The notes below the pieces were generated by a model. It was not told the DNA's origin. It was given only the letters and a program-made list of their open reading frames with translations, and made no database searches. Below are positions 1-64,000 of a stretch of 64,000 bases of DNA, in pieces (position 1 is the stretch's first letter; each line of letters opens with the position of its first letter). The stretch comes from Diphasiastrum complanatum. Its lineage: Eukaryota; Streptophyta; Lycopodiopsida; Lycopodiales; Lycopodiaceae. A program made the position numbers and the translations under genes. The DNA is taken from the NCBI GenBank assembly GCA_029204225.1, contig CM055096.1:44871967-44935966 (forward strand). The letters run 5' to 3'.

Positions 1-1742
1 GCTTTTGTTCCATGTCTAAGGGGGAGGAAGGAAAGTCCCAGTGTAAGGTCTTTCTGCAGTGGAAGCGAATTGCCAAGGCATAGATTAATTCAAATTGAGT
101 CGATTCGAGCTGAATCGGATTGGGTAAATTCTAGTCAACTCAAATTGATTGAATTGTGTTTTTGACATTCACAATTGTTTTAGTGAAAAATGATTGTGAA
201 ATAATTGAACGAAACCTGAATTTTGTCTGACAGAAAAATTGCTAAGAAACCATTTAAACCCAGTGGAATCAGTTTGGAAGGCTTTGAATCACGATCCATC
301 ATAACTATGCTGTGCGATCAGTAAGATCCACCGACTTTTCCCTTCGCAACCGTGAAATTGAGTGTAAGGTTTCTACACTACAAATCCCCTCAACGGAAGG
401 TTTCACATTGCAAAAGGGCCACACACGAGCTGTGAAATTGAGTCGAAGGTTTCTACATTAGGTCGAACTGTTTTGGAAAATTGGAAGGCTACCGCCTTCG
501 ACGATTGGCTTCACATGACGAAAGTGCCTTGGACCATTCCCTTCCTAGCTTCGAAATTGAGTCCAAGTATTATAACTGTTTTGACAAATTTGAGGCGCCT
601 TTTGCAATGCCCTTAGACAGTTGGCTTTGCATGGGAGAAGGGCCTTTGACTTTCTTTTCTCCATTCATGAAATCAAGTATGAGGTTTCTACATTATGACA
701 GTCCATCCTTGCACGTTGTAGGAGTTCTGAAGGTATAGGTTGATCAGAACAATGCTCTTGTGGCACTGTGATATTGCATTGGGTGATGTTATGATCTCAA
801 TCACAGATATTGGGCATCATTTGAAGGACAAAAGCAACAAATAGCTTCCACAAAACATTTTCCTACTAAGAAAAATAAGGAAAGACAATGGCTGCCAATA
901 GGAGATGCAAATTTCCACCTAAGATCTTTGAAAATTAGTACTCCCCTACAAAGTGCTTAGGATAATTTGAAAAATGAGTCTATGGCTCCTATCAAAACCA
1001 AATTAGGAGTGTCCTTGAAGGCTCTACAAGTCGAAATCAAAGCTCCTCTTAGAATGTGGCCTCTTGAGGGCCATTTATTAACAATTTTACTTTCATTCAA
1101 GAAAGGAGGCCCAAAACTAATCAAATGGTACAAAAAATAGTTGCGATTCATGTATTTGGAGAAGTATGGGACTATGTCCAGACTCCATTATATTGCTTGA
1201 CTAAAACTTTCCTATCAACAATTAAAAAATAATACGAAAATCTTAACTATTGGAGCAATGGAGCTACTGTTACATGCTTTGTGCACTTAGTATCGGTGGT
1301 TGTTGTATTCTTTCCAATGGTTGTACACCTGAGCTTGTTGTTTTCAAGTCAAAGCCAAGTCTCATACAACCTCAAATAGCCACTTCTAGTACTACGATAG
1401 CTTGTGCGTTTGCACAAAGAATTTCTTGTCTCAAACCCAGTAGTGAGCTCAACGAGCAACAATTGTTGGGATGTGTCATAGATGTGAAATGTGTGAAGCC
1501 CTGTTTGAGTTGAGAACCAGAATATTCTCAAAAATAGACAAGACACGAAAACCAAGCATGGTCTGAGAATATTATTTATAACATTTAGGACAGTAGGTGG
1601 GCCATTAGTGACATTAGAAAGGGAATATATGGAACTCTTAAAGGCCTGAAAATTTGCAAGACATTGTTTTGGGCTCATTGCAAGGATGTATGTGAATCTG
1701 CTCATACCCAGAACATAGATTAGTTTTGGAAATAATAGTTAC
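1..1742. other. Non-coding sequence, no recognised gene
   Basis: No reading frame here resembles a protein family I know. The left part holds degenerate repeats, listed separately. The first exon of the COV-like gene downstream could lie here or beyond the left edge, but no convincing start codon with a good donor site was found. Confidence 0.5.
345..715. repeat. Degenerate interspersed direct repeats
   Basis: A phrase like 'gaaattgagtgtaaggtttc' recurs in diverged form near 353, 433, 555 and 667, accompanied by variants of 'ttggctttgcatgggag' and 'aagggcc'. The spacing is irregular (about 80-120 bp), which fits an old, decayed minisatellite. The plus-strand open frame at 481-738 lies inside it and is not supported as a gene. 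Confidence 0.35.
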
Positions 1743-1966
1743 TTAATGCAATTGATCAAAAAAGTCATTTGTATCAGGAATACAATAAGGATTACAAATG
1801 GTAAGATGATCAAGAGCCCGATAATCAATTCAAAGATGTTTAGTCCCATGTTTCTTATCAAGTAGAATGGAAACACCAAAGGGACTTTGATTGGGAACAA
1901 TGAGACCATGCTGTAATAGATTGCCAATTCGGCTAGAGCCGTGGCTTGTTCAATTTGCAACATCTG
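1743..1966 (-). pseudogene. Ty3/gypsy reverse transcriptase relic
   Basis: Read on the minus strand, one frame matches the start of a gypsy RT: a leader like 'LLQHGLIVPNQSPFGVSILL', then KKHGTKH, then after a stop codon IDYRALDHLTICNPY and a final DFFDQLH. These landmarks correspond to the family pattern SPFxxPVLFVKKKDGT...IDYRALNKLTxKNxYPLP...DLFDQL. The internal stop and the loss of the Asp-Gly after the lysines show that it is dead. The catalytic YxDD region is not present. It lies on the same strand as, and downstream of, the protease relic at 2189-2491, in the order expected for gypsy pol, so both are probably parts of one old element. Family assignment is firm; the extent of the element is unknown. 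Confidence 0.75.
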
Positions 1967-2188
1967 ATAAGGAGCTTGGGAAGCAAGGATGGTATCAGGA
2001 AGAAAATCGATATGGTGATTGATTAAATGCTAGGACGAGGGCTCGGAAAAAACATGTTGATAAGCGTGTAACAAATCGGTGATAGCAGGAGGAATAGCAT
2101 AGATTGATCTGAATGGATATGAACACAAATAAGAGCTACAAAATGGGCTTTGGAAAAAGTGTGAATAAATTGTTTAGCCAATACAAAC

Positions 2189-2491
2189 TCATATTAGAAC
2201 TTGTATCAATGTAAAAGATGTACCATCAAGTGTAACAAAGATTTGTTGCCAAACAAGATCCATATTAATGTCACCAAGGGATGTGAACCAATCAACACCA
2301 AGAATAACATCATAGTGATCTATAGGAATGACATGTAAATAATCTTGGCTAGTGAAGTCATGAATATGATAAGTAAGGCCTTGGAACATGCTTGTGCTTT
2401 GGAAAGATTGGAAACTGGCAACCTCTACATGCAAAGGATTTGGAGCAAGACTAGTGGTAGCATGAATATGAGAGAATCGTATTACTGACAC
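2189..2491 (-). pseudogene. Ty3/gypsy retropepsin-like protease relic
   Basis: A 100-codon open frame on the minus strand contains YDVILGVDWFTSLGDINMD, the second-half signature of gypsy aspartic proteases (family pattern YDVILGMDWL...). The first half with the catalytic DSG/DTG is absent, so this is a fragment. It precedes the RT relic on the same strand by about 220 bp of unrecognisable sequence, consistent with a gag-PR-RT element that has been decaying for a long time. No LTR for it was recognised. It lies 5' of the visible COV-like exons and may sit in that gene's first intron. Confidence 0.7.
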
Positions 2492-3596
2492 AAAAATGGG
2501 TGCTCACATAATAAACTAGGGCAATATAAACTTGCATTGAGTTATATGGACGTGCAAGGGAATATGCTATAGACTGATCTTGTTGGACGGAGTGTTTTGC
2601 ACTTCTATTTTTCTATTGAATAATTGAGAAGCGAGTGATGAGAAGAGCATTGATGAACAAACATATAGAAGAACTAAAGGAAACTTTATTGATGCTGAAA
2701 GGAATTGGAGGAAGTGCAAGTGTATCGAGTCAAAAGGAGGCTTTTTTTTTTGTGTGTGTGTGTGTTTTATATTTAAGTTGTGCTAAATATGCTAAGCAAT
2801 TTAGTAGTTTGCTGAATTCTATTTGAGGTTTTGAATTCTATTTCATTCAGGTGCTCATGGAAATACAAGGTAAAATAATCTAGATAACAAATGCTTTTCT
2901 TTCTGGTCCATTTCTTGATGACACAGACAGTTTTTACTTGTTTTATCTCTAGGGAGGAGCCATTATTTAAAATGGCATGAATCTGGAAAATTTGCTTCTT
3001 ATGGTCTGGTCGAAATACCTTGAAGAAGTTGGATCCTGAGTCCAAGTACACAAATGATGGCTTATTGACTGCGGGTTGCAACTGGCCAAATAACTATCTA
3101 TGGGCTTAATAGCTTGCTTATGTAATCAAGGTAATATGCAACAATAATATCCCCAAGAGGCCAAACAAATTTCTTTTAAGAATAATAAGTCTTGATCAGC
3201 ATGCTCTTGGCTTCAAAAAGCTTTGCTTCATCTGATCAACATGAGGAACCAGTCATGATCACTTCCTGATGCAAAATCTATTCTATGGTTATTGTTGAGG
3301 CCCCAATCGATTCAAAGCCATGAATGAAGCACAATAGATGAGATACATTACTAGAAGAAATCTGTAGTCTTCTTCTCTTTATAAGAGAAGAAGACCCAAC
3401 TAATTAAAGTCTTCAATTAAGTTACAAAACAAATCAACCAAAATTAATCAAGAATCTGGACTAATAAGTGCTGTTAACTAAGGATGATTATTAACAACCA
3501 TAAGTATAAGTTTTTCTTCAGTTCGGATGCTCAGTTTAAAAAAGAATTGCTTTTTGAGATTGTTTACCTTTGCTGAATTTGAATTTAACCTTGCAG
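2492..3596. other. Non-coding; poly-T/GT tract; no recognised gene
   Basis: A short poly-T followed by a (GT)n run lies at about 2741-2766. A 102-codon minus-strand frame at 2773-3081 is rich in Lys, Phe and Ile and matches nothing I recognise; it may be the 3' end of the gypsy relic. The right part is probably intron of the COV-like gene. Confidence 0.4.
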
Positions 3597-6500
3597 GCTT
3601 TCTATGCTGTTTTGCAAAGTTGGGCATCAAAGAAGTTCATGAGTGGATGGTAATATTGCTCTTCTTGATACTAGAATGTCCCTCTTGTTATTGTTTCAAG
3701 CTTGAACAAAAATTTAGCTTTCTTTTGTTACTTCTAAGAATTGAGGAAAACTGGGAGGTTTTCTATGACCACACCACACAGGGTCATTGTCAAATTCAAT
3801 TAGAAACATGGGCTGTTTTCGGCTGCATAATGGTCTGTTCGTTGTTCATCTTTGCAGTGTGATCCTGTTTCCAATAGCAGTAACGTTTTATGTCACATGG
3901 TGGTTTATTGAATTCGTGGATGGCTTTTTCAAGCCTGTTTATACTCGACTCGGATTTGACATATTTGGTAAGGGACTGTTTCCTTTCACCTGGCCCTTGA
4001 ATAAGCCACTGCTTTTATATTGGTTGTTAAATATCAAGTATTTTCTAAAGCTGATTTGGATCTTGAATTTCTTCTCATGCTTTGTCCCATTCCTGCCCCA
4101 GGACTTGGATTTGTGACCACAATCGTCTTCATATTTCTGGTTGGAGTGTTTGTCTCATCATGGATGGGAGCATCTGTTCTCTGGCTTGGGGAGTGGATAA
4201 TCAAAAGGATGCCTCTTGTTAGGCATATATATTCTGCATCGAAGCAGATTAGTGCTGCTATATCGCCAGGTACTCTGGACCACTTTAACTTCGTTTGTTT
4301 CAAATGGGTTTCTTGATTTCCTATGGCACATGTGCTTAACTGGGTTTGCCATTCGTCTTGCTTTTATTTTAAAGCATTGGAATAGTATGCGACTCTTACA
4401 ATAAGTGGGTTCTTATGGGAAACAAATCAGATTCTGAGGTAGATCTTAAATGCACATACATGTATTTGTTGAAAGTAGTGTAGCATGTATGGAGGTGGAA
4501 ATAAAGCAGAGCAAATTCTCTTTGGTTCATTTGAAAGTACTCTCCACGTAGAGAGGAAATGAGCTGATTCTGTATAGTTTTTGGAAGAACTGTTCATGTA
4601 GTTTTTTTTCTTCCATTCTATTGATGCATACCAAATGTCTTGTACTTAAAACAAACTTCAAGGACAAGAATGCTGTATTGTGACTCACCATGCAACCACT
4701 CTAAAACTCGTACAAATCAACCCTAAGCATAGAGGTACTTTAATTATCATATAAGCTCAGACATGAGTTATTAATGTCTTATAATAAAAAATTTCAACAC
4801 AATTTGATGCAGATCAGAGTAGTCGAGCTTTCAAGGAAGTGGCTATAATACGACATCCAAGAGTTGGAGAATATGCTTTTGGATTCATTACTTCCTCCTT
4901 GATTCTTCAGGTTTGTTCATTACCAACATAAGGTTGTAACATCATGATTGTTTTCCAGTGTGAATCATCAGTATGTGCCTTTGCTGCAAGTGCTTTCTTG
5001 TTATCCTTTGGATTCTTTTAAAATTTAGACATGCATCAGTTTTGGTGATGGCAGAGTTTCTGTACCTCTAAGCTTTAATTTCACAGAAGTTTTTAGTGCA
5101 TGAATATTGGGTCCATTAGTACTATATATAGAAAGCATTTAGCTTTGGCTTTAGCTTAAAAGTTTTTGCTATTTGCCATGTCTAAAATGCATTAAAAAAT
5201 GGAATAACCCAAAGTTTGTTATGCTGGTACTATAGTAAAAGAACTTTAATATCTATGCGTTCTTGAGATGAGGGGTAGGAGGTTGAGAGTTTACATGATA
5301 TTTTTGTAGAGCTTTCAGATTTCTTTCCTGATTTGACTTCTGGGGAAACCAATCCACAATATGTTGCTTGTTTATAGGTCCTTACTATAGAAACTGGGAG
5401 TCTTTTGATAGGAATCAGGATGTAAATTTCCTTATTTCTCTACGAGGAAGTATGGACTTCATTTGATTGGCTTTGCTGGTTAGTGCAAGGTTCATCACAA
5501 CGAAGTTTACCTTTCACCTCCAGAGAAGTCATATCTGAGCAATTGGTCTTCATATAATGTATGAAAGCTAATGTGGATGTATGTTTGTTATCATCAGGTG
5601 TGGTAGAAATAATCCAACTATTGATTTTTTTTTGAAGTAAAACACACTGCATTTTGAGAGTATAAAGAATGATAAAAATCTATTTTGATTTTATTGAAGC
5701 TTTATTATCAGCTAACTCTTTTTTATTCCATTTGGACAACATTATCAGCTATGTTTTGAAGAACTTGTACTTGCAGAATGAAAATGGAGATGAGGAGCTG
5801 TGCAGTGTTTATGTGCCCACAAATCATCTATACATTGGTGATATTTTCCTCATCAATTCAAGAGACATTATTCGTCCAAATTTATCTGTCCGTGAAGGCA
5901 TTGGTATGTTCATTCCTTTTTGTTCTGACCTTTTTCTCTCTTTCCTAAGATTTATGTGGTATGCTTTGCAATTTTCAAGTACATGCACTTATCTAGTTTG
6001 GTGTTTGAAGAACGGTGAATTCGTCCTTACACTAGAAATACTTTGGTTCTCAATATTTTGTTTTCATTTCTTATCCCAGTTTTTGAATGCAAGCTACTTA
6101 CGCACCCTGCCCCTTCTTAGTTCTCAGGGGATTTAAATCAAGGAGCAAATTTGTTTTAGAAGTTTGAATTAAGCTAGTGAGTGATTTGAAAATTTCTAAT
6201 TTTTTTTCAGTTTCAAAAAACACAGAAAGAGGGATCATAAAGGATAAGTACTTTGTTAATATAGTGGGGTGTCTGCTGTATAAGCAGAAATATATGTAGA
6301 TCACCTCTAGATGGTGATGTATTCTCTGTGATTCGGTTTTAAATTATTGTTCTTGTGTAGCAAATGTGACCAATGGGAGCATGGGAGCCACTTTCTAAAT
6401 GTCTTAGGAAAATGTTCTATGCTCCCAGTGGTCGCTCAAACTGGCATATATTCTTGGGAATGTGTGGGACGATCTAAAATGCCATATTCCCGCTTTCCCT

Positions 6501-6771
6501 AGTCACTATGGTTGACCCAAAATTGTTGGCCATGTTGCCACTCTTGTTGACCTATAAGTTAGGATGTATTGAGAAAGCACTGTAAGAACCGTTGGAGACT
6601 ATTGTTTGATTGGCTTAAGTAAATGTTCTTTGTATATTTTTAACTGTCATATATTTGTTTCTCTAAAAGCTTCCATTTGAACTTATTTATGCAGAAATTG
6701 TGGTTTCGGGAGGCATGTCAATGCCGCAGGTCATTTCGCCAATAGACATGGGACCTATTTCTAAAAGTTGA
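3597..6771 (+). CDS. COV1/LIKE-COV (DUF502) membrane protein, six visible exons, 5' end missing
   Basis: Exons read as 3597-3649, 3858-3967, 4102-4269, 4813-4910, 5777-5903 and 6695-6771 (TGA at 6769-6771). All introns are GT-AG, phases agree, and the spliced length is 633 bp (210 codons plus stop). The protein shows the family landmarks in order: SWASKKFMSGC, VTFYVTWWFIEFVDGFF (first membrane segment), VFIFLVGVFVSSW (second membrane segment), LGEWIIKRMPLVRHIYSASK, AIIRHPRVGEYAFGFITS, CSVYVPTNHLYIGD, RPNLSVREGIE and SGGMSMPQVISP. Arabidopsis COV1 relatives are integral membrane proteins, reported at the trans-Golgi network, that affect vascular patterning. The variable N-terminal exon expected upstream was not found; it may be left of the window or behind the gypsy relic. 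No stops or frameshifts are seen, so the gene looks functional. Identity is very likely; the exact paralogue is unknown. Confidence 0.93.
6368..6433. repeat. Short inverted repeat in the last COV-like intron
   Basis: Arms 6368-6382 and 6419-6433 are inverted copies with one mismatch around a 36-bp loop. It lies in the 791-bp intron between the last two exons. It could be a decayed fold-back element or chance; no target duplication was identified. Confidence 0.45.
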
Positions 6772-7149
6772 TGAGTCTTTTGGCTTGATCAAGCACGACT
6801 TGAACACACTAATGTATGATGATCACATATTTCTGCATCGTCTTACCGTGTGTAATTTTACGTAAGTTCCATTGTCTATTATTTGCTTTATTCCAATCGA
6901 TTGGAACTGGCTCAATCATGTATGGACATAACTGGAAATCCATAAAAGGTGGGGCATTTCGCTGGTTCATTAAATGGTGCATTGTATAATATGACGTCGC
7001 TTTTGAGAGTTGCTTGGGCCCATCAATTGAAGGGTTTGACTTTACATATAAAAAGTTACACAGACCAAATCTGGATTGTTCGAATGTTGCATCATCAGAT
7101 TGGTGCCAATTTAGTCTCTTGATAGAATTGAATGAATATCATATAGGCT

Positions 7150-7174
7150 TATATATATATATATATATATATAT
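7150..7174. repeat. (AT)12 microsatellite
   Basis: An uninterrupted TA/AT run follows 'ataggct' and ends in TTTT. Confidence 0.95.
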
Positions 7175-7546
7175 TTTGGTGTATTAGCACCAATTTTCTT
7201 TGTGTGCACAAAGTGTTCAACAAAGCAGTGTGCAATTTCCATGCTACCATAGCCAATCTACAATATGGTATACTTTGCTTATGTATTATGCCATGGAAGC
7301 TTGGTACTATGTTGTATAGGTGTTTTGCAAAAGTTCCCATCAGATTGATATGAACAACAAATGCAACTCTGAATGCTCAAATCTATCTCTGCGTAGCTTT
7401 AAATTAAAACTGTCCTTAATGGGATGTATAGAAAATTTCAGAGTCACAACCATTAAAATGTGGTAGAATCCTCAGTTCTTCACACTTCGAAAATTTTTGT
7501 TTGGGAAATCTGCGCCTATGCATCACTATAGAGGGATAAGAAGCAA

Positions 7547-7934
7547 GATAAAAGGATCATGTAGAAATGTGTTGATTGTCACGTAAATTTCTGCCTTGGT
7601 TCATGTAATGTGAAATAGTATTCAAGGAAACTTAGATTGTGCCTTGGTTCGTGTGATGTGAAATAGTAGAATCAGAAAGCAACGTGTTGTATAGTACTCA
7701 AATAACATGATAGCAAGGCAAGGAAACTTAGCAAGCAAGATAAATGAATCAAGTAGAAATGTGTTGGTTGTCATGTAAATTTCTGCTTTGGCTTGTGTCA
7801 GAAAGAAACGTATTGTATTGTACTCAAATAACATGATAGCAAGGCAAGGAAACTTAGCAAGATAAAAGGATCAAGTAGAAATGTGTTGATTGTCACGTAA
7901 ATTTCTGCCTTGGGTCGTGTGATGTGAAATAGTA
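7547..7934. repeat. Direct repeat cluster, about 125 bp units
   Basis: The phrase 'gtagaaatgtgttgattgtc' begins three diverged units at about 7547, 7739 and 7861. Between them 'aacatgatagcaaggcaagg' also recurs, as do 'gatgtgaaatagta' pieces. The second-to-third spacing is 122 bp. It is a partly expanded minisatellite with no coding potential. Confidence 0.8.
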
Positions 7935-8367
7935 TTAAAGATTAAATGACATCCTTAATGACATTTTGATGAAGTCCAAGTCATTATGTTCCACTTATTC
8001 CTAAAAGTCCATGGAGGATTTAGACATATTTCGAGTGGTTTGTTTTGAAACCACACAAGGAGCAGAAAGTAAGGCCAAGCTGATATGTGCTAAATGCTGT
8101 GTACACCTTGATATGTTCTGGTTTGTATAACATTGAAAGCCAATTAATAAAAACATTTTCCTCTCTGAATGATTGTAGGGTTCTTTTGATGAGTAGCTAA
8201 TCAATCAGTTCTTTTGACAAGTCTAATCATACTTTGTTAGCATAGCCTTGCAAAAGGCAATACTATGTGTTCAATGGAGTGGATGCAAAAGTTAACATTA
8301 AAGCCAATGTCTTATATGATAAGGGTAAAGAGGATTGCTAAGGATTTCATTGCAAGAATTCAGTTCT

Positions 8368-8600
8368 TTAGATGCACCTCTATATGCAAGTCATAAATAA
8401 CAATAATTGTATGTCCATTTCTTTTTCTTGCATCCATGCCCATGTTTTAGATGCACCTTCATATGCATGTCATAAATAGCAAAAAATTCATGTCCCTTTC
8501 CTTTTATTGCAAACATGCCCATGCATCCAACCCATAGTTTAGATGCAACTTCATATGCAAATCGTAAATATCAAATTTATCCCTATCATTTTCTTGCATG
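8368..8600. repeat. Tandem repeat, units of about 78-92 bp, three copies
   Basis: Units start with 'ttagatgcacctctatatgc', 'ttagatgcaccttcatatgc' and 'ttagatgcaacttcatatgc' near 8368, 8446 and 8538. Each continues with a 'cataaata' piece and a 'tttcttgcat' or 'tttattgcaa' piece. Unit length varies through small indels. Confidence 0.75.
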
Positions 8601-9498
8601 CATCTTTAGACTCTCAACCTACATGATGCACCAACATCAAATTAAGATTATCTATTTGTATTTAAAAAATCATTTTATGTATTTTTTTTTATTGTTGTCA
8701 TATCCCTATTCATGCACACTTGTATTAGTTTAGTCCTTGAAATGCTAACCAATATGCCGTAGTTCCAATACAGCTAGGATTTGCAAATACTAATTTACCT
8801 TGTATCCAATCTTAGACAATGACATATTTATTCAAGAAATTTGTTGCCTAAGTTACATGCCACAACGTTCTTGTCATCATTTGCCAACATATTTGCCTAA
8901 TGCCAATTTGTTGTACTTTGGTGAATGAATTTTTGCCATAGAACATGCATTGCATCATTGCATTTTTTAAACTTTTGTTGATTTAGGCATTAGTTTTCAT
9001 GTAACAATTCACTATGCAAATCATGTTAGTAATACATGCAATAGCATTGCACATTTTAAATTTTTTGATTTAGGCATTCTTTAATCACTTGACCTAGCCA
9101 ACCTGGCATGTTCATTTATGTTTATTTTATATGTTTTTTGACTAAAAATGTTGAGGACTTCAACACTAAGCAAAAATGAGAAACAACCCTTTTGGTTGAG
9201 GCAAATTTATTATTTATGCCAATGAAAGGTGGCCCATATGAAACATTGACAAGATTATAACAAGTTAACATCAAAGCGATTGGTAATCCCTTGTGTCTAT
9301 TGCAATCGGTTTACCTTTTATTGTCGTCAGTTGTATATTTACGGTCGACCATTTGCTCATATAGAAGAAGCTTGTGTTTCATGTCGTAGTTGTTTGTATA
9401 ATGTTTGTTATACCTCAAGCTTCTTAAGTTATCAAGCCTATGTTAAGGCATTAAACTTCTTGCTCTTTCTTTCTTGGCCCATGGCTTTTAGAGGTGGG

Positions 9499-10371
9499 TG
9501 TCAAAATTTGGCAAAATCTAGCTTGGATACTTTGTAAATTCTTGTTTGTGAAAATATCACACGTGTGGAGCATGTTCCCACATGTGGAAAATAGACTAAT
9601 TATGTTAGATCTATGTTGAGTTAGGGGTACTCAAGTTTTTAGTAGACATCTATCATTTGGAGATAGGGCCAATATTGGCATTAGAGGCAAAATAGGCTAG
9701 TACACATGTCAAGTCATGATTAGGCCAAAAGTAGAAAGTGATGTAGCTCAAGTTAGGTTAGGCTACTTACATTTGTCAAGTTAGAGAATACATATGTCAC
9801 TCAACCAATAGGATTTAGAGGAGGTAAATAAGGGGTCACTAACTCTCTTGCCAACATAGTGTGTGACTCATCACTATGTTGGCAAGAGAGTTGGTGACCA
9901 ATCAAAAGCTGGAAATCCATCAAATTGGTCCAATCAAGTTAGAGAATACATATGTCACTCAACCAATAGGATTTAGAGGAGGTAAATAAGGGGTCCAATC
10001 ATGTTTCACCCCCCCTCTACCTCGAGTTGCTTCATATATGAGGTCTTAGTTCATTTGTAATTAACTTTTTACAAATGAGAGTTTCTACATTTTGAGCTAT
10101 TTTGGCTTTCTCTCTCTACCTGAGGATTGGTGCTTGGATTCTCTCTCTCCTCGAGAGCAAGGCTTCTTGTACTTAGTTTTTTTCATCCACAAGTCTCCAC
10201 ACGTGCGAAGGTACTTTGATGTTTGATATATGCATGTTACATAGTGCTCTTGCCTTAGATTTGTGAGATAGATCTTGGATTTCAATCGATACTTGATCTT
10301 TTTGCAATCACCAAGTCTTAGGAGATCATAATCACACTTTTGGGCACTCCCACACTTGTGAAATTCAATAG
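9499..10371 (+). mobile_element. Solo LTR of a Ty1/copia element related to the J and B families
   Basis: The sequence starts TGTCAAAATTTGGC and ends GAAATTCAATA, and tracks the J and B LTRs along its length: 'aaaatctagcttgga', 'gtggagcatgttccc', 'gggccaatattggcatta', 'gtcatgattaggccaaaa', 'tttggctttctctctctacc', 'tcttaggagatca' and the terminal 'gtgaaattcaa'. It is flanked by the perfect 5-bp duplication GTGGG (9494-9498 and 10372-10376). No primer-binding site, internal region or second LTR follows, which is the footprint of LTR-LTR recombination. The terminal CA has become TA. It carries an internal hairpin and duplication, listed separately. Confidence 0.85.
9776..9995. repeat. 62-bp direct repeat flanking a 28-bp-arm hairpin inside the solo LTR
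   Basis: Positions 9776-9837 and 9934-9995 are identical by eye (offset 158 bp). Between them lies an inverted repeat with arms 9834-9861 and 9872-9899, one mismatch, and a 10-bp loop. The inner 21 bp of each arm (9841-9861 and 9872-9892) pair perfectly. The other LTRs in the window do not show this structure at the corresponding place. Confidence 0.9.
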
Positions 10372-10376
10372 TGGGA

Positions 10377-11201
10377 TGATTGGAGTCACTTTGGGTGAGG
10401 AGGTTGTCTTTCAATCTTGCCATGGGGTTGCAATAAAGATCCGCATTGATCATCTCTAGCGAGTTTGACAATCATCTTTCATTACTTCCAATACGCGTTT
10501 TTCTTCTTCAACAATGTCATTAATGAGTCTAATGGTTGCTTTTTCATTCAAAATCCATGAAATTATTTATGTTATTCTTTTAAACTCCATTAATATAGAT
10601 GCTTACATAGGTGAGAATATGCCAACGAGGATATTATTACGTATGGTGATTGCGAAAAGCTATCTATAGATTAAGAACAATATGTTGGCATCATTTTATT
10701 ACTTTTGACGGCATGTTGTTGACATGAAACAACCTTTGTTATCTTAGCTGTATGTGACAAAATTCAACTAAAAAATCTTTTAGTTGCAGTCGCTTGCTAT
10801 GATTTTGCATTGTTTGTAAGTAGCAATCTGAGTTGTAGTAGTTTTTCATACAAGAATCTTGGTAAAACAGTTAAAATTCACTTTAAATAGAATCATAGAT
10901 CATGAAACGCAGTAACATCCACATAGAAAGCACTTTCCCACTCCAAGCTCACATATCAACTGTATTTTCAAAAAACAAAATACAGTATACATATAGTTTC
11001 TTCTTTTGCAACCCATCCATGGCCCAGGTTGCCGTTGACAGCATGTGTGTCCCGTTGACTTGCCTCATGGTGAGGCCAATTGGTCCTAATCCACTGTTTG
11101 GACCCACAATATAGTAGCACAATAGTTCTACTTTTATTCTAACTCTCTCCCTAAAATTATGATATACATTTTACACACTCATATACATAACATTAAAGTT
11201 A
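10377..11201. other. Intergenic; probable 3' flank of element M
   Basis: No gene is recognised. Read on the minus strand, sequence just left of the M RNase H relic contains a purine run (GGGAGAGAG, 11146-11154) that could be M's polypurine tract, but no LTR end was identified. Confidence 0.35.
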
Positions 11202-11366
11202 ACAAACTTTAAGTACAAAAAGTTGCGATCTATACTTATCAAACTTTTCTCTAATGAGTGGCTTAGTAAAAATGTTAGCTAATTGCTCATATGTACTACA
11301 ATGAGCAATATTTATTTTTTTACTCAGCAACCTCTCACGTATAAAGTGATCGTGAATCTCGATATG
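11202..11366 (-). pseudogene. Copia element M: RNase H C-terminal fragment
   Basis: On the minus strand the frame reads HIEIHDHFIRERLL, then an ANIFTKPL motif, then a KFDKYRSQL end. This is the conserved C-terminus of copia RNase H (family pattern KHIEIxxHFIRE...ADIFTKxL...F..LR..LG). It stops abruptly at 11366, where element L begins. The rest of M's pol continues on the other side of L at 13829, so L (or a deletion with it) removed roughly the RT core and most of RNase H. M is a different copia lineage from the other elements in the window. Confidence 0.85.
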
Positions 11367-11370
11367 TAGG

Positions 11371-13071
11371 ATGCTCCACACCAAGGCAAGAATGAGTTTA
11401 TTGTCTTTACAGGATGGAGATGAGAAATCCAATTTCTCATTCAAGGGAAAAAAGAAGACCAATGGAAAGAAGAAGCATCCAAAGGAGGCCAAAGAAGAGG
11501 ATGATGCATCAAGCTCAAAGGACAAGTCAAAGCAAAAATGCTTCTTTTGTGGAAAGAAGGGACATTATGCATCCAAATGCTACAAGAGGCTAACAGCACA
11601 AGAGGAGGAGGACAAAAAAGGAAACCTTGCACATGAGGAGGAGGAGGATGAAGTAGATGTATTCTTGATGGCATCTACATCCTCACCAACAAGCAATGGC
11701 AATTCAAGAGATACATGGTGGATTGATAGTGGGGCTAGCTCCCACATGTCTTATGAAAAGGACTTTTTCTCAACCTTACACTCATTCAATGATGCAATGA
11801 TGAAGAGTGTAGGATAGATCGTGTTGGTACCATCTCTTTGTATCTAGAATCCTCAATAAATATGGATCTAGAAAATGTCCTTTATGTACCATCAATCACC
11901 AAGAATATGCTTCGTGTTGGTTTACTCTTAGAAAGTGGATTGGATGTCCACTTTAAGCATGGTGTTTGTTTCATTTTGAAGAATGATGTTTGCATGGCAA
12001 AGAGATTTAAACATGGAAGATTGTTTAAGTTGGAATCTAGTGTTGCTTTTGTGAGTGTGAGCTTGGCAAAGGAGGAGATCACTCAAGTGGAGATCTTGGT
12101 AAAGTGTGATCTTGCTTGCATGGAGGAGGAGCATCAAAATGAGAAAGATCTTGAGGATTAGTCAAAGCATGAGTTCCAAGGGAGTCCTCAATGACAATGG
12201 TCGAGTCATAAAATTGCATGCAAATTGTCCATTCAAGTGTGAATCATGCAAGGATGGTGAGCATTGGAGAGTCTACTATCTTTGAATACTTTTTGGATAG
12301 TATTAGTAGACATGGAGTGACTTGTTGCTTATCTTTAAGATCTATGATGTTTAGTACTTTGTATGACAAGACAATGAAAATGGATGCTTTAAAATCTCCA
12401 TTTGTTGTTGATAAAGCAATTTCATTGGATAACTATTTTGTAATAGTTTGAATAGTGTCATAAAAGATGAAACATCATTTGTATTGGAAATTTTTGGGTC
12501 CACATTCTTTGAGCATAATCATTCCAATGTAAGGACCAAAGATTATCCTATTTCAATGATTGGAATAATGGTAGTGTTTTGCTCTTCAAGTAGAGATTGT
12601 AGAATCTACCTATTTTCCCACAAAGAAATTGTCAATGGTGGAAATGTGATCTTTCAAGAGTGGAAGATTTGTAAACTTGAAGAAGCACCTTTGGATCAAC
12701 ACCGTATTCAATTCATTGATGTTTTGGAGTCAAGTCAGGTGGAGGAGCAAGCTCAAGACCCGAGGACTCCAAGAAGAACCTTGAGTATCAAGATGGAGCC
12801 ATCAAGGCTCAATCAAGGCAAGTTGACTTTGGCAACATTATGTATGCACTTAATAGTTTAATTGATGTATCTTCAAGTGCACAAAATGCCTTGGAATCCA
12901 TGGCTTGGCATGATGTCTAGTTTTGAAGTGTGCTACATGTATATAGACACATTTATGGAACATCTTGTAAGGGATCCTTTAAGAGGTGGTGAAAGATCCT
13001 TCATGGACATCATTCTCTATTGGAGTCTCAAAAGTTCCTTGTTTGTAGCTGGATTTTTTAGACACTTCTAA
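11371..13071 (+). pseudogene. Element L gag tail, zinc knuckle, protease and decayed pol
   Basis: Reading frames in series give: the gag tail with lysine-rich stretch, a CCHC zinc knuckle (CFFCGKKGHYASKC), the protease active site (WWIDSGASSHM), the second protease half (LENVLYVPSITKNML), then a long region with only patchy similarity to copia integrase C-terminus (RIYLFSHKE, DPRTPRR, KMEPSRL) and a short piece near the RT/RNase H boundary (FMEHLVRDPLRGGERSF). The integrase DDE core, the RT YVDD and most of RNase H are absent. The frame is broken by stops (for example after 11814 and about 12160) and shifts. The same architecture occurs in K, so the losses predate both copies. It could not have moved without enzymes in trans. 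Confidence 0.8.
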
Positions 13072-13127
13072 AAGCATTCATTCATCTAGCAAGAGAGTTG
13101 TAGATAGATCAAGCTAAATTTGAGAAG

Positions 13128-13828
13128 TGTGGAGAATTGCCAAAAATTGGCAAATCTAGCTTGATCAAAAACCATGTAGTATAATGTAAATTTTGTACAC
13201 AAGTGGATTCCACACATGTGAGGCCAAGATGCAACGTGGAAACCCACTCCTAATGTAGGTTAGGTCAAGTCCATAGGGTTGGTCATGTCATTTTGGTAGT
13301 GATTTCTAGTTTATAGGACCTAAATCCTAGATTTAAGGTGAAAATTGACCAACTAGCTATCTACCAAGCATGACTCTAGGAAATATACTAGGGTTTCATT
13401 TTAGGACAAAAATGATGAGTTAACTTCCTTATTACATGCTGGAAATCCACCTAACTTCACAAAGGAAGTCAAATTTGCTATGTATTCCAAGCTCCCATAG
13501 TGAGAAGATAGATTTTTTTTGGAGCTCATTGGCAATCTCCAGCTACTCCACTATGTACATTGAGTTTTTGTGATACAAATGCAACCAAATCAATTTCTAC
13601 TTGTTTCTCAGCTTCAAGGCCGTACTAAAGCCTCTAGTACGCATGTGTGGGCTTTGATTTCAATGTTGATCAATGCTTTTGATTGTTAATGCTTGTTGTT
13701 TGTCAAATTGTCAATCTAGATCAACTTTTTGATGACTAGTTTTTTGATAGATTGTTAAGCAAGCATCCAATCACTCTTGTGGATATTTTGTAGATCCATT
13801 TATCGTCCTAAAGTACAGTACTTTCACA
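13128..13828 (+). repeat. Element L 3' LTR (701 bp)
   Basis: It starts TGTGGAGAATTGCC after the purine run TTTGAGAAG and ends CAGTACTTTCACA. It aligns throughout with the 702-bp LTRs of K, with scattered substitutions. It contains the variant palindrome CACATGTG near its start. Confidence 0.88.
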
Positions 13829-14276
13829 AACCGATCTTGCCTTGTGATTTGCTATACTTCCATCTGCATGGTACTTAGTCATGTATACCCAATTGCAACC
13901 AATGGGTTTCTTACCAACTGGTGGTTCTACCAAGTCCCATGTGCTGTGCTTAGCAATTGACTCCATCTCTTCTTTCATGGCCTTGACCCAAATGTCATCA
14001 TCATTCTCTTCATCATAAGTCAAAGGTTCCTTGCCATGATGCTAGATAAGAGAGCATAATTTGCTTTATACCAGGTTGTGTCCTCTCTCTTGTTGATCTC
14101 CTTACCTTTCTCTGGATGGATAATTCAGAAAAGTAATCCATGTTGCGACTCTCCAATTTTTCAAACCACTTGGGGAGTTTCCTGTCAGGTGATTGGCTTT
14201 TTGGTGAAAATGTATCCCATGGTAGATACTTCTCCTTGCGTTTGTCACTACAAAACTTTAATCCTCTTAGCACCAA
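13829..14276 (-). pseudogene. Copia element M: integrase C-terminus and RT N-terminus
   Basis: Two overlapping minus-strand frames carry the copia landmarks. In 14013-14276 are the integrase C-terminal motifs FCSDKRKEKYLPWDTFSP and RRSTRERTQPG. In 13829-14023 is the start of RT: WVKAMKEEMESIAKHSTWDL, then PIGCNWVY, then HADGSIANHKARSV. The reading is interrupted by a frameshift between the two and is cut at 13829 by the L 3' LTR. The remainder of RT is missing and M resumes only with the RNase H end left of L. Integrase further upstream (beyond 14276) is not recognisable. Confidence 0.82.
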
Positions 14277-14467
14277 ATGGTTTATCCTACAATGGATTCC
14301 AATAGGGGTCTCAAAATAGAAACATCAACTTACTTCCTTTCAATGGTCTTAATTCCATATCTAGCTTATCAGAAACATAGAAATTTCTTCATAAATCTTA
14401 ATTCTTCCGACATGCAATCATGAAGGATCTTAGATACTTGACATGCAAACATGATGGATCTTAGATT

Positions 14468-14680
14468 CTTGACATGCAATAGTCTGAACTGACAGGCATG
14501 GACATTAAGCAATGGAGGGCATGACATGCAAGAGTCTAATCTGACATGCATGGTCATTAAGCAATGAATGGCATGACATGCAAGAGTCTAAACTGACATG
14601 CATGGTCATTAGACAAAGGATGGCATGACATGCAAGAGTCTAAACTGACATGCATGGTCAAAGGATATGGTTTCTTTTGA
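14468..14680. repeat. 52-bp tandem repeat, about four copies
   Basis: Units begin at 14468, 14520, 14572 and 14624, exactly 52 bp apart, each opening with CATGACATGCAA or CTTGACATGCAA followed by 'gtct' and 'gacatgcatggtcat'. The last copy is shortened. Partial older copies precede it (14425-14467). Confidence 0.9.
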
Positions 14681-14747
14681 CATGCAAATGGTACTAGACA
14701 ACCATTCATACACCTGCATATAAGATTCATGAACGTACCAAGGTTTT

Positions 14748-14749
<2 letters not shown>

Positions 14750-14840
<91 letters not shown>
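14750..14840. repeat. (GA)n microsatellite, about 45 repeats
   Basis: An uninterrupted AG/GA run of about 90 bp. Its complement gives long Ser/Leu frames on the minus strand, which are artefacts. Confidence 0.97.
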
Positions 14841-14842
<2 letters not shown>

Positions 14843-16207
14843 TGAAAGAGAGTGAGAGATCCAAGAGGGTTTGAGCTTCCAAATCCTCCCATCCAAAATT
14901 TAGCATAGCCTCCTTGAGCCAATGCTTCAATCTTCTTCTCCAAGGCACCTGTACACAAGAACAAACAAGAGAGACATATGCAAATCATAGAATCCCCTTA
15001 GTAGTAGGGCACATTTCCACTTATATAGAGAGTGGAGAGTCATTCCAAAGTGAGTGAGGTATCAAGTTCAAGTGCATGAGATGTGGGGAAGACTCCATTT
15101 GGACTATAGGTGAAGTGGAGTGCATGAATGAGGTGTACTAGGTAGAGAGGGTGAATTGGTGAGGTGTACAAGTTTGGGAGGGTTTCTATGACGATTTGGC
15201 ATATGAAGTGAGAGTGTAGGAGGGTGCCCCATTCTAGGTGTCAAATAGCCTACAATGCATGTAGCAAAGTAGGTGGGAGGTAGGTGACACATGGTTTAAA
15301 CTTCAGGTTATATTTCATATAGTTTTTCATTGTCACAACTTGGGAATTCACCCAAGTGCAATCTTCCTAGGAAAAAGGCCAAAGTATATGCCCATCTTGT
15401 TTTGCATAATAGTCATCAATTCCTAAGTCCTTTTTTAGAGGTTGCGCATCCTCAATCATGGTCATTGGCACTTTTTTCTAGAGGTTGCCCATCCTCAATC
15501 ATGGTCATTGGCACTTTTTTCCAGAGGTTGCCCATCCTCAATCATGGTGGAAAAGGGCCAATAGGGTGATCAGACCCTTGGCCTTGTCCTGTTCTTTATA
15601 GACTCCTCTGAGCCTTCATTATAGACTTAGAAATAGCCTTCCTTATAGACTCCTATGAGCCTTCATTATAGACTTAGATAAGCCTTCTTCTTGTAAACAG
15701 TCTTTAGCTTTGAAAGCTTCTTGTTCCTGTTCTGGTCCTTTAGGCACTTTCATGAGTACCTGCATACACCTTCAAAGTAAGGTCATTCCTTAAGCCCAGA
15801 AGGCTTCTTATTCTTGTTCTTTGTTCTTCAGGCACTTTCGTAAGTACCTGCACATACTCTCAAAGGAAAGTACGATCGAGATCTGGCTCACAATAGGTTC
15901 TTAGTTCTACATGTATCTTTACTCAAATCAATAAAGTAATAATTTCAAGCAATATCCAAAAAGAATATTTGATCATTGATAATTTCATATCATCCATTTC
16001 TATATGGAGATTGAAGCTGGGAAGGTCTTTATTACTTTGGGGCAATTTGTCTCTACAAATTACACCCCTCCAACGCATAAAGCATTGTCCTCAACGAATA
16101 TTTCTCAAATAAGAATCTTAAATCTTTGGATATTCTTGGAAGGAGTTTTCTACCATTCATCTTGCATCCATAGTTGGATGATTCATAAGCTTGAGAAGAT
16201 ATAGTGT
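14841..16207. other. Minisatellite-rich non-coding sequence
   Basis: There is no recognised gene. 15597-15690 holds two copies of a 47-bp unit ('tatagactcct...gagccttcatt'). 15708-15865 holds two diverged copies of a unit containing 'aggcactttc' and 'gtacctgca'. The 43-bp repeat is listed separately. Confidence 0.6.
15431..15547. repeat. 43-bp tandem repeat, nearly three copies
   Basis: AGAGGTTGC starts at 15437, 15480 and 15523, a strict 43-bp period, with 'catcctcaatcatggtcatt' in each unit. Confidence 0.92.
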
Positions 16208-16772
16208 TTATGCTAATCTCTTTCTTTCAGATCTGATTTCATGATTCCGCCAATAATTTTCAGCATTCACTCTTCCAATGGCCCTTTTTATTGCAATAGA
16301 AGCACTTGCCTTTCTTCTTGGTCTTGCTGGATGACCCTTCTTCCTCCTGACCCTTAGCATACTGCTGGTTATAATTTTTCTTGCCCTTGCCCTTGCCTTG
16401 ATTTTGATGTGCTGCAAGTGCCTGATATTCAGTATTTTGACGACGAGCTTTTACCATCTTTCGTCGTTGTTCCTCCTGCGTCAAGATTCTTGTGAGCTCA
16501 GGTTGATAGTCATGCTCTTTATGCGAAGCTGCTCTTTTCCGACTGTTTGAATTGCTTTGTGAGATAATATTTTGCATAAGGAAATCAAAGGTGGTGAGGT
16601 ATTCCTTTGTACCCTCAAACAATCCATTGTAAGATAGAGCATATCCAAGTGAAATGAGATGGACACATTTCAAACTTATCCATTGCATGTAATTTCTTCC
16701 TTGATTTTTTGCTCCCTTCAATGACTGCATTCTCAATGTCATCAATAATATATTGTTATGTTGTTTCCACAT
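16208..16772 (-). pseudogene. Copia gag fragment (element H)
   Basis: The minus-strand frame of 170 codons ends in a CCHC zinc knuckle (CFYCNKKGHWKSEC), preceded by a Gly/Lys/Gln-rich stretch (QNQGKGKGKKNYNQQ) and by a RILTQEEQRRKMVKAR segment typical of the C-terminal half of copia gag. It stops right after the knuckle, whereas copia gag-pol normally continues into protease. No protease, integrase or LTR was recognised on either side. It is a lineage distinct from B-F and K. Confidence 0.75.
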
Positions 16773-18017
16773 TGTGTATGGACAGAGAAGTTTGAGTCAC
16801 TTGAACATCTCCTATTACCTCCACAATCAACTTTTCATCCAAAATTTCAGGTTCTATTTGATTAACAATCAACTACACATGAACAATGAAGGATTATGTG
16901 ATCAATAAACAAGTAATATCTCATAATGATTTAATTGCTAGTAAAATGCTAATATTATCTCATCAGTCGAAAATGCCTCAGCTATTTGTTTTTCATTCAC
17001 GTCCATATTTTTCGCTATAAGCAAATTCCTGGCTCATGATGTTGTCAAAACCATGTTGGATAAGAGAAAAACATGATTATTTTGTCATAAGTAGTGCTGA
17101 TGAAAGAAAATAAAATACTTTGCAAGCTAGGATTAGAAGCCTAGTAATGACTATATCACATAAAGCTATAAAACATACCAATAATGCTCTAGATTCTGTA
17201 TAAATTTTTTGGATGTTGACTTTTAGAAAGACAACTACTTTTTTTAATTGCAAATTTTTTTGTGTCTATCATTTTTATATTGGAAATTTGTAGTAAAGTT
17301 GTTCCCCACTTTTGAAATTAGGGATATATGCTATTCAATAAGCATTTTAAAGAATGTCTCATTTTTTAATTCTTTAGCCATAGCCTTCAACACATGAATG
17401 TGTTTTTTAGTTTTGATGAATTTTCTACATTGGTCTATGAAAAATCGTATGAAGGTTAATGTGAACAAATTTGTGCATAAGATTCACACCTACTCCTAGT
17501 CACTGATGATATGAGTAACGATGCAACATGAGTTCAGGGCTCTAGCTTCTGTATAATGTGTTGATGGTCGCACGTCATAAAGTTGGAGACTATATGTTCA
17601 TTATTATCCTAGACATAATGTAGATTTACTTCATCATGCATAGGTTTGAATCCAAAGGCACAATGCTTTGATTTAGAATTTAAAGTTTTCCTCATGAGGT
17701 TTAATGTAGCTTGATAAGAACACCTTCTAAAAGCATGCTAAAAACTTGTTATCTTTGTTGCATTAACTTTCAAGGAAGGTTTGCAATATGAAACACACTT
17801 CATCATTATCATTAGTTAGATATAACAACAATAAAATTTAAAAGTGGTGTGTCATGTGGAGAGAGACGATACTCAACAACTTTGATAATTGCATACACAC
17901 GTGACATATGATTATCATACACAAATACAAAGAACATAACCAAGAACATGATCTCTTGTTGGATGATTTGAACTCAAATTTGATTTTCAAATAAAGATGC
18001 GAATTCCATTTCCATAC
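16773..18017. other. No recognised feature
   Basis: AT-rich sequence without a supported gene. It could be decayed upstream gag/leader of element H, but no landmark confirms this. It ends in CATAC directly before the F LTR terminus. Confidence 0.5.
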
Positions 18018-18721
18018 TGTTGAATTTCACACGTGTGGACTGTCCACTACATGTACTTGTGATCTCCTAAGGTGTGTAGATGCACCAAGATCAAGACTAG
18101 ATTGAGATTCAAGATCAATCTTGAATCCTATGGCAAAAACACACTACTACATGCATTCAATCACTTCCAACTCTCACTCACACGTGTGGGAAGTATTCAA
18201 AAAATAATCTAAGTAAAAACAAGCTGCTCTCCTCGGGTAGAGAGAGAAAATGCATCAAGAGCTCTCGAGTAGAGAGAGAAAGCTAGAAATCCAATAACTC
18301 ACAAAATCCATGAAATCACCAAATCAATTGACTTCAAAATGAGGAGTACAATGATACTAGTAGGTCCACGAGCTACCACTATGCTTAACTATGATTGGAC
18401 CACATTTTGTCACCTCTTGATCCTATTGGATCATTGATCTATGCACCTCTTAATTCTATTGGACTATATTCAAGCACACCTCAATTTCCTATTGGACCTC
18501 TTGGAATTCATCAAACAAAAACTTTACACTTGTCTACACTCTAATTAGCAAGTGTTTAGCCTCTTACTCTATTTTGGCTCAATAGTGGCATTACAAGTGG
18601 AAATGCATAATTTGCCATCTATGCCAAATTTATTCCTATCAACACCCTACACCTAGATGCTTGATGTAAAAAACATAAGACTCCTATATCTAACATAGAT
18701 AATCTTTTTCAATTCTTCACA
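18018..18721 (-). repeat. Element F 3' LTR (704 bp)
   Basis: In element orientation it starts TGTGAAGAATTG and ends GAAATTCAACA. It is the 737-bp E LTR minus exactly 33 bp; the lost segment is bounded by the short direct repeat CAATAGGA, as expected for slippage or single-strand annealing. Otherwise about six substitutions separate it from the E LTR. Confidence 0.9.
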
Positions 18722-18735
18722 CTCCTCCTAAAAAA
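18722..18735 (-). other. Element F polypurine tract
   Basis: In element orientation, TTTTTTAGGAGGAG lies immediately before the 3' LTR. This is the usual plus-strand primer for LTR retrotransposons; the same AGGAG ending precedes the B, C and K 3' LTRs. Confidence 0.8.
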
Positions 18736-18739
18736 TTAT

Positions 18740-21700
18740 CTATGAAGATTTGAGCATTGATCTTGATATAACTCCAAGATTAGATCTATGCTTGATGAAA
18801 GCACTTTTGCTCAAAGGCTTGGTGAGTAGATCGGCAATACAAGAGGACGAGTTGACATGCTCCAAATAGATTTCTCCTCCAATAAGCTTTTCTCTCACAA
18901 AATGGTGTGCCACTTCTATGTGCTTGCTTCTTGCATGAAATATGGGATTATTGGCAAGAGCTTGGGCCGAGATGTTATCACACTTGATCATTGGTAGATC
19001 ATCCTCCTTGATGCACTTTAGTTCCATTAATAACCTCTTGATCCAAAGCACTTCTTTGGTAGTTGTAGTGAGTGCTTTGTACTCGGCCTCACATGAAGAG
19101 AGAGATATAATATCTTGCTTTTTGGAAAGCCAAGATATTAGATTGCCTCCAAGAAAGATAGTGTATGCACTAATAGACTTTCGATCCATCTTGTCACTTC
19201 CAAAGTCCGAATCCGAGTAGCCAATAATGGATAGATCTTCACTTTTATAGACTAGACCATAATCACAAGATAAAGATACATATCTTAGAATCCTCTTGGC
19301 CATCTTCCAATGATGGATCTTAGGTTCTTGCATAAATTGACTCAATTTGTGCACACAAAAACTAAGATCGGGCCTAGTAATGGTAAGCCAAATCAAGGAG
19401 CCTACAAGACTCCTAAAAAGTGTGATGTCCTCAAAGGATCTTTCATCACCTTTGTTAGGATCTTTTACAATTTGCTCCATTGGAGTATCTATGCTCTTGG
19501 AATTTTCCATATGGAATTTTTTCAACATAGAGTGAGCATATCTAGATTGGCATATAAAGACATGATTTTCATAAAAATCAATTTCTAGGCCTAGGATGTA
19601 ATGTATCTCTCCTAGATCTTGCATTTTAAACTCACATCCAAGTGCTAGCTTGGTTTCATCAACTAGCTTGATACAACTTCCACAAAGAATAATGTCATCA
19701 ACATAAATTAGAAGAATGACAATATTGCTATCAACAAACTTTAGATACATGGAAGGATCATAGTCACTAAGAGTAAATCCTAGTGAGATAAGAAAAGAGT
19801 TAAGTCTTGAATACCATGATCTTAGTGCTTGCGTGAGTCCATAAAGACTTTTGAAGAGCAAGCACACTTTGGACTCATCCTTGATGAATCCTTGAGGTTG
19901 TTCCATATAGATCTCCTCCTCAAGATAACCATTTAGAAAAGCATTGGATACATCTAATTGGAACACCTTCCACTTGAAAAAACAAGCAAGAGAAATAAGA
20001 ATTCTTATTGTCACCATCTTTGCAACGGGTGCAAAGGTCTCCTCATAATCAAGACCATGGATTTGAGCAAATCCTTTGGCACATAATCTTGCTTTATGCT
20101 TGTTGATGGTGCCATCATGATTGAACTTGATCCGAAATACCCACTTGCAACCAATCACATGCTTGTTGGAAGGAGGATCCACAAGCTCCCAAGTATTGTT
20201 GGTGATCAATGCATCATACTCTTGCTTCATGGCATCATACCACTCCTTGGTATTGAGTGCTTCTTGTACATTCTTTGGCTCTTCATGAGAGACATAAAAA
20301 ACATAATTAGTGGAATCAAGATCCACTTGTTTGCCTTTGTCAACATATGAGAGCCTCTTAGGCTCGGATCTATCTCTCATGGATCTTCTTGGCGAAAAAA
20401 TCCGAGGAGAGTCTTCTTCAAATCTCGACCCCATCACATCATGATTGTCTTCAAAATCAATAATTGATGATGCATCCATAGATTTCTTGATCTCGGCCTC
20501 TTCAAATGATGAGTGTTGATCTTCATGAAATACTTTCAATAACTTGAGAAGTAGAGAGTATAAAGACTCTATAGGCCTTCTTGGTGGATGAGTATCCAAC
20601 CATGATCCCTTTGCATGCACTAGGATCTTCCTTCTTCCTTGTTTCCAAGGGAATATGGACAAAGCATAAGCATCCAAAAACTCTAAGGTGATCAACCTTA
20701 GGCTTCTTCAAAAATAAGATTTCATATGGTGACTTTCCTCCAAGAGCTATATGTGGGAGCCTATTGCCAAGATAATTTGCACAATTAATGGCTTCTCCCC
20801 AAAAATCTTTGGGCAAAGGTGCCTCAATTCTCATAGATTTTGCACATTCACATAGAGATCTATTCTTTCTCTCGGCCACTCCATTTTGAGATGGAGAGTA
20901 GGCACAAGAAAACTCTCTTTTAATGCCTTCAAGCTCACAAAAATCTTGAAATTTATTGGAGATATATTCACCACCTCCATCACTTCTAAGAGCTTTAATC
21001 TTGAATGAGAATTGCTTCTCTACATAAGCTTTGAAAATAAGGAAATGATCAAACACCATAGATTTTGAAGCAAGAAGATATATCCAAGTGAATCTTGTGT
21101 AATCATCAATGAAAGTAACAAAACAAGTGGCTCCTCCCTTGCTTGTAGTTGATGAGAAATGCACATCCGAGTGGATTAACTCCAAAGGATGCTTGCTTTT
21201 GATAGAAGATCTTGTAAATGGCTTTTTGTGAGATTTAGCAATAGCACAAGCCTCACAAGGCTTGATCTTCTTGGAGAATGACTTTGGCAAGCCAATAGCT
21301 TTGGATTCTTTGATCATAGAGAGCATGGATTTGTAGTTGGGATGTCCCAACCTCCTATGCCATAATTCCTCCATAGAGAGCTTGTTCACAAGAGTAACAT
21401 TACAAGCATTCACATACTCATTTGGATCTAGTTTATAGATGCCACCAAATCTAGATCCTAATGCAAGTATCTCATCATTCTTCTTGATAGTGCAAGTATC
21501 AACATTGAATTTTACATCAAGGCCATTATCAAGCAATTGGCCAACACTAATAAGATTCTTGGTAAGCTTAGGTACATAAAGAACTCTAGAGAAAGAAAGA
21601 ACTTTAGAGGATGCAAGCTTCAAGGGAATGTTCCCTATGCCTTCAATAGGACATTCAGAATCATTTGCAGTGTATATTGATTTCCTCACTCCATCATAAG

Positions 21701-22135
21701 GTGCAATAGAAGAGAAAGAGTCCTTGGAGCTACACATATGTGAAGAGGCTCCACTATCAATATACCATAGGCCGTCCTTCTTGAAAGGAGTAGATGAGAA
21801 ACTAGAGACCATAAGAGATCCCTCTCCATCACTTGCAATAGTGTCTTCCTTCTCATTGGTAATATTGGCTTGCTTGAGTTGATTCTTCTTTTTGAAGCAA
21901 TTGGTGGCATAATGACCTTTCTTGCCACAATAAAAGCACTTGATCTTCTTCTTCTTCTTGAGCTTGGATGATGAAGCATTAGAGGAATCATCTTCCTCCT
22001 CATCTTTGTCTTTGGATTTGACTTTGTCCTTGCTTGAGGATTGTTGATGTTGGTTCTTGCTCCTCTCTTTGTGCTTATCCTTGGCAAAGAGAGCTTTGCC
22101 ATCATTATGAGTGAGAGAAAGCTTGTCCATCCTCA
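18740..22135 (-). pseudogene. Element F pol: protease, integrase, RT, RNase H with one frameshift
   Basis: In order: lysine-rich linker and zinc knuckle (CFYCGKKGHYATNC), protease site (WYIDSGASSHMC), pre-integrase zinc region (ELWHRRLGHPNYKS, CEACAIAKSHK), integrase core (IHSDVHF, LRSDGGGEYIS, NGVAERKNR), integrase C-terminus, RT (GCKWVFRIKFNHDGTINKH, LDVSNAFLNG, LIYVDDIIL), RNase H (YSDSDF, SSCEAEYKAL, FHARSKHIEVAHHFVRE) and the ADLLTKPLS end. An 11-bp deletion near 20530, compared with E, splits the frame into 22135-20523 and a downstream frame to 18740. All catalytic motifs are otherwise present, so F lost function recently. Gag lies in another frame, as in E. Confidence 0.9.
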
Positions 22136-22717
22136 AGAGCTTGTACTCTTGTCTTGATTCTTCTGAAAAAGCACACTTTGGAGAGCCTCCAAACTTGGTA
22201 GCTCCTCCTTAATGGCATAGGATTGGACAAGATTATCAAATTCACTTCTCAAGCCATTGAGAATAACTTGAACTAGCTCATTTTGATTGATGGAATCACC
22301 AATACAAGCAAGCTCTCTATGAATATCTTTTACTCTCAAAACATAACTAGATGCACTCTCATCACTCTTTTGGCTACTTTGAAAGATTTGATTCCTAAGA
22401 GTGAGAAGCCTAGAGGTATTCTTAGCCTCATAGATAGTCTTGAGACAATCCCAAGCTTCTTTGGCTGTTGTACAAGTACCTATCTCCCTCAATATCTCAT
22501 TAGAGACATTCATCTTAATGTAGTGGAGAGCCATCCTAGCTCTCTTTTTGTATTTTTGAACCTCTTGAAGAACTTGTGGTTCTTCTTCAAGGCCAAGAAC
22601 TATGTCCATCACGTCTTGAAGGATCAAGATGGACTCCATCCTCATTTTCCAAATTGAATAATTTGAAGTGGTCAATCTTTCACTTGGTTCCAACAAGGAT
22701 GAACCCATTGAAGACAT
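22133..22717 (-). CDS. Element F gag
   Basis: Copia gag of about 194 codons from the ATG at 22717: MSSMGSSLLEPSERLTTSNY, a SIWKMRMESILIL segment, ARMALHYIKMNVSNEIL, TSRLLTLRNQIF, SYVLRVKDIHRELACIG and LVQVILNGL. These are the landmarks of the UBN2-type capsid domain. It ends at TGA (22133-22135), just before the zinc-knuckle frame, because of a one-base shortening relative to B in the segment 'gtgctttttcagaag'. E shares this change, so it was present in the family member that gave rise to both copies. Confidence 0.85.
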   Translation of the reverse strand: MSSMGSSLLEPSERLTTSNYSIWKMRMESILILQDVMDIVLGLEEEPQVLQEVQKYKKRARMALHYIKMNVSNEILREIGTCTTAKEAWDCLKTIYEAKNTSRLLTLRNQIFQSSQKSDESASSYVLRVKDIHRELACIGDSINQNELVQVILNGLRSEFDNLVQSYAIKEELPSLEALQSVLFQKNQDKSTSS

Positions 22718-22773
22718 TTGAAGTGAAGAAAACTCAAATTTTGAACAATAAATGTTGTTACACACTTTCAATA

Positions 22774-24958
22774 ATGTTTACATTATCTTGAACTATGCAT
22801 AACAAAAGTATGCATGTGTAACTCATAGCCTTTGAGTTGAGACATATAAATGTCTTCTTCAATAACTCCATGTTAAAATGCAGTTTGCATATCCATCTGG
22901 TAAATCTCTAAATCTGTCACTATTTCAAATGAAAGTAAAAGTCTCGATGAATGTTTGACCACGGGATTGGAATTTTTTGAATAATCAATATTCGGAATTT
23001 GAGAGAATCCTATGGCAACTAATCTTGCCTTCCATCGATCAACTGAACCATCAACTTTGTATTTGATGCGATAAATCCCTTTGTAGAAAATGATGTTTTT
23101 ACCATCTGACAGGTCTGTGATAGTCCATGTTTGGCTTTTGATAAGAGATTTATACTCTTTGTTTATCACTGATTTTCATTGATCTGTATATGGAATAGAA
23201 ATGGCTCCTCGACAAAATAACAAGTGGTTATAGCATTGTCAATAAATCTGTCGGGAGGAAATATGTTTTGAGTCAATCTTAGAAGAGTTGGCTTTTTTGG
23301 CCGCCACTGCTGCGGCTATGTCAAGTTGTCTTCCGAATCATTGATTGGAGTAGAGTCAAGATTAGTATGAATTGCCTTGATTTTCTTGGAAGTTTGATTC
23401 TTAGCTTTTTGCTTGAATTGCTAAAATACTTGAAGGATCCTGATTTGTCAAAGTATTTTGTCCTCCTATCAAGAGAGTTCGAGAGGGTCCACATATGTCG
23501 TTGTGCACAATATCTAGCACAACTTTGAATATGTGTTGCGAATTAGACTTGAAAGGAGATCTAGCATGCTTGGCTAGAACACAACTTCAACAAACTATAC
23601 AGTCTAAAATATTGATGCAATTGAGATCTCAAACAATCCTTTTCGTTGACATATTTCGAAAACTAGTAAAATCAACATGACCCATTATGTAATGCCATAG
23701 TAGATCTATCTTCCAAAGTAGAAGTAGATAGAGCTTGAATAGTCGAAGCATTGCAATGACTAAGCTTATAAAGATTACCTTGCCTTTTTTCAAGTGCAAG
23801 TACCCTTCTACTTTTGTCTAATATCGAATAAGTATTAGAATCAAATTCGACCTTATGGCCCAATTGGCGATTCTACTACTAGAAAGTATATTTTTGGTAA
23901 GATTCGAAACATGAAGAACAGTTGGAATGAAAGTAGTACCATCTCGAAATTGCAATTTGATAGTGTCAATACCATCAATACTATGAGTACTGGTATCGTC
24001 CAATGAAGCGTACTTTTGAGTCGTAGCTTGATTGTACTCATGAAATTAATTTTGTTGGCTTGTCATATGCTGAGTAGCATCTAAATTCAAATACCAAGAA
24101 TCGACATCTTGTCAGTCTTCATTTGCCAAAAAAAGTTGCTTCATAAGCTTTTTTGTCGAAATATTTCAAACCCTTTGCTACATTAGCATATTGCTGTTGC
24201 TGTTGCTTTTTCGATTTGAGAATTCGAAGCAAATGGTCAATGTGTTTGCAATATTTGCAAAATAGTTCTGATTTTGATAAAGCTTGTGCCTTATCCTAAA
24301 TTTGAATTTCATGATTTTTTAGACTTTTTTTTTCTTATCGAATTTCTTTGAATAAAGAGCTTTTGATTTTGCTGTCGAATGAGAAAATGAACATCCATTT
24401 CTCCGGATCTCTTCCTGGAATAGCATAGACATAGATGAAACTCGTGTTAATGTAAGACCTTGCTGAGTAGAAATGATGATTACCCAATTTTCATAGGTGT
24501 CAAGAAGGCTCGACAGGAGAGTCATGAAGGCATTTGCATTGTCGATTTCTGCGCCACTTGCAAACATCTGCTCAAGAAGATTTTTGAATTTGTTCAGGTG
24601 ATTTGAGATCAAATTTGTATCAACCATTTTGAATGAGAATTTTTTTTTTCTCAGATGAAGTTTGGCAGTCATGTCTCTAATGTCAATAGAGAGTGCTTAG
24701 AGTATTCCAATATCTTAACGAAGATTGAGCACATGGAATATGATTGATATGATTATCTCTGATATTGAGAGTGATAAGAGCGAAGGCCTTCTCATCCTTC
24801 TGCTTCCACTTGGTAATGGCCGCAATTGGCTTAATCTCAATACCTTTGACAACTTCCCAAAGCTTTTTCACTTGTAGGATCACCCTCATTTTTAATTTCC
24901 ATAAGTGATAATTGTCGCCATCCAACTTTTCAATAGAATTTGAAGATGACGCATCCAT
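22774..24958 (-). pseudogene. Old copia element G: gag, protease and partial RT
   Basis: A degenerate minus-strand element of a different lineage. Gag starts at 24958 (MDASSSNSIEKLDGDNYHLW, KMRVILQVKKLWEVV) and continues in a shifted frame (24672-24319). A glutamine-rich linker follows near 24200. The protease second half is readable near 23860-24000 (DGIDTIKLQFRDGT, LHVSNLTKNILSS). RT N-terminus lies at 23169-22873 (YKSLIKSQTW, IYRIKYKVDGS, ARLVAIGFSQ, YQMDMQTAF), followed by EEDIYMSQ up to the F junction. Most of integrase is absent. Multiple stops and shifts mark it as the oldest layer of this cluster. J lies just upstream of its gag start, in its leader. Confidence 0.82.
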
Positions 24959-25020
24959 AGAAGACAGATTTAATATTTAAAATATGGTAATAAAGATGAA
25001 CGATTTGAACTAGTAACAAA

Positions 25021-25830
25021 TGTGAAAGTTCACACATGTGGGAATGTCCTAATGTGTGAAATTGATCTCCTAAGCTTGGCTCATGCACTATAGATCACCT
25101 ATTGATTGAAATCCAAGATCAATGACAAGATCTAAGGCAAAAAGACCATTCTACATGCATTCATTCATTACCAAAAGGTGTTTCACACGTGTGAAATAAT
25201 TCATGAGATAAACTAAGTCCCAACAAGCTCCTCTCCTCTGGGAGAGAGAGAAAACACCACTTTTGGGCTCATCTAGAGAGAGAAGGCAATACAAGCAAAA
25301 TTGGCAGATCTCCAAATTGACTCAAAAACTCATAGATCTCTCATAAATTAATGAGGAGAATTAAAGTACCTATAGAAACTCATGGAGATCCATGCTTGAT
25401 TCTTATTGGACCCCTTAAACATAGCCTCTCTAATCCTATTGGATGTGTGATGTAACATCTCTCACTTTTGGACCCTTCCAACACATCTCTCTTATGATTG
25501 GACCCTTTGACTTTTGCCACCACATAGGGTGCATCACTCATCTAACCTAAACTTGACATGTGTAAGCAACCTAAGTAGCTCGAGTTACATCACAATTGAA
25601 TTTTGGCCTAATCATGACAAAACATGTGTACTTGACCATTTGACCTCTAAAGCCAAAATTGGCCCTATCAAAGTTCTACACCAAGATGCTTGATGTAAAA
25701 TCTTTATGATACCTCTAAAATCAACATGACTAAACTATTTTTACTTTTTCTACATGTGGGAACATGCTCCACACATGTGATATTTTCTCACACAAAAAAT
25801 ATCCAAGATAGATTTTGACAATTTTTTACA
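25021..25830 (-). repeat. Element J 3' LTR (810 bp)
   Basis: In element orientation it starts TGTAAAAAATTGTCAAAATC after the purine run TTTCTGAGGAG and ends GTGAACTTTCACA. It aligns with 32272-33075 throughout. It carries CACACGTGTG at about 25191-25200 and several CACATGTG variants. Confidence 0.88.
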
Positions 25831-25943
25831 CTCCTCAGAAACTAGCTTGGTAAGATTAAGGAATTTGTGAAACTTTTTGAGTGGATCCTTTGCTATGCAT
25901 ATGAAGTAAAAGGCCATCAAAAGGATCCATCATAACAGCACCC

Positions 25944-26804
25944 TCACCATATCCATGATAAGATTTCTTTGGTAGAAATCATTTGCCAACACCTTTGGAG
26001 AGCATTCCACCAATTTGCCACTATATCCACGTGTTTCCTCCATTCTTGATGATGATCTTTGATTTGAAAGTACCGTTTGCATGAAGATGGCTGCACCATG
26101 ATGAAAATCATAGGCTTCCATGCCTTATAGATCTCACAAAGATCATAGAGATCAAGATCATAAGATGAGCAGAAGTGTTGATCATCAAGATTAAGCATTC
26201 TAGCTTGACTAGTCCACATACTATGAACTTTATCCATAATGGATCTAATCTTGAAATCAAATACAATATTGACCTTATTGAGGCTAAATACTTTCTCAAG
26301 CATGTAAGTGTCCTTCAAGGATGATTCACTTAATCTCAAGAGAAGTTTACAAATTGCCTCAGACCATGTAAAAACATGAATTTTCAAACTATGAGCAACA
26401 AGCTCATTCTTGTTCTTACTAGATCCAAGAGCATACACTTGATGACTCAACCACTTGCTTTCTAAGTAATTTGGAAACATATCTAAGCCATGAATGAAAA
26501 GTAATATGTCCATGCTAGAGGCATGATACAAGACAATCATTACCTCACTCCAACTATGAGATGTAGAAACCTCATAAAAGCAAGATGGTACATCAAGTAA
26601 TGAAAGAGAAGCATGAGAGAATATGATGGAGTGAATACCACCTGAAACTTGCCTCTCTTCACCATGAACTTTGAGCCACAAAGACTCAGCCTTGCCCCTT
26701 GAATATCCCCTTGAAACCATGTGTTGAGAAGACTCCTCCTCAAGCCTTGGCAAATCTCTATCATACACTTGGAATTTTGGTAGATTTGAGAATCCTGCCA
26801 TCAC
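25944..26804 (-). CDS. Element J 286-codon frame, RT-position domain shared with B
   Basis: An open frame whose start resembles the copia integrase tail (YDRDLPRL, SRGYSRGKAESLWL, compare the family's RRSxRxxAEPSRL) and whose remainder occupies the RT/RNase H position. It aligns along its length with the C-terminal part of the B polyprotein: LGSSKNKNELV, KLLLRLSESSLKDTYMLEKV, IRSIMDKVHSMWTSQAR, DLDLYDL and the identical end ISTKEILSWIW. No YVDD, no RNase H Asp/Glu motif. Weak echoes of RT survive (VFTWSEA against VFICQSR in F; an IVLYHASSMDIL stretch at the YVDD position). I think it is a strongly diverged RT relic kept open, but a captured foreign sequence is not excluded. Confidence 0.6.
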   Translation of the reverse strand: MMAGFSNLPKFQVYDRDLPRLEEESSQHMVSRGYSRGKAESLWLKVHGEERQVSGGIHSIIFSHASLSLLDVPSCFYEVSTSHSWSEVMIVLYHASSMDILLFIHGLDMFPNYLESKWLSHQVYALGSSKNKNELVAHSLKIHVFTWSEAICKLLLRLSESSLKDTYMLEKVFSLNKVNIVFDFKIRSIMDKVHSMWTSQARMLNLDDQHFCSSYDLDLYDLCEIYKAWKPMIFIMVQPSSCKRYFQIKDHHQEWRKHVDIVANWWNALQRCWQMISTKEILSWIW

Positions 26805-27241
26805 CTCTTGATTGAAATTGGATCCTCCTTACTCCTTATGTGCAAAGATATATTGGCAAAGAAAATGGATCTAAAGATTCCCAAAGTATCAACTAAAGCA
26901 ATCTTCATATCCAACAATTTTGATAAGAGGTACCGCCAATTGAAGTCTTCAAGCAAAAAGTCACATGAAATAGCACTATCTTTGCTTCTACATGATGAAA
27001 TGAAATCATCCAAATGAACAAGATAAGATAATTGATGAGAAGTAGACCTTCTTGGCAATAACTCTCCATGTGCTTTAACCAAAGCACTATCTTCATGAGC
27101 TTCACCATCTTGGAACATAGATTAAGGTAGATCACTTGCCTCCTCCTTGAGACGATCCAAGCTCCTCTTGGCCACACTTCCACAAGGATTAGCATCAATT
27201 TGAAAAGCTTACCACAACTAGTCCCTCTTGCTACCTTCTCA
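26805..27241 (-). pseudogene. Element J protease-end and integrase C-terminal relic
   Basis: Minus-strand reading from 27241 begins with sequence resembling the end of copia protease (nucleotides like 'cttttcaaattgatgctaat'; compare C near 59260-59290). Further on it contains the integrase C-terminal echoes DTLGIFRSIFFANISLHIRS and SKEDPIS (compare LRVFGCLCFVHIPLET and KKEDPS in E). Two frames are involved (26905-27198 and 26801-27118), so at least one frameshift occurred. The integrase core is absent. Confidence 0.6.
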
Positions 27242-27978
27242 TGTGAAGAATTGAAAAAGATTATCTATGTTAGATATAGGGGTCTTATGTTTTTTACATC
27301 AAGCATCTAGGTGTAGGATGTTGATAGGAATAAATTTGGCATAGATGGCAAATTATGCATTTCCACTTGTAATGCCACTATTGAGCCAAAATAGAGTAAG
27401 AGGCTAAACACTTGCTAATTAGAGTGTAGACAAGTGTAAAGTTTTTGTTTGATGAATTCCAAGAGGTCCAATAGGATATAGAGGTGGAACCTTGTGAGGT
27501 TCAATAGGAAATTGAGGTGTGCTTGAATATAGTCCAATAGAATTAAGAGGTGCATAGATCAATGATCCAATAGGATCAAGAGGTGACAAAATGTGGTCCA
27601 ATCATAGTTAAGCATAGTGGTAGCTCGTGGACCTACTAGTATCATTGTACTCCTCATTTTGAAGTTAATTGATTTGGTGATTTCATGGATTTTGTGAGTT
27701 ATTGGATTTCTAGCTTTCTCTCTCTACCCGAGAGCTCTTGATGCATTTTCTCTCTCTACTCAAGGAGAGCAGCTTGTTTTTACTTAGATTATTTTTTGAA
27801 TACTTCCCACACGTGTGAGTGAGAGTTGGAAGTGATTGAATGCATGTAGTAGTGTGTTTTTGCCATAGGATTCAAGATTGATCTTGAATCTCAATCTAGT
27901 CTTGATCTTGGTGCATCTACACACCGTAGGAGATCACAAGTACATGTAGTGGACAGTCCACACGTGTGAAATTTAACA
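27242..27978 (+). repeat. Element E 5' LTR (737 bp)
   Basis: Starts TGTGAAGAATTG, ends GAAATTTAACA. It contains CACACGTGTG twice (about 27808 and 27958), CT-rich blocks ('tttctctctctacccgagag') and many 'ccaatag' repeats. It is related to the B LTR and very close to the F LTR. Confidence 0.9.
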
Positions 27979-27991
27979 TGGTATCAGAGCC
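27979..27991 (+). other. Element E primer-binding site
   Basis: TGGTATCAGAGCC directly follows the LTR. It is complementary to the 3' end of plant initiator methionine tRNA, the usual minus-strand primer of copia elements. Confidence 0.93.
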
Positions 27992-28735
27992 TACCTAAGG
28001 TTACCATGCATTTTGATCCATCTAAGTGAAAAAATTTTCATCAATCTTGAGCTAGAAGTTGTCAAGGCCCATTTTCCTAGCTATCTTGTTCAATCTTGGA
28101 TCAAAAGAGATCAAAAGGACATTGATTGGGTCTGACCTGGTACTGTACGGAATCAGGTGCTCAGACACGTGTGAGGAACATCCAATTTCAGTTTGGAAGT
28201 TCTCTCTCATGTTTGATCCATTTATCTTGCTTGATAGCTTGTTTTGAAGCTATTTTTGTCTAGTTTCTGTTGCAATCAGTTTCATTTCATTTGGTTGAGC
28301 CAATCAAAAGTTATAAGCTTTTGAAGAGGGCTAGGTAGGGCACCTAGACCTGGGTGGACACATTTGGTTTGGTCAAGAGGTTGCTTGGTTGATCCAAAAT
28401 CACAGTTGTATGCTTGCCAATCTCATCTATATGTGATCTAGGCACTATTTTGAGATATTAGCCATTTTGTTTCATGCAATATCATTGTATTTGAGTCAAA
28501 TTTGGTTTCTTAGTGTATTTCACACGTGCTAAGAGTGTTAGATCCTAACTTTTCCTATACTCCATCATTTGATGTGAAATAGATCTTGTTTTAGAGAGAT
28601 TTGAGTAGCTAGTGAGAATCAATTCACAAATTGTTGTAAGATCTTTTATAGGAGGAGATAGTACTCAATTATTGGATCCTATTGAAAGTGTGTAACAACA
28701 TTTATTGTTCATCATTTGAGTTTTCTTCACTTCAA

Positions 28736-29317
28736 ATGTCTTCAATGGGTTCATCCTTGTTGGAACCAAGTGAAAGATTGACCACTTCAAATTATTCAAT
28801 TTGGAAAATGAGGATGGAGTCCATCTTGATCCTTCAAGTGATGGACATAGTTCTTGGCCTTGAAGAAGAACCACAAGTTCTTTAAGAGGTTCAAAAATAC
28901 AAAAAGAGAGCTAGGATGGCTCTCCACTACATTAAGATGAATGTCTCTAATGAGATATTGAGGGAGATAGGTACTTGTACAACAGCCAAAGAAGCTTGGG
29001 ATTGTCTCAAGACTATCTATGAGGCTAAGAATACCTCTAGGCTTCTCACTCTTAGGAATCAAATCTTTCAAAGTAGCCAAAAGAGTGATGAGAGTGCATC
29101 TAGTTATGTTTTGAGAGTAAAAGATATTCATAGAGAGCTTGCTTGCATTGGTGATTCCATCAATCAAAATGAGCTAGTTCAAGTCATTCTCAATGGCTTG
29201 AGAAGTGAATTTGATAACCTTGTCCAATCCTATGCCATTAAGGAGGAGCTACCAAGTTTGGAGGCTCTCCAAAGTGTGCTTTTTCAGAAGAATCAAGACA
29301 AGAGTACAAGCTCTTGA
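28736..29317 (+). pseudogene. Element E gag, damaged
   Basis: The same gag as F from the ATG at 28736. Compared with F it has a 3-bp loss after LILQ and a C-to-T change that makes a stop (TAA) after the codons for EEPQVL. The frame then reopens to TGA at 29315-29317. The capsid landmarks ALHYIKMNVSNEIL, TSRLLTLRNQIF and LVQVILNGL are intact. The one-base gag/pol frame change is shared with F. Confidence 0.85.
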
Positions 29318-31299
29318 GGATGGACAAGCTTTCTCTCACTCATAATGATGGCAAAGCTCTCTTTGCCAAGGATAAGCACAAAGAGAGGAGCAAGAACCAA
29401 CATCAACAATCCTCAAGCAAGGACAAAGTCAAATCCAAAGACAAAGATGAGGAGGAAGATGATTCCTCTAATGCTTCATCATCCAAGCTCAAGAAGAAGA
29501 AGAAGATCAAGTGCTTTTATTGTGGCAAGAAAGGTCATTATGCCACCAATTGCTTCAAAAAGAAGAATCAACTCAAGCAAGCCAATATTACCAATGAGAA
29601 GGAAGACACTATTGCAAGTGATGGAGAGGGATCTCTTATGGTCTCTAGTTTCTCATCTACTCCTTTCAAGAAGGACGGCCTATGGTATATTGATAGTGGA
29701 GCCTCTTCACATATGTGTAGCTCCAAGGACTCTTTCTCTTCTATTGCACCTTATGATGGAGTGAAGAAATCAATATACACTGCAAATGATTCTGAATGTC
29801 CTATTGAAGGCATAGGGAACATTCCCTTGAAGCTTGCATCCTCTAAAGTTCTTTCTCTCTCTAGAGTTCTTTATGTACCTAAGCTTACCAAGAATCTTAT
29901 TAGTGTTGGCCAATTGCTTGATAATGGCCTTGATGTAAAACTCAATGTTGATACTTGCACTATCAAGAAGAATGATGAGATACTTGCATTAGGATCTAGA
30001 TTTGGTGGCATCTATAAACTAGATCCAAATGAGTATGTGAATGCTTGTAATGTTACTCTTGTGAACAAGCTCTCTATGGAGGAATTATGGCATAGGAGGT
30101 TGGGACATCCCAACTACAAATCCATGCTCTCTATGATCAAAGAATCCAAAGCTATTGGCTTGCCAAAGTCATTCTCCAAGAAGATCAAGCCTTGTGAGGC
30201 TTGTGCTATTGCTAAATCTCACAAAAAGCCATTTACAAGATCTTCTATCAAAAGCAAGCATCCTTTGGAGTTAATCCACTCGGATGTGCATTTCTCATCA
30301 ACTACAAGCAAGGGATGAGCCACTTGTTTTGTTACTTTCATTGATGATTACACAAGATTCACTTGGATATATCTTCTTGCTTCAAAATCTATGGTGTTTG
30401 ATCATTTCCTTATTTTCAAAGCTTATGTAGAGAAGCAATTCTCATTCAAGATTAAAGCTCTTAGAAGTGATGGAGGTGGTGAATATATCTCCAATAAATT
30501 TCAAGATTTTTGTGAGCTTGAAGGCATTAAAAGAGAGTTTTCTTGTGCCTACTCTCCATCTCAAAATGGAGTGGCCGAGAGAAAGAATAGATCTCTATGT
30601 GAATGTGCAAAATCTATGAGAATTGAGGCACCTTTGCCCAAAGATTTTTGGGGAGAAGCCATTAATTGTGCAAATTATCTTGGCAATAGGCTCCCACATA
30701 TAGCTCTTGGAGGAAAGTCACCATATGAAATCTTATTTTTGAAGAAGCCTAAGGTTGATCACCTTAGAGTTTTTGGATGCTTATGCTTTGTCCATATTCC
30801 CTTGGAAACAAGTAAGAAGGAAGATCCTAGTGCATGCAAAGGGATCATGGTTGGATACTCATCCACCAAGAAGGCCTATAGAGTCTTTATACTCTCTACT
30901 TCTCAAGTTATTGAAAGTAGAGATGTTGTCTTTCATGAAGATCAACACTCATCATTTGAAGAGGCCGAGATCAAGAAATCTATGGATGCATCATCAATTA
31001 TTGATTTTGAAGACAATCATGATGTGATGGGGTCGAGATTTGAAGAAGACTCTCCTCGGATTTTTTCGCCAAGAAGATCCATGAGAGATAGATCCGAGCC
31101 TAAGAGGCTCTCATATGTTGACAAAGGCAAACAAGTGGATCTTGATTCCACTAATTATGTTTTTTATGTCTCTCATGAAGAGCCAAAGAATGTACAAGAG
31201 GCACTCAATACCAAGGAGTGGTATGATGCCATGAAGCAAGAGTATGATGCATTGATCACCAACAATACTTGGGAGCTTGTGGATCCTCCTTCCAACAAG
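29318..31299 (+). pseudogene. Element E pol: protease and integrase, truncated at RT
   Basis: Zinc knuckle (CFYCGKKGHYATNC), protease (WYIDSGASSHMC), pre-integrase zinc region, integrase catalytic motifs (IHSDVHF, LRSDGGGEYIS, NGVAERKNR) and integrase C-terminus to RRSMRDRSEPKRLSYVDKGK. A single-base change turns a glycine codon into TGA at 30316-30318 (after STTSKG). The frame continues from there into RT codons NTWELVDPPSNK, where the element is cut. The 11 bp deleted in F are present here, so neither copy derives directly from the other in its present state. Confidence 0.88.
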
Positions 31300-31527
31300 T
31301 CACACAACAATTCATTTGAAACATTTATCTTTATGATACGTAGAGCCATCTTAGCTCTCTTTTTGTTCTTTTGGACCTCTTGGAGCTCTTGAGGCTCCTC
31401 TTCAAGTCCTAGCACAATCTTCATCACATCTTGGAGCACCAAATGGACTCCATTCTAGGCTTCCAAATAGAATAGTTGGAGGTAGATAGTCTCTCACTAG
31501 ATTCCAATAGAAAGGAACCCATAGATG
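31300..31527 (-). pseudogene. Element J gag N-terminal fragment
   Basis: In element orientation the ATG at 31527 opens MASMGSFLLESSERLSTSNY; after a one-base shift follow VLQDVMKIVLGLEEEP and the ALHYIKMNVSNE-like KMALRIIKINVSNELL. This is the start of a copia gag related to B and E. It ends at the E junction. Confidence 0.85.
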
Positions 31528-32258
31528 CCATATAATAGTGAAGACTCATTGTGATTTAGACAATAAAATGTTGCTTCTCTCTCACTATAGTTTCCTTGAA
31601 AGGTGTACTACCAACTCCTATGCAAGATCTTGCAACAAAATGTGAGATTGATCTCACTAGCTCTACCAATCTCTCTCAAACTAGATCAACCTCTCATCAA
31701 TTGATGGAGTATAGGCAATGTTTGGGTCAAACTATCTTTGGCATGTGTGAAACACTCCAAGAATCCACAAATCACTCAAATACAAGCCAATTTTATGAAA
31801 GAAAGTGGGTATGACCTCAAAATGATTACTAGATCTCAAATAGATGACATTGGCAAGCCTCTTCTTGAATTTTTTGGTCAAACTAGCAAGATATGATCAA
31901 ACCAAATGTGTCCATACAGGTCTAGGTGCCCTACCTAACCCTTTTCAAAATCTTATAACTTTTGATTGGCTCACCAAATGGATTGAAACAAATTGCCACA
32001 AAAACTAGACAAAACTAGCTTTCAAACAAGCTGTCTAGCACCAAATTTGGATCTAACTTGGAAGAGAACCGACCAAATGAATTTGGCTATCCTTCACATG
32101 TGTCTGAGTCTGTACAGTACTAGAATCCATATGATAATGAATCCTCTTGATCCAAATTTGTTTGAGATAGCATGGGAGATGCAATCAACACTCTCTAGAT
32201 CTTGATTTTCATGAAAATTTTGAAACTATAAATGATAGATGCATCAAAAGCTTAGGTA
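31528..32258 (-). other. Element J leader
   Basis: Untranslated sequence between primer site and gag. Like the B and E leaders it carries a 'gtctgagtctgtacagtac' type segment, next to CACATGTG, and the phrase 'agccaatcaaaagttataag'. This shows common ancestry of J, B and E leaders. No gene. Confidence 0.65.
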
Positions 32259-32271
32259 GGCTCTGATACCA
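32259..32271 (-). other. Element J primer-binding site
   Basis: In element orientation TGGTATCAGAGCC, complementary to initiator tRNA-Met, directly after the 5' LTR. Confidence 0.92.
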
Positions 32272-33075
32272 TGTGAAAATTCACACATGTGGGAATGTGC
32301 TAATGTGTGAAATTGATCTCCTAAGCTTGGATCATGCACTATAGATCACCTACTGATTGAAATCCGAGATCAATGACCATTCTACATGCATTCATTCATT
32401 ACCAAAAGGTGTTTCACATGTGTGGAAGACTTCATGAAATAAACTAAGTCCCAACAAGCTCCTCTCCTCGGTTAGAGAGAGAAAATACCACTTTTGGGCT
32501 CATCTAGAGAAGGCAATACAAGCAAAATTGGCAAATCTCCAAATTGACTCAAAAACTCATAGATCTCTCATACATTAATGAAGGGAATGAAAGCACATAT
32601 AGAAACTCGTGGAGATCCATGCTTGATTCTTATTGGACCCCTTAAACATATGCTCTGTAATCCTATTGGATGTGTGATGCAACATCCCTCACTTTTGATT
32701 GGACCCTTCCAACACATCTCTCTCTTATGAAAAAGACCCTTTGACTTTTGCCACTACATAGGGTGCATCACTCATCAAATCTAAACTTGACATGTGTAAG
32801 CAACTTAATTCGCTCGAGTCACATAACAATTGAATTTTGGCCTAATCATGACAAAACATGTGTACTTGAGCTTTTGATTTCTAAAGCCAAAATTGGCCCT
32901 ATCAAAGTTCTACACCAAGATGCTTGATACAAAATCTTTATGATACCCCTAAAGTCAACATGACTAAACTATTTTTACTTTTTCTACATGTGGGAACATG
33001 CTTCACACATGTGATATTTTCTCACAAACTAGAAACATAATAAATATCCAAGATAGATTTTGACAATTTTTCACA
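32272..33075 (-). repeat. Element J 5' LTR (804 bp)
   Basis: In element orientation it starts TGTGAAAAATTGTCAAAATC and ends GTGAATTTTCACA. It is followed outward by the duplication acgaa (33076-33080). A 20-bp and a 4-bp indel plus dispersed substitutions separate it from the 3' copy. Confidence 0.88.
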
Positions 33076-33203
33076 ACGAAGCTGTGCCAGCTTGGAAAAT
33101 GGAAATAAGCTGCATAAGAATCGAATAACTATTTGACGATAGTTCGAGTGCATGTAGAATGATAATTAATATAATAATACAACTATTTTGATACTATCAT
33201 AAA

Positions 33204-33905
33204 TGTGAAGAATTGCCAAAAATTGGCAAATCTAGCTTGATCAGAAACCATGTAGTATAATGTAAATTTTGTACATAAGTGAATTCCACACATGTGAGGC
33301 CAAGATGCGACGTGGCAACCCACTCCTAATGTAGGTTAGGTCAAGTCCATAGGATTGGTCATGTCATTTTGGTAGTGATTCCTAGTTTATAGGACCTAAA
33401 TCCTAGATTTAAGGTGAAAATTTGACCAACTAGCTATCTACCAAGCATGACTCTAGGAAATAGACTAGGTTTTCATTTTAGGTCAAGGAGAGTGAGTTAA
33501 CTTCCTTATTACATGCTGGAAATCCACCTAACTTCAATAAGGAAGTCGAATTTGCTATGTATTCCCTCTCTCCATAGTGAGAAGATAGAAATGTTTTAGA
33601 GTTCATTGGCAATCTCAAGCTAGTTCACTATGTACATTGAGTTTTTGTGATCCAAATGAAACCAAATCAATTTCTACTTGTTTCTCAGGTTGAAGGCCGT
33701 ACTACAGCCTGTAGTACACACGTGTGGGCTCGGATTTCAATGTTGATCAATGCTTTTGATTGTTAATGCTTGTTGTTTGTCAAACTACCAATCTAGATCA
33801 ACTTTTTTGTGTCTAGTTTTTTGATAGATTGTTAAGCAAGCATCCAATCACTCTTGTGGATCTTTTGTAGATCCATTTATGGTCCTAATGTACAGTACTT
33901 TCACA
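33204..33905 (+). repeat. Element K 5' LTR (702 bp)
   Basis: Starts TGTGAAGAATTGCC, ends CAGTACTTTCACA. Holds CCGTAC (33697-33702) 14 bp before CACACGTGTG (33717-33726). Confidence 0.9.
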
Positions 33906-33918
33906 TGGTATTAGAGCC
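33906..33918 (+). other. Element K primer-binding site
   Basis: TGGTATTAGAGCC, one mismatch from the initiator tRNA-Met site used by the other elements. Confidence 0.88.
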
Positions 33919-34710
33919 AAGTACAAGAGCATAATCCATTGATCTAATGCAAATCCATTTTTAGCAAGTTTTGGTGCTAAAAACTAGTATTGAGAGGGCA
34001 AGCTAGAATCTTGATTTTGGTGAGGAGATTTGATCCCAAACTTGGTATGGGTCCAAATCCGTACTTTTCACATGTGTGGGCACCTCTGAACCTGCATTTA
34101 ATGCATGGTATTCATTTGATCCAAAAAAAATTAATTTGTGAGCTGTTGGTGTAATTTTTGGTGGAGATCCTAGGATAATCTACCAAGATCATTTGCCATT
34201 GATTAGATTTGAATGTGTTTCATGGAATCTAATTAATCTAGGATGAGTTCAAGTCCTATTAAGGTTAAAAACAGGTCTTGAAAGTACACCAAGAAGGAAG
34301 AAAGAGATTAAGTCATTTTTTTGTCCAAAAATAGCCAAAATTGGCAAGATTTGATTGTAAGTAGATTTCACATCATCTTATCTTCATTCCAACTTTGTGA
34401 GGGAGTGCTAGAACTGAGATTATAAGTCCATTTTTTGGATTAGAAATCTAATTTGAGTGAAAAACTACAAGAGAGAGACCTTAGTGAGTTTCTAGAGACA
34501 ATCAAATCCATTTCTTGGCAAGATTTGTTTGAAAGTAGTTTTCATTTCATCTTATCTTCATTCCAGCTTTGTGAGAGAGTGATAGAACTGTGATTATAAG
34601 TCCATTTGTTGGATTAGAAATCAAATTTGAGTGAAACACTGCAAGTGTGAGACCTTTGTGAGTTTCAAGTCAATCAAATCTATTTCTTATTTGTAGAAGT
34701 CACTAGTAAG

Positions 34711-35734
34711 ATGGGATCTGCTGGAGCATACCTTCTAGAAGCTAGTGAGAGGTTGAATTCTACAAATTATGCTATTTAGAAGGTTAGAATGGAGTCACTC
34801 TTGGTGCTCCAAGACCTTTATGAGTTCTTGATTGAAGATGAAGATGAACCTCTAGGTGCACATGAGTTAGCTAGATACAAGAAGAGATCTAGGCTTGCAC
34901 TTCATTGTGTGAAGATGAATGTGAGCAATGATTTGTTGAGAGAAGTATCAGCTTGTACTAGTGCTAAAGAGGCTTGGGAGTCTTTAAATCAATCTATGAG
35001 TCTAGCAACACTTCTAGAGTTCTTATGCTTAGAAATCAAATTTTGCAAAGCATGAGGAGAGTGCACAAGATTATGTACTCAGAATCAAGTCTCTAAATAG
35101 GGAGTTGGCTTCCATTGGAGAGAAGATTCATGATGGAGAGCTTGTACAAATTGTCCTTAATGGTCTAGGAGATGACTTTGCAAATTTGGTCCAAAGTTTT
35201 GCCATCCAAGACACTTTGCCAACTATAGAAAAACTTCACAGTGTATTAGTGGCTGAAGAGTGTAGGATGCTCCATGCAAAATCTAGAATGAGTTCCTTGT
35301 CTTTGCAAGATGGTGATGAGAAAGCCAATTTCTCATTCAAGGGCAAAAAGAAGACCAATGGAAAGAAGAAGTATCCGAAGGAGGCCAAAGAAGAGGATGA
35401 TGCATCAAGTTCAAAGGACAAGTCAAAGCTGAAATGCTTCTTTTGTGGAAAGAAGGGGCATTATGCATCTGAATGCTACAAGAGGCTAAGAGCACAAGTG
35501 GAGGAGGACAAACAAGGAAACCTTGCAAAGGAGGAGGAGGAGGATGAAGTAGATGTATTCTTGATGGCATCTACATCCTCACCAACAAGCAATAGCAATT
35601 CAAGAGACAATTGGCGGATCGACGGTGGGGCTAGCTCCCACATGTCTTGTGAAAAGGATTTTTCTCAACCTTACACTCTTTCAATGCTGCTAAAAAGTTT
35701 GTCTTTACTGCAAATGATGAAGAGTATAGGATAG
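34711..35734 (+). pseudogene. Element K gag, zinc knuckle and protease start
   Basis: ATG at 34711 gives MGSAGAYLLEASERLNSTNY; a TAG at 34777 replaces the conserved Trp codon. A second frame (34789-35055) continues with RMESLLVLQDLYEF and ALHCVKMNVSNDLL; a one-base loss near 34990 shifts the frame, and 35105-35734 resumes with LVQIVLNGLGDDF, a lysine-rich stretch, the zinc knuckle CFFCGKKGHYASEC and the protease site, here RIDGGASSHM with the catalytic DSG changed to DGG. K therefore encodes no working gag or protease now. Confidence 0.85.
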
Positions 35735-35754
35735 ATGGTGTTGTTACCATCTCT

Positions 35755-36855
35755 TTGTGTCTAGAGTCCTCAAAATGCATGGATCTAGAAAATGTCCTTT
35801 GTGTACCATCAATCACCAAGAATATGCTTAGTGTTGGTCTACTCCTAGAAAGTGGTTTGGATGTCCACTTTAAGCATGGTGTTTGCTTCATCTTGAAGAA
35901 TGATATATGCATTGCAAAGGGATTTAAATATGGAAGATTGTTTAAGTTGGAAGCTAGTGTTGCTTTTGAAAGAATGAGCTTGGCAAAGCAGGAGATCACT
36001 CAAGAGGAGATCTTGGCAAAGTGTGATCTTGCTTGCATTGAGGAGGAGCATCAAAAGGAGGAAGATCTTGAGGATCAGTCTCAAAGCATGAGAGTTCCAA
36101 GGGAGTCCTCAATGACAATGGCCAAGTCATCAAATTGCATGCAAATTGTCCATTCAAGTGGGCATCTTGCAAGGGTGGTGAGCATTGGAGAGTCTACTAT
36201 CTTTGAATACTTTTTAGATAGTATTAGTAGACATGGAGTGACTTGTTTCTTACCTTTAAGATTCATGGTGTTTATGACTTTGTATGACAAGACAATGAAA
36301 TGGGTTGCTTTGAAATCTACATTTGTTGTTGATAAAGCAATTCCATTGGATAACTATTTCTTTAATAGTTTGAATAGAATCATAAAAGATGAAACATCAT
36401 TTGCTTTGAAAATCTTTGTGTCCACATGCTTTGTGCATGATCATTCCAATGTAAGGACCAAAGATTATCCTATTTCAATGATAGGAATAATGGTAGTGTT
36501 TTGCTCTTCAAGTAGAGATTGTAGAATCTACTTGTTTTCAACCAAAGAATTTGTCAATGGTGGAAATGTGATCTCTCAAGAGTGGAAGATCTGTAAACTT
36601 GAAAAAGCACCTTTCGATCAACACCTTATTCAATTCATTGATGGTTTGGAATCAAGTCAAGTGGAGGAGCAAGCTCAAGACCCGAGGACTCCAAGAAGAA
36701 CCATGAGTATCAAGATGGAGCCATCTAGGCTCAATCATATGGATCAAGCAAGGCAAGATGCCTTTGGCAACATTATTTATGCACTTAATATTTTAATTGA
36801 TGTATCTTCAAGTGCACAAAATGCCTTGGAATCCGTTGCTTGGCATGATGTTTAG
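35755..36855 (+). CDS. Element K 366-codon frame: protease second half plus diverged integrase-like region
   Basis: Opens with the protease second half (LENVLCVPSITKNMLSVGLL, FKHGVCFILKND, GRLFKLEA). A stretch of about 200 codons follows with no clear copia match (for example MQIVHSSGHLARVVSIGEST, FVVDKAIPLDNYFF). Then come echoes of the integrase C-terminus: STCFVHDHSNVRTKDYPIS (compare CYVHIPLETRRKED in C), SSSRDCRIYLF, DPRTPRR, KMEPSRL; and the RT entry IYALNILIDVSSSAQNALES. The DDE core is absent. L carries the same region. The start is uncertain because the frame is inherited from gag-pol, so it is listed as an open frame, not a proven protein. Confidence 0.55.
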   Translation: MCLESSKCMDLENVLCVPSITKNMLSVGLLLESGLDVHFKHGVCFILKNDICIAKGFKYGRLFKLEASVAFERMSLAKQEITQEEILAKCDLACIEEEHQKEEDLEDQSQSMRVPRESSMTMAKSSNCMQIVHSSGHLARVVSIGESTIFEYFLDSISRHGVTCFLPLRFMVFMTLYDKTMKWVALKSTFVVDKAIPLDNYFFNSLNRIIKDETSFALKIFVSTCFVHDHSNVRTKDYPISMIGIMVVFCSSSRDCRIYLFSTKEFVNGGNVISQEWKICKLEKAPFDQHLIQFIDGLESSQVEEQAQDPRTPRRTMSIKMEPSRLNHMDQARQDAFGNIIYALNILIDVSSSAQNALESVAWHDV

Positions 36856-37065
36856 TTTTGAAGTGTGCTACATGTATATAGACACATTTATGGAACATCT
36901 TGTAAGGGATCCTTTAAGAGGTGGTGAAAGATCCTTCATGGACATCATTCTCTATTGGAGTCTCAAAAGTTCCTTGTTTGTAGCTGGATTTTTTAGACAC
37001 TTCTAAAAGCATTCATTCATCTAGCAAGAGAGTTGTAGATAGATCAAGCTAAATTTGAGGAGGAG

Positions 37066-37767
37066 TGTGAAGAATTGCCAAAAATTGGCAAATCTAGCTT
37101 GATCAAAAACCATATAGTATAATGTAAATTTTGTACACAAGTGGATTCCACACATGTGAGGCCAAGATGCGACGTGGCAACCCACTCCTAATGTAGGTTA
37201 GGTCAAGTCCATAGGGTTGGTCATGTCATTTTGGTAGTGATTCCTAGTTTATAGGACCTAAATCCTAGATTTAAGGTGAAAATCTGACCAACTAGCTATC
37301 TACCAAGCATGACTCTAGGAAATAGACTAGGGTTTCATTTTAGGTCAAGGAGAGTGAGTTAACTTCCTTATTACATGCTGGAAATCCACCTAACTTCAAG
37401 AAGGAAGTCGAATTTGCTATGTATTCCCTCTCTCCATAGTGAGAAGATAGAAAATTTTTGGAGCTCATTGGCAATCTCAAGCTAGTTCACTATGTACATT
37501 GAGTTTTTGTGATCCAAATGAAACCAAATCAATTTCTACTTGTTTCTCAGGTTGAAGGCCGTACTACAGCCTATAGTACACACGTGTGAGCTTGGATTTC
37601 AATGTTGATCAATGCTTTTGATTGTTAATGCTTGTTGTTTGTCAAACTGCCAATCTAGATCAACTTTTTTGTGTCTAGTTTTTTGATAGATTGTTAAGCA
37701 AGCATCCAATCACTCTTGTGGATCTTTTGTAGATCCATTTATGGTCCTAAAGTACAGTACTTTCACA
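37066..37767 (+). repeat. Element K 3' LTR (702 bp)
   Basis: Same termini as the 5' copy. Before it, 36856-37060 holds a short relic near the RT/RNase H boundary (DTFMEHLVRDPLRGGERSF) and the polypurine tract. Confidence 0.9.
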
Positions 37768-38054
37768 ATAAGTACAACTTAGTATCATTCACAAGTGCAG
37801 AAATGAATGATAATAGATGTCGCTTTATTGCCATTTACCATAACTCAAATCAAACAACATAAATTAGTAAGACAAGACAAATGTGTTGAATTGTCGAATG
37901 CAGTATGTATTGTTGAATGATGAAAAATACATCTGTTGTCTACTCTGATTGTGCTATAATAATAACACATCTAATTTTGCTCATACACAAATTGTAATCA
38001 TGATAACTTATTAACTATTAGTCTAGCTTGAGTAAAATGAACTAATCTATCGAT

Positions 38055-38064
38055 CTATTTATAG
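38055..38064 (-). promoter_or_regulatory. TATA-box-like motif, putative element G LTR promoter
   Basis: CTATAAATAG on the minus strand, about 270 bp inside the putative LTR start. Confidence 0.35.
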
Positions 38065-38984
38065 GTGTTGATGGCACAACCCTAACGGAATGCATCATCA
38101 TCCACCTGGCAAGCACCACGTGGAGATACGAAATTGGACCTGAAATATAATGGATAAGACTCCATAACCAAATATGAGGAATTCATTATATGGTAACCCT
38201 CGAATAATCATTTTAGGTCTGTTCGATACTTTATCGATAATACGTGTATTTTGGCACACTGTCTCAACAATGCGAGTAAAACTAAAGAGTAGTTCCACAT
38301 TTCAAAATGATTGAAAAAATAAAATCCAACACTTTAATTGTCTTGTTGATCTTAGAAATGTTTGGTATGTCCATCATGGCACATGTTTTCAACCACCATA
38401 AGTGAATGCATTGAATCAAGGTGGATAAATTTTAGAAACATGTGCACCAAGCCATGATGTTTCACAACAAGTGGAAATGCCACATGATACCAAAACAAAA
38501 ACTAGTGCCAATTAGAATCACTACACCCAACATAATTTTTTAATGTAGCCAAATGAGATGATGATTCAGTATATTAAAAGCTGCAAAAGAGAATATTGAG
38601 AGAGGGTTGTCGTTAAAATATCATGTTCAAGAGATAACTTAACATTCTAAGGACAACAAAGAAATATATGTCATTGAGAGTTTTGATAGTTCTTGAAACT
38701 ACAGGTCTTACTTATTACATTTCAAGATCCACAAAGCCTTCATGCACCTGTCCAAATATCTCTTAGAATTTTCTTCGAAAAAGTATTTTTTATTTAAACA
38801 TTTGTACTTTGTCTATTTACGTGTTAAGTGATTGAATATGAATGAGAATATGCTCATTCACTAGCCAATCATGGGCATGCAAGATCTTTTTCACGTGTTG
38901 GCATTGTCCTCATGTGGTATGTCCTAAATAGAATATGGAAGGTTCATCAATCACCTTTGTTTTGTTAGTCTTTGTTCGAAAATA

Positions 38985-39225
38985 ATTAAACTTGTTTTTT
39001 TTTTTTATCGAGGCCTCAAATCTCACCAAGTCATTTTTACTGTTGGATATTGCAAATTTGTTACTATTGGTTTGAAAATAAAGAGACTTTTTTGTGTGCC
39101 TTCAAATCACTATGCTATTTTCATTGTTGGATATTGAAATTACAAACTTCTTGGTTCAATTTGGTCTAAAAGCTCACTTCATTGTTTTTACTGTTGGATA
39201 TTGCAATTTCAAATGCATTGTAGTT
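38985..39225. repeat. About 80-bp degenerate tandem repeat, three units
   Basis: 'actgttggatattgcaa' or a close variant recurs near 39041, 39125 and 39200, with diverged sequence between. Confidence 0.65.
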
Positions 39226-39345
39226 ACAAGGAGTTCACATTTTTATTGATGGAAATTTTAGACATGGCTATTTGAAAATACAAAGATTTAAAACTTGCTA
39301 AACTCACATACTATTAGTCATAATTTGTCCAACCCACCTTCCAAA

Positions 39346-40545
39346 AAGAAGATAATTGACACAAAATGGATCTTCAAAAGAGGTTATAATTCTAATGGAT
39401 CTATTTCAAAATAAAAAGCCTTATGGGTATTGACTACATAGAAACATATTAAAGTCCAGTGGTCAAAATGCAATCAAGCAGAACCTTACTTGCACTTGCT
39501 ACTTCAGAAGATCTTGAATTTCATCAAATGGATGTAAATGGTAACAAATGAAAACATTCTAGCTTGAAGGATTCGAAGTCAAAGGCCAAGAAAGTAAGGT
39601 ATGCAAACTGCATATGACCCTATATGACCTAAAACAAGCTCCTTGAGCTTGGTTTGAGAGAATCAATTCCTCTTTGATACAATTAGGATTTTCTTCAAAT
39701 GATGCTAACTCAAATATTAATAGTAAACATTTTGATTCAAGATACATAATTATCACACTCTATGTAGATGATATATTAATCCTCAATAATTTGCTAGGCA
39801 TACAATTTTCTAGAGATGGATCTAAGAAATTTATTCATATAAGCCAATAAAGGTACTTAGAAAATATACTTCAAAAATGTAACATGTATGATTGTAAATC
39901 CATGAATTTTCAATGGATCTTGGAACTAAGCTCTCAAAAGATATGGGTCTTAAAACCAAGTCTGACGAGTTGGATATGATTAAATGCTTATACCATTCTT
40001 TAATTGGTTTACTGAATGTTATCACAAGATCATACTTTGCATACTCTACAAGTACATATAGTCAATTTATGTCTAATCCATATATTCAGCATTGGAAGGC
40101 TTTGAAAATAGTCATGAATTATGTACAAGCCAGCAAATGTTTAGCTTTATGCTATGATTGTATTTTTTTTGTACTAATACTTCTCTATGGGTACATTGAA
40201 TATGATTGGGGAGGTGATCCAGATTCCAGAAGAGCAATATCTAGATATTGCTTCATATTTCAGGAGGATCGACTTCTTGGAATAGCTAAAAATGGAGATC
40301 CATCTCACTGTTTTCAACAAATGTAGTATATATTGGGGATACACAAACAACCAATTTGTTGCTACATGATTTATCATTCATGCAACAAAAGGCTACAACA
40401 ATCTACTTTGACAATCTCAATTCTATAGTTCAGAATTTAAATCCTCTTTTTCATTCATAAAACAAGCACATTGAAATTCAATTTCATTTTGTTAGAGAAA
40501 AAGTTTATGGCAAACAAATTGAACAACAAGGCAAATTCACTGCAA
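39346..40545 (+). pseudogene. Copia RT-RNase H relic (element N)
   Basis: Plus-strand fragments in order: RT entry (IIDTKWIFKRGYNSNGSISK, then stops), ALATSEDLEFHQMDVNG, the catalytic-site region LYVDDILIL near 39760, DLGTKLSKDM and KCLYHSLIGLLN before RNase H, STYSQFMSNPYIQHWKALK, SRRAISRYCFIF, and finally FDNLNSIVQNLNPLFHS with NKHIEIQFHFVREKV. The order and motifs are those of copia pol. Many stops and shifts make it an old relic. It differs from the LTR families in this window (a GYSDSDWAGD-type lineage, here GYIEYDWGGD). No LTR was assigned. Confidence 0.85.
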
Positions 40546-42333
40546 AAATAGAAATTGACCTTGGGTTGGGTTGAATCAAATTGAAGACTAAATCATCCTT
40601 GGTTCGAATTGAATCCAAGTCTAGTTTGACCTTGTATTGAATTGAATGAAAGTCTAGAATTAGATTGAACTCTAAATCAACTCCTAGAGTTGAAATAAAA
40701 ATTTGACTTACTCATTTCAATTATGCATCTATTTCAATCTCTGATTTGATTTTGACCCTAGACTATATATTTCGACCCAAATTGGAATTGATCTAGATCA
40801 CAAATTTTCACTATCACAACTGATGAAAACTCCTAACAGAATAACAATTTCGCATGGTTGTTTGTACAAATAAAGATAAGACTTAATCTTAGTTAACTCA
40901 TATTAGCTTGTACATATAAAGAGTTGTAGCTCGATGAGCAAAATATAAGAAGAAGACAAACACAAAGTGCATGGGAGTAGTGATTAAATCTGATATTGAA
41001 TACTTATTTTGTAAGCTTTTGTATTTCTACATATTCACCAAGAAAAGGCCACAATGATCTAGTCTAAATGTGTGTTATATATATTTTCAATCAATTTGTA
41101 TCATCTCTATCTTTTTTGTTTCTGTGGTAACGATCTGATTAGTTTTTACTGAATTCATGGCTATCTCAGACACCTCTTGAAATTTAATAGCATGGTTGCC
41201 TCAAACACCTTCGGACCAGATCATAGCAACCTAAAAAATGAAGCATAGTGCAAAATTGTGGGTGGAGTCCCAATGACTGCAAAGCTGTATTGCAAAATTT
41301 CCTTGACCCTATGATCTCTAAGAAAGGCCTACAACATTTAAACTTAGATAAAAGATCAATATATAGATCAATATTATATCATATACATTATCTAATAAGC
41401 ATTTCATAGAACATGTATCATGTGGCACATCTTATTGAGTAGATTTTTTCAAGAGTTTCTAAAATTAGAAAGTTGCTTCATCTAACACAAAGAACTATGC
41501 TACATAAGTACTTCTATAACTATATGATAGATCTGGGTCCAAGTTCAATCATAGTAAAAAGTTATACTTTTTCATATGTTACATCATGTAATACGTTTGT
41601 AGGAAAGAAATGTAATACTAACAACTTTAACATATTTTTTAATCCACAAAATGGTATAATTTAGCATCATTGCATCCTTTTAGAGCATGGACTAATGATA
41701 GTGCCAAGATTTATATTTCGAAGGATAAATTTCAGAGCTATAAAAACAAAATGTATATAACACCCACTTGTACTATCCAACATTTGTAGATTTGAGAGCT
41801 TTTGTAAAATTTAGATGTAGAATTTTCAAAAAGTGTCATAAGGAAAGTGATTGCTAGTTACATGAGGTGGAATTGTTAATTTAGTGGAAAAGAGGCAGAC
41901 CTGGTGATGAAACAAATTTGGAAAGAAATATGTAAAAAAGTAATATAGGTGACTTTTGTGATGCCACAAATCGATTGCTAAAATGAAGTGTAGCTAGTTG
42001 TATGGGTTAGTTCACTCTAAAATTGTAGAAAAAGAAATTTAGGGAAAAACCGAATGATGAGATAATTGCATGAGATAATCTAGTTGGTAAATCTTATAGA
42101 GGTAGCACTTATCCATAGCTCTACCCCCCTCCCACAGCCCCATTAGCACGTTTCTTGGGTTCCACATTGTTGGGATGGAAAAAAGATTGCAAGGAGAGAC
42201 CAATATGTTGTGAATTGTGAAAAAAACTATCTCGATGACTTGTGGATGTAATACAAACTGCACAACCACTATCATCCAACACCACATGGATAAATTGCAA
42301 TGTTGCGTCCAACATACCATCATGCAAAATAGA

Positions 42334-42356
42334 TGTGTGTGTGTGTGTGTGTGTGT
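42334..42356. repeat. (TG)n microsatellite, about 11 repeats
   Basis: Simple TG run between 'aaaataga' and 'tagatataagg'. Confidence 0.93.
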
Positions 42357-43751
42357 AGATATAAGGTTTAAAGTTTCCAATAGCTCCTTGTAGAAGATCT
42401 CCTTAGTTATTTGCTCATCATACATCTAAAAAATGATCATTTCTTTACTTTCTAGGCACATCATCCAAAGCGAACTTTGAGATTGGCGTAAAATCGAGTT
42501 TGGAGTGCTCCATCTTTGCAAATAAGTCTAGTACAATGTATTTGGACATATTACAAAGTGGCTTGAGTGGCCAAGAGACCAAATTCAAGTGACTAGCATG
42601 GTAAAATCATCATTTAAAGCTCTTTCCCTCCGCAAAAAAATTAATACCCTCAACTAATTTTTCATTGTTTCTTCAATACTACAGGTGTTATGCCCCAACA
42701 AGATAATAAGAGAAATCATGAAATCCACAAGGCAATTGGACAAAGTATGCAAAAGTGGCAGATATGCAATAATTGTCCAAAAGAGAAGGATGCAAATAAA
42801 AGGACAAGAGATTAGGTCATGCAAGCAAGAAGATTAAGAGACGAATGCTCAATTCATGGCTAGTGATTTAACCAAAACACCAACAAAGCAAGTGGCCAAC
42901 AAACTGGACAAATATAATTTGATTGGGTGTTTACAATCCTAGGATTGCAAATGAGCATAATGAGACAAACATCTTTGACTATATCTTGGAAATAAATAAA
43001 AGTGCAACTACAATTGCTGCAACAATGTACATATATGGCAATGGTTTCTCATTCAAGAGATTGCAAGATACCCCTCGTTCAAGGATAGTTTGAACACACT
43101 ATATTTCCAAAACTAATAAAATCAATATTGACCAAATTTGGGCATGTTTTAATAGGTCAAACTTGTTAGAAGTTTTGACATTGTTTCACTTTGATCAAAT
43201 TATACGGTGTTTCAAAAATTATTCATGACCATAGCAAAATGCCCAACAAAGAAGCAATAGAATGTGAGAAATTTTCTAGGTATACGGTACGTCACTACAG
43301 AATTTGATCATGCATATACCAAAGTAGCAAGAAATATGTTAATTCCTATCAATGATGGTAGACATATGAGGTCTTCTTGATAAAAGTATGTCTCATAGAA
43401 GCTATTTGATGTACCAAACTAAAAGTTCATTGCTGTGTAACTTGATTGAATGCCTACTATAAGTAAACACTTATTGGAAATAATTCATAATCATGAAGAG
43501 GATTGGCAAATGTCTCATAGTGCAATATGAGTTGTTTGTAGTACATTTGTTTTATGTGAAGACTTTTGTGAAAGATTTTTCATGCAACTGAGAAATCCAC
43601 CAACTCATTTTTCCACGATCTATTCAAGATTAAACCCAACTAGGGAGACAACTTGCCCCAATAGCCTCCTTAAAAATGGTCGCAACACTTACAATGCTTT
43701 TTGACACCTTAGTACCCATCCTGCCAATCTCCTATTATTAGAACCTATGTG

Positions 43752-44305
43752 CTAGGGTGTCTCCTATCTCTTTCCTAAGGTGGTATGGAGGTCCTCCTCC
43801 TAGGCAAGCTGCATGGATGTGGATCATCTTGTATATGAAATTCCTTGCTTGCACAACATATAAGGTGGAAGTATCCATACATTGGGTATCTTGAAAGCTT
43901 GGGCTATTTTGTGGGCTTACCATGAGCTAATGCTCTCTTTCATGCAAGTCAAAGGCTTAGATTGGTCTTGAAGTGGTTTGAGACCTTGGGTGCAATTGTT
44001 GTACAAGTTCACTTGGCCATTAGGGAAACAGTCTCAGAAATAACTTTGAGCTCTACCGTGGTGCACAACACTGTTATGGCTCATGCTCTTGGGTGTCTCC
44101 TAGCTCTTTCATAAGGTGGCATGGTGCTCCTTAGGCAAGTTGCATCATGCACGAGATTTGGATTTCTCACAAGCAAGTGGTTACATTGTATACCTACCAT
44201 ATAAGTTGATGTATCCATATATTGGGTACCTTGAGATCCCATGCCTATTATGTGGGCTTGGAGCACGTGAATGCTCTGATGGGGTGCACCATGAGCTCAT
44301 ACCTA
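43752..44305. repeat. Diverged direct duplication of about 200 bp
   Basis: 43752-43945 and 44088-44305 share, in order, 'gggtgtctcct', 'aaggtgg', 'taggcaag', 'gtatccatatattgggta' type, 'cttga', 'tgtgggctt' and 'caccatgagct' or 'taccatgagct'. The two copies are well diverged. No coding function is recognised. Confidence 0.65.
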
Positions 44306-44954
44306 TTATCTCCATAGAAACCTCTCCTTTTTTATTAGTAATGTCTTTATCAGTCCACACCACTCAACTAAATAGACCAAATGTTGCCCAGTACCTCCAA
44401 AGCATTTTAGGACTCTACAATAAACCACCTAGTTGCACATGCAAGAATAAGAAAATTTCTAAATGCTAACAAGGTTTGGCCAATTGGGTGAGATCCATTC
44501 AGATGCCAATTAACTAGCTACGTTGATCTTTTGGATGACCTTCTAAGTCATTGACAAATTGTTGAATCTACTTCTCTTAGATGTGAGGCATTTTTCCAAA
44601 AATTCTAGAACATATAATCATTGTAGAATTGGCTACATTTCCTCACCAAATATATATTCAGAGCCAATATATGTCATTGGCATATGTTGCACGTGTGCAT
44701 CTATTATGCCCCTAATGGACATAATTCAATCATTGGGAAAACACCTAGGCTACTTGTTACATCTCTTGCCAATTGATATTAGTCTAATGCTAATTAAGGT
44801 GAGTTAGCTTGGAGCTCACAAGAAAGAGTTAGTGTCCAGCCTTGAGGTAGGGAAACAAAGCAAGTTAGGCTATAACGAGAGTCTTATACAAGAATGCTTC
44901 AACATAATTTGAGATAATTTTATTAAGTTGTGGCATTAGCTCCTGAGCGATTGT

Positions 44955-45290
44955 CTGATCTAGGTAAAGAATCTCAAGTGAGCCTAGATAAGCTTTGGTG
45001 GTCTAGAGGTATTAACGACCAATGCATGCTAGAAGTTGGCTTGCCAATTCGCTGACATGGATCGCAAGTTTTAACATAAGCAACAACATCTTTATACATT
45101 GTTGGCCATAGTATTTCACATTTAAAATCTTCTTAATTGTATTCCACAATGCGTATGTCTCTCAGCAGCTCCAAGTGTAGAGCTCGAATGACATTTTTTA
45201 TTTCGGATGTCTTTGAATATATGCATAATTCATCATTTGGTTCCAGTTTATATAAAACATCTTCAATGATAGTATATGGTCCTAGCTTTC
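44955..45290 (-). pseudogene. Ty3/gypsy integrase zinc-binding (H2C2) relic
   Basis: On the minus strand: IIEDVLYKLEPNDELC, ALHLELLRDIRI, then after a stop CEILWPTMYKDVVAYVKTCDPCQRIGKP. This follows the gypsy integrase pattern LYKRG...H...H...YYWPTMxKDxxxYVxxCxxCQ. The Cys pair is intact while the His pair is damaged. The catalytic core that should follow (left of 44955) and the RNase H that should precede (right of 45290) are not recognisable. Confidence 0.78.
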
Positions 45291-46253
45291 ATGGGATCAA
45301 TTTCTTGTAAATTGGGTGTATGATGTTGGAGCACTAGGAAGATAGAAACCCAAACACATCAACCTCGTTGAAAAGGATGGAAAGTACTAGAGAGATGATG
45401 TCAACTACATGAATGAGAAGCTCGAATTCCGAGTCTTTGATATCATGGGAATGGTTACTTTTCAAATTATGTATGGCACTACGAACCATCTTGGGAGTAA
45501 ATTTTAGATCTAATTTCCTCTTTCCAAAAACAATATGATGTTTGATGTTAGATATGCATAGTGAGAGCTTGTGGCCTCCACAAATGAGGAAGTCTCAAGA
45601 GGGAAGTAGCATTGCAACTATATAGACATTCCTCACCAATGCCATGTCCATGAAACATGATCTACATGTATTGTGCATGCTCATTTTGCTTGATCATCAT
45701 GAGACTAGGCGTAAAGAATCCCTATAAAGGCATGCAACCCCACTTGATCCTCTACTAGTAGCAGATCTAGTCTCAATACAATAAATTGAATCCCAATTGA
45801 AGCTTGGAATTGTAGGTAGGTCCCTCTTTTGACTCTCACAAGTTTCCATAAAAAAACAACACATCCTTAGCATTAGTAGAGTCTCTTAGGTTTCCTACTA
45901 CTGCAGATGAGTGGATACCATTATAGTCCCCAAAACTTATCCACAACCGATGTGGCCAGGTCCCTGAGGTGCTCCCTTGCCCAGGGGACCTCACTTCCTA
46001 TGCTTGGCTGCCACAAACTGACTTCCTATCCATGAAATGAGCTTCGCCATCATGAAAGGTGACCATCTACCAGAGGCTTTGCCTTCTTGGAAAGCCTTAC
46101 ATCGTTCCTCCACTTGTGAGTCAGGTCATCATGCATAAAAACGTGAGGTCCTCCCATCTTAGACCTTTGTCTGAGGACCTCTCAATGGCTCTTCATGGAT
46201 GTGAATCTAATTAACAATGTGGCACTATCTTTCTTTGTCCTCCAAGATATCTC
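45291..46253. other. No recognised gene
   Basis: Probably old gypsy-derived sequence by position, but without readable motifs. It ends with CATAC, the duplicated target of element B. Confidence 0.45.
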
Positions 46254-46258
46254 CATAC

Positions 46259-47078
46259 TGTGAGAAATTGGCAAAAATCTAGCTTGGTATTTTTTATGAT
46301 AGAAGTTTGTAAGTGAATCTCACATGTGTAGAGGATGTTCCCACGTGTGGAGAATTGTAAAGTAAATCAAAATGTTTGATATAGGGGTCTCATAGAATTT
46401 CATAGTCAAGCATTTAGGTGTAGGATGTTGATAGGGTCAAATTTGGCATAGATGGCAAATTATCCATTTCCACTTGTAATGCCAATATTGAGCCAAAATA
46501 GAGCCAAACTTGTGCCAATTAGAGTGTAGACAAGTGTCATGTTTTTGTTTGATGAAGCTTAAGAGGTCCAATAGGATTTAGAAGTGGAACCTTGTGAGGT
46601 CCAATAGAAAATTGAGGTGTGCTTGAATATAGTCCAATAGAATTTAGAGGTGCATGGATCAATGGTCCAATAGGATTAAGAGGTGGCAAAGTGTGATCCA
46701 ATCATAGTTAAGCATAGTGGTAGCTCATGAATCTATTAGTATCATTGTACTCCTCCTTTTGGATCTAATTGATTTTGAGATTGAGTGGATTTTGAGTGTC
46801 ATTGAATTTCTAGCTTTCTCTCTCTACCCGAGAGCTCATGATGGTTTTTCTCTCTCTACCCGAGGAGAGCAGCTTGTTTTTACTTAGAATACTTTTGGAA
46901 CACTTTCCACACGTGTGAGTGAGAGTTGGAAGTGATTGAATGCATGTAGTAGTGTGTTTTTGCCATAGAATCAAAGATAGATCTTGAATCTCAATCTAGT
47001 CTTGATCTTGGTGCATCTACACACCTTAGGAGATCACAAGTACATGTAGTGGACAATCCACACGTGTGAAATTCAACA
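46259..47078 (+). repeat. Element B 5' LTR (820 bp)
   Basis: TGTGAGAAATTGG...GAAATTCAACA. Contains CCACGTGTGG (46341-46350) and CACACGTGTG at 46908-46917 and 47059-47068, plus CT-rich blocks 46812-46866. Confidence 0.95.
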
Positions 47079-47091
47079 TGGTATCAGAGCC
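47079..47091 (+). other. Element B primer-binding site
   Basis: TGGTATCAGAGCC, complementary to initiator tRNA-Met. The leader 47092-47835 follows; it is close to the E leader. Confidence 0.94.
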
Positions 47092-47835
47092 TACCTAAGG
47101 TTACCATGCATTTTGATCCATTTGAGTGAAAACTATTCATCAATCTTGAGCTAGAAATTGTCAAGGCCCATTTTCCTAGCTATCTTGTTCAATTTTGGAT
47201 CAAAAGAGATCAAACGGACATTGATTGGGTCTGACCTGGTACTGTACGGAATCAGGTGCTCAGACACGTGTGAGGAACATCCAATTTCAGTTTGGGAGTT
47301 CTCTTTCATGTTTGATCCAAAAATCTTGCTAGATAGCTTGTTTTGAAGCTATTTTTGTCTAATTTCTGATGCAATCAGTTTCATTCCATTTGGTTGAGCC
47401 AATCAAAAGTTATAAGCTTTTGAAGAGGGTTAGGTAGGGCACCTAGATCTGGGTGGACACATTTGGTTTGGTCAAAAGATTGCTTGTTTGATCCAAAATC
47501 ACAGTTGAATGCTTACCAATCTCATCTATATGTGATCTAGGCACTGTTTTGAGATCTTAGCCATTTTGTTTCATGCAATATCATTGTATTTGAGTCAAAT
47601 TTGGTTTCTTAGTGTATTTCACACGTGCTAAGAGTGTTTGATCCTAACTTTGCCCATACTCCATCATTTGATGTGAAGTAGATCTAGTTTTGGAGAGATT
47701 GAGATAGCTACTGAGAATCATCTCACAGTTTGTTGCAAGATCTTGCATAGGAGATGGTAGCACACCATTATTGGATCCTATAGTGAGAGAGAAGCAACAT
47801 TTTTTGTTCATCACTTTTATTTATCTCCACTTTAC

Positions 47836-50409
47836 ATGACTTCAATGAGTTCATACTTGTTGCAACCAAGTGAGAGATTGTCTACTTCCAATTATTCAAT
47901 ATGGAAGTTGAGGATGGAGTCCATCTTGATACTCCAAGGTGTGATGGACATTGTACTTGGGATTGAGGAGGAGCCTCAAGTCCTTCAAGAAGTACAAAAA
48001 TACAAGAAGAGAGCTAGGATGGCTCTCCACTACATTAAGATGAATGTCTCTAATGAGATATTGAGGGAGATTGGTGATTGTTCTAAATCCAAGGAAGCTT
48101 GGGATTGTCTCAAGTCCATCTATGAGGCTAAGAACACCTCTAGGCTCCTCACTCTTAGAAATCAAATATTCCAAAGTAGTCAAAAGAGTGATGAGAGTGC
48201 ATCTAATTATGTTTTGAGAGTCAAGGATATTCATAGGGAGCTTGCATGTATTGGTGACTCAATCAATCAAAGTGAGCTAGTCCAAGTCATTCTCAATGGC
48301 TTGAGAGATGAATATGACAACCTTGTCCAATCCTATGCTATTAAGGAGGAGCTACCAAGTTTGGAGGCCCTTCAAAGTGTGCTTATTTCTGAAGATTCAA
48401 GACAAGAGTACAAACTCTTGAGGATGGACAAGCTATCACTCAATCATGATGATGGCAAAGTTCTATTTGCCAAGCACAAAGAGAGGAGTAAGAAGCAACA
48501 TCATCACTTATCTAATGACAAAGCTAAAGACCAAGATGGAGAGGAGGAGAATACCTCTCATGCTTCTAATTCAAATCTCAAGAAGAAGATGATCAAGTGC
48601 TTTTATTGTGGGAAGAAAGACCATTATGCCACCAATTGCTTCAAGAAGAAGAATCAACTCAATCAAGCCAACATCACCAATGAGAAAGAAGACTATATTG
48701 CAAGTGATGGAGAAGGCTCTCTTATGGCATCAAGCTTCTCCTCTTCCACCTTCAACAAAGATGACTCATGGTATATTGATAGTGGAGCATCTTCACATAT
48801 GTGTGGCTCCAAGCACTTTTTTTCATCTATTATGTCTTATGATGGAGTTAAGAAGACCATATACTTTGCAAGTAAGCATGAGTGCAATATTGAAGGAGTA
48901 TGGATTATTCCCTTGAAGCTTGCATCTTCTAAAGATCTCTTTCTCAACAATGTTCTTTTTGTCCCAAAGCTTACAAAGAACATCTTAAGTGCTGGCCAAC
49001 TTCTTGATAGTGGCTTTGATGTCAATTTCAATATTGACAATTGTGTAATTAAGAAGGATGGTGAGATCCTTGCATATGGATCAAGATTTGAAGGCATCTA
49101 CAAATTGGATCCAAGTGAGAGTGCAAACTCTCTTGATGTTTCTTATATTTCCAATATTTCAAAGGAGGAGGATTACACAAGATGCACATATCTTCTCTCT
49201 TCAAGTATTATGGTGTATGATTATTCCTTATTATTCAAAGCATATGTTGAGAAGAAATTCTCATTGAAGATCAAAGCTTTGAGGAGTATTGGAGCTCTTG
49301 AAGGAATAGCACCATATGAAGTTTTATTCAAGATGAAGCCTAAGGTTGATCACCTTAGTGAACTTGGTAGTGCTTGCTTTGCACATATTCCCTTGGAAAC
49401 AAGAAGGAAGGATGATCCAAACTCATGGATCATGATTGGATACTCATCCATCAAGGAGGCCTTTAGTGTCTTTACACTCTCTATTTCAAATGTGATCGTG
49501 AATAGAGATGTCATATTGCATGAAGATTCAATCTTGGAAGTGGCCGAGATCAAGGCTTCTCAAGAAGCATCACAAATTATCCTTTTTGAAGGTATTCAAG
49601 TTATGATGGGGCCAATGTGTGAGGAGGAGTTTCTTCTTCATATGATTTCAAGAAGATCTTCAAGATGCATGGCTGAGTCTTTATGGCTCACCTTACATGG
49701 CAAAGAGGGGCATCTTTCATGTTGTATCTACTACAACACATTCATATATGCTTCTCTTCCTTTGCTTGAAATGCTATCTTGCTTCATTGAATTTTTTGGA
49801 TCTCAAAGTTCAAGAAAAGCTATACTAGTTTTGTATGATGCTTATGATATGGACATGTTTCTTGTCATTATTGACTTAGATGTGTTTCCAATACTTTTTG
49901 AAAGCAAGATATTGTATTGTCAAAAGTATGCTCTTGGTTCTAGTAAGAACAAGATTGAGCTTGGTACTCACTTTTTTGAAAATCATGTTTTCACATGTTT
50001 TGAGGCAAATTGTAAACTCCTCTTGAGATTAAGTGAAGCATCCAAAGTGGACACTTACATCCTTGAGAGAGTAACTAGCCTAAAAAAGATCAAGATAGTC
50101 TTTGATATCAAGATTAGATCCATCATGGATATAGTTCATTGTATGTGGACTAGTCAAGCTAGAAAGCATAATCTTGATAATCATCATTGTTTCACATCTT
50201 ATGATCTTGATCTCCATAATCCTTATGAGGCTTGGAAGCCTCAGATTTCTCTATTTATGGTGCATCCATCATGCAAGTGGAACTTTCAAGGCAAATATCA
50301 TCATCAAGCATGGAGGAAGCCCATGATAATAGTGGCATATTGGTGGAGCACTCTTCAAAGGCATTGGCAAGAGATCTCTACCAAAGAGATCTTATCATGG
50401 ATATGGTGA
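47836..50409 (+). CDS. Element B 857-codon polyprotein: gag-protease with catalytically dead pol remainder
   Basis: In frame without a stop: capsid (RLSTSNYSIWKLRMESIL, ALHYIKMNVSNEIL, TSRLLTLRNQIF, LVQVILNGL), zinc knuckle CFYCGKKDHYATNC, protease WYIDSGASSHMCGS and its second half (LFVPKLTKNILSAGQLL). Right after the protease the frame jumps to integrase pieces (DYTRCTYLL, FKAYVEKKFSLKIKALRS, then YEVLFKMKPKVDHL and CFAHIPLETRRKDDP). The segments with the three catalytic acids are gone, through deletions that keep the frame. The last 270 codons replace RT/RNase H with a region that matches J (KLLLRLSEAS, IRSIMDIVHCMWTSQAR, ISTKEILSWIW) and has LVLYDAYDMDMF where YVDD would be expected. Gag and protease may still work; integration and reverse transcription must come from elsewhere. 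Confidence 0.85.
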   Translation: MTSMSSYLLQPSERLSTSNYSIWKLRMESILILQGVMDIVLGIEEEPQVLQEVQKYKKRARMALHYIKMNVSNEILREIGDCSKSKEAWDCLKSIYEAKNTSRLLTLRNQIFQSSQKSDESASNYVLRVKDIHRELACIGDSINQSELVQVILNGLRDEYDNLVQSYAIKEELPSLEALQSVLISEDSRQEYKLLRMDKLSLNHDDGKVLFAKHKERSKKQHHHLSNDKAKDQDGEEENTSHASNSNLKKKMIKCFYCGKKDHYATNCFKKKNQLNQANITNEKEDYIASDGEGSLMASSFSSSTFNKDDSWYIDSGASSHMCGSKHFFSSIMSYDGVKKTIYFASKHECNIEGVWIIPLKLASSKDLFLNNVLFVPKLTKNILSAGQLLDSGFDVNFNIDNCVIKKDGEILAYGSRFEGIYKLDPSESANSLDVSYISNISKEEDYTRCTYLLSSSIMVYDYSLLFKAYVEKKFSLKIKALRSIGALEGIAPYEVLFKMKPKVDHLSELGSACFAHIPLETRRKDDPNSWIMIGYSSIKEAFSVFTLSISNVIVNRDVILHEDSILEVAEIKASQEASQIILFEGIQVMMGPMCEEEFLLHMISRRSSRCMAESLWLTLHGKEGHLSCCIYYNTFIYASLPLLEMLSCFIEFFGSQSSRKAILVLYDAYDMDMFLVIIDLDVFPILFESKILYCQKYALGSSKNKIELGTHFFENHVFTCFEANCKLLLRLSEASKVDTYILERVTSLKKIKIVFDIKIRSIMDIVHCMWTSQARKHNLDNHHCFTSYDLDLHNPYEAWKPQISLFMVHPSCKWNFQGKYHHQAWRKPMIIVAYWWSTLQRHWQEISTKEILSWIW

Positions 50410-50535
50410 GGGTGCTGCTATGATGGATCCCTTGGCTGATCTTCACTTCTTATGCATACCAAAGGATCCACTCAAAAAGATTTACAAACTTCTCAAGTGA
50501 TCTAGTATCTTTCCAAGCTATTTTTTGAGGAGGAG

Positions 50536-50704
50536 TGTGAGAAATTGGCAAAAATCTAGCTTGGTATTTTTTATAATAGAAGTTTGTAAGTGAATCTCAC
50601 ATGTGTGGAGGATGTTCCCACGTGTGGAGAATTGTAAAGTAAATCAAAATGTTTGATATAGGGGTCTCATAGAATTTCATAGTCAAGCATTTAGGTGTAG
50701 GATG
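50536..50704 (+). repeat. Element B 3' LTR, first part
   Basis: Begins TGTGAGAAATTGG after the purine run GAGGAGGAG and runs to the C insertion. Its last five bases, GGATG (50700-50704), are the C target duplication. Confidence 0.95.
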
Positions 50705-51379
50705 TGTTGAAAATTGTCACTTCTCACTTGACATTGGTTCATGTAAATATTGATCAAACATTAGAATATGTTGATGATATGATTTCACACGTGTGGAGCA
50801 TGTTCCCATGTGTGAAAGGATGTACTTTTCATGTTTGTATATATCCAAATTGATTTTGTATCATTCTAGTTAGTGTGAACATGAAATGACTAGTTTTTAG
50901 TCAAGTTGACTAGTCACCTACAAATTAGCTTTTCCTTGCATGTGCATGAGTAAATGCTCCCACATGGCAAGTGGATGTTCACATGTGTGTATAGAGTACT
51001 AGAAGATAAGAGTTGACCATTTTCCTTAGATCCTATTTTGTAGGGAATATTCCTATATTCTAGGAGACTAGCTTTTTGGATTTTAGTCATATTCTAGAAG
51101 GTCAACTATTGGATAAGGATCAAGGATGGATCAAATGGATAGATATGAGTGATGTGGCACTCTTCACACGTGTGAAGGCCTGCTGGACTGTACCAGACTC
51201 ATGGATGTACTTGATCCATAAAAGGATCATCATTTTGCTAAGAAAATTGATGAGACTTTTGCACTCTACACTTTTGTGAGATTTCTAGTCATTTGTCTTG
51301 TGATTTTTATGCATGATTGCTATCTAGTATCATTGTACTTGTTGTTTCAGGTGCAGGCCGTACAGTGGACAGTACTCCA
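50705..51379 (+). repeat. Element C 5' LTR, first part
   Basis: Starts TGTTGAAAATTGTCACTTC. Holds CACACGTGTG at 50786-50795 and 51165-51174 and CCGTAC at 51358-51363. Ends with CTCCA (51375-51379), the D target. Confidence 0.95.
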
Positions 51380-52032
51380 TGTGAAAAATTGTCAACTAGT
51401 AGTATTTTCCTAACTTGAGATTTTGTAGGCCTATGGCCAAATAAAAGTTAGAGATAGGTTCATACATGTATGTAGAGGCCCAAAGTATGTGTACACTACT
51501 TTTGAGGTCACATTAATTAGAGGAGGTCGAGTGTGGAGCTCTTCTATTGGCTCATAATTTGGTGCATTCCTATTTGACCAAATTTCTAGGTATATGGGTG
51601 AATCCTATTGGACCCCAATTTTAGCCTATCATAAGACAAGTGGCCAAGAGGCACTATGGCTGCTATAAATAGCCATCTCCACGAGTATGTACATATCTCA
51701 TTTTCATTCTATTGAATGAATGTTATGCTCTTTGAAGGTCCATCTTCTTCTCTCTCACTTTTTTGTTCATATCTTGCATTCTAGCCACTAGAATTGTGAT
51801 TTCTTTGTTGCTATGGCTTCACACGTGTGAAATGCAGGTTGTAGGCTCTGAAGTACGGACAGGGACAGCAAGTTTCTGTTTGTGGAAGCTTATGATCAGA
51901 TTTTGATGTTTAGTTGATGTTTAGTATGCTTAACATCACAATTTCTATCATTTTTTCAATCTAGATGTGCATAACTTCCATGGCCAAGATCTTTATGAAA
52001 CTTTAGCATCTTTTGGATCTGAGTTTTTCACA
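51380..52032 (+). repeat. Element D 5' LTR (653 bp)
   Basis: TGTGAAAAATTGTC...GAGTTTTTCACA. Contains a TATA box (51664-51672), CACACGTGTG (51820-51829) and GTACGG (51853-51858). Confidence 0.96.
51664..51672 (+). promoter_or_regulatory. Element D LTR TATA box
   Basis: TATAAATAG within 'gctgctataaatagccatc'; an RNA start about 30 bp downstream would put the U3/R boundary near 51700. The same motif is in the 3' LTR at 56872-56880, from where it could read out into neighbouring sequence. Confidence 0.7.
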
Positions 52033-52044
52033 TGGTATCAGAGC
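52033..52044 (+). other. Element D primer-binding site
   Basis: TGGTATCAGAGC, initiator tRNA-Met complement, directly after the LTR. Confidence 0.94.
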
Positions 52045-52641
52045 ATTAGGCGGCCAAATGTGCAGGTTTTGCCAGATTTAGAAGAGATTTGTGGGCGAGT
52101 TTGCTTTTGTAGCATTCCAATCAAGTTTCTAGCTAAAAATCTTGTTGATTTATGTGTAGAAATTGGATCTTTGTGATCAAAACATCATTTGTATGCATTT
52201 CAATTGAAGTAGGGCGAATTCCCTCTGTACTTATCAGAATAAGGAGACAAAAATTGTTTTGGAAAGAGGGAGATGCAAGATCCAACAAGATCCTATTAGT
52301 TTTCCATTCTAGCATATAGTTTTTTGATTCAATTTCTTGCTTCTTCATGTCAAAAACTTCAAAATTGATGTAACCCTCTGATTTTCAGTTTTCTGAATGA
52401 TTCAAGAGTGTATTTCAATCTTAGGAGTGAGGGAAAAGCAAGTATATTGAGGTTTGGTCTTGGTTTGATCAAGAAATCATAAAACTAGTGGCTAAAATTA
52501 AGGAAAAAGTGAGGAAAAGAGAGAAAAAGTAAGGTTTTAGGTTCCAAATCTTTGTGATTTCTTCTTGTGTTTCATTTGTTGATTCAAGAGAGTGCTTAGT
52601 GCATTGGAACAGGTCAAAGATCAGAGATCAATCATTGCAAC

Positions 52642-55600
52642 ATGGCTACAAATGGAGGCTACATGTTGGAAAGCAATGATAGGCTTACCTCCCTCAACTA
52701 TTCTACTTGGAAAGTAAGGATGGAGTCTTTGCTTGAGATGAATGAGTTGATGGATATTGTTGTAGGTGTGGAGGAGAGACCTTTGGCACCTCAAGAACAA
52801 TTGAGGTATGACAAGAGGGCAAAGAAAGCCCTTCACATGATCAAGATGAATGTGACAAATGAGCTTATCAAAGAGGTTGGTAAGTGCACATCATCTAGTG
52901 AAGCTTGGGAAGCCTTGAAGAAGGTTTATGAATCCAAGTCTACTTCTAGAGTGTTGACTTTAAGAAGGCAAATCTTTTCTTGTATGCAAAAGAAGAGTGA
53001 GAATGGACATGCTTTTGTTTTGAGAGTTAAAGCATTGAATGATGAGTTAGCATGCATTAATGATGGCATAAATAATGAGGAGCTTGTTCAAGTGATTCTC
53101 AATGGCTTGTTGGATGATCATGCTAATCTTGTTCAAAGTTATGCTATCCAAAAATGTTTACCAAGTGTTGGAGACTTGCAAGAGGTCTTGTTGGCTGAAG
53201 AATTCAGGTTGCAAGCAAGAGTGGGAGCATCTTCTACATCTCAAGGAGGAGAAGAGGAGGCAATGTTCTCTAAAGGCAAGTTCAAGGGCAAAGGTAAAAG
53301 CAATTGGTCTAAAGGGCAAGACCAAGGTGAGCACTCTACTTTTGGCAAAAAGAAGGATAGATCTAAGCTAAAATGTTTCTATTGTGGAGTCAAAGGGCAT
53401 TTTGCTAGTGATTGTTTTAAGAAAAAGAGGGATCAAGGGGAAAAGCAAACCAATCTAACTATTGATGAGGGTGGGGATGAGCTTCTTTCAAATGATGCTT
53501 TTGTTATGTCATCTTGCTTGTTGGCTAATCATGGAGACATTGATCCTTGGTGGATTGATAGTGGAGCCACTTCTCATATGACATATCATAAAGAGTATTT
53601 TTCATCTTTAATGGCATTTGATGGTGATAGGAAGGTAATCTATACCGCAAATGATGGTGAGTGTGCAATCAAGGGGATTGGCACAATTCCTATTTCACTT
53701 TCTACAAATAGGAATATAGAATTGAAAGATGTTTTGCTCATTCCATCCATTACCAAGAACTTACTTAGTGTAAGCCAAATGCTTGACAAAGGATTCAAAG
53801 TTGAGTTTGATGGTGATGCTTGCTTGATCAAAAAGGGGTGTAGTATCATTGCAAAAGGGAAAAGGCAAGGGAAATTGTTCAAGCTTGATGCATGTGTTGT
53901 TGCTAACCAAGTTGGATGCATGGCAAATGAACAAATGTCAATTCAAGAGGTATGGCATAAAAGGATGGGACATCTCAACTACAAGGCCTTGGAGGAAATA
54001 GCCAAAAAGGAGGTAGTAAGGGGACTTCCCAAGTCTCTTACTTGCTTGAATCATGTTTGTGAAGAATGTGCTTTGTCTAAATCACATAGATTGCCATATA
54101 CTAGATCTATATCTAGATCTAAGATGCCTTTTTCTCTCTTGCATTCGGATATTCATGGTGTTACTACAATTAGCAATGGAGGTGCTAAGATGTATGTAAC
54201 TTTCATTGATGATTTTAGTAGATTTTGTTGGGTTTATCTACTAAAGAGCAAGGATGAGGTGTTTGATGTGTTTGTCAAGTTCAAAGTTGCTATTGAGACT
54301 CAATTTACAACCAAAATCAAATGCTTGAGGAGCGACAATGGTGGTGAATACATTTCTAACAAATTCAAAGCCTTTTGCGATGAGCATGGGATCAAGAGGG
54401 AGTACACATGTCCAAGAACACCACAACAAAATGGAGTGGCCGAGAGGAAGAATAGAACCTTGTGTGAGAGTGCAAAGGCAATGAGATTGAATGCTAATCT
54501 TCCTAAACCTTTTTGGAGTGATGCTTTGTTGTGTGCAAATTTCCTATGCAATAGATGGCCAAGTGTTGTATTGGAAGGAAAAACCCCTTTTGAAGCTTTG
54601 TTTGGTACGAAGCCTAATGTCAAGTTTCTAAGAACTTTTGGATGCATTTGCTACTTCAACATTACTCTTGATGATAGAACTAAGGAGGATCCATCTTCAA
54701 GAAAGGGCATTTTTGTTGGTTATAGTGAAGTAAGCAAAGCATATAGGATTTATGTTCCTTCAATCAAGAAAGTGTTCACAAGTAGGGATGTCATTTTTGA
54801 TGAAGGTAACATTCCAAAAGTTGTTTCAAGTGATGATGGTGTTGTTGCAACTAATGTGCTTGATGACAATGGAGTTGATGACACATTGGATGTGGATGTT
54901 GAAGAAGCCTCTTCAAGTCAAATTCCAAGGAGAACTCCAAGGCATAAAGTGAAACCCTCAAGGCTCACTTATGATGGCAAAGGTAAGCAAGTGGTGGATG
55001 GATCCAACTATGCTTTCCTAACTTCTTTTGATGTACCTTCATGTGTAGATGAAGCAAGGCAAGAAGAGGAATGGATCCAAGCAATGGATCTTGAGTTTGA
55101 AGCACTTATGAAGAACAACACATGGAGATTGGTGGAGCTTCCAAAGGGCAAAAGTGCAATTGGATGCAAATGGATCTTCAAGGTAAAGACAAATCAAGAT
55201 GGATCTATCAACAAGTTGAAGGCAAGGTTGGTGGCTAAAGGTTATGCTCAAGAGCATGGCATTGACTATGAGGAAACCTTTGCACCCGTGGCAAAGATGG
55301 TGAGCATAAGAGTAATCATTTCCCTTGCAACTCTTTATGGATGGGATCTTTGGCAATTAGACATTTCTAATGCTTTCTTGAATGGTGATCTTGAAGAGGA
55401 AGTCTACATGGAGCAACCCGAGAGCTATGTTTCTCATAGCAAGCCTAATCATGTGTGTTTTCTACAAAAAAGTTTGTATGGTCTTAAGCAAGCACCAAGG
55501 AGTTGGTATGCTAGGCTTAACTCTTTTCTACTTTCTCAAAACTTCACTATGAGTGAGTATGATCATTCACTTTACTTTAGAATTAGTGCTAATGATGTTA

Positions 55601-56592
55601 CAATCCTTCTAATTTATGTGGATGACATTATTTTAAGTGGAGGGAACAAGGAAGATATAGAAGATATCAAGAAAGCACTAAAAAAGGAATTTGAAGTGCA
55701 TGATCTTGGTCTTTTGAGCTATATCTTAGGAATAGAAGTAATTAGAACTTCTCAAATCACTTTTATTTCACAAGAGAAGTATGCTATTTCTATTCTCAAT
55801 AGATTTCATATGGTAGATGCAAATCCTATTGATACACCTATGGAATCACATGTAAAGCTAACTATAAGAGGTAATGAAAGATCCTTCGAGGACATTACTC
55901 TCTATAGGAAGCTAATAGGTTCTCTTATATATCTAACCATCACAAGACCTGATTTATCTTATTGTGTTGGTAGATTAAGCCAATTCATGCAAGATCCTAG
56001 CATAGAACATTGGAAACTAGGAAAGAGGATCTTGAGATACATCTCGGGAACAAAAGATTTTGGCATTGTTTATAGAGGCTCATCACCTAACTTATTTGGT
56101 TTTTCAGATTCAGATTTTGCAGGAGACCTTATGGATAGAAAATCCATAAATGCACATGCTATTTTCATAGGTGATGGAGCTATCTCATGGATGTCGAAGA
56201 AACAAGCAACTATATCACTTTCTTCTAGTGAGGCCGAGTACAAAGCTTTGACATCATGCACAAAGGAGATGGTGTGGATCAAGAGGATGATTATGGAGCT
56301 TCATTTGCTGGATTTTTCAGAGAGTCCAATCATCTTTTGTGACAACCTTTCAGCCCAAAGTCTAGCAAGCAATCCGGTTTTCCATGCAAGGAGCAAACAT
56401 ATCGAGGTGGCTTACCATTTTGTGAGAGAACAAGTGTTGGCAAAAGAGATCAAGCTTGAACATGTCCCATCAAAGGAATGTGTGGCTGATATCTTTACCA
56501 AAGCATTGGGAAAGGACTTATTTTTCAAGCATAGAACAAGTCTTGGTGTACTTTCTAAATCTATGCTAAAACTAGTTGAAGAGGGAGTGTGA
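52642..56592 (+). CDS. Element D gag-pol polyprotein, 1316 aa, intact
   Basis: Single frame from ATG 52642. Domains by residue: capsid 1-200 (LNYSTWKVRMESLL, LVQVILNGLLDDH); zinc knuckle CFYCGVKGHFASDC from 245; protease with DSGATSHM, catalytic Asp 306; pre-integrase zinc region from about 437 (WHKRMGHLNYKA, CEECALSKSH); integrase core with Asp 503, Asp 565 and Glu 601, the D,D-35-E spacing; RT with GCKWIFKVKTNQDGSINK, LDISNAFLNGDLEEE and YVDD at 992-995; RNase H from about 1157 (FSDSDFAGD, SSSEAEYKALTS, HARSKHIEVAYHFVRE) and the ADIFTKAL end. The protein would be cut by its own protease into capsid and enzymes of a cytoplasmic particle. The TGA stop lies two bases inside the 3' LTR. No missing key residue was seen. 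Confidence 0.96.
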   Translation: MATNGGYMLESNDRLTSLNYSTWKVRMESLLEMNELMDIVVGVEERPLAPQEQLRYDKRAKKALHMIKMNVTNELIKEVGKCTSSSEAWEALKKVYESKSTSRVLTLRRQIFSCMQKKSENGHAFVLRVKALNDELACINDGINNEELVQVILNGLLDDHANLVQSYAIQKCLPSVGDLQEVLLAEEFRLQARVGASSTSQGGEEEAMFSKGKFKGKGKSNWSKGQDQGEHSTFGKKKDRSKLKCFYCGVKGHFASDCFKKKRDQGEKQTNLTIDEGGDELLSNDAFVMSSCLLANHGDIDPWWIDSGATSHMTYHKEYFSSLMAFDGDRKVIYTANDGECAIKGIGTIPISLSTNRNIELKDVLLIPSITKNLLSVSQMLDKGFKVEFDGDACLIKKGCSIIAKGKRQGKLFKLDACVVANQVGCMANEQMSIQEVWHKRMGHLNYKALEEIAKKEVVRGLPKSLTCLNHVCEECALSKSHRLPYTRSISRSKMPFSLLHSDIHGVTTISNGGAKMYVTFIDDFSRFCWVYLLKSKDEVFDVFVKFKVAIETQFTTKIKCLRSDNGGEYISNKFKAFCDEHGIKREYTCPRTPQQNGVAERKNRTLCESAKAMRLNANLPKPFWSDALLCANFLCNRWPSVVLEGKTPFEALFGTKPNVKFLRTFGCICYFNITLDDRTKEDPSSRKGIFVGYSEVSKAYRIYVPSIKKVFTSRDVIFDEGNIPKVVSSDDGVVATNVLDDNGVDDTLDVDVEEASSSQIPRRTPRHKVKPSRLTYDGKGKQVVDGSNYAFLTSFDVPSCVDEARQEEEWIQAMDLEFEALMKNNTWRLVELPKGKSAIGCKWIFKVKTNQDGSINKLKARLVAKGYAQEHGIDYEETFAPVAKMVSIRVIISLATLYGWDLWQLDISNAFLNGDLEEEVYMEQPESYVSHSKPNHVCFLQKSLYGLKQAPRSWYARLNSFLLSQNFTMSEYDHSLYFRISANDVTILLIYVDDIILSGGNKEDIEDIKKALKKEFEVHDLGLLSYILGIEVIRTSQITFISQEKYAISILNRFHMVDANPIDTPMESHVKLTIRGNERSFEDITLYRKLIGSLIYLTITRPDLSYCVGRLSQFMQDPSIEHWKLGKRILRYISGTKDFGIVYRGSSPNLFGFSDSDFAGDLMDRKSINAHAIFIGDGAISWMSKKQATISLSSSEAEYKALTSCTKEMVWIKRMIMELHLLDFSESPIIFCDNLSAQSLASNPVFHARSKHIEVAYHFVREQVLAKEIKLEHVPSKECVADIFTKALGKDLFFKHRTSLGVLSKSMLKLVEEGV

Positions 56593-57240
56593 AAAATTGT
56601 CAACTAGTAGTATTTTCCTAACTTGAGATTTTGTAGGCCTATGGCCAAATAAAAGTTAGAGATAGGTTCATACATGTATGTAGAGGCCCAAAGTATGTGT
56701 ACACTACTTTTGAGGTCACATTAATTAGAGGAGGTCGAGTGTGGAGCTCTTCTATTGGCTCATAATTTGGTGCATTCCTATTTGACCAAATTTCTAGGTA
56801 TATGGGTGAATCCTATTGGACCCCAATTTTAGCCTATCATAAGACAAGTGGCCAAGAGGCACTATGGCTGCTATAAATAGCCATCTCCACGAGTATGTAC
56901 ATATCTCATTTTCATTCTATTGAATGAATGTTATGCTCTTTGAAGGTCCATCTTCTTCTCTCTCACTTTTTTGTTCATATCTTGCATTCTAGCCACTAGA
57001 ATTGTGATTTCTTTGTTGCTATGGCTTCACACGTGTGAAATGCAGGTTATAGGCTCTGAAGTACGGACAGGGACAGCAAGTTTCTGTTTGTGGAAGCTTA
57101 TGATCAGATTTTGATGTTTAGTTGATGTTTAGTATGCTTAACATCACAATTTCTATCATTTTTTCAATCTAGATGTGCATAACTTCCATGGCCAAGATCT
57201 TTATGAAACTTTAGCATCTTTTGGATCTGAGTTTTTCACA
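56588..57240 (+). repeat. Element D 3' LTR (653 bp)
   Basis: Preceded by the purine tract GAAGAGGGAG, which also codes for the last residues of pol. One difference from the 5' LTR. Confidence 0.96.
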
Positions 57241-57245
57241 CTCCA

Positions 57246-57432
57246 CACGTGTGAAGCCGCTCTCACTAAAAAATGATGTGTTGATCCATTGCTCTTGCTT
57301 AAATCCAAGTGTAGTGAATCTAGATCAAGATCTAATGTGTAGAACTTGATAGATTCATTGATTAAGCAACCAATAACTCTCTATGATTGTAAAGTACAAT
57401 CATTATTGTCCTAAAAACTGTAAAATTTATCA
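57246..57432 (+). repeat. Element C 5' LTR, second part
   Basis: Resumes after the duplicated CTCCA and ends ACTGTAAAATTTATCA, matching 62693-62879. Confidence 0.95.
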
Positions 57433-57445
57433 TGGTATCAGAGCT
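57433..57445 (+). other. Element C primer-binding site
   Basis: TGGTATCAGAGCT directly after the LTR; the first 12 bases match the initiator tRNA-Met site. The leader to 58027 contains CACACGTGTG (57596-57605) followed by CCGTAC (57609-57614). Confidence 0.93.
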
Positions 57446-58027
57446 AAGTAAGAGAGTGATCATTGAATCATAAATCTTGTAAAGATCATTGGCAAAATTT
57501 GTTTTTTGGCCAATACTAGTGAGGGCGAGTTCTTCTAGAGTGATAGCTTGTAATCATTTGGATCAAAACGACTTGGAGGCTGTGTATGTACTTTTCACAC
57601 GTGTGAAACCGTACAGCAACTTTCAATTCAAGTTACTTTGTGTTTTTTGGTCCTAAAATCACAATACTAGTTCATTTTTGGTGCTTTTTGAAGCATAGTA
57701 TTGATCTAGATTCATTCTAACTAATGCCTATGACCAAATAGTGTTTTGGATCATTGAAGCATTTCTTTTTAGAGTCTAAGATCAGATCTAAGAGGCTGAT
57801 TTGTTCAGATCCTTAGTTGAAGTGAAATCTCTAAGAAAAGTGTAAAGCAATTTTTTTTGTGAGAGTGAAAGCTAGAAATTTTTGGTAAGATCTTTGAGTA
57901 TCATTCAAGCTTGTGTGTTAGTTTGATAGAGACAAGCCTATAGGCATTCTAGTAAGCTTTAGGCCACTTCATAGATCTTTTAAAATTCAAAAATCTTTGT
58001 GATTTTTAAAAGAGCATTCATTCTAAA

Positions 58028-61000
58028 ATGTCATCCATGGGTGGATATTTGATGGAACCAAGTGAGAGACTCACTTCCACAAATTATTCCATTTGGAAAG
58101 TGAGAATGGAATCACTCCTAGTGATCCATGATCTATATGACATAGTTCAAGGAGTAGAGGAAGAGCCTCAAACCAAGAACAAGCCAAATACAAGAAGAGA
58201 GCAAGATTAGCTCTACATTGCATAAAGTTAAATGTATGCAATGACCTCTTGAAAGAGGTGTCTTCTTGTACCTCATCCAAAGAGGCTTGGGATTCATTAA
58301 AGAGCATTTATGAATCCAACAATACTTCAAGAATCCTCATGCTAAGAAATCAAGTTTTCCAAAGCATGAAAGGAAGTGGAGAGAGTGGACAAGAGTATGT
58401 TCTTAGGATCAAATCTCTTAACAAGGAGTTAAGTGCAATAGGAGAGAAGATCCAAGATCAAGAACTAGTACAAATCATTTTGAATGGTCTAAGTGATGAG
58501 TTTACCAACTTAGTCCAATCATTTGCCATTCAAGACTCTCTTCCATCCATTGAAAAGTTGCACAATGTTCTTGTGGCCGAGGAGAGTAGGCTTCTACACC
58601 TCAAGACAAGAATGGATAGCATGTCACTTAATGGAGGAGAGGAGAAAGCTAACTTTACATCTAAAGGCAAGAAAAAGCAAAATTCATTCAAGAAAAATCA
58701 AGGCAAGGAGGCCGAGATGAAGAATGGAGGATCTACCTCCAAAGGCAAAGTGAAGAACAAGGCAAAACTAAAGTGTTTCTTTTGTGGAAAGAAAGGACAC
58801 TTTGCCTCAGAATGCTACTTGAAGAAGAATCAACAAGCCAAAGGAGATCAAGGGAACATTGCTCAAGAGGAAGAATATGAGGATGGATTCAACACATCCT
58901 TAATGGTTGCATCTACACCAACTTCAAGTCAAGACACATGGTGGATAGATAGTGGGGCTAGTTCCCACATGTCCTTTAACAAGCATTATTTTTCTACTCT
59001 TCTATCTTGTAATGACTCTAAGAAGTCAATATACACTGCTAGTGATCAAGCATGCAAGATAGATGGCATAGGATCTATACCTCTTTGTTTAGGCACATCT
59101 AAAAGGATAGATCTAGATAATGTTTTGTATGTTCCTACCATTTCAAGAAACTTGCTTAGTGTAGGACAATTAATGGACAATGGACTAGATGTACATTTCA
59201 AGAATGGAGTTTGTTCCATCTTGAAAAATGATAAGTGCATAGCTAGTGGCATTAAGCAAGGTAGACTTTTCAAGTTGGATGCTAATGTTGCAAGTGAAAG
59301 TGTGAACTTGGCTAGGGAGGAGCTAACTCAAGTGGAGCTTTGGCATAAGAGATTAGGCCATCCTAATCTTCAATCTATGGAGTCAATGGCAAGCAAGGAA
59401 CTAGCTCTCGGCCTACCAAGAGCTTTCAAGAAGTGTGGAAAAATGTGTGAGGCATGTGGCCTTGCAAAGTCACACAAATCTTCTTACAAGAAATCTTCAT
59501 CAAGATCTCTCTCTCCCTTGGATCTCATACATTCTGATGTACATAGTTTTTCACATGCAAGTAATGGAGGTGCCTTGATGTATGTAACTTTTATAGATGA
59601 TTGTACTAGATTCACATGGATTGAGTTACTATCAAAGAAAAATCTTGTTTATGAAGCTTTCATTAAGTTCAAGTCTCTAGTAGAGAAACAACTTAGTACT
59701 TCTATCAAAGCACTAAGATGTGATAATGGAGGAGAGTACACCTCCAATAAAATGAAAGACTTTTGTGAGATCAATGGTATTAAGTTACAATACACTTGTT
59801 CCTACACCCCTCAACAAAATGGGGTGGCCGAGAGGAAAAATAGGAGTCTATGTGAGTGTGCAAAGTCCTTGAGGCTTGATGCATCACTTCCCATCTCATT
59901 TTGGGGAGAAGCCATAACATGTGCTAATTATTTGTGTAATAGACTTCCTAGTAGTGCTATAGATGGGATCTCACCTTATCAAGCCTTGTTTGATAAGAAA
60001 CCCAATGTAAAATATTTTAAGATCTTTGGATGTACTTGTTATGTACACATTCCTTTGGAGACTAGAAGGAAAGAAGATGCTACCTCCTTCAAAGGAATCT
60101 TTGTTGGCTATGGAGAAAATAGCAAGGGATATAGGATATATGATCCTACATCCAAGAAAGTAAAGGTAAGCAAGGATGTACTTTTTGATGAGTCACAATT
60201 TGCTAAGAGCTTGTCAAATGGATCTAACCCATTGTGCATTGAAGATCTTGACAAATCCGAGGAGGATCTTGACAAACCCGAGGAGGATCATGACAAACCC
60301 GAGGATGGAGATTTGGATCCAAGTCAAAAGGGGCCAAGAAGATCATCAAGGAGCAAGGCCGAGCCCTCAAGGCTTACCTATGTGGACAAGGGAAAGCAAA
60401 AGGAAGGCTCTACATCTTCTACCTCTTACTCTTTTTTAGCTACATTGATTGAAGAACCATCATCTTTTGAAGAAGCATGTAAATCTAAAGTTTGGAGAGA
60501 TGCAATGCAAGTAGAGTATGATGCATTAGAAGAAAATCATACTTGGAATCTTGTAAATCTTCCAAGAGGAAAGAAACCACTTGCATGTAAGTGGATTTAT
60601 AGAATTAAGTACAATCAAGATGGATCTATTAGTAAATACAAAGCTAGGCTTGTTGCTAAGGGATTTCTTCAAATAAAAGGATTGGATTATGAAGAAACAT
60701 TTGCACCTGTAGCTAAGCTTGTAACTATTAGATTAATCATTTGCATTGCTACTTTGTTCAAATGGGATCTCTACCAAATGGATGTGACAAATGCCTTCTT
60801 GAATGGCTTCTTAGAAGAGGAAATCTACATGATGCAACCCGAGGGCTTCATCAAGATTGGTGAGGAGCAAAAGGTGTGCTACTTAAGGAAGAGCCTATAT
60901 GGCTTGAAGCAAGCACCTAGAGCTTGGTACTCTAGGTTGCATGATTTTCTCTATTCCCTTGGCTTTGTACTAAGTGCTTATGAACCTTCTTTATATTTCA

Positions 61001-62004
61001 AATGTAATGAAGGAAAGATCATCATTTTGGTTCTTTATGTTGATGACATCATTATGACAGGAAATGATGATGATGGCATAGGCAAAGTAAAAGTTGACTT
61101 ATCTAGTGAGTTCAAGATGGTAGATCTAGGCTTCCTAAAGTTTATACTTGGGATAGAAGTGTCTAGAAGTAGCAATTGTACTTTCATAAGTCAATCTAAG
61201 TATGCTACTTCCATTCTTGAAAGATTTGGTATGAAAGATTGTAAGGGGATTGACACCCCTATGGAGCATGTTGTGAAAGCAACTAATGAAGGTGATGAAG
61301 CATCCTTTGAGGACATCACTCTCTTTAGGAAGCTTATAGGCTCTCTAATCTATTTAACCATCACTAGACCTGACTTAAGTTTTTGTGTAAGCAAGTTGAG
61401 TCAAAGTATGCAAGCTCCTTTAATTCATCATTGGAAAAGTGCCAAGAGAGTACTTAGATATGTTTCTAGTACTAGATTTTTTGGTATACTTTATGAAGGA
61501 TCTAACTTGCACTTGAGAGCCTACTCGGATTCAGATTTTGCAGGTGACAAGATGGATAGGAAGTCCATTAGTGCATTTGCAACATTTCTTTGTGGAGGAG
61601 TGATATCTTGGCTTTCCAAAAAGCAAGATACAATCTCACTATCTTCTTGTGAAGCCGAGTACAAGGCATTGACTTCAACAACCAAAGAGCTCTTATGGCT
61701 AAGAAGACTCTTGATGGAACTACATGTGCTAGAGGCCGAGGAGATCCCTTACATATTTTGTGACAATCAAGCTTCTCAACAAATTGCTTCAAATCCTATC
61801 TTCCATGCTAGAACAAAGCATATTGAGATAGCTCACCACTTTGTGAGGGAGAAGGTACAATCCAAGGAAGTGCAACTACATCATGTACCATCATCCGAAT
61901 GCATAGCTGATATCTTAACCAAACCATTGTCCAAAGATCCATTTTTTAAGTTAAGATATGCTCTTGGAATTGTAGATAGATGTACACTAGATTTGCCAAG
62001 TTAG
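58028..62004 (+). pseudogene. Element C gag-pol with one frameshift in gag
   Basis: Gag starts at ATG 58028 (MSSMGGYLMEPSERLTSTNY, SIWKVRMESLLV) and runs out of frame near 58175, where one base appears to be missing between the codons for EEEPQ and KYKKRAR; that frame stops at 58208-58210. The correct frame then stays open to TAG at 62002-62004. It holds TSRILMLRNQVFQSM, zinc knuckle CFFCGKKGHFASEC, protease WWIDSGASSHMSF, pre-integrase ELWHKRLGHPN, integrase motifs IHSDVHS, LRCDNGGEYTS and NGVAERKNR, RT with MDVTNAFLNG and LYVDDIIM (Asp codons at 61042 and 61045), and RNase H with YSDSDFAGD, SSCEAEYKAL and HARTKHIEIAHHFVRE. All catalytic residues are present. With one LTR difference and one indel this is a very recently disabled copy, or a sequencing error in a working one. 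Confidence 0.92.
60244..60306 (+). repeat. 21-bp in-frame tandem repeat, three copies, in element C pol
   Basis: Encodes DLDKSEE, DLDKPEE and DHDKPED in the linker between integrase and RT. It is an acidic spacer not seen in D or E. The expansion keeps the frame. Confidence 0.9.
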
Positions 62005-62017
62005 AAGTGAGGAGGAG

Positions 62018-62879
62018 TGTTGAAAATTGTCACTTCTCACTTGACATTGGTTCATGTAAATATTGATCAAACATTAGAATATGTTGATGATATGATTTCA
62101 CACGTGTGGAGCATGTTCCCATGTGTGAAAGGATGTACTTTTCATGTTTGTATATATCCAAATTGATTTTGTATCATTCTAGTTAGTGTGAACATGAAAT
62201 GACTAGTTTTTAGTCAAGTTGACTAGTCACCTACAAATTAGCTTTTCCTTGCATGTGCATGAGTAAATGCTCCCACATGGCAAGTGGATGTTCACATGTG
62301 TGTATAGAGTACTAGAAGATAAGAGTTGACCATTTTCCTTAGATCCTATTTTGTAGGGAATATTCCTATATTCCAGGAGACTAGCTTTTTGGATTTTAGT
62401 CATATTCTAGAAGGTCAACTATTGGATAAGGATCAAGGATGGATCAAATGGATAGATATGAGTGATGTGGCACTCTTCACACGTGTGAAGGCCTGCTGGA
62501 CTGTACCAGACTCATGGATGTACTTGATCCATAAAAGGATCATCATTTTGCTAAGAAAATTGATGAGACTTTTGCACTCTACACTTTTGTGAGATTTCTA
62601 GTCATTTGTCTTGTGATTTTTATGCATGATTGCTATCTAGTATCATTGTACTTGTTGTTTCAGGTGCAGGCCGTACAGTGGACAGTACTCCACACGTGTG
62701 AAGCCGCTCTCACTAAAAAATGATGTGTTGATCCATTGCTCTTGCTTAAATCCAAGTGTAGTGAATCTAGATCAAGATCTAATGTGTAGAACTTGATAGA
62801 TTCATTGATTAAGCAACCAATAACTCTCTATGATTGTAAAGTACAATCATTATTGTCCTAAAAACTGTAAAATTTATCA
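62018..62879 (+). repeat. Element C 3' LTR (862 bp)
   Basis: Unbroken copy with CCGTAC (62671-62676) 14 bp before CACACGTGTG (62691-62700); shows what D interrupted in the 5' copy. Confidence 0.96.
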
Positions 62880-62884
62880 GGATG

Positions 62885-63535
62885 TTGATAGGGTCAAATT
62901 TGGCATAGATGGCAAATTATCCATTTCCACTTGTAATGCCAATATTGAGCCAAAATAGAGCCAAACTTGTGCCAATTAGAGTGTAGACAAGTGTCATGCT
63001 TTTGTTTGATGAAGCTTAAGAGGTCCAATAGGATTTAGAGGTGGAACCTTGTGAGGTCCAATAGAAAATTGAGGTGTGCTTGAATATAGTCCAATAGAAT
63101 TTAGAGGTGCATGGATCAATGGTCCAATAGGATTAAGAGGTGGCAAAGTGTGATCCAATCATAGTTAAGCATAGTGGTAGCTCATGAATCTATTAGTATC
63201 ATTGTACTCCTCCTTTTGGATCTAATTGATTTTGAGATTGAGTGGATTTTGAGTGTCATTGAATTTCTAGCTTTCTCTCTCTACCCGAGAGCTCATGATG
63301 GTTTTTCTCTCTCTACCCGAGGAGAGCAGCTTGTTTTTACTTAGAATACTTTTGGAACACTTCCCACACGTGTGAGTGAGAGTTGGAAGTGATTGAATGC
63401 ATGTAGTAGTGTGTTTTTGCCATAGAATCAAAGATAGATCTTGAATCTCAATCTAGTCTTGATCTTGGTGCATCTACACACCTTAGGAGATCACAAGTAC
63501 ATGTAGTGGACAATCCACACGTGTGAAATTCAACA
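62885..63535 (+). repeat. Element B 3' LTR, second part
   Basis: Continues the B LTR from TTGATAGGGTC to GAAATTCAACA, followed by CATAC (63536-63540). Confidence 0.95.
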
Positions 63536-63540
63536 CATAC

Positions 63541-64000
63541 CCAAACTATGGTGGCCAAGATTGGTCTCAAGAAAACACATAGCCTCACTTAGTGCATCTT
63601 GCATGTCTAGGATGTCAGCAAATACACGAAATTAAGGACTTCACCTTTTCTCAATTTCTTCTCTGAGAGTGTGATTGAGATCATGGTCACCATTAGTGTC
63701 TTCTCCAAATTTGAGTTATTCTTCACTATGGCTACGTAAGTTTTTATCTCTTACCTATCCATGGCAAGTCTTGTCTCAAACTCGTGGATCTTTGTTGACG
63801 TGTCCGTGAATTTTGCCTAAGTTCCATGTTTCTTTTTTTAGCAAGGCTACTTCCCTTGTTGAAATCTTAGATCCCCTTCCTCATTATCTCTACTTGCACT
63901 TCTATGTCATTGGAGCTTTTTTCTTGTTCTAGTTTGGCAACCCTAAGAGCACTTCCATTCCTCTTGCTTTATCTCATTTGGTGGCCATTGCTATTGAACT
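63541..64000. other. No recognised feature
   Basis: Flanking sequence right of element B. No motif of a gene or element was recognised. Confidence 0.5.

Follow-up and report, generated by a model that had tools for sequence, protein, structure and literature searches.

A probable semi-autonomous copia element at high copy number in Diphasiastrum complanatum, with a Gag-protease frame fused to a degenerate tail of another lineage

Introduction

Non-autonomous elements make up a large share of some plant genomes. LARDs and TRIMs are defined by the absence of coding capacity, and TR-GAGs, plant LTR elements coding for Gag without enzymes, by Gag as their sole coding domain. BARE-2 is a copia element that needs its partner BARE-1 for a missing protein; it has no functional Gag and keeps its enzymes, the reverse of the element described here, which we call B. 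RLG_Quinta, compared with B below, belongs to the gypsy superfamily.

RLG_Sabrina_SA and RLG_WHAM, as presented in part of PMC9744471, which also mentions BARE-2 with BARE-1, are semi-autonomous wheat elements. Like B, they have reached high copy number without RT or integrase while keeping Gag (Gag-Pro in Sabrina_SA), and protein sharing with an autonomous partner is assumed for them (PMC9744471), as we propose for B. Both are Ty3/gypsy elements, whereas B is a Ty1/copia element with a long in-frame degenerate pol tail. A second parallel is the wheat centromeric pair RLG_Quinta and RLG_Cereba. According to the sections of PMC11302176 devoted to it, Quinta resembles B in having a single ORF that combines Gag with a further domain (DUF1, of unknown function, in Quinta) and in forming mosaic lineages, for which template switching was proposed. 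A further likeness is that the PBS and LTR ends of Quinta are identical to its partner's (for B, see below). The exchanged part is Gag in Quinta but a 3′ tail block in B, and Quinta is centromeric (PMC11302176). TARE1 was set aside as a parallel, being called autonomous by its authors in the relevant part of PMC3701649.

Results

The window analysed here is a 64,000-nt stretch of Diphasiastrum complanatum DNA (GCA_029204225.1, CM055096.1:44,871,967-44,935,966, forward strand). Within it, B is an LTR element of 5.1 kb that has a TSD, a PBS and a PPT and is laid out as follows together with its insertions and relatives (basis in brackets).

46254-46258 (left) and 63536-63540 (right): 5-bp TSD of B, CATAC (read from the sequence)
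46259-47078, + strand: 5′ LTR of B, 820 bp, TGTGAG...TTCAACA (self-BLAST, sliding windows)
47079-47090, + strand: PBS of B, TGGTATCAGAGC (identical 12 bases in A2, C, D and J)
47079-47835, + strand: leader of B (sliding windows against A2 and J)
47836-50409, + strand: 857-codon ORF of B, ATG to stop (ORF reading)
50410-50535, + strand: 3′ untranslated stretch and PPT of B, ending TTTTTTGAGGAGGAG (sequence comparison)
50536-50705, + strand: 3′ LTR of B, part one (self-BLAST)
62879-63535, + strand: 3′ LTR of B, part two, separated from part one by element D (self-BLAST)
50699-62879, + strand: copia element D, inserted into the 3′ LTR of B (self-BLAST)
51380-57240: copia element C, nested in D (self-BLAST)
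18018-22773, - strand: A-type copia element A (RVT_2 3e-70 and integrase, frames interrupted)
27242-31299, + strand: A2, a second A-type copy, ending at the RT start (self-BLAST, sliding windows)
25020-33075, - strand: element J, with A2 inside it (J LTRs at 25020-25830 and 32271-33075)
25944-26804, - strand: tail frame of J, 286 codons (ORF reading)

We take the PBS of B to be of the initiator-Met tRNA type. Contig C3285 carries the corresponding B site without element D. The LTRs, 5-bp TSD, PBS and PPT of B are those of a Ty1/copia element, and the succession Retrotran_gag_2, Pol_BBD, SH3_retrovirus follows the copia order gag-PR-IN. The 857-codon ORF rules out a LARD or TRIM, and a TR-GAG is ruled out by the protease region and the 270-codon degenerate tail that B additionally has in the same frame. 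B is not an autonomous copia element, as Pfam gave no rve or RVT_2 and the integrase catalytic acids are gone; an intact Gag frame that is subject to purifying selection, with RT and integrase missing, fits a semi-autonomous Gag(-Pro) element.

As originally predicted, B is open over 857 codons, in which we distinguish the following parts.

47914-48408, + strand: Gag capsid region, Retrotran_gag_2 (Pfam)
48592-48642, + strand: CCHC zinc knuckle, under the Pfam cut-off (Pfam)
48769-49017, + strand: protease region, Pol_BBD, with a DSGA motif (Pfam, sequence)
49171-49329, + strand: integrase scraps, catalytic acids lost, with frame-keeping gaps (protein alignment with A)
49330-49530, + strand: integrase C-terminal SH3-like domain (Pfam)
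49600-50406, + strand: J-type tail, comprising a degenerate IN-RT linker, a degenerate RT start and sequence of unclear origin (self-BLAST, sliding windows, profile comparison)

The Pfam search of this ORF matched Retrotran_gag_2 (3e-27), Pol_BBD (1e-20) and SH3_retrovirus (1e-12) and did not find rve, gag_pre-integrs or RVT_2. The DSGA in the Pol_BBD region is presumably the protease motif. The closest enzyme-coding relative of the B backbone within the window is A; both A-type window copies shift frame inside gag near codon 185-202, and the RT of A-type elements keeps an open frame and YVDD both in the window and in 2/2 other copies read. Protein alignment with A revealed five gaps in the integrase region of B: of the three catalytic acids, the first D and the E fall within gaps, and the second D is substituted next to a gap. 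These gaps keep the frame, since A2 aligns to B in one single frame over codons 185-614, which bears out the claim that the catalytic acids were lost through frame-preserving deletions.

B belongs to a replicating lineage. Across the 1.74-Gb genome, we counted 1,575 places for a 43-mer from its tail and 2,675 for an A-type RT 43-mer (up to 3 mismatches each; controls, 0 and 0). The genome thus holds far more than the two copies that would have undone the original prediction, and in the proposed check whether tail copies outnumber intact ones, they did not exceed A-type RT as counted with this single pair of 43-mers. Among 143 scored copies, taken from matches ranked by protein score, 69 are open for at least 850 codons without a tail stop; the frame is open in the window copy and, among 17 further distinct insertions from the top of the ranked list, in 15. 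Sixteen of the 20 loci fetched could be dated and point to recent activity, with LTR divergences of 0-2.5% (identical LTRs in 4/16) and matching 5-bp TSDs in 15/16. An ordinary dead copy, open by accident, could account for the lost integrase and RT catalysis, but it is refuted by this copy number and age, and by the proportion of open copies; its probability is negligible. A codon-150 stop in three B copies was rejected as a sign that stop-bearing lineages are mobilised, because these copies have common flanks.

The tail of B is 58% identical to the 286-codon frame of J, and both end in ISTKEILSWIW, whereas the LTRs of B and J share only 65-66% identity; a recognisable tail version in an element with clearly different LTRs, and an open frame common to two LTR groups, had both been correctly recognised. 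The J region upstream of its tail is frame-broken in the window copy. When the B tail and the J frame were searched alone, Pfam listed no family at E up to 10, a null narrower than this cut-off, as HMMER filters discard most matches above E 0.1. The tail had been described as filling the RT position with no catalytic motif. There is indeed no Pfam RT signature; however, profile comparison aligned residues 13-95 (J numbering) with the IN-RT linker and the beginning of RT at a score of 65 (E 3e-8), where 30 column shuffles reached 25.6 at most. A weak match to an RT block (CKW.F.IK) at residues 238-252 scored 29-30, against maxima of 25.6 and 22.3 in 40 shuffles. BLASTP of the tail against the RT of A was marginal (E 0.002), and the semi-global score exceeded 300 shuffles for B, not for J. 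Judged by profile comparison, the RT likeness of the tail is settled for its N-terminal third only. A PDB search gave a chance-level match (E 0.4), and no tail relative was found in the viral contigs searched. A hidden antisense or overlapping gene was rejected, the five other frames all being closed.

Sliding windows located a switch in B at ~49611: similarity is A-type upstream and J-type downstream, reaching into the first part of U3, so that tail, 3′ UTR and U3 start form one J-type block. The 5′ LTR is J-type over its initial 90-150 nt and A-type over the remainder. The leader has 90-97% identity with A2 over most windows, falling to 82% where the window crosses its end, and J matches it in places too (76-86%). 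The PBS is that of A2, and the LTR ends and PPT of B are nearly identical to A-type ones, its U3 start being J-type. Compared with 21 J-type loci, pooled dS was 1.08 in gag codons 1-99 and 0.28 in the tail. B combines an A-type portion, comprising LTR body, leader, gag, protease and decayed integrase, with a J-type 3′ portion that joins it in frame at ~49611 and consists of the degenerate tail, 3′ UTR, PPT and U3 start. These comparisons indicate that the tail reached B by recombination, already degenerate. Gradual decay of B's own RT is ruled out because, at the junction, similarity to A-type elements ends and gives way to J-type similarity.

Purifying selection is strong on Gag and weakens along the frame of B to about neutral in the tail. 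Against A, dN/dS is 0.12 in the Gag capsid (codons 1-195), 0.35 in the linker and NC, 0.43 in the protease and 0.61 in the integrase scraps; codons 500-575 of the SH3 domain give 0.82 against A2 and 1.05 against A. In the tail, it is 0.87 between B and J, 0.91 against 21 J-type loci and 0.92 (interval 0.70-1.24) against 40 other tails. Established tail variants are distributed 104, 75 and 88 over the three codon positions, with no third-position excess. These values do not support retention of the tail for the sake of its own protein function. A functional but fast-evolving tail protein with few constrained residues, active in RNA binding, assembly or contact with partner enzymes, would be more at ease with the 0.75 found over 268 codons against the nearest tail relative (L078), the C-terminus common to B and J, the absence of clade-defining stops (see below) and a dN/dS of 0.51-0.63 in residues 170-199 and 260-286, where some amino-acid constraint is possible. 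Yet the difference between these windows and the remaining residues falls short of significance (P 0.15), and neither Pfam nor the chance-level PDB match lends the tail a family; we consider this explanation rather unlikely.

Stop codons tell a different story from amino acids. We compared 42 non-redundant tails from matches ranked by protein score, 20 of them hand-picked; a low number of frameshifts in a set chosen this way is no evidence. Of the 10 stop codons shared by two or more copies, none is clade-defining, against 19.0 nonsense changes expected on internal branches (P(0) 6e-9), or 7.4-12.1 (P(0) 6e-4 to 6e-6) once discounted for the shortage of stops on terminal branches or among singletons. 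Variants found in at least 3 of the 42 tails comprise 151 N, 41 S and 1 X (nonsense), with 9.4 X expected. Terminal branches carry 43 stops against 110 expected, which indicates strong ascertainment, and shared and singleton nonsense differ at P 0.055 only; the codon table omits insertions, which hold 5 further stops (two in L041, one in L064, two in L066). The original prediction was to fall if dN/dS were near 1 with random stops; the former was found, the latter not among these score-ranked tails.

Gaps between the B and J tails are 3, 3 and 9 nt long, whereas 8 of 10 in the leader and 16 of 20 in the LTR are not multiples of 3; a nucleotide alignment started before the switch point also has 5- and 2-nt gaps there besides the 9-nt gap. 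Neutral simulation to about the B-J distance (190 events) produced 6.6 or 9.5 stops depending on the model, against 0 observed, with 5 and 0 of 3,000 runs free of stops under the two models. A neutral passenger on a successful Gag element, its openness due to recent ancestry and match ranking, would agree with a dN/dS of about 1, with B copies so young that openness requires no selection, and with the terminal-branch shortage; it is hard to reconcile with the missing clade-defining and B-J stops, gaps in threes confined to the tail and frame-keeping integrase gaps, and appears unlikely. Stops average 1.0 per tail in the tail frame and 12-30 in each other frame. Retention of the region as RNA or DNA, for packaging, dimerisation or length, would leave amino acids unconstrained, as they appear, and could explain the inheritance of tail, 3′ UTR and U3 start as a single block, but it predicts neither one frame alone with few stops nor gaps in multiples of three, making it quite improbable.

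Discussion

We favor, with a probability of roughly 55%, the reading that B is a semi-autonomous Ty1/copia-type element present in many copies, which would produce its own Gag-protease and borrow RT and integrase, and whose frame would be under selection for being read to near the 3′ end. The A/J junction may have arisen by template switching between co-packaged RNAs. Translation of B RNA would yield Gag-protease together with the tail; RT and integrase would be provided in trans by enzyme-coding elements with matching PBS, PPT and LTR ends, the best candidate donors being A-type elements. The tail frame would be kept since ribosomes must get near the RNA 3′ end, possibly as an escape from decay or silencing of early-stop RNAs, and the sequence of the tail protein itself is probably not what is needed. 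We put forward only tentatively that the tail is translated ballast, ~270 codons acquired by recombination and selected to remain in frame and stop-free with hardly any selection on amino acids, because translation to near the 3′ end would itself protect or package the RNA.

In the copia element EVD, as described in part of PMC8892269, the full-length RNA resides mainly in the nucleus with little translation, Gag is made from a shorter RNA, and translation-dependent silencing targets this shorter RNA. If B behaves like EVD, its tail is seldom translated, and the proposed mechanism is weaker. An argument from 3′-UTR length is also weakened because the native 3′ UTR holds part of the 820-bp LTR.

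B represents a copia counterpart of the Gag-coding partner elements of wheat and addresses the reason why many enzyme-less elements keep long open frames. Among the copies compared, its ORF separates frame retention from amino-acid constraint, Gag being constrained and the tail not, with no inherited tail stops. If this holds true in an unselected sample, it would become testable whether transposon genes are shaped through the process of translation, by RNA quality control or by silencing coupled to translation.

Structure and surroundings of element B

The open frame under study belongs to a complete LTR element, B, which shares the window with several copia copies:

46259-47078, plus strand: 5' LTR of B, 820 bp
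47079: start of the primer-binding site (PBS) of B
47836-50409, plus strand: ORF of B, 857 codons
ahead of 50536: polypurine tract (PPT) of B
50536-50705 and 62879-63535: 3' LTR of B, in two pieces separated by a later insertion
either side of B: target site duplication (TSD), CATAC
50699-62879: D, inserted in the 3' LTR of B and itself hosting C
18018-22773, minus strand: A, A-type piece
27242-31299, plus strand: A2, A-type piece

Pfam analyses of the B frame revealed a copia Gag, a protease-region fold and an integrase SH3-like domain. Neither an integrase core nor an RT was recognised by Pfam along the frame, and no Pfam family was listed for its last 282 codons at E-values up to 10. Alignment of the integrase region of B with that of A revealed five gaps. 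These take out the first catalytic Asp as well as the Glu, and at the edge of one gap the second catalytic Asp is substituted. Since A2 aligns to B in a single frame over the integrase region, these gaps keep the frame. Among the matches listed in keyword searches of the literature, nothing was recognised as element B.

The LTRs of D are 99.7-100% identical over their aligned parts and those of C 99.8%; both carry a long copia ORF, 1316 aa in C and 1251 aa in D. D is absent at the matching B site on contig C3285 (99.8-99.9% identical). This site, L009, represents the second haplotype of the window B locus, and the difference of ~12 kb between the haplotypes indicates that D inserted very recently. 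A and A2 are inverted and ~99% identical in their overlap; one is without the 5' part and the other without the RT and 3' LTR, and the two are possibly one event divided by rearrangement. A further repeat pair, 11365-13829 and 35261-37768, is 91% identical over 2.5 kb and has a partial additional copy at 33201-33905.

B is a young, multicopy element with many open copies

Using the B ORF as a DNA query, we obtained 3,547 first-look candidates. Scoring covered the best 40, each of which showed ~99% identity or higher and either reached full length or came within 2 nt of it. A 43-mer from the tail, the last part of the ORF at the RT position, occurred at 1,575 places at up to 3 mismatches (reversed control, 0), and a 43-mer spanning YVDD in the A-type RT at 2,675 places (control, 0). 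Haplotype and segmental duplicates are counted in both totals; the RT 43-mer, sitting in a conserved block, may also match other families.

We read 20 B loci, ranks 2 to 21 among the best 40. The frame from ATG to the normal stop was open in 16 of them; after L009, as a haplotype of the window locus, was set aside and L018 and L019 were merged with L017, with which they have flanks in common, it was open in 15 of 17 distinct insertions, the window copy being additional. In the 16 datable loci LTR divergence was 0-2.5%, with no substitution in four, and the 5-bp TSDs matched in 15. Element J (25020-33075, minus strand), which carries a 286-codon frame related to the tail, is older than these loci, with 50 differences over 787 LTR sites. 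Ranking by tail protein alone gave a second list, in which 143 copies were scored. The frame containing the tail reached 850 codons or more in 71 of these, or in 69 when two with a stop inside the tail are set aside. The other 72 were broken upstream of the tail, in gag (35), the protease part (7) or the integrase part (30). The tail was without a stop in 138 of the 143, but this list was ranked by tail score.

The tail is partly RT-derived and occurs in a second family

We assembled a deeper tail set from J-type loci (L030-L058), J itself, B with four of its copies, and 20 further copies chosen by hand for their length and lower identity. This gave 55 rows, or 42 once 13 near-duplicates (>98.5% identical) were removed. 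The 42 tails were then compared by profile with the RT regions of A, C and D. Residues 13-95 (numbered along the J frame) aligned to the integrase-RT linker and the RT start, scoring 65 where the best of 30 shuffles reached 25.6. Residues 238-252 aligned more weakly to an RT block, with scores of 29-30 against 25.6 and 22.3 for the best of 40 shuffles. The ~140 codons between them fall between RT places only ~16 residues apart, and this comparison recognised no source for them:

about 49880-50310: tail residues 96-237 (J numbering), between the two RT-derived blocks

This segment contains RSIMD.VH.MWTSQAR, common to B and J.

A search with the J tail protein gave 140 matches, 64-100% identical (136 scored of 16,502 first-look candidates), and we read 21 J-type loci with 1.5-kb flanks; the tail is therefore present in a second, more diverged family. 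In eight of the 21, Gag runs to about codon 99 and the zinc-knuckle part, from codon 208 on, comes immediately after it, the intervening codons being absent. L041, L053 and L055 retain more gag than those eight, and less gag is present in the sequence read at the remaining loci. Downstream of the gag parts come the SH3-like end and the tail. In L043 a single frame runs through all of these, as it does in L041 apart from one stop ahead of the tail; in others the frame is broken. Several J-type elements (L030-L058) retain a mini-Gag with a zinc knuckle, having lost the protease along with half of the capsid region.

B is a mosaic of A-type and J-type sequence

In 150-nt windows, B is 75-99% identical to A-type elements from inside the LTR to ~49559, and 69-88% identical to J-type elements from there via the 3' UTR into the beginning of U3. 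J-type elements are also similar to parts of the B leader and gag start, where similarity to A2 is higher. Self-BLAST blocks of B to A and to J alike end at 49611. Pooled over the 21 J-type loci, dS from B was 1.08 in gag codons 1-99 and 0.28 in the tail; by this synonymous measure B is far from the J-type loci in gag and near them in the tail. Template switching may have produced the junction, as has likewise been argued for wheat Quinta elements in the source cited (PMC11302176).

A B-type relative on C12 (~1.294-1.297 Mb), whose tail and upstream part (L078 and L079) form a single locus, has the same backbone as B at 93-94% and clusters with B in the tail tree. Its tail dS from B (0.18) exceeds that of the backbone (0.06-0.11); this greater tail distance might reflect more than one exchange between elements. 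Between A and B, the gag synonymous distance is 0.36-0.40 and the LTR distance ~0.1, a mismatch for which LTR exchange between co-packaged RNAs is one possibility.

Gag is constrained, and the tail is probably kept open

Between B and A, dN/dS was 0.12 in capsid, 0.35 in linker and NC, 0.43 in protease, 0.61 in the integrase scraps and 1.05 in SH3 (0.82 for B against A2). Tail dN/dS was 0.87 between B and J (269 codons) and 0.92 between B and 40 other tails (95% bootstrap interval 0.70-1.24). Within 21 B sequences (the window copy and 20 loci, duplicates kept; variants present at least twice), pN/pS was 0.36 in gag, 0.76 in the protease part, 0.96 in the tail and 2.22 in the integrase part, where it rests on 2 synonymous variants only. 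Gag is kept for its function; the tail behaves as though openness alone counted.

Variants found in at least three of the 42 tails comprised 151 nonsynonymous, 41 synonymous and 1 nonsense (9.4 expected), and singletons 427, 117 and 17 (26.8 expected); nonsense differed between shared and singleton variants at P = 0.055. The codon table, which omits insertions relative to J, held 43 stops at 29 columns, with 16 of 42 rows stop-free; counting five further stops in insertions (two each in L041 and L066, one in L064), 14 tails are therefore stop-free. None of the 10 stop codons present in multiple copies was clade-defining, against 19.0 stops expected on internal branches of the tail tree under neutral nonsense; the closest case, L055 and L066, comprises two members of a three-member clade. 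Of the nine J-type loci among the dropped rows, all but L062 were compared with their partner; these eight aligned with it end to end or nearly so through the 1.5-kb flanks and are therefore duplicates of a locus, not separate insertions passing on a stop.

Terminal branches likewise carried too few stops (43, with 110 expected), which indicates ascertainment in this sample, whose members were ranked by protein score and in part chosen by hand. Reduced by the terminal-branch or singleton shortage, the internal expectation is still 7.4-12.1, against 0 observed (P = 6e-4 to 6e-6). Of the six frames across the tail only its own is open, with 1.0 stop on average; the five others have 12-30. The B-J gaps in the tail measure 3, 3 and 9 nt, whereas most of those in the leader (8 of 10) and in the LTR (16 of 20) have lengths not divisible by three. 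Stops recur, in copies not forming a clade, at columns 54, 68, 115, 118, 181, 197, 229, 244, 266 and 280, five of them by TGG to TGA, and these columns are possible mutational hot spots.

In plants, early stops and long 3' UTRs trigger RNA decay. B and J-type RNAs may benefit from translation to near the 3' end; a link between translation and packaging could equally account for the open tail. For the copia element EVD, the passages cited describe silencing that begins at a ribosome-stalling site on the short gag RNA, and a full-length RNA that is mostly nuclear and little translated (PMC8892269), the latter making a benefit from translation slightly less likely.

RT and integrase for B must be supplied from elsewhere. 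A-type elements share the PBS with B and nearly share its PPT and LTR ends; the best 40 matches to their RT are ~99% identical or more, and an open RT with YVDD is present both in the window copy and in the two other copies read. Both window A-type copies shift frame in gag near codon 185-202. Judged from sequence, the abundant A-type elements, with their shared PBS, are a candidate source of RT and integrase for B.
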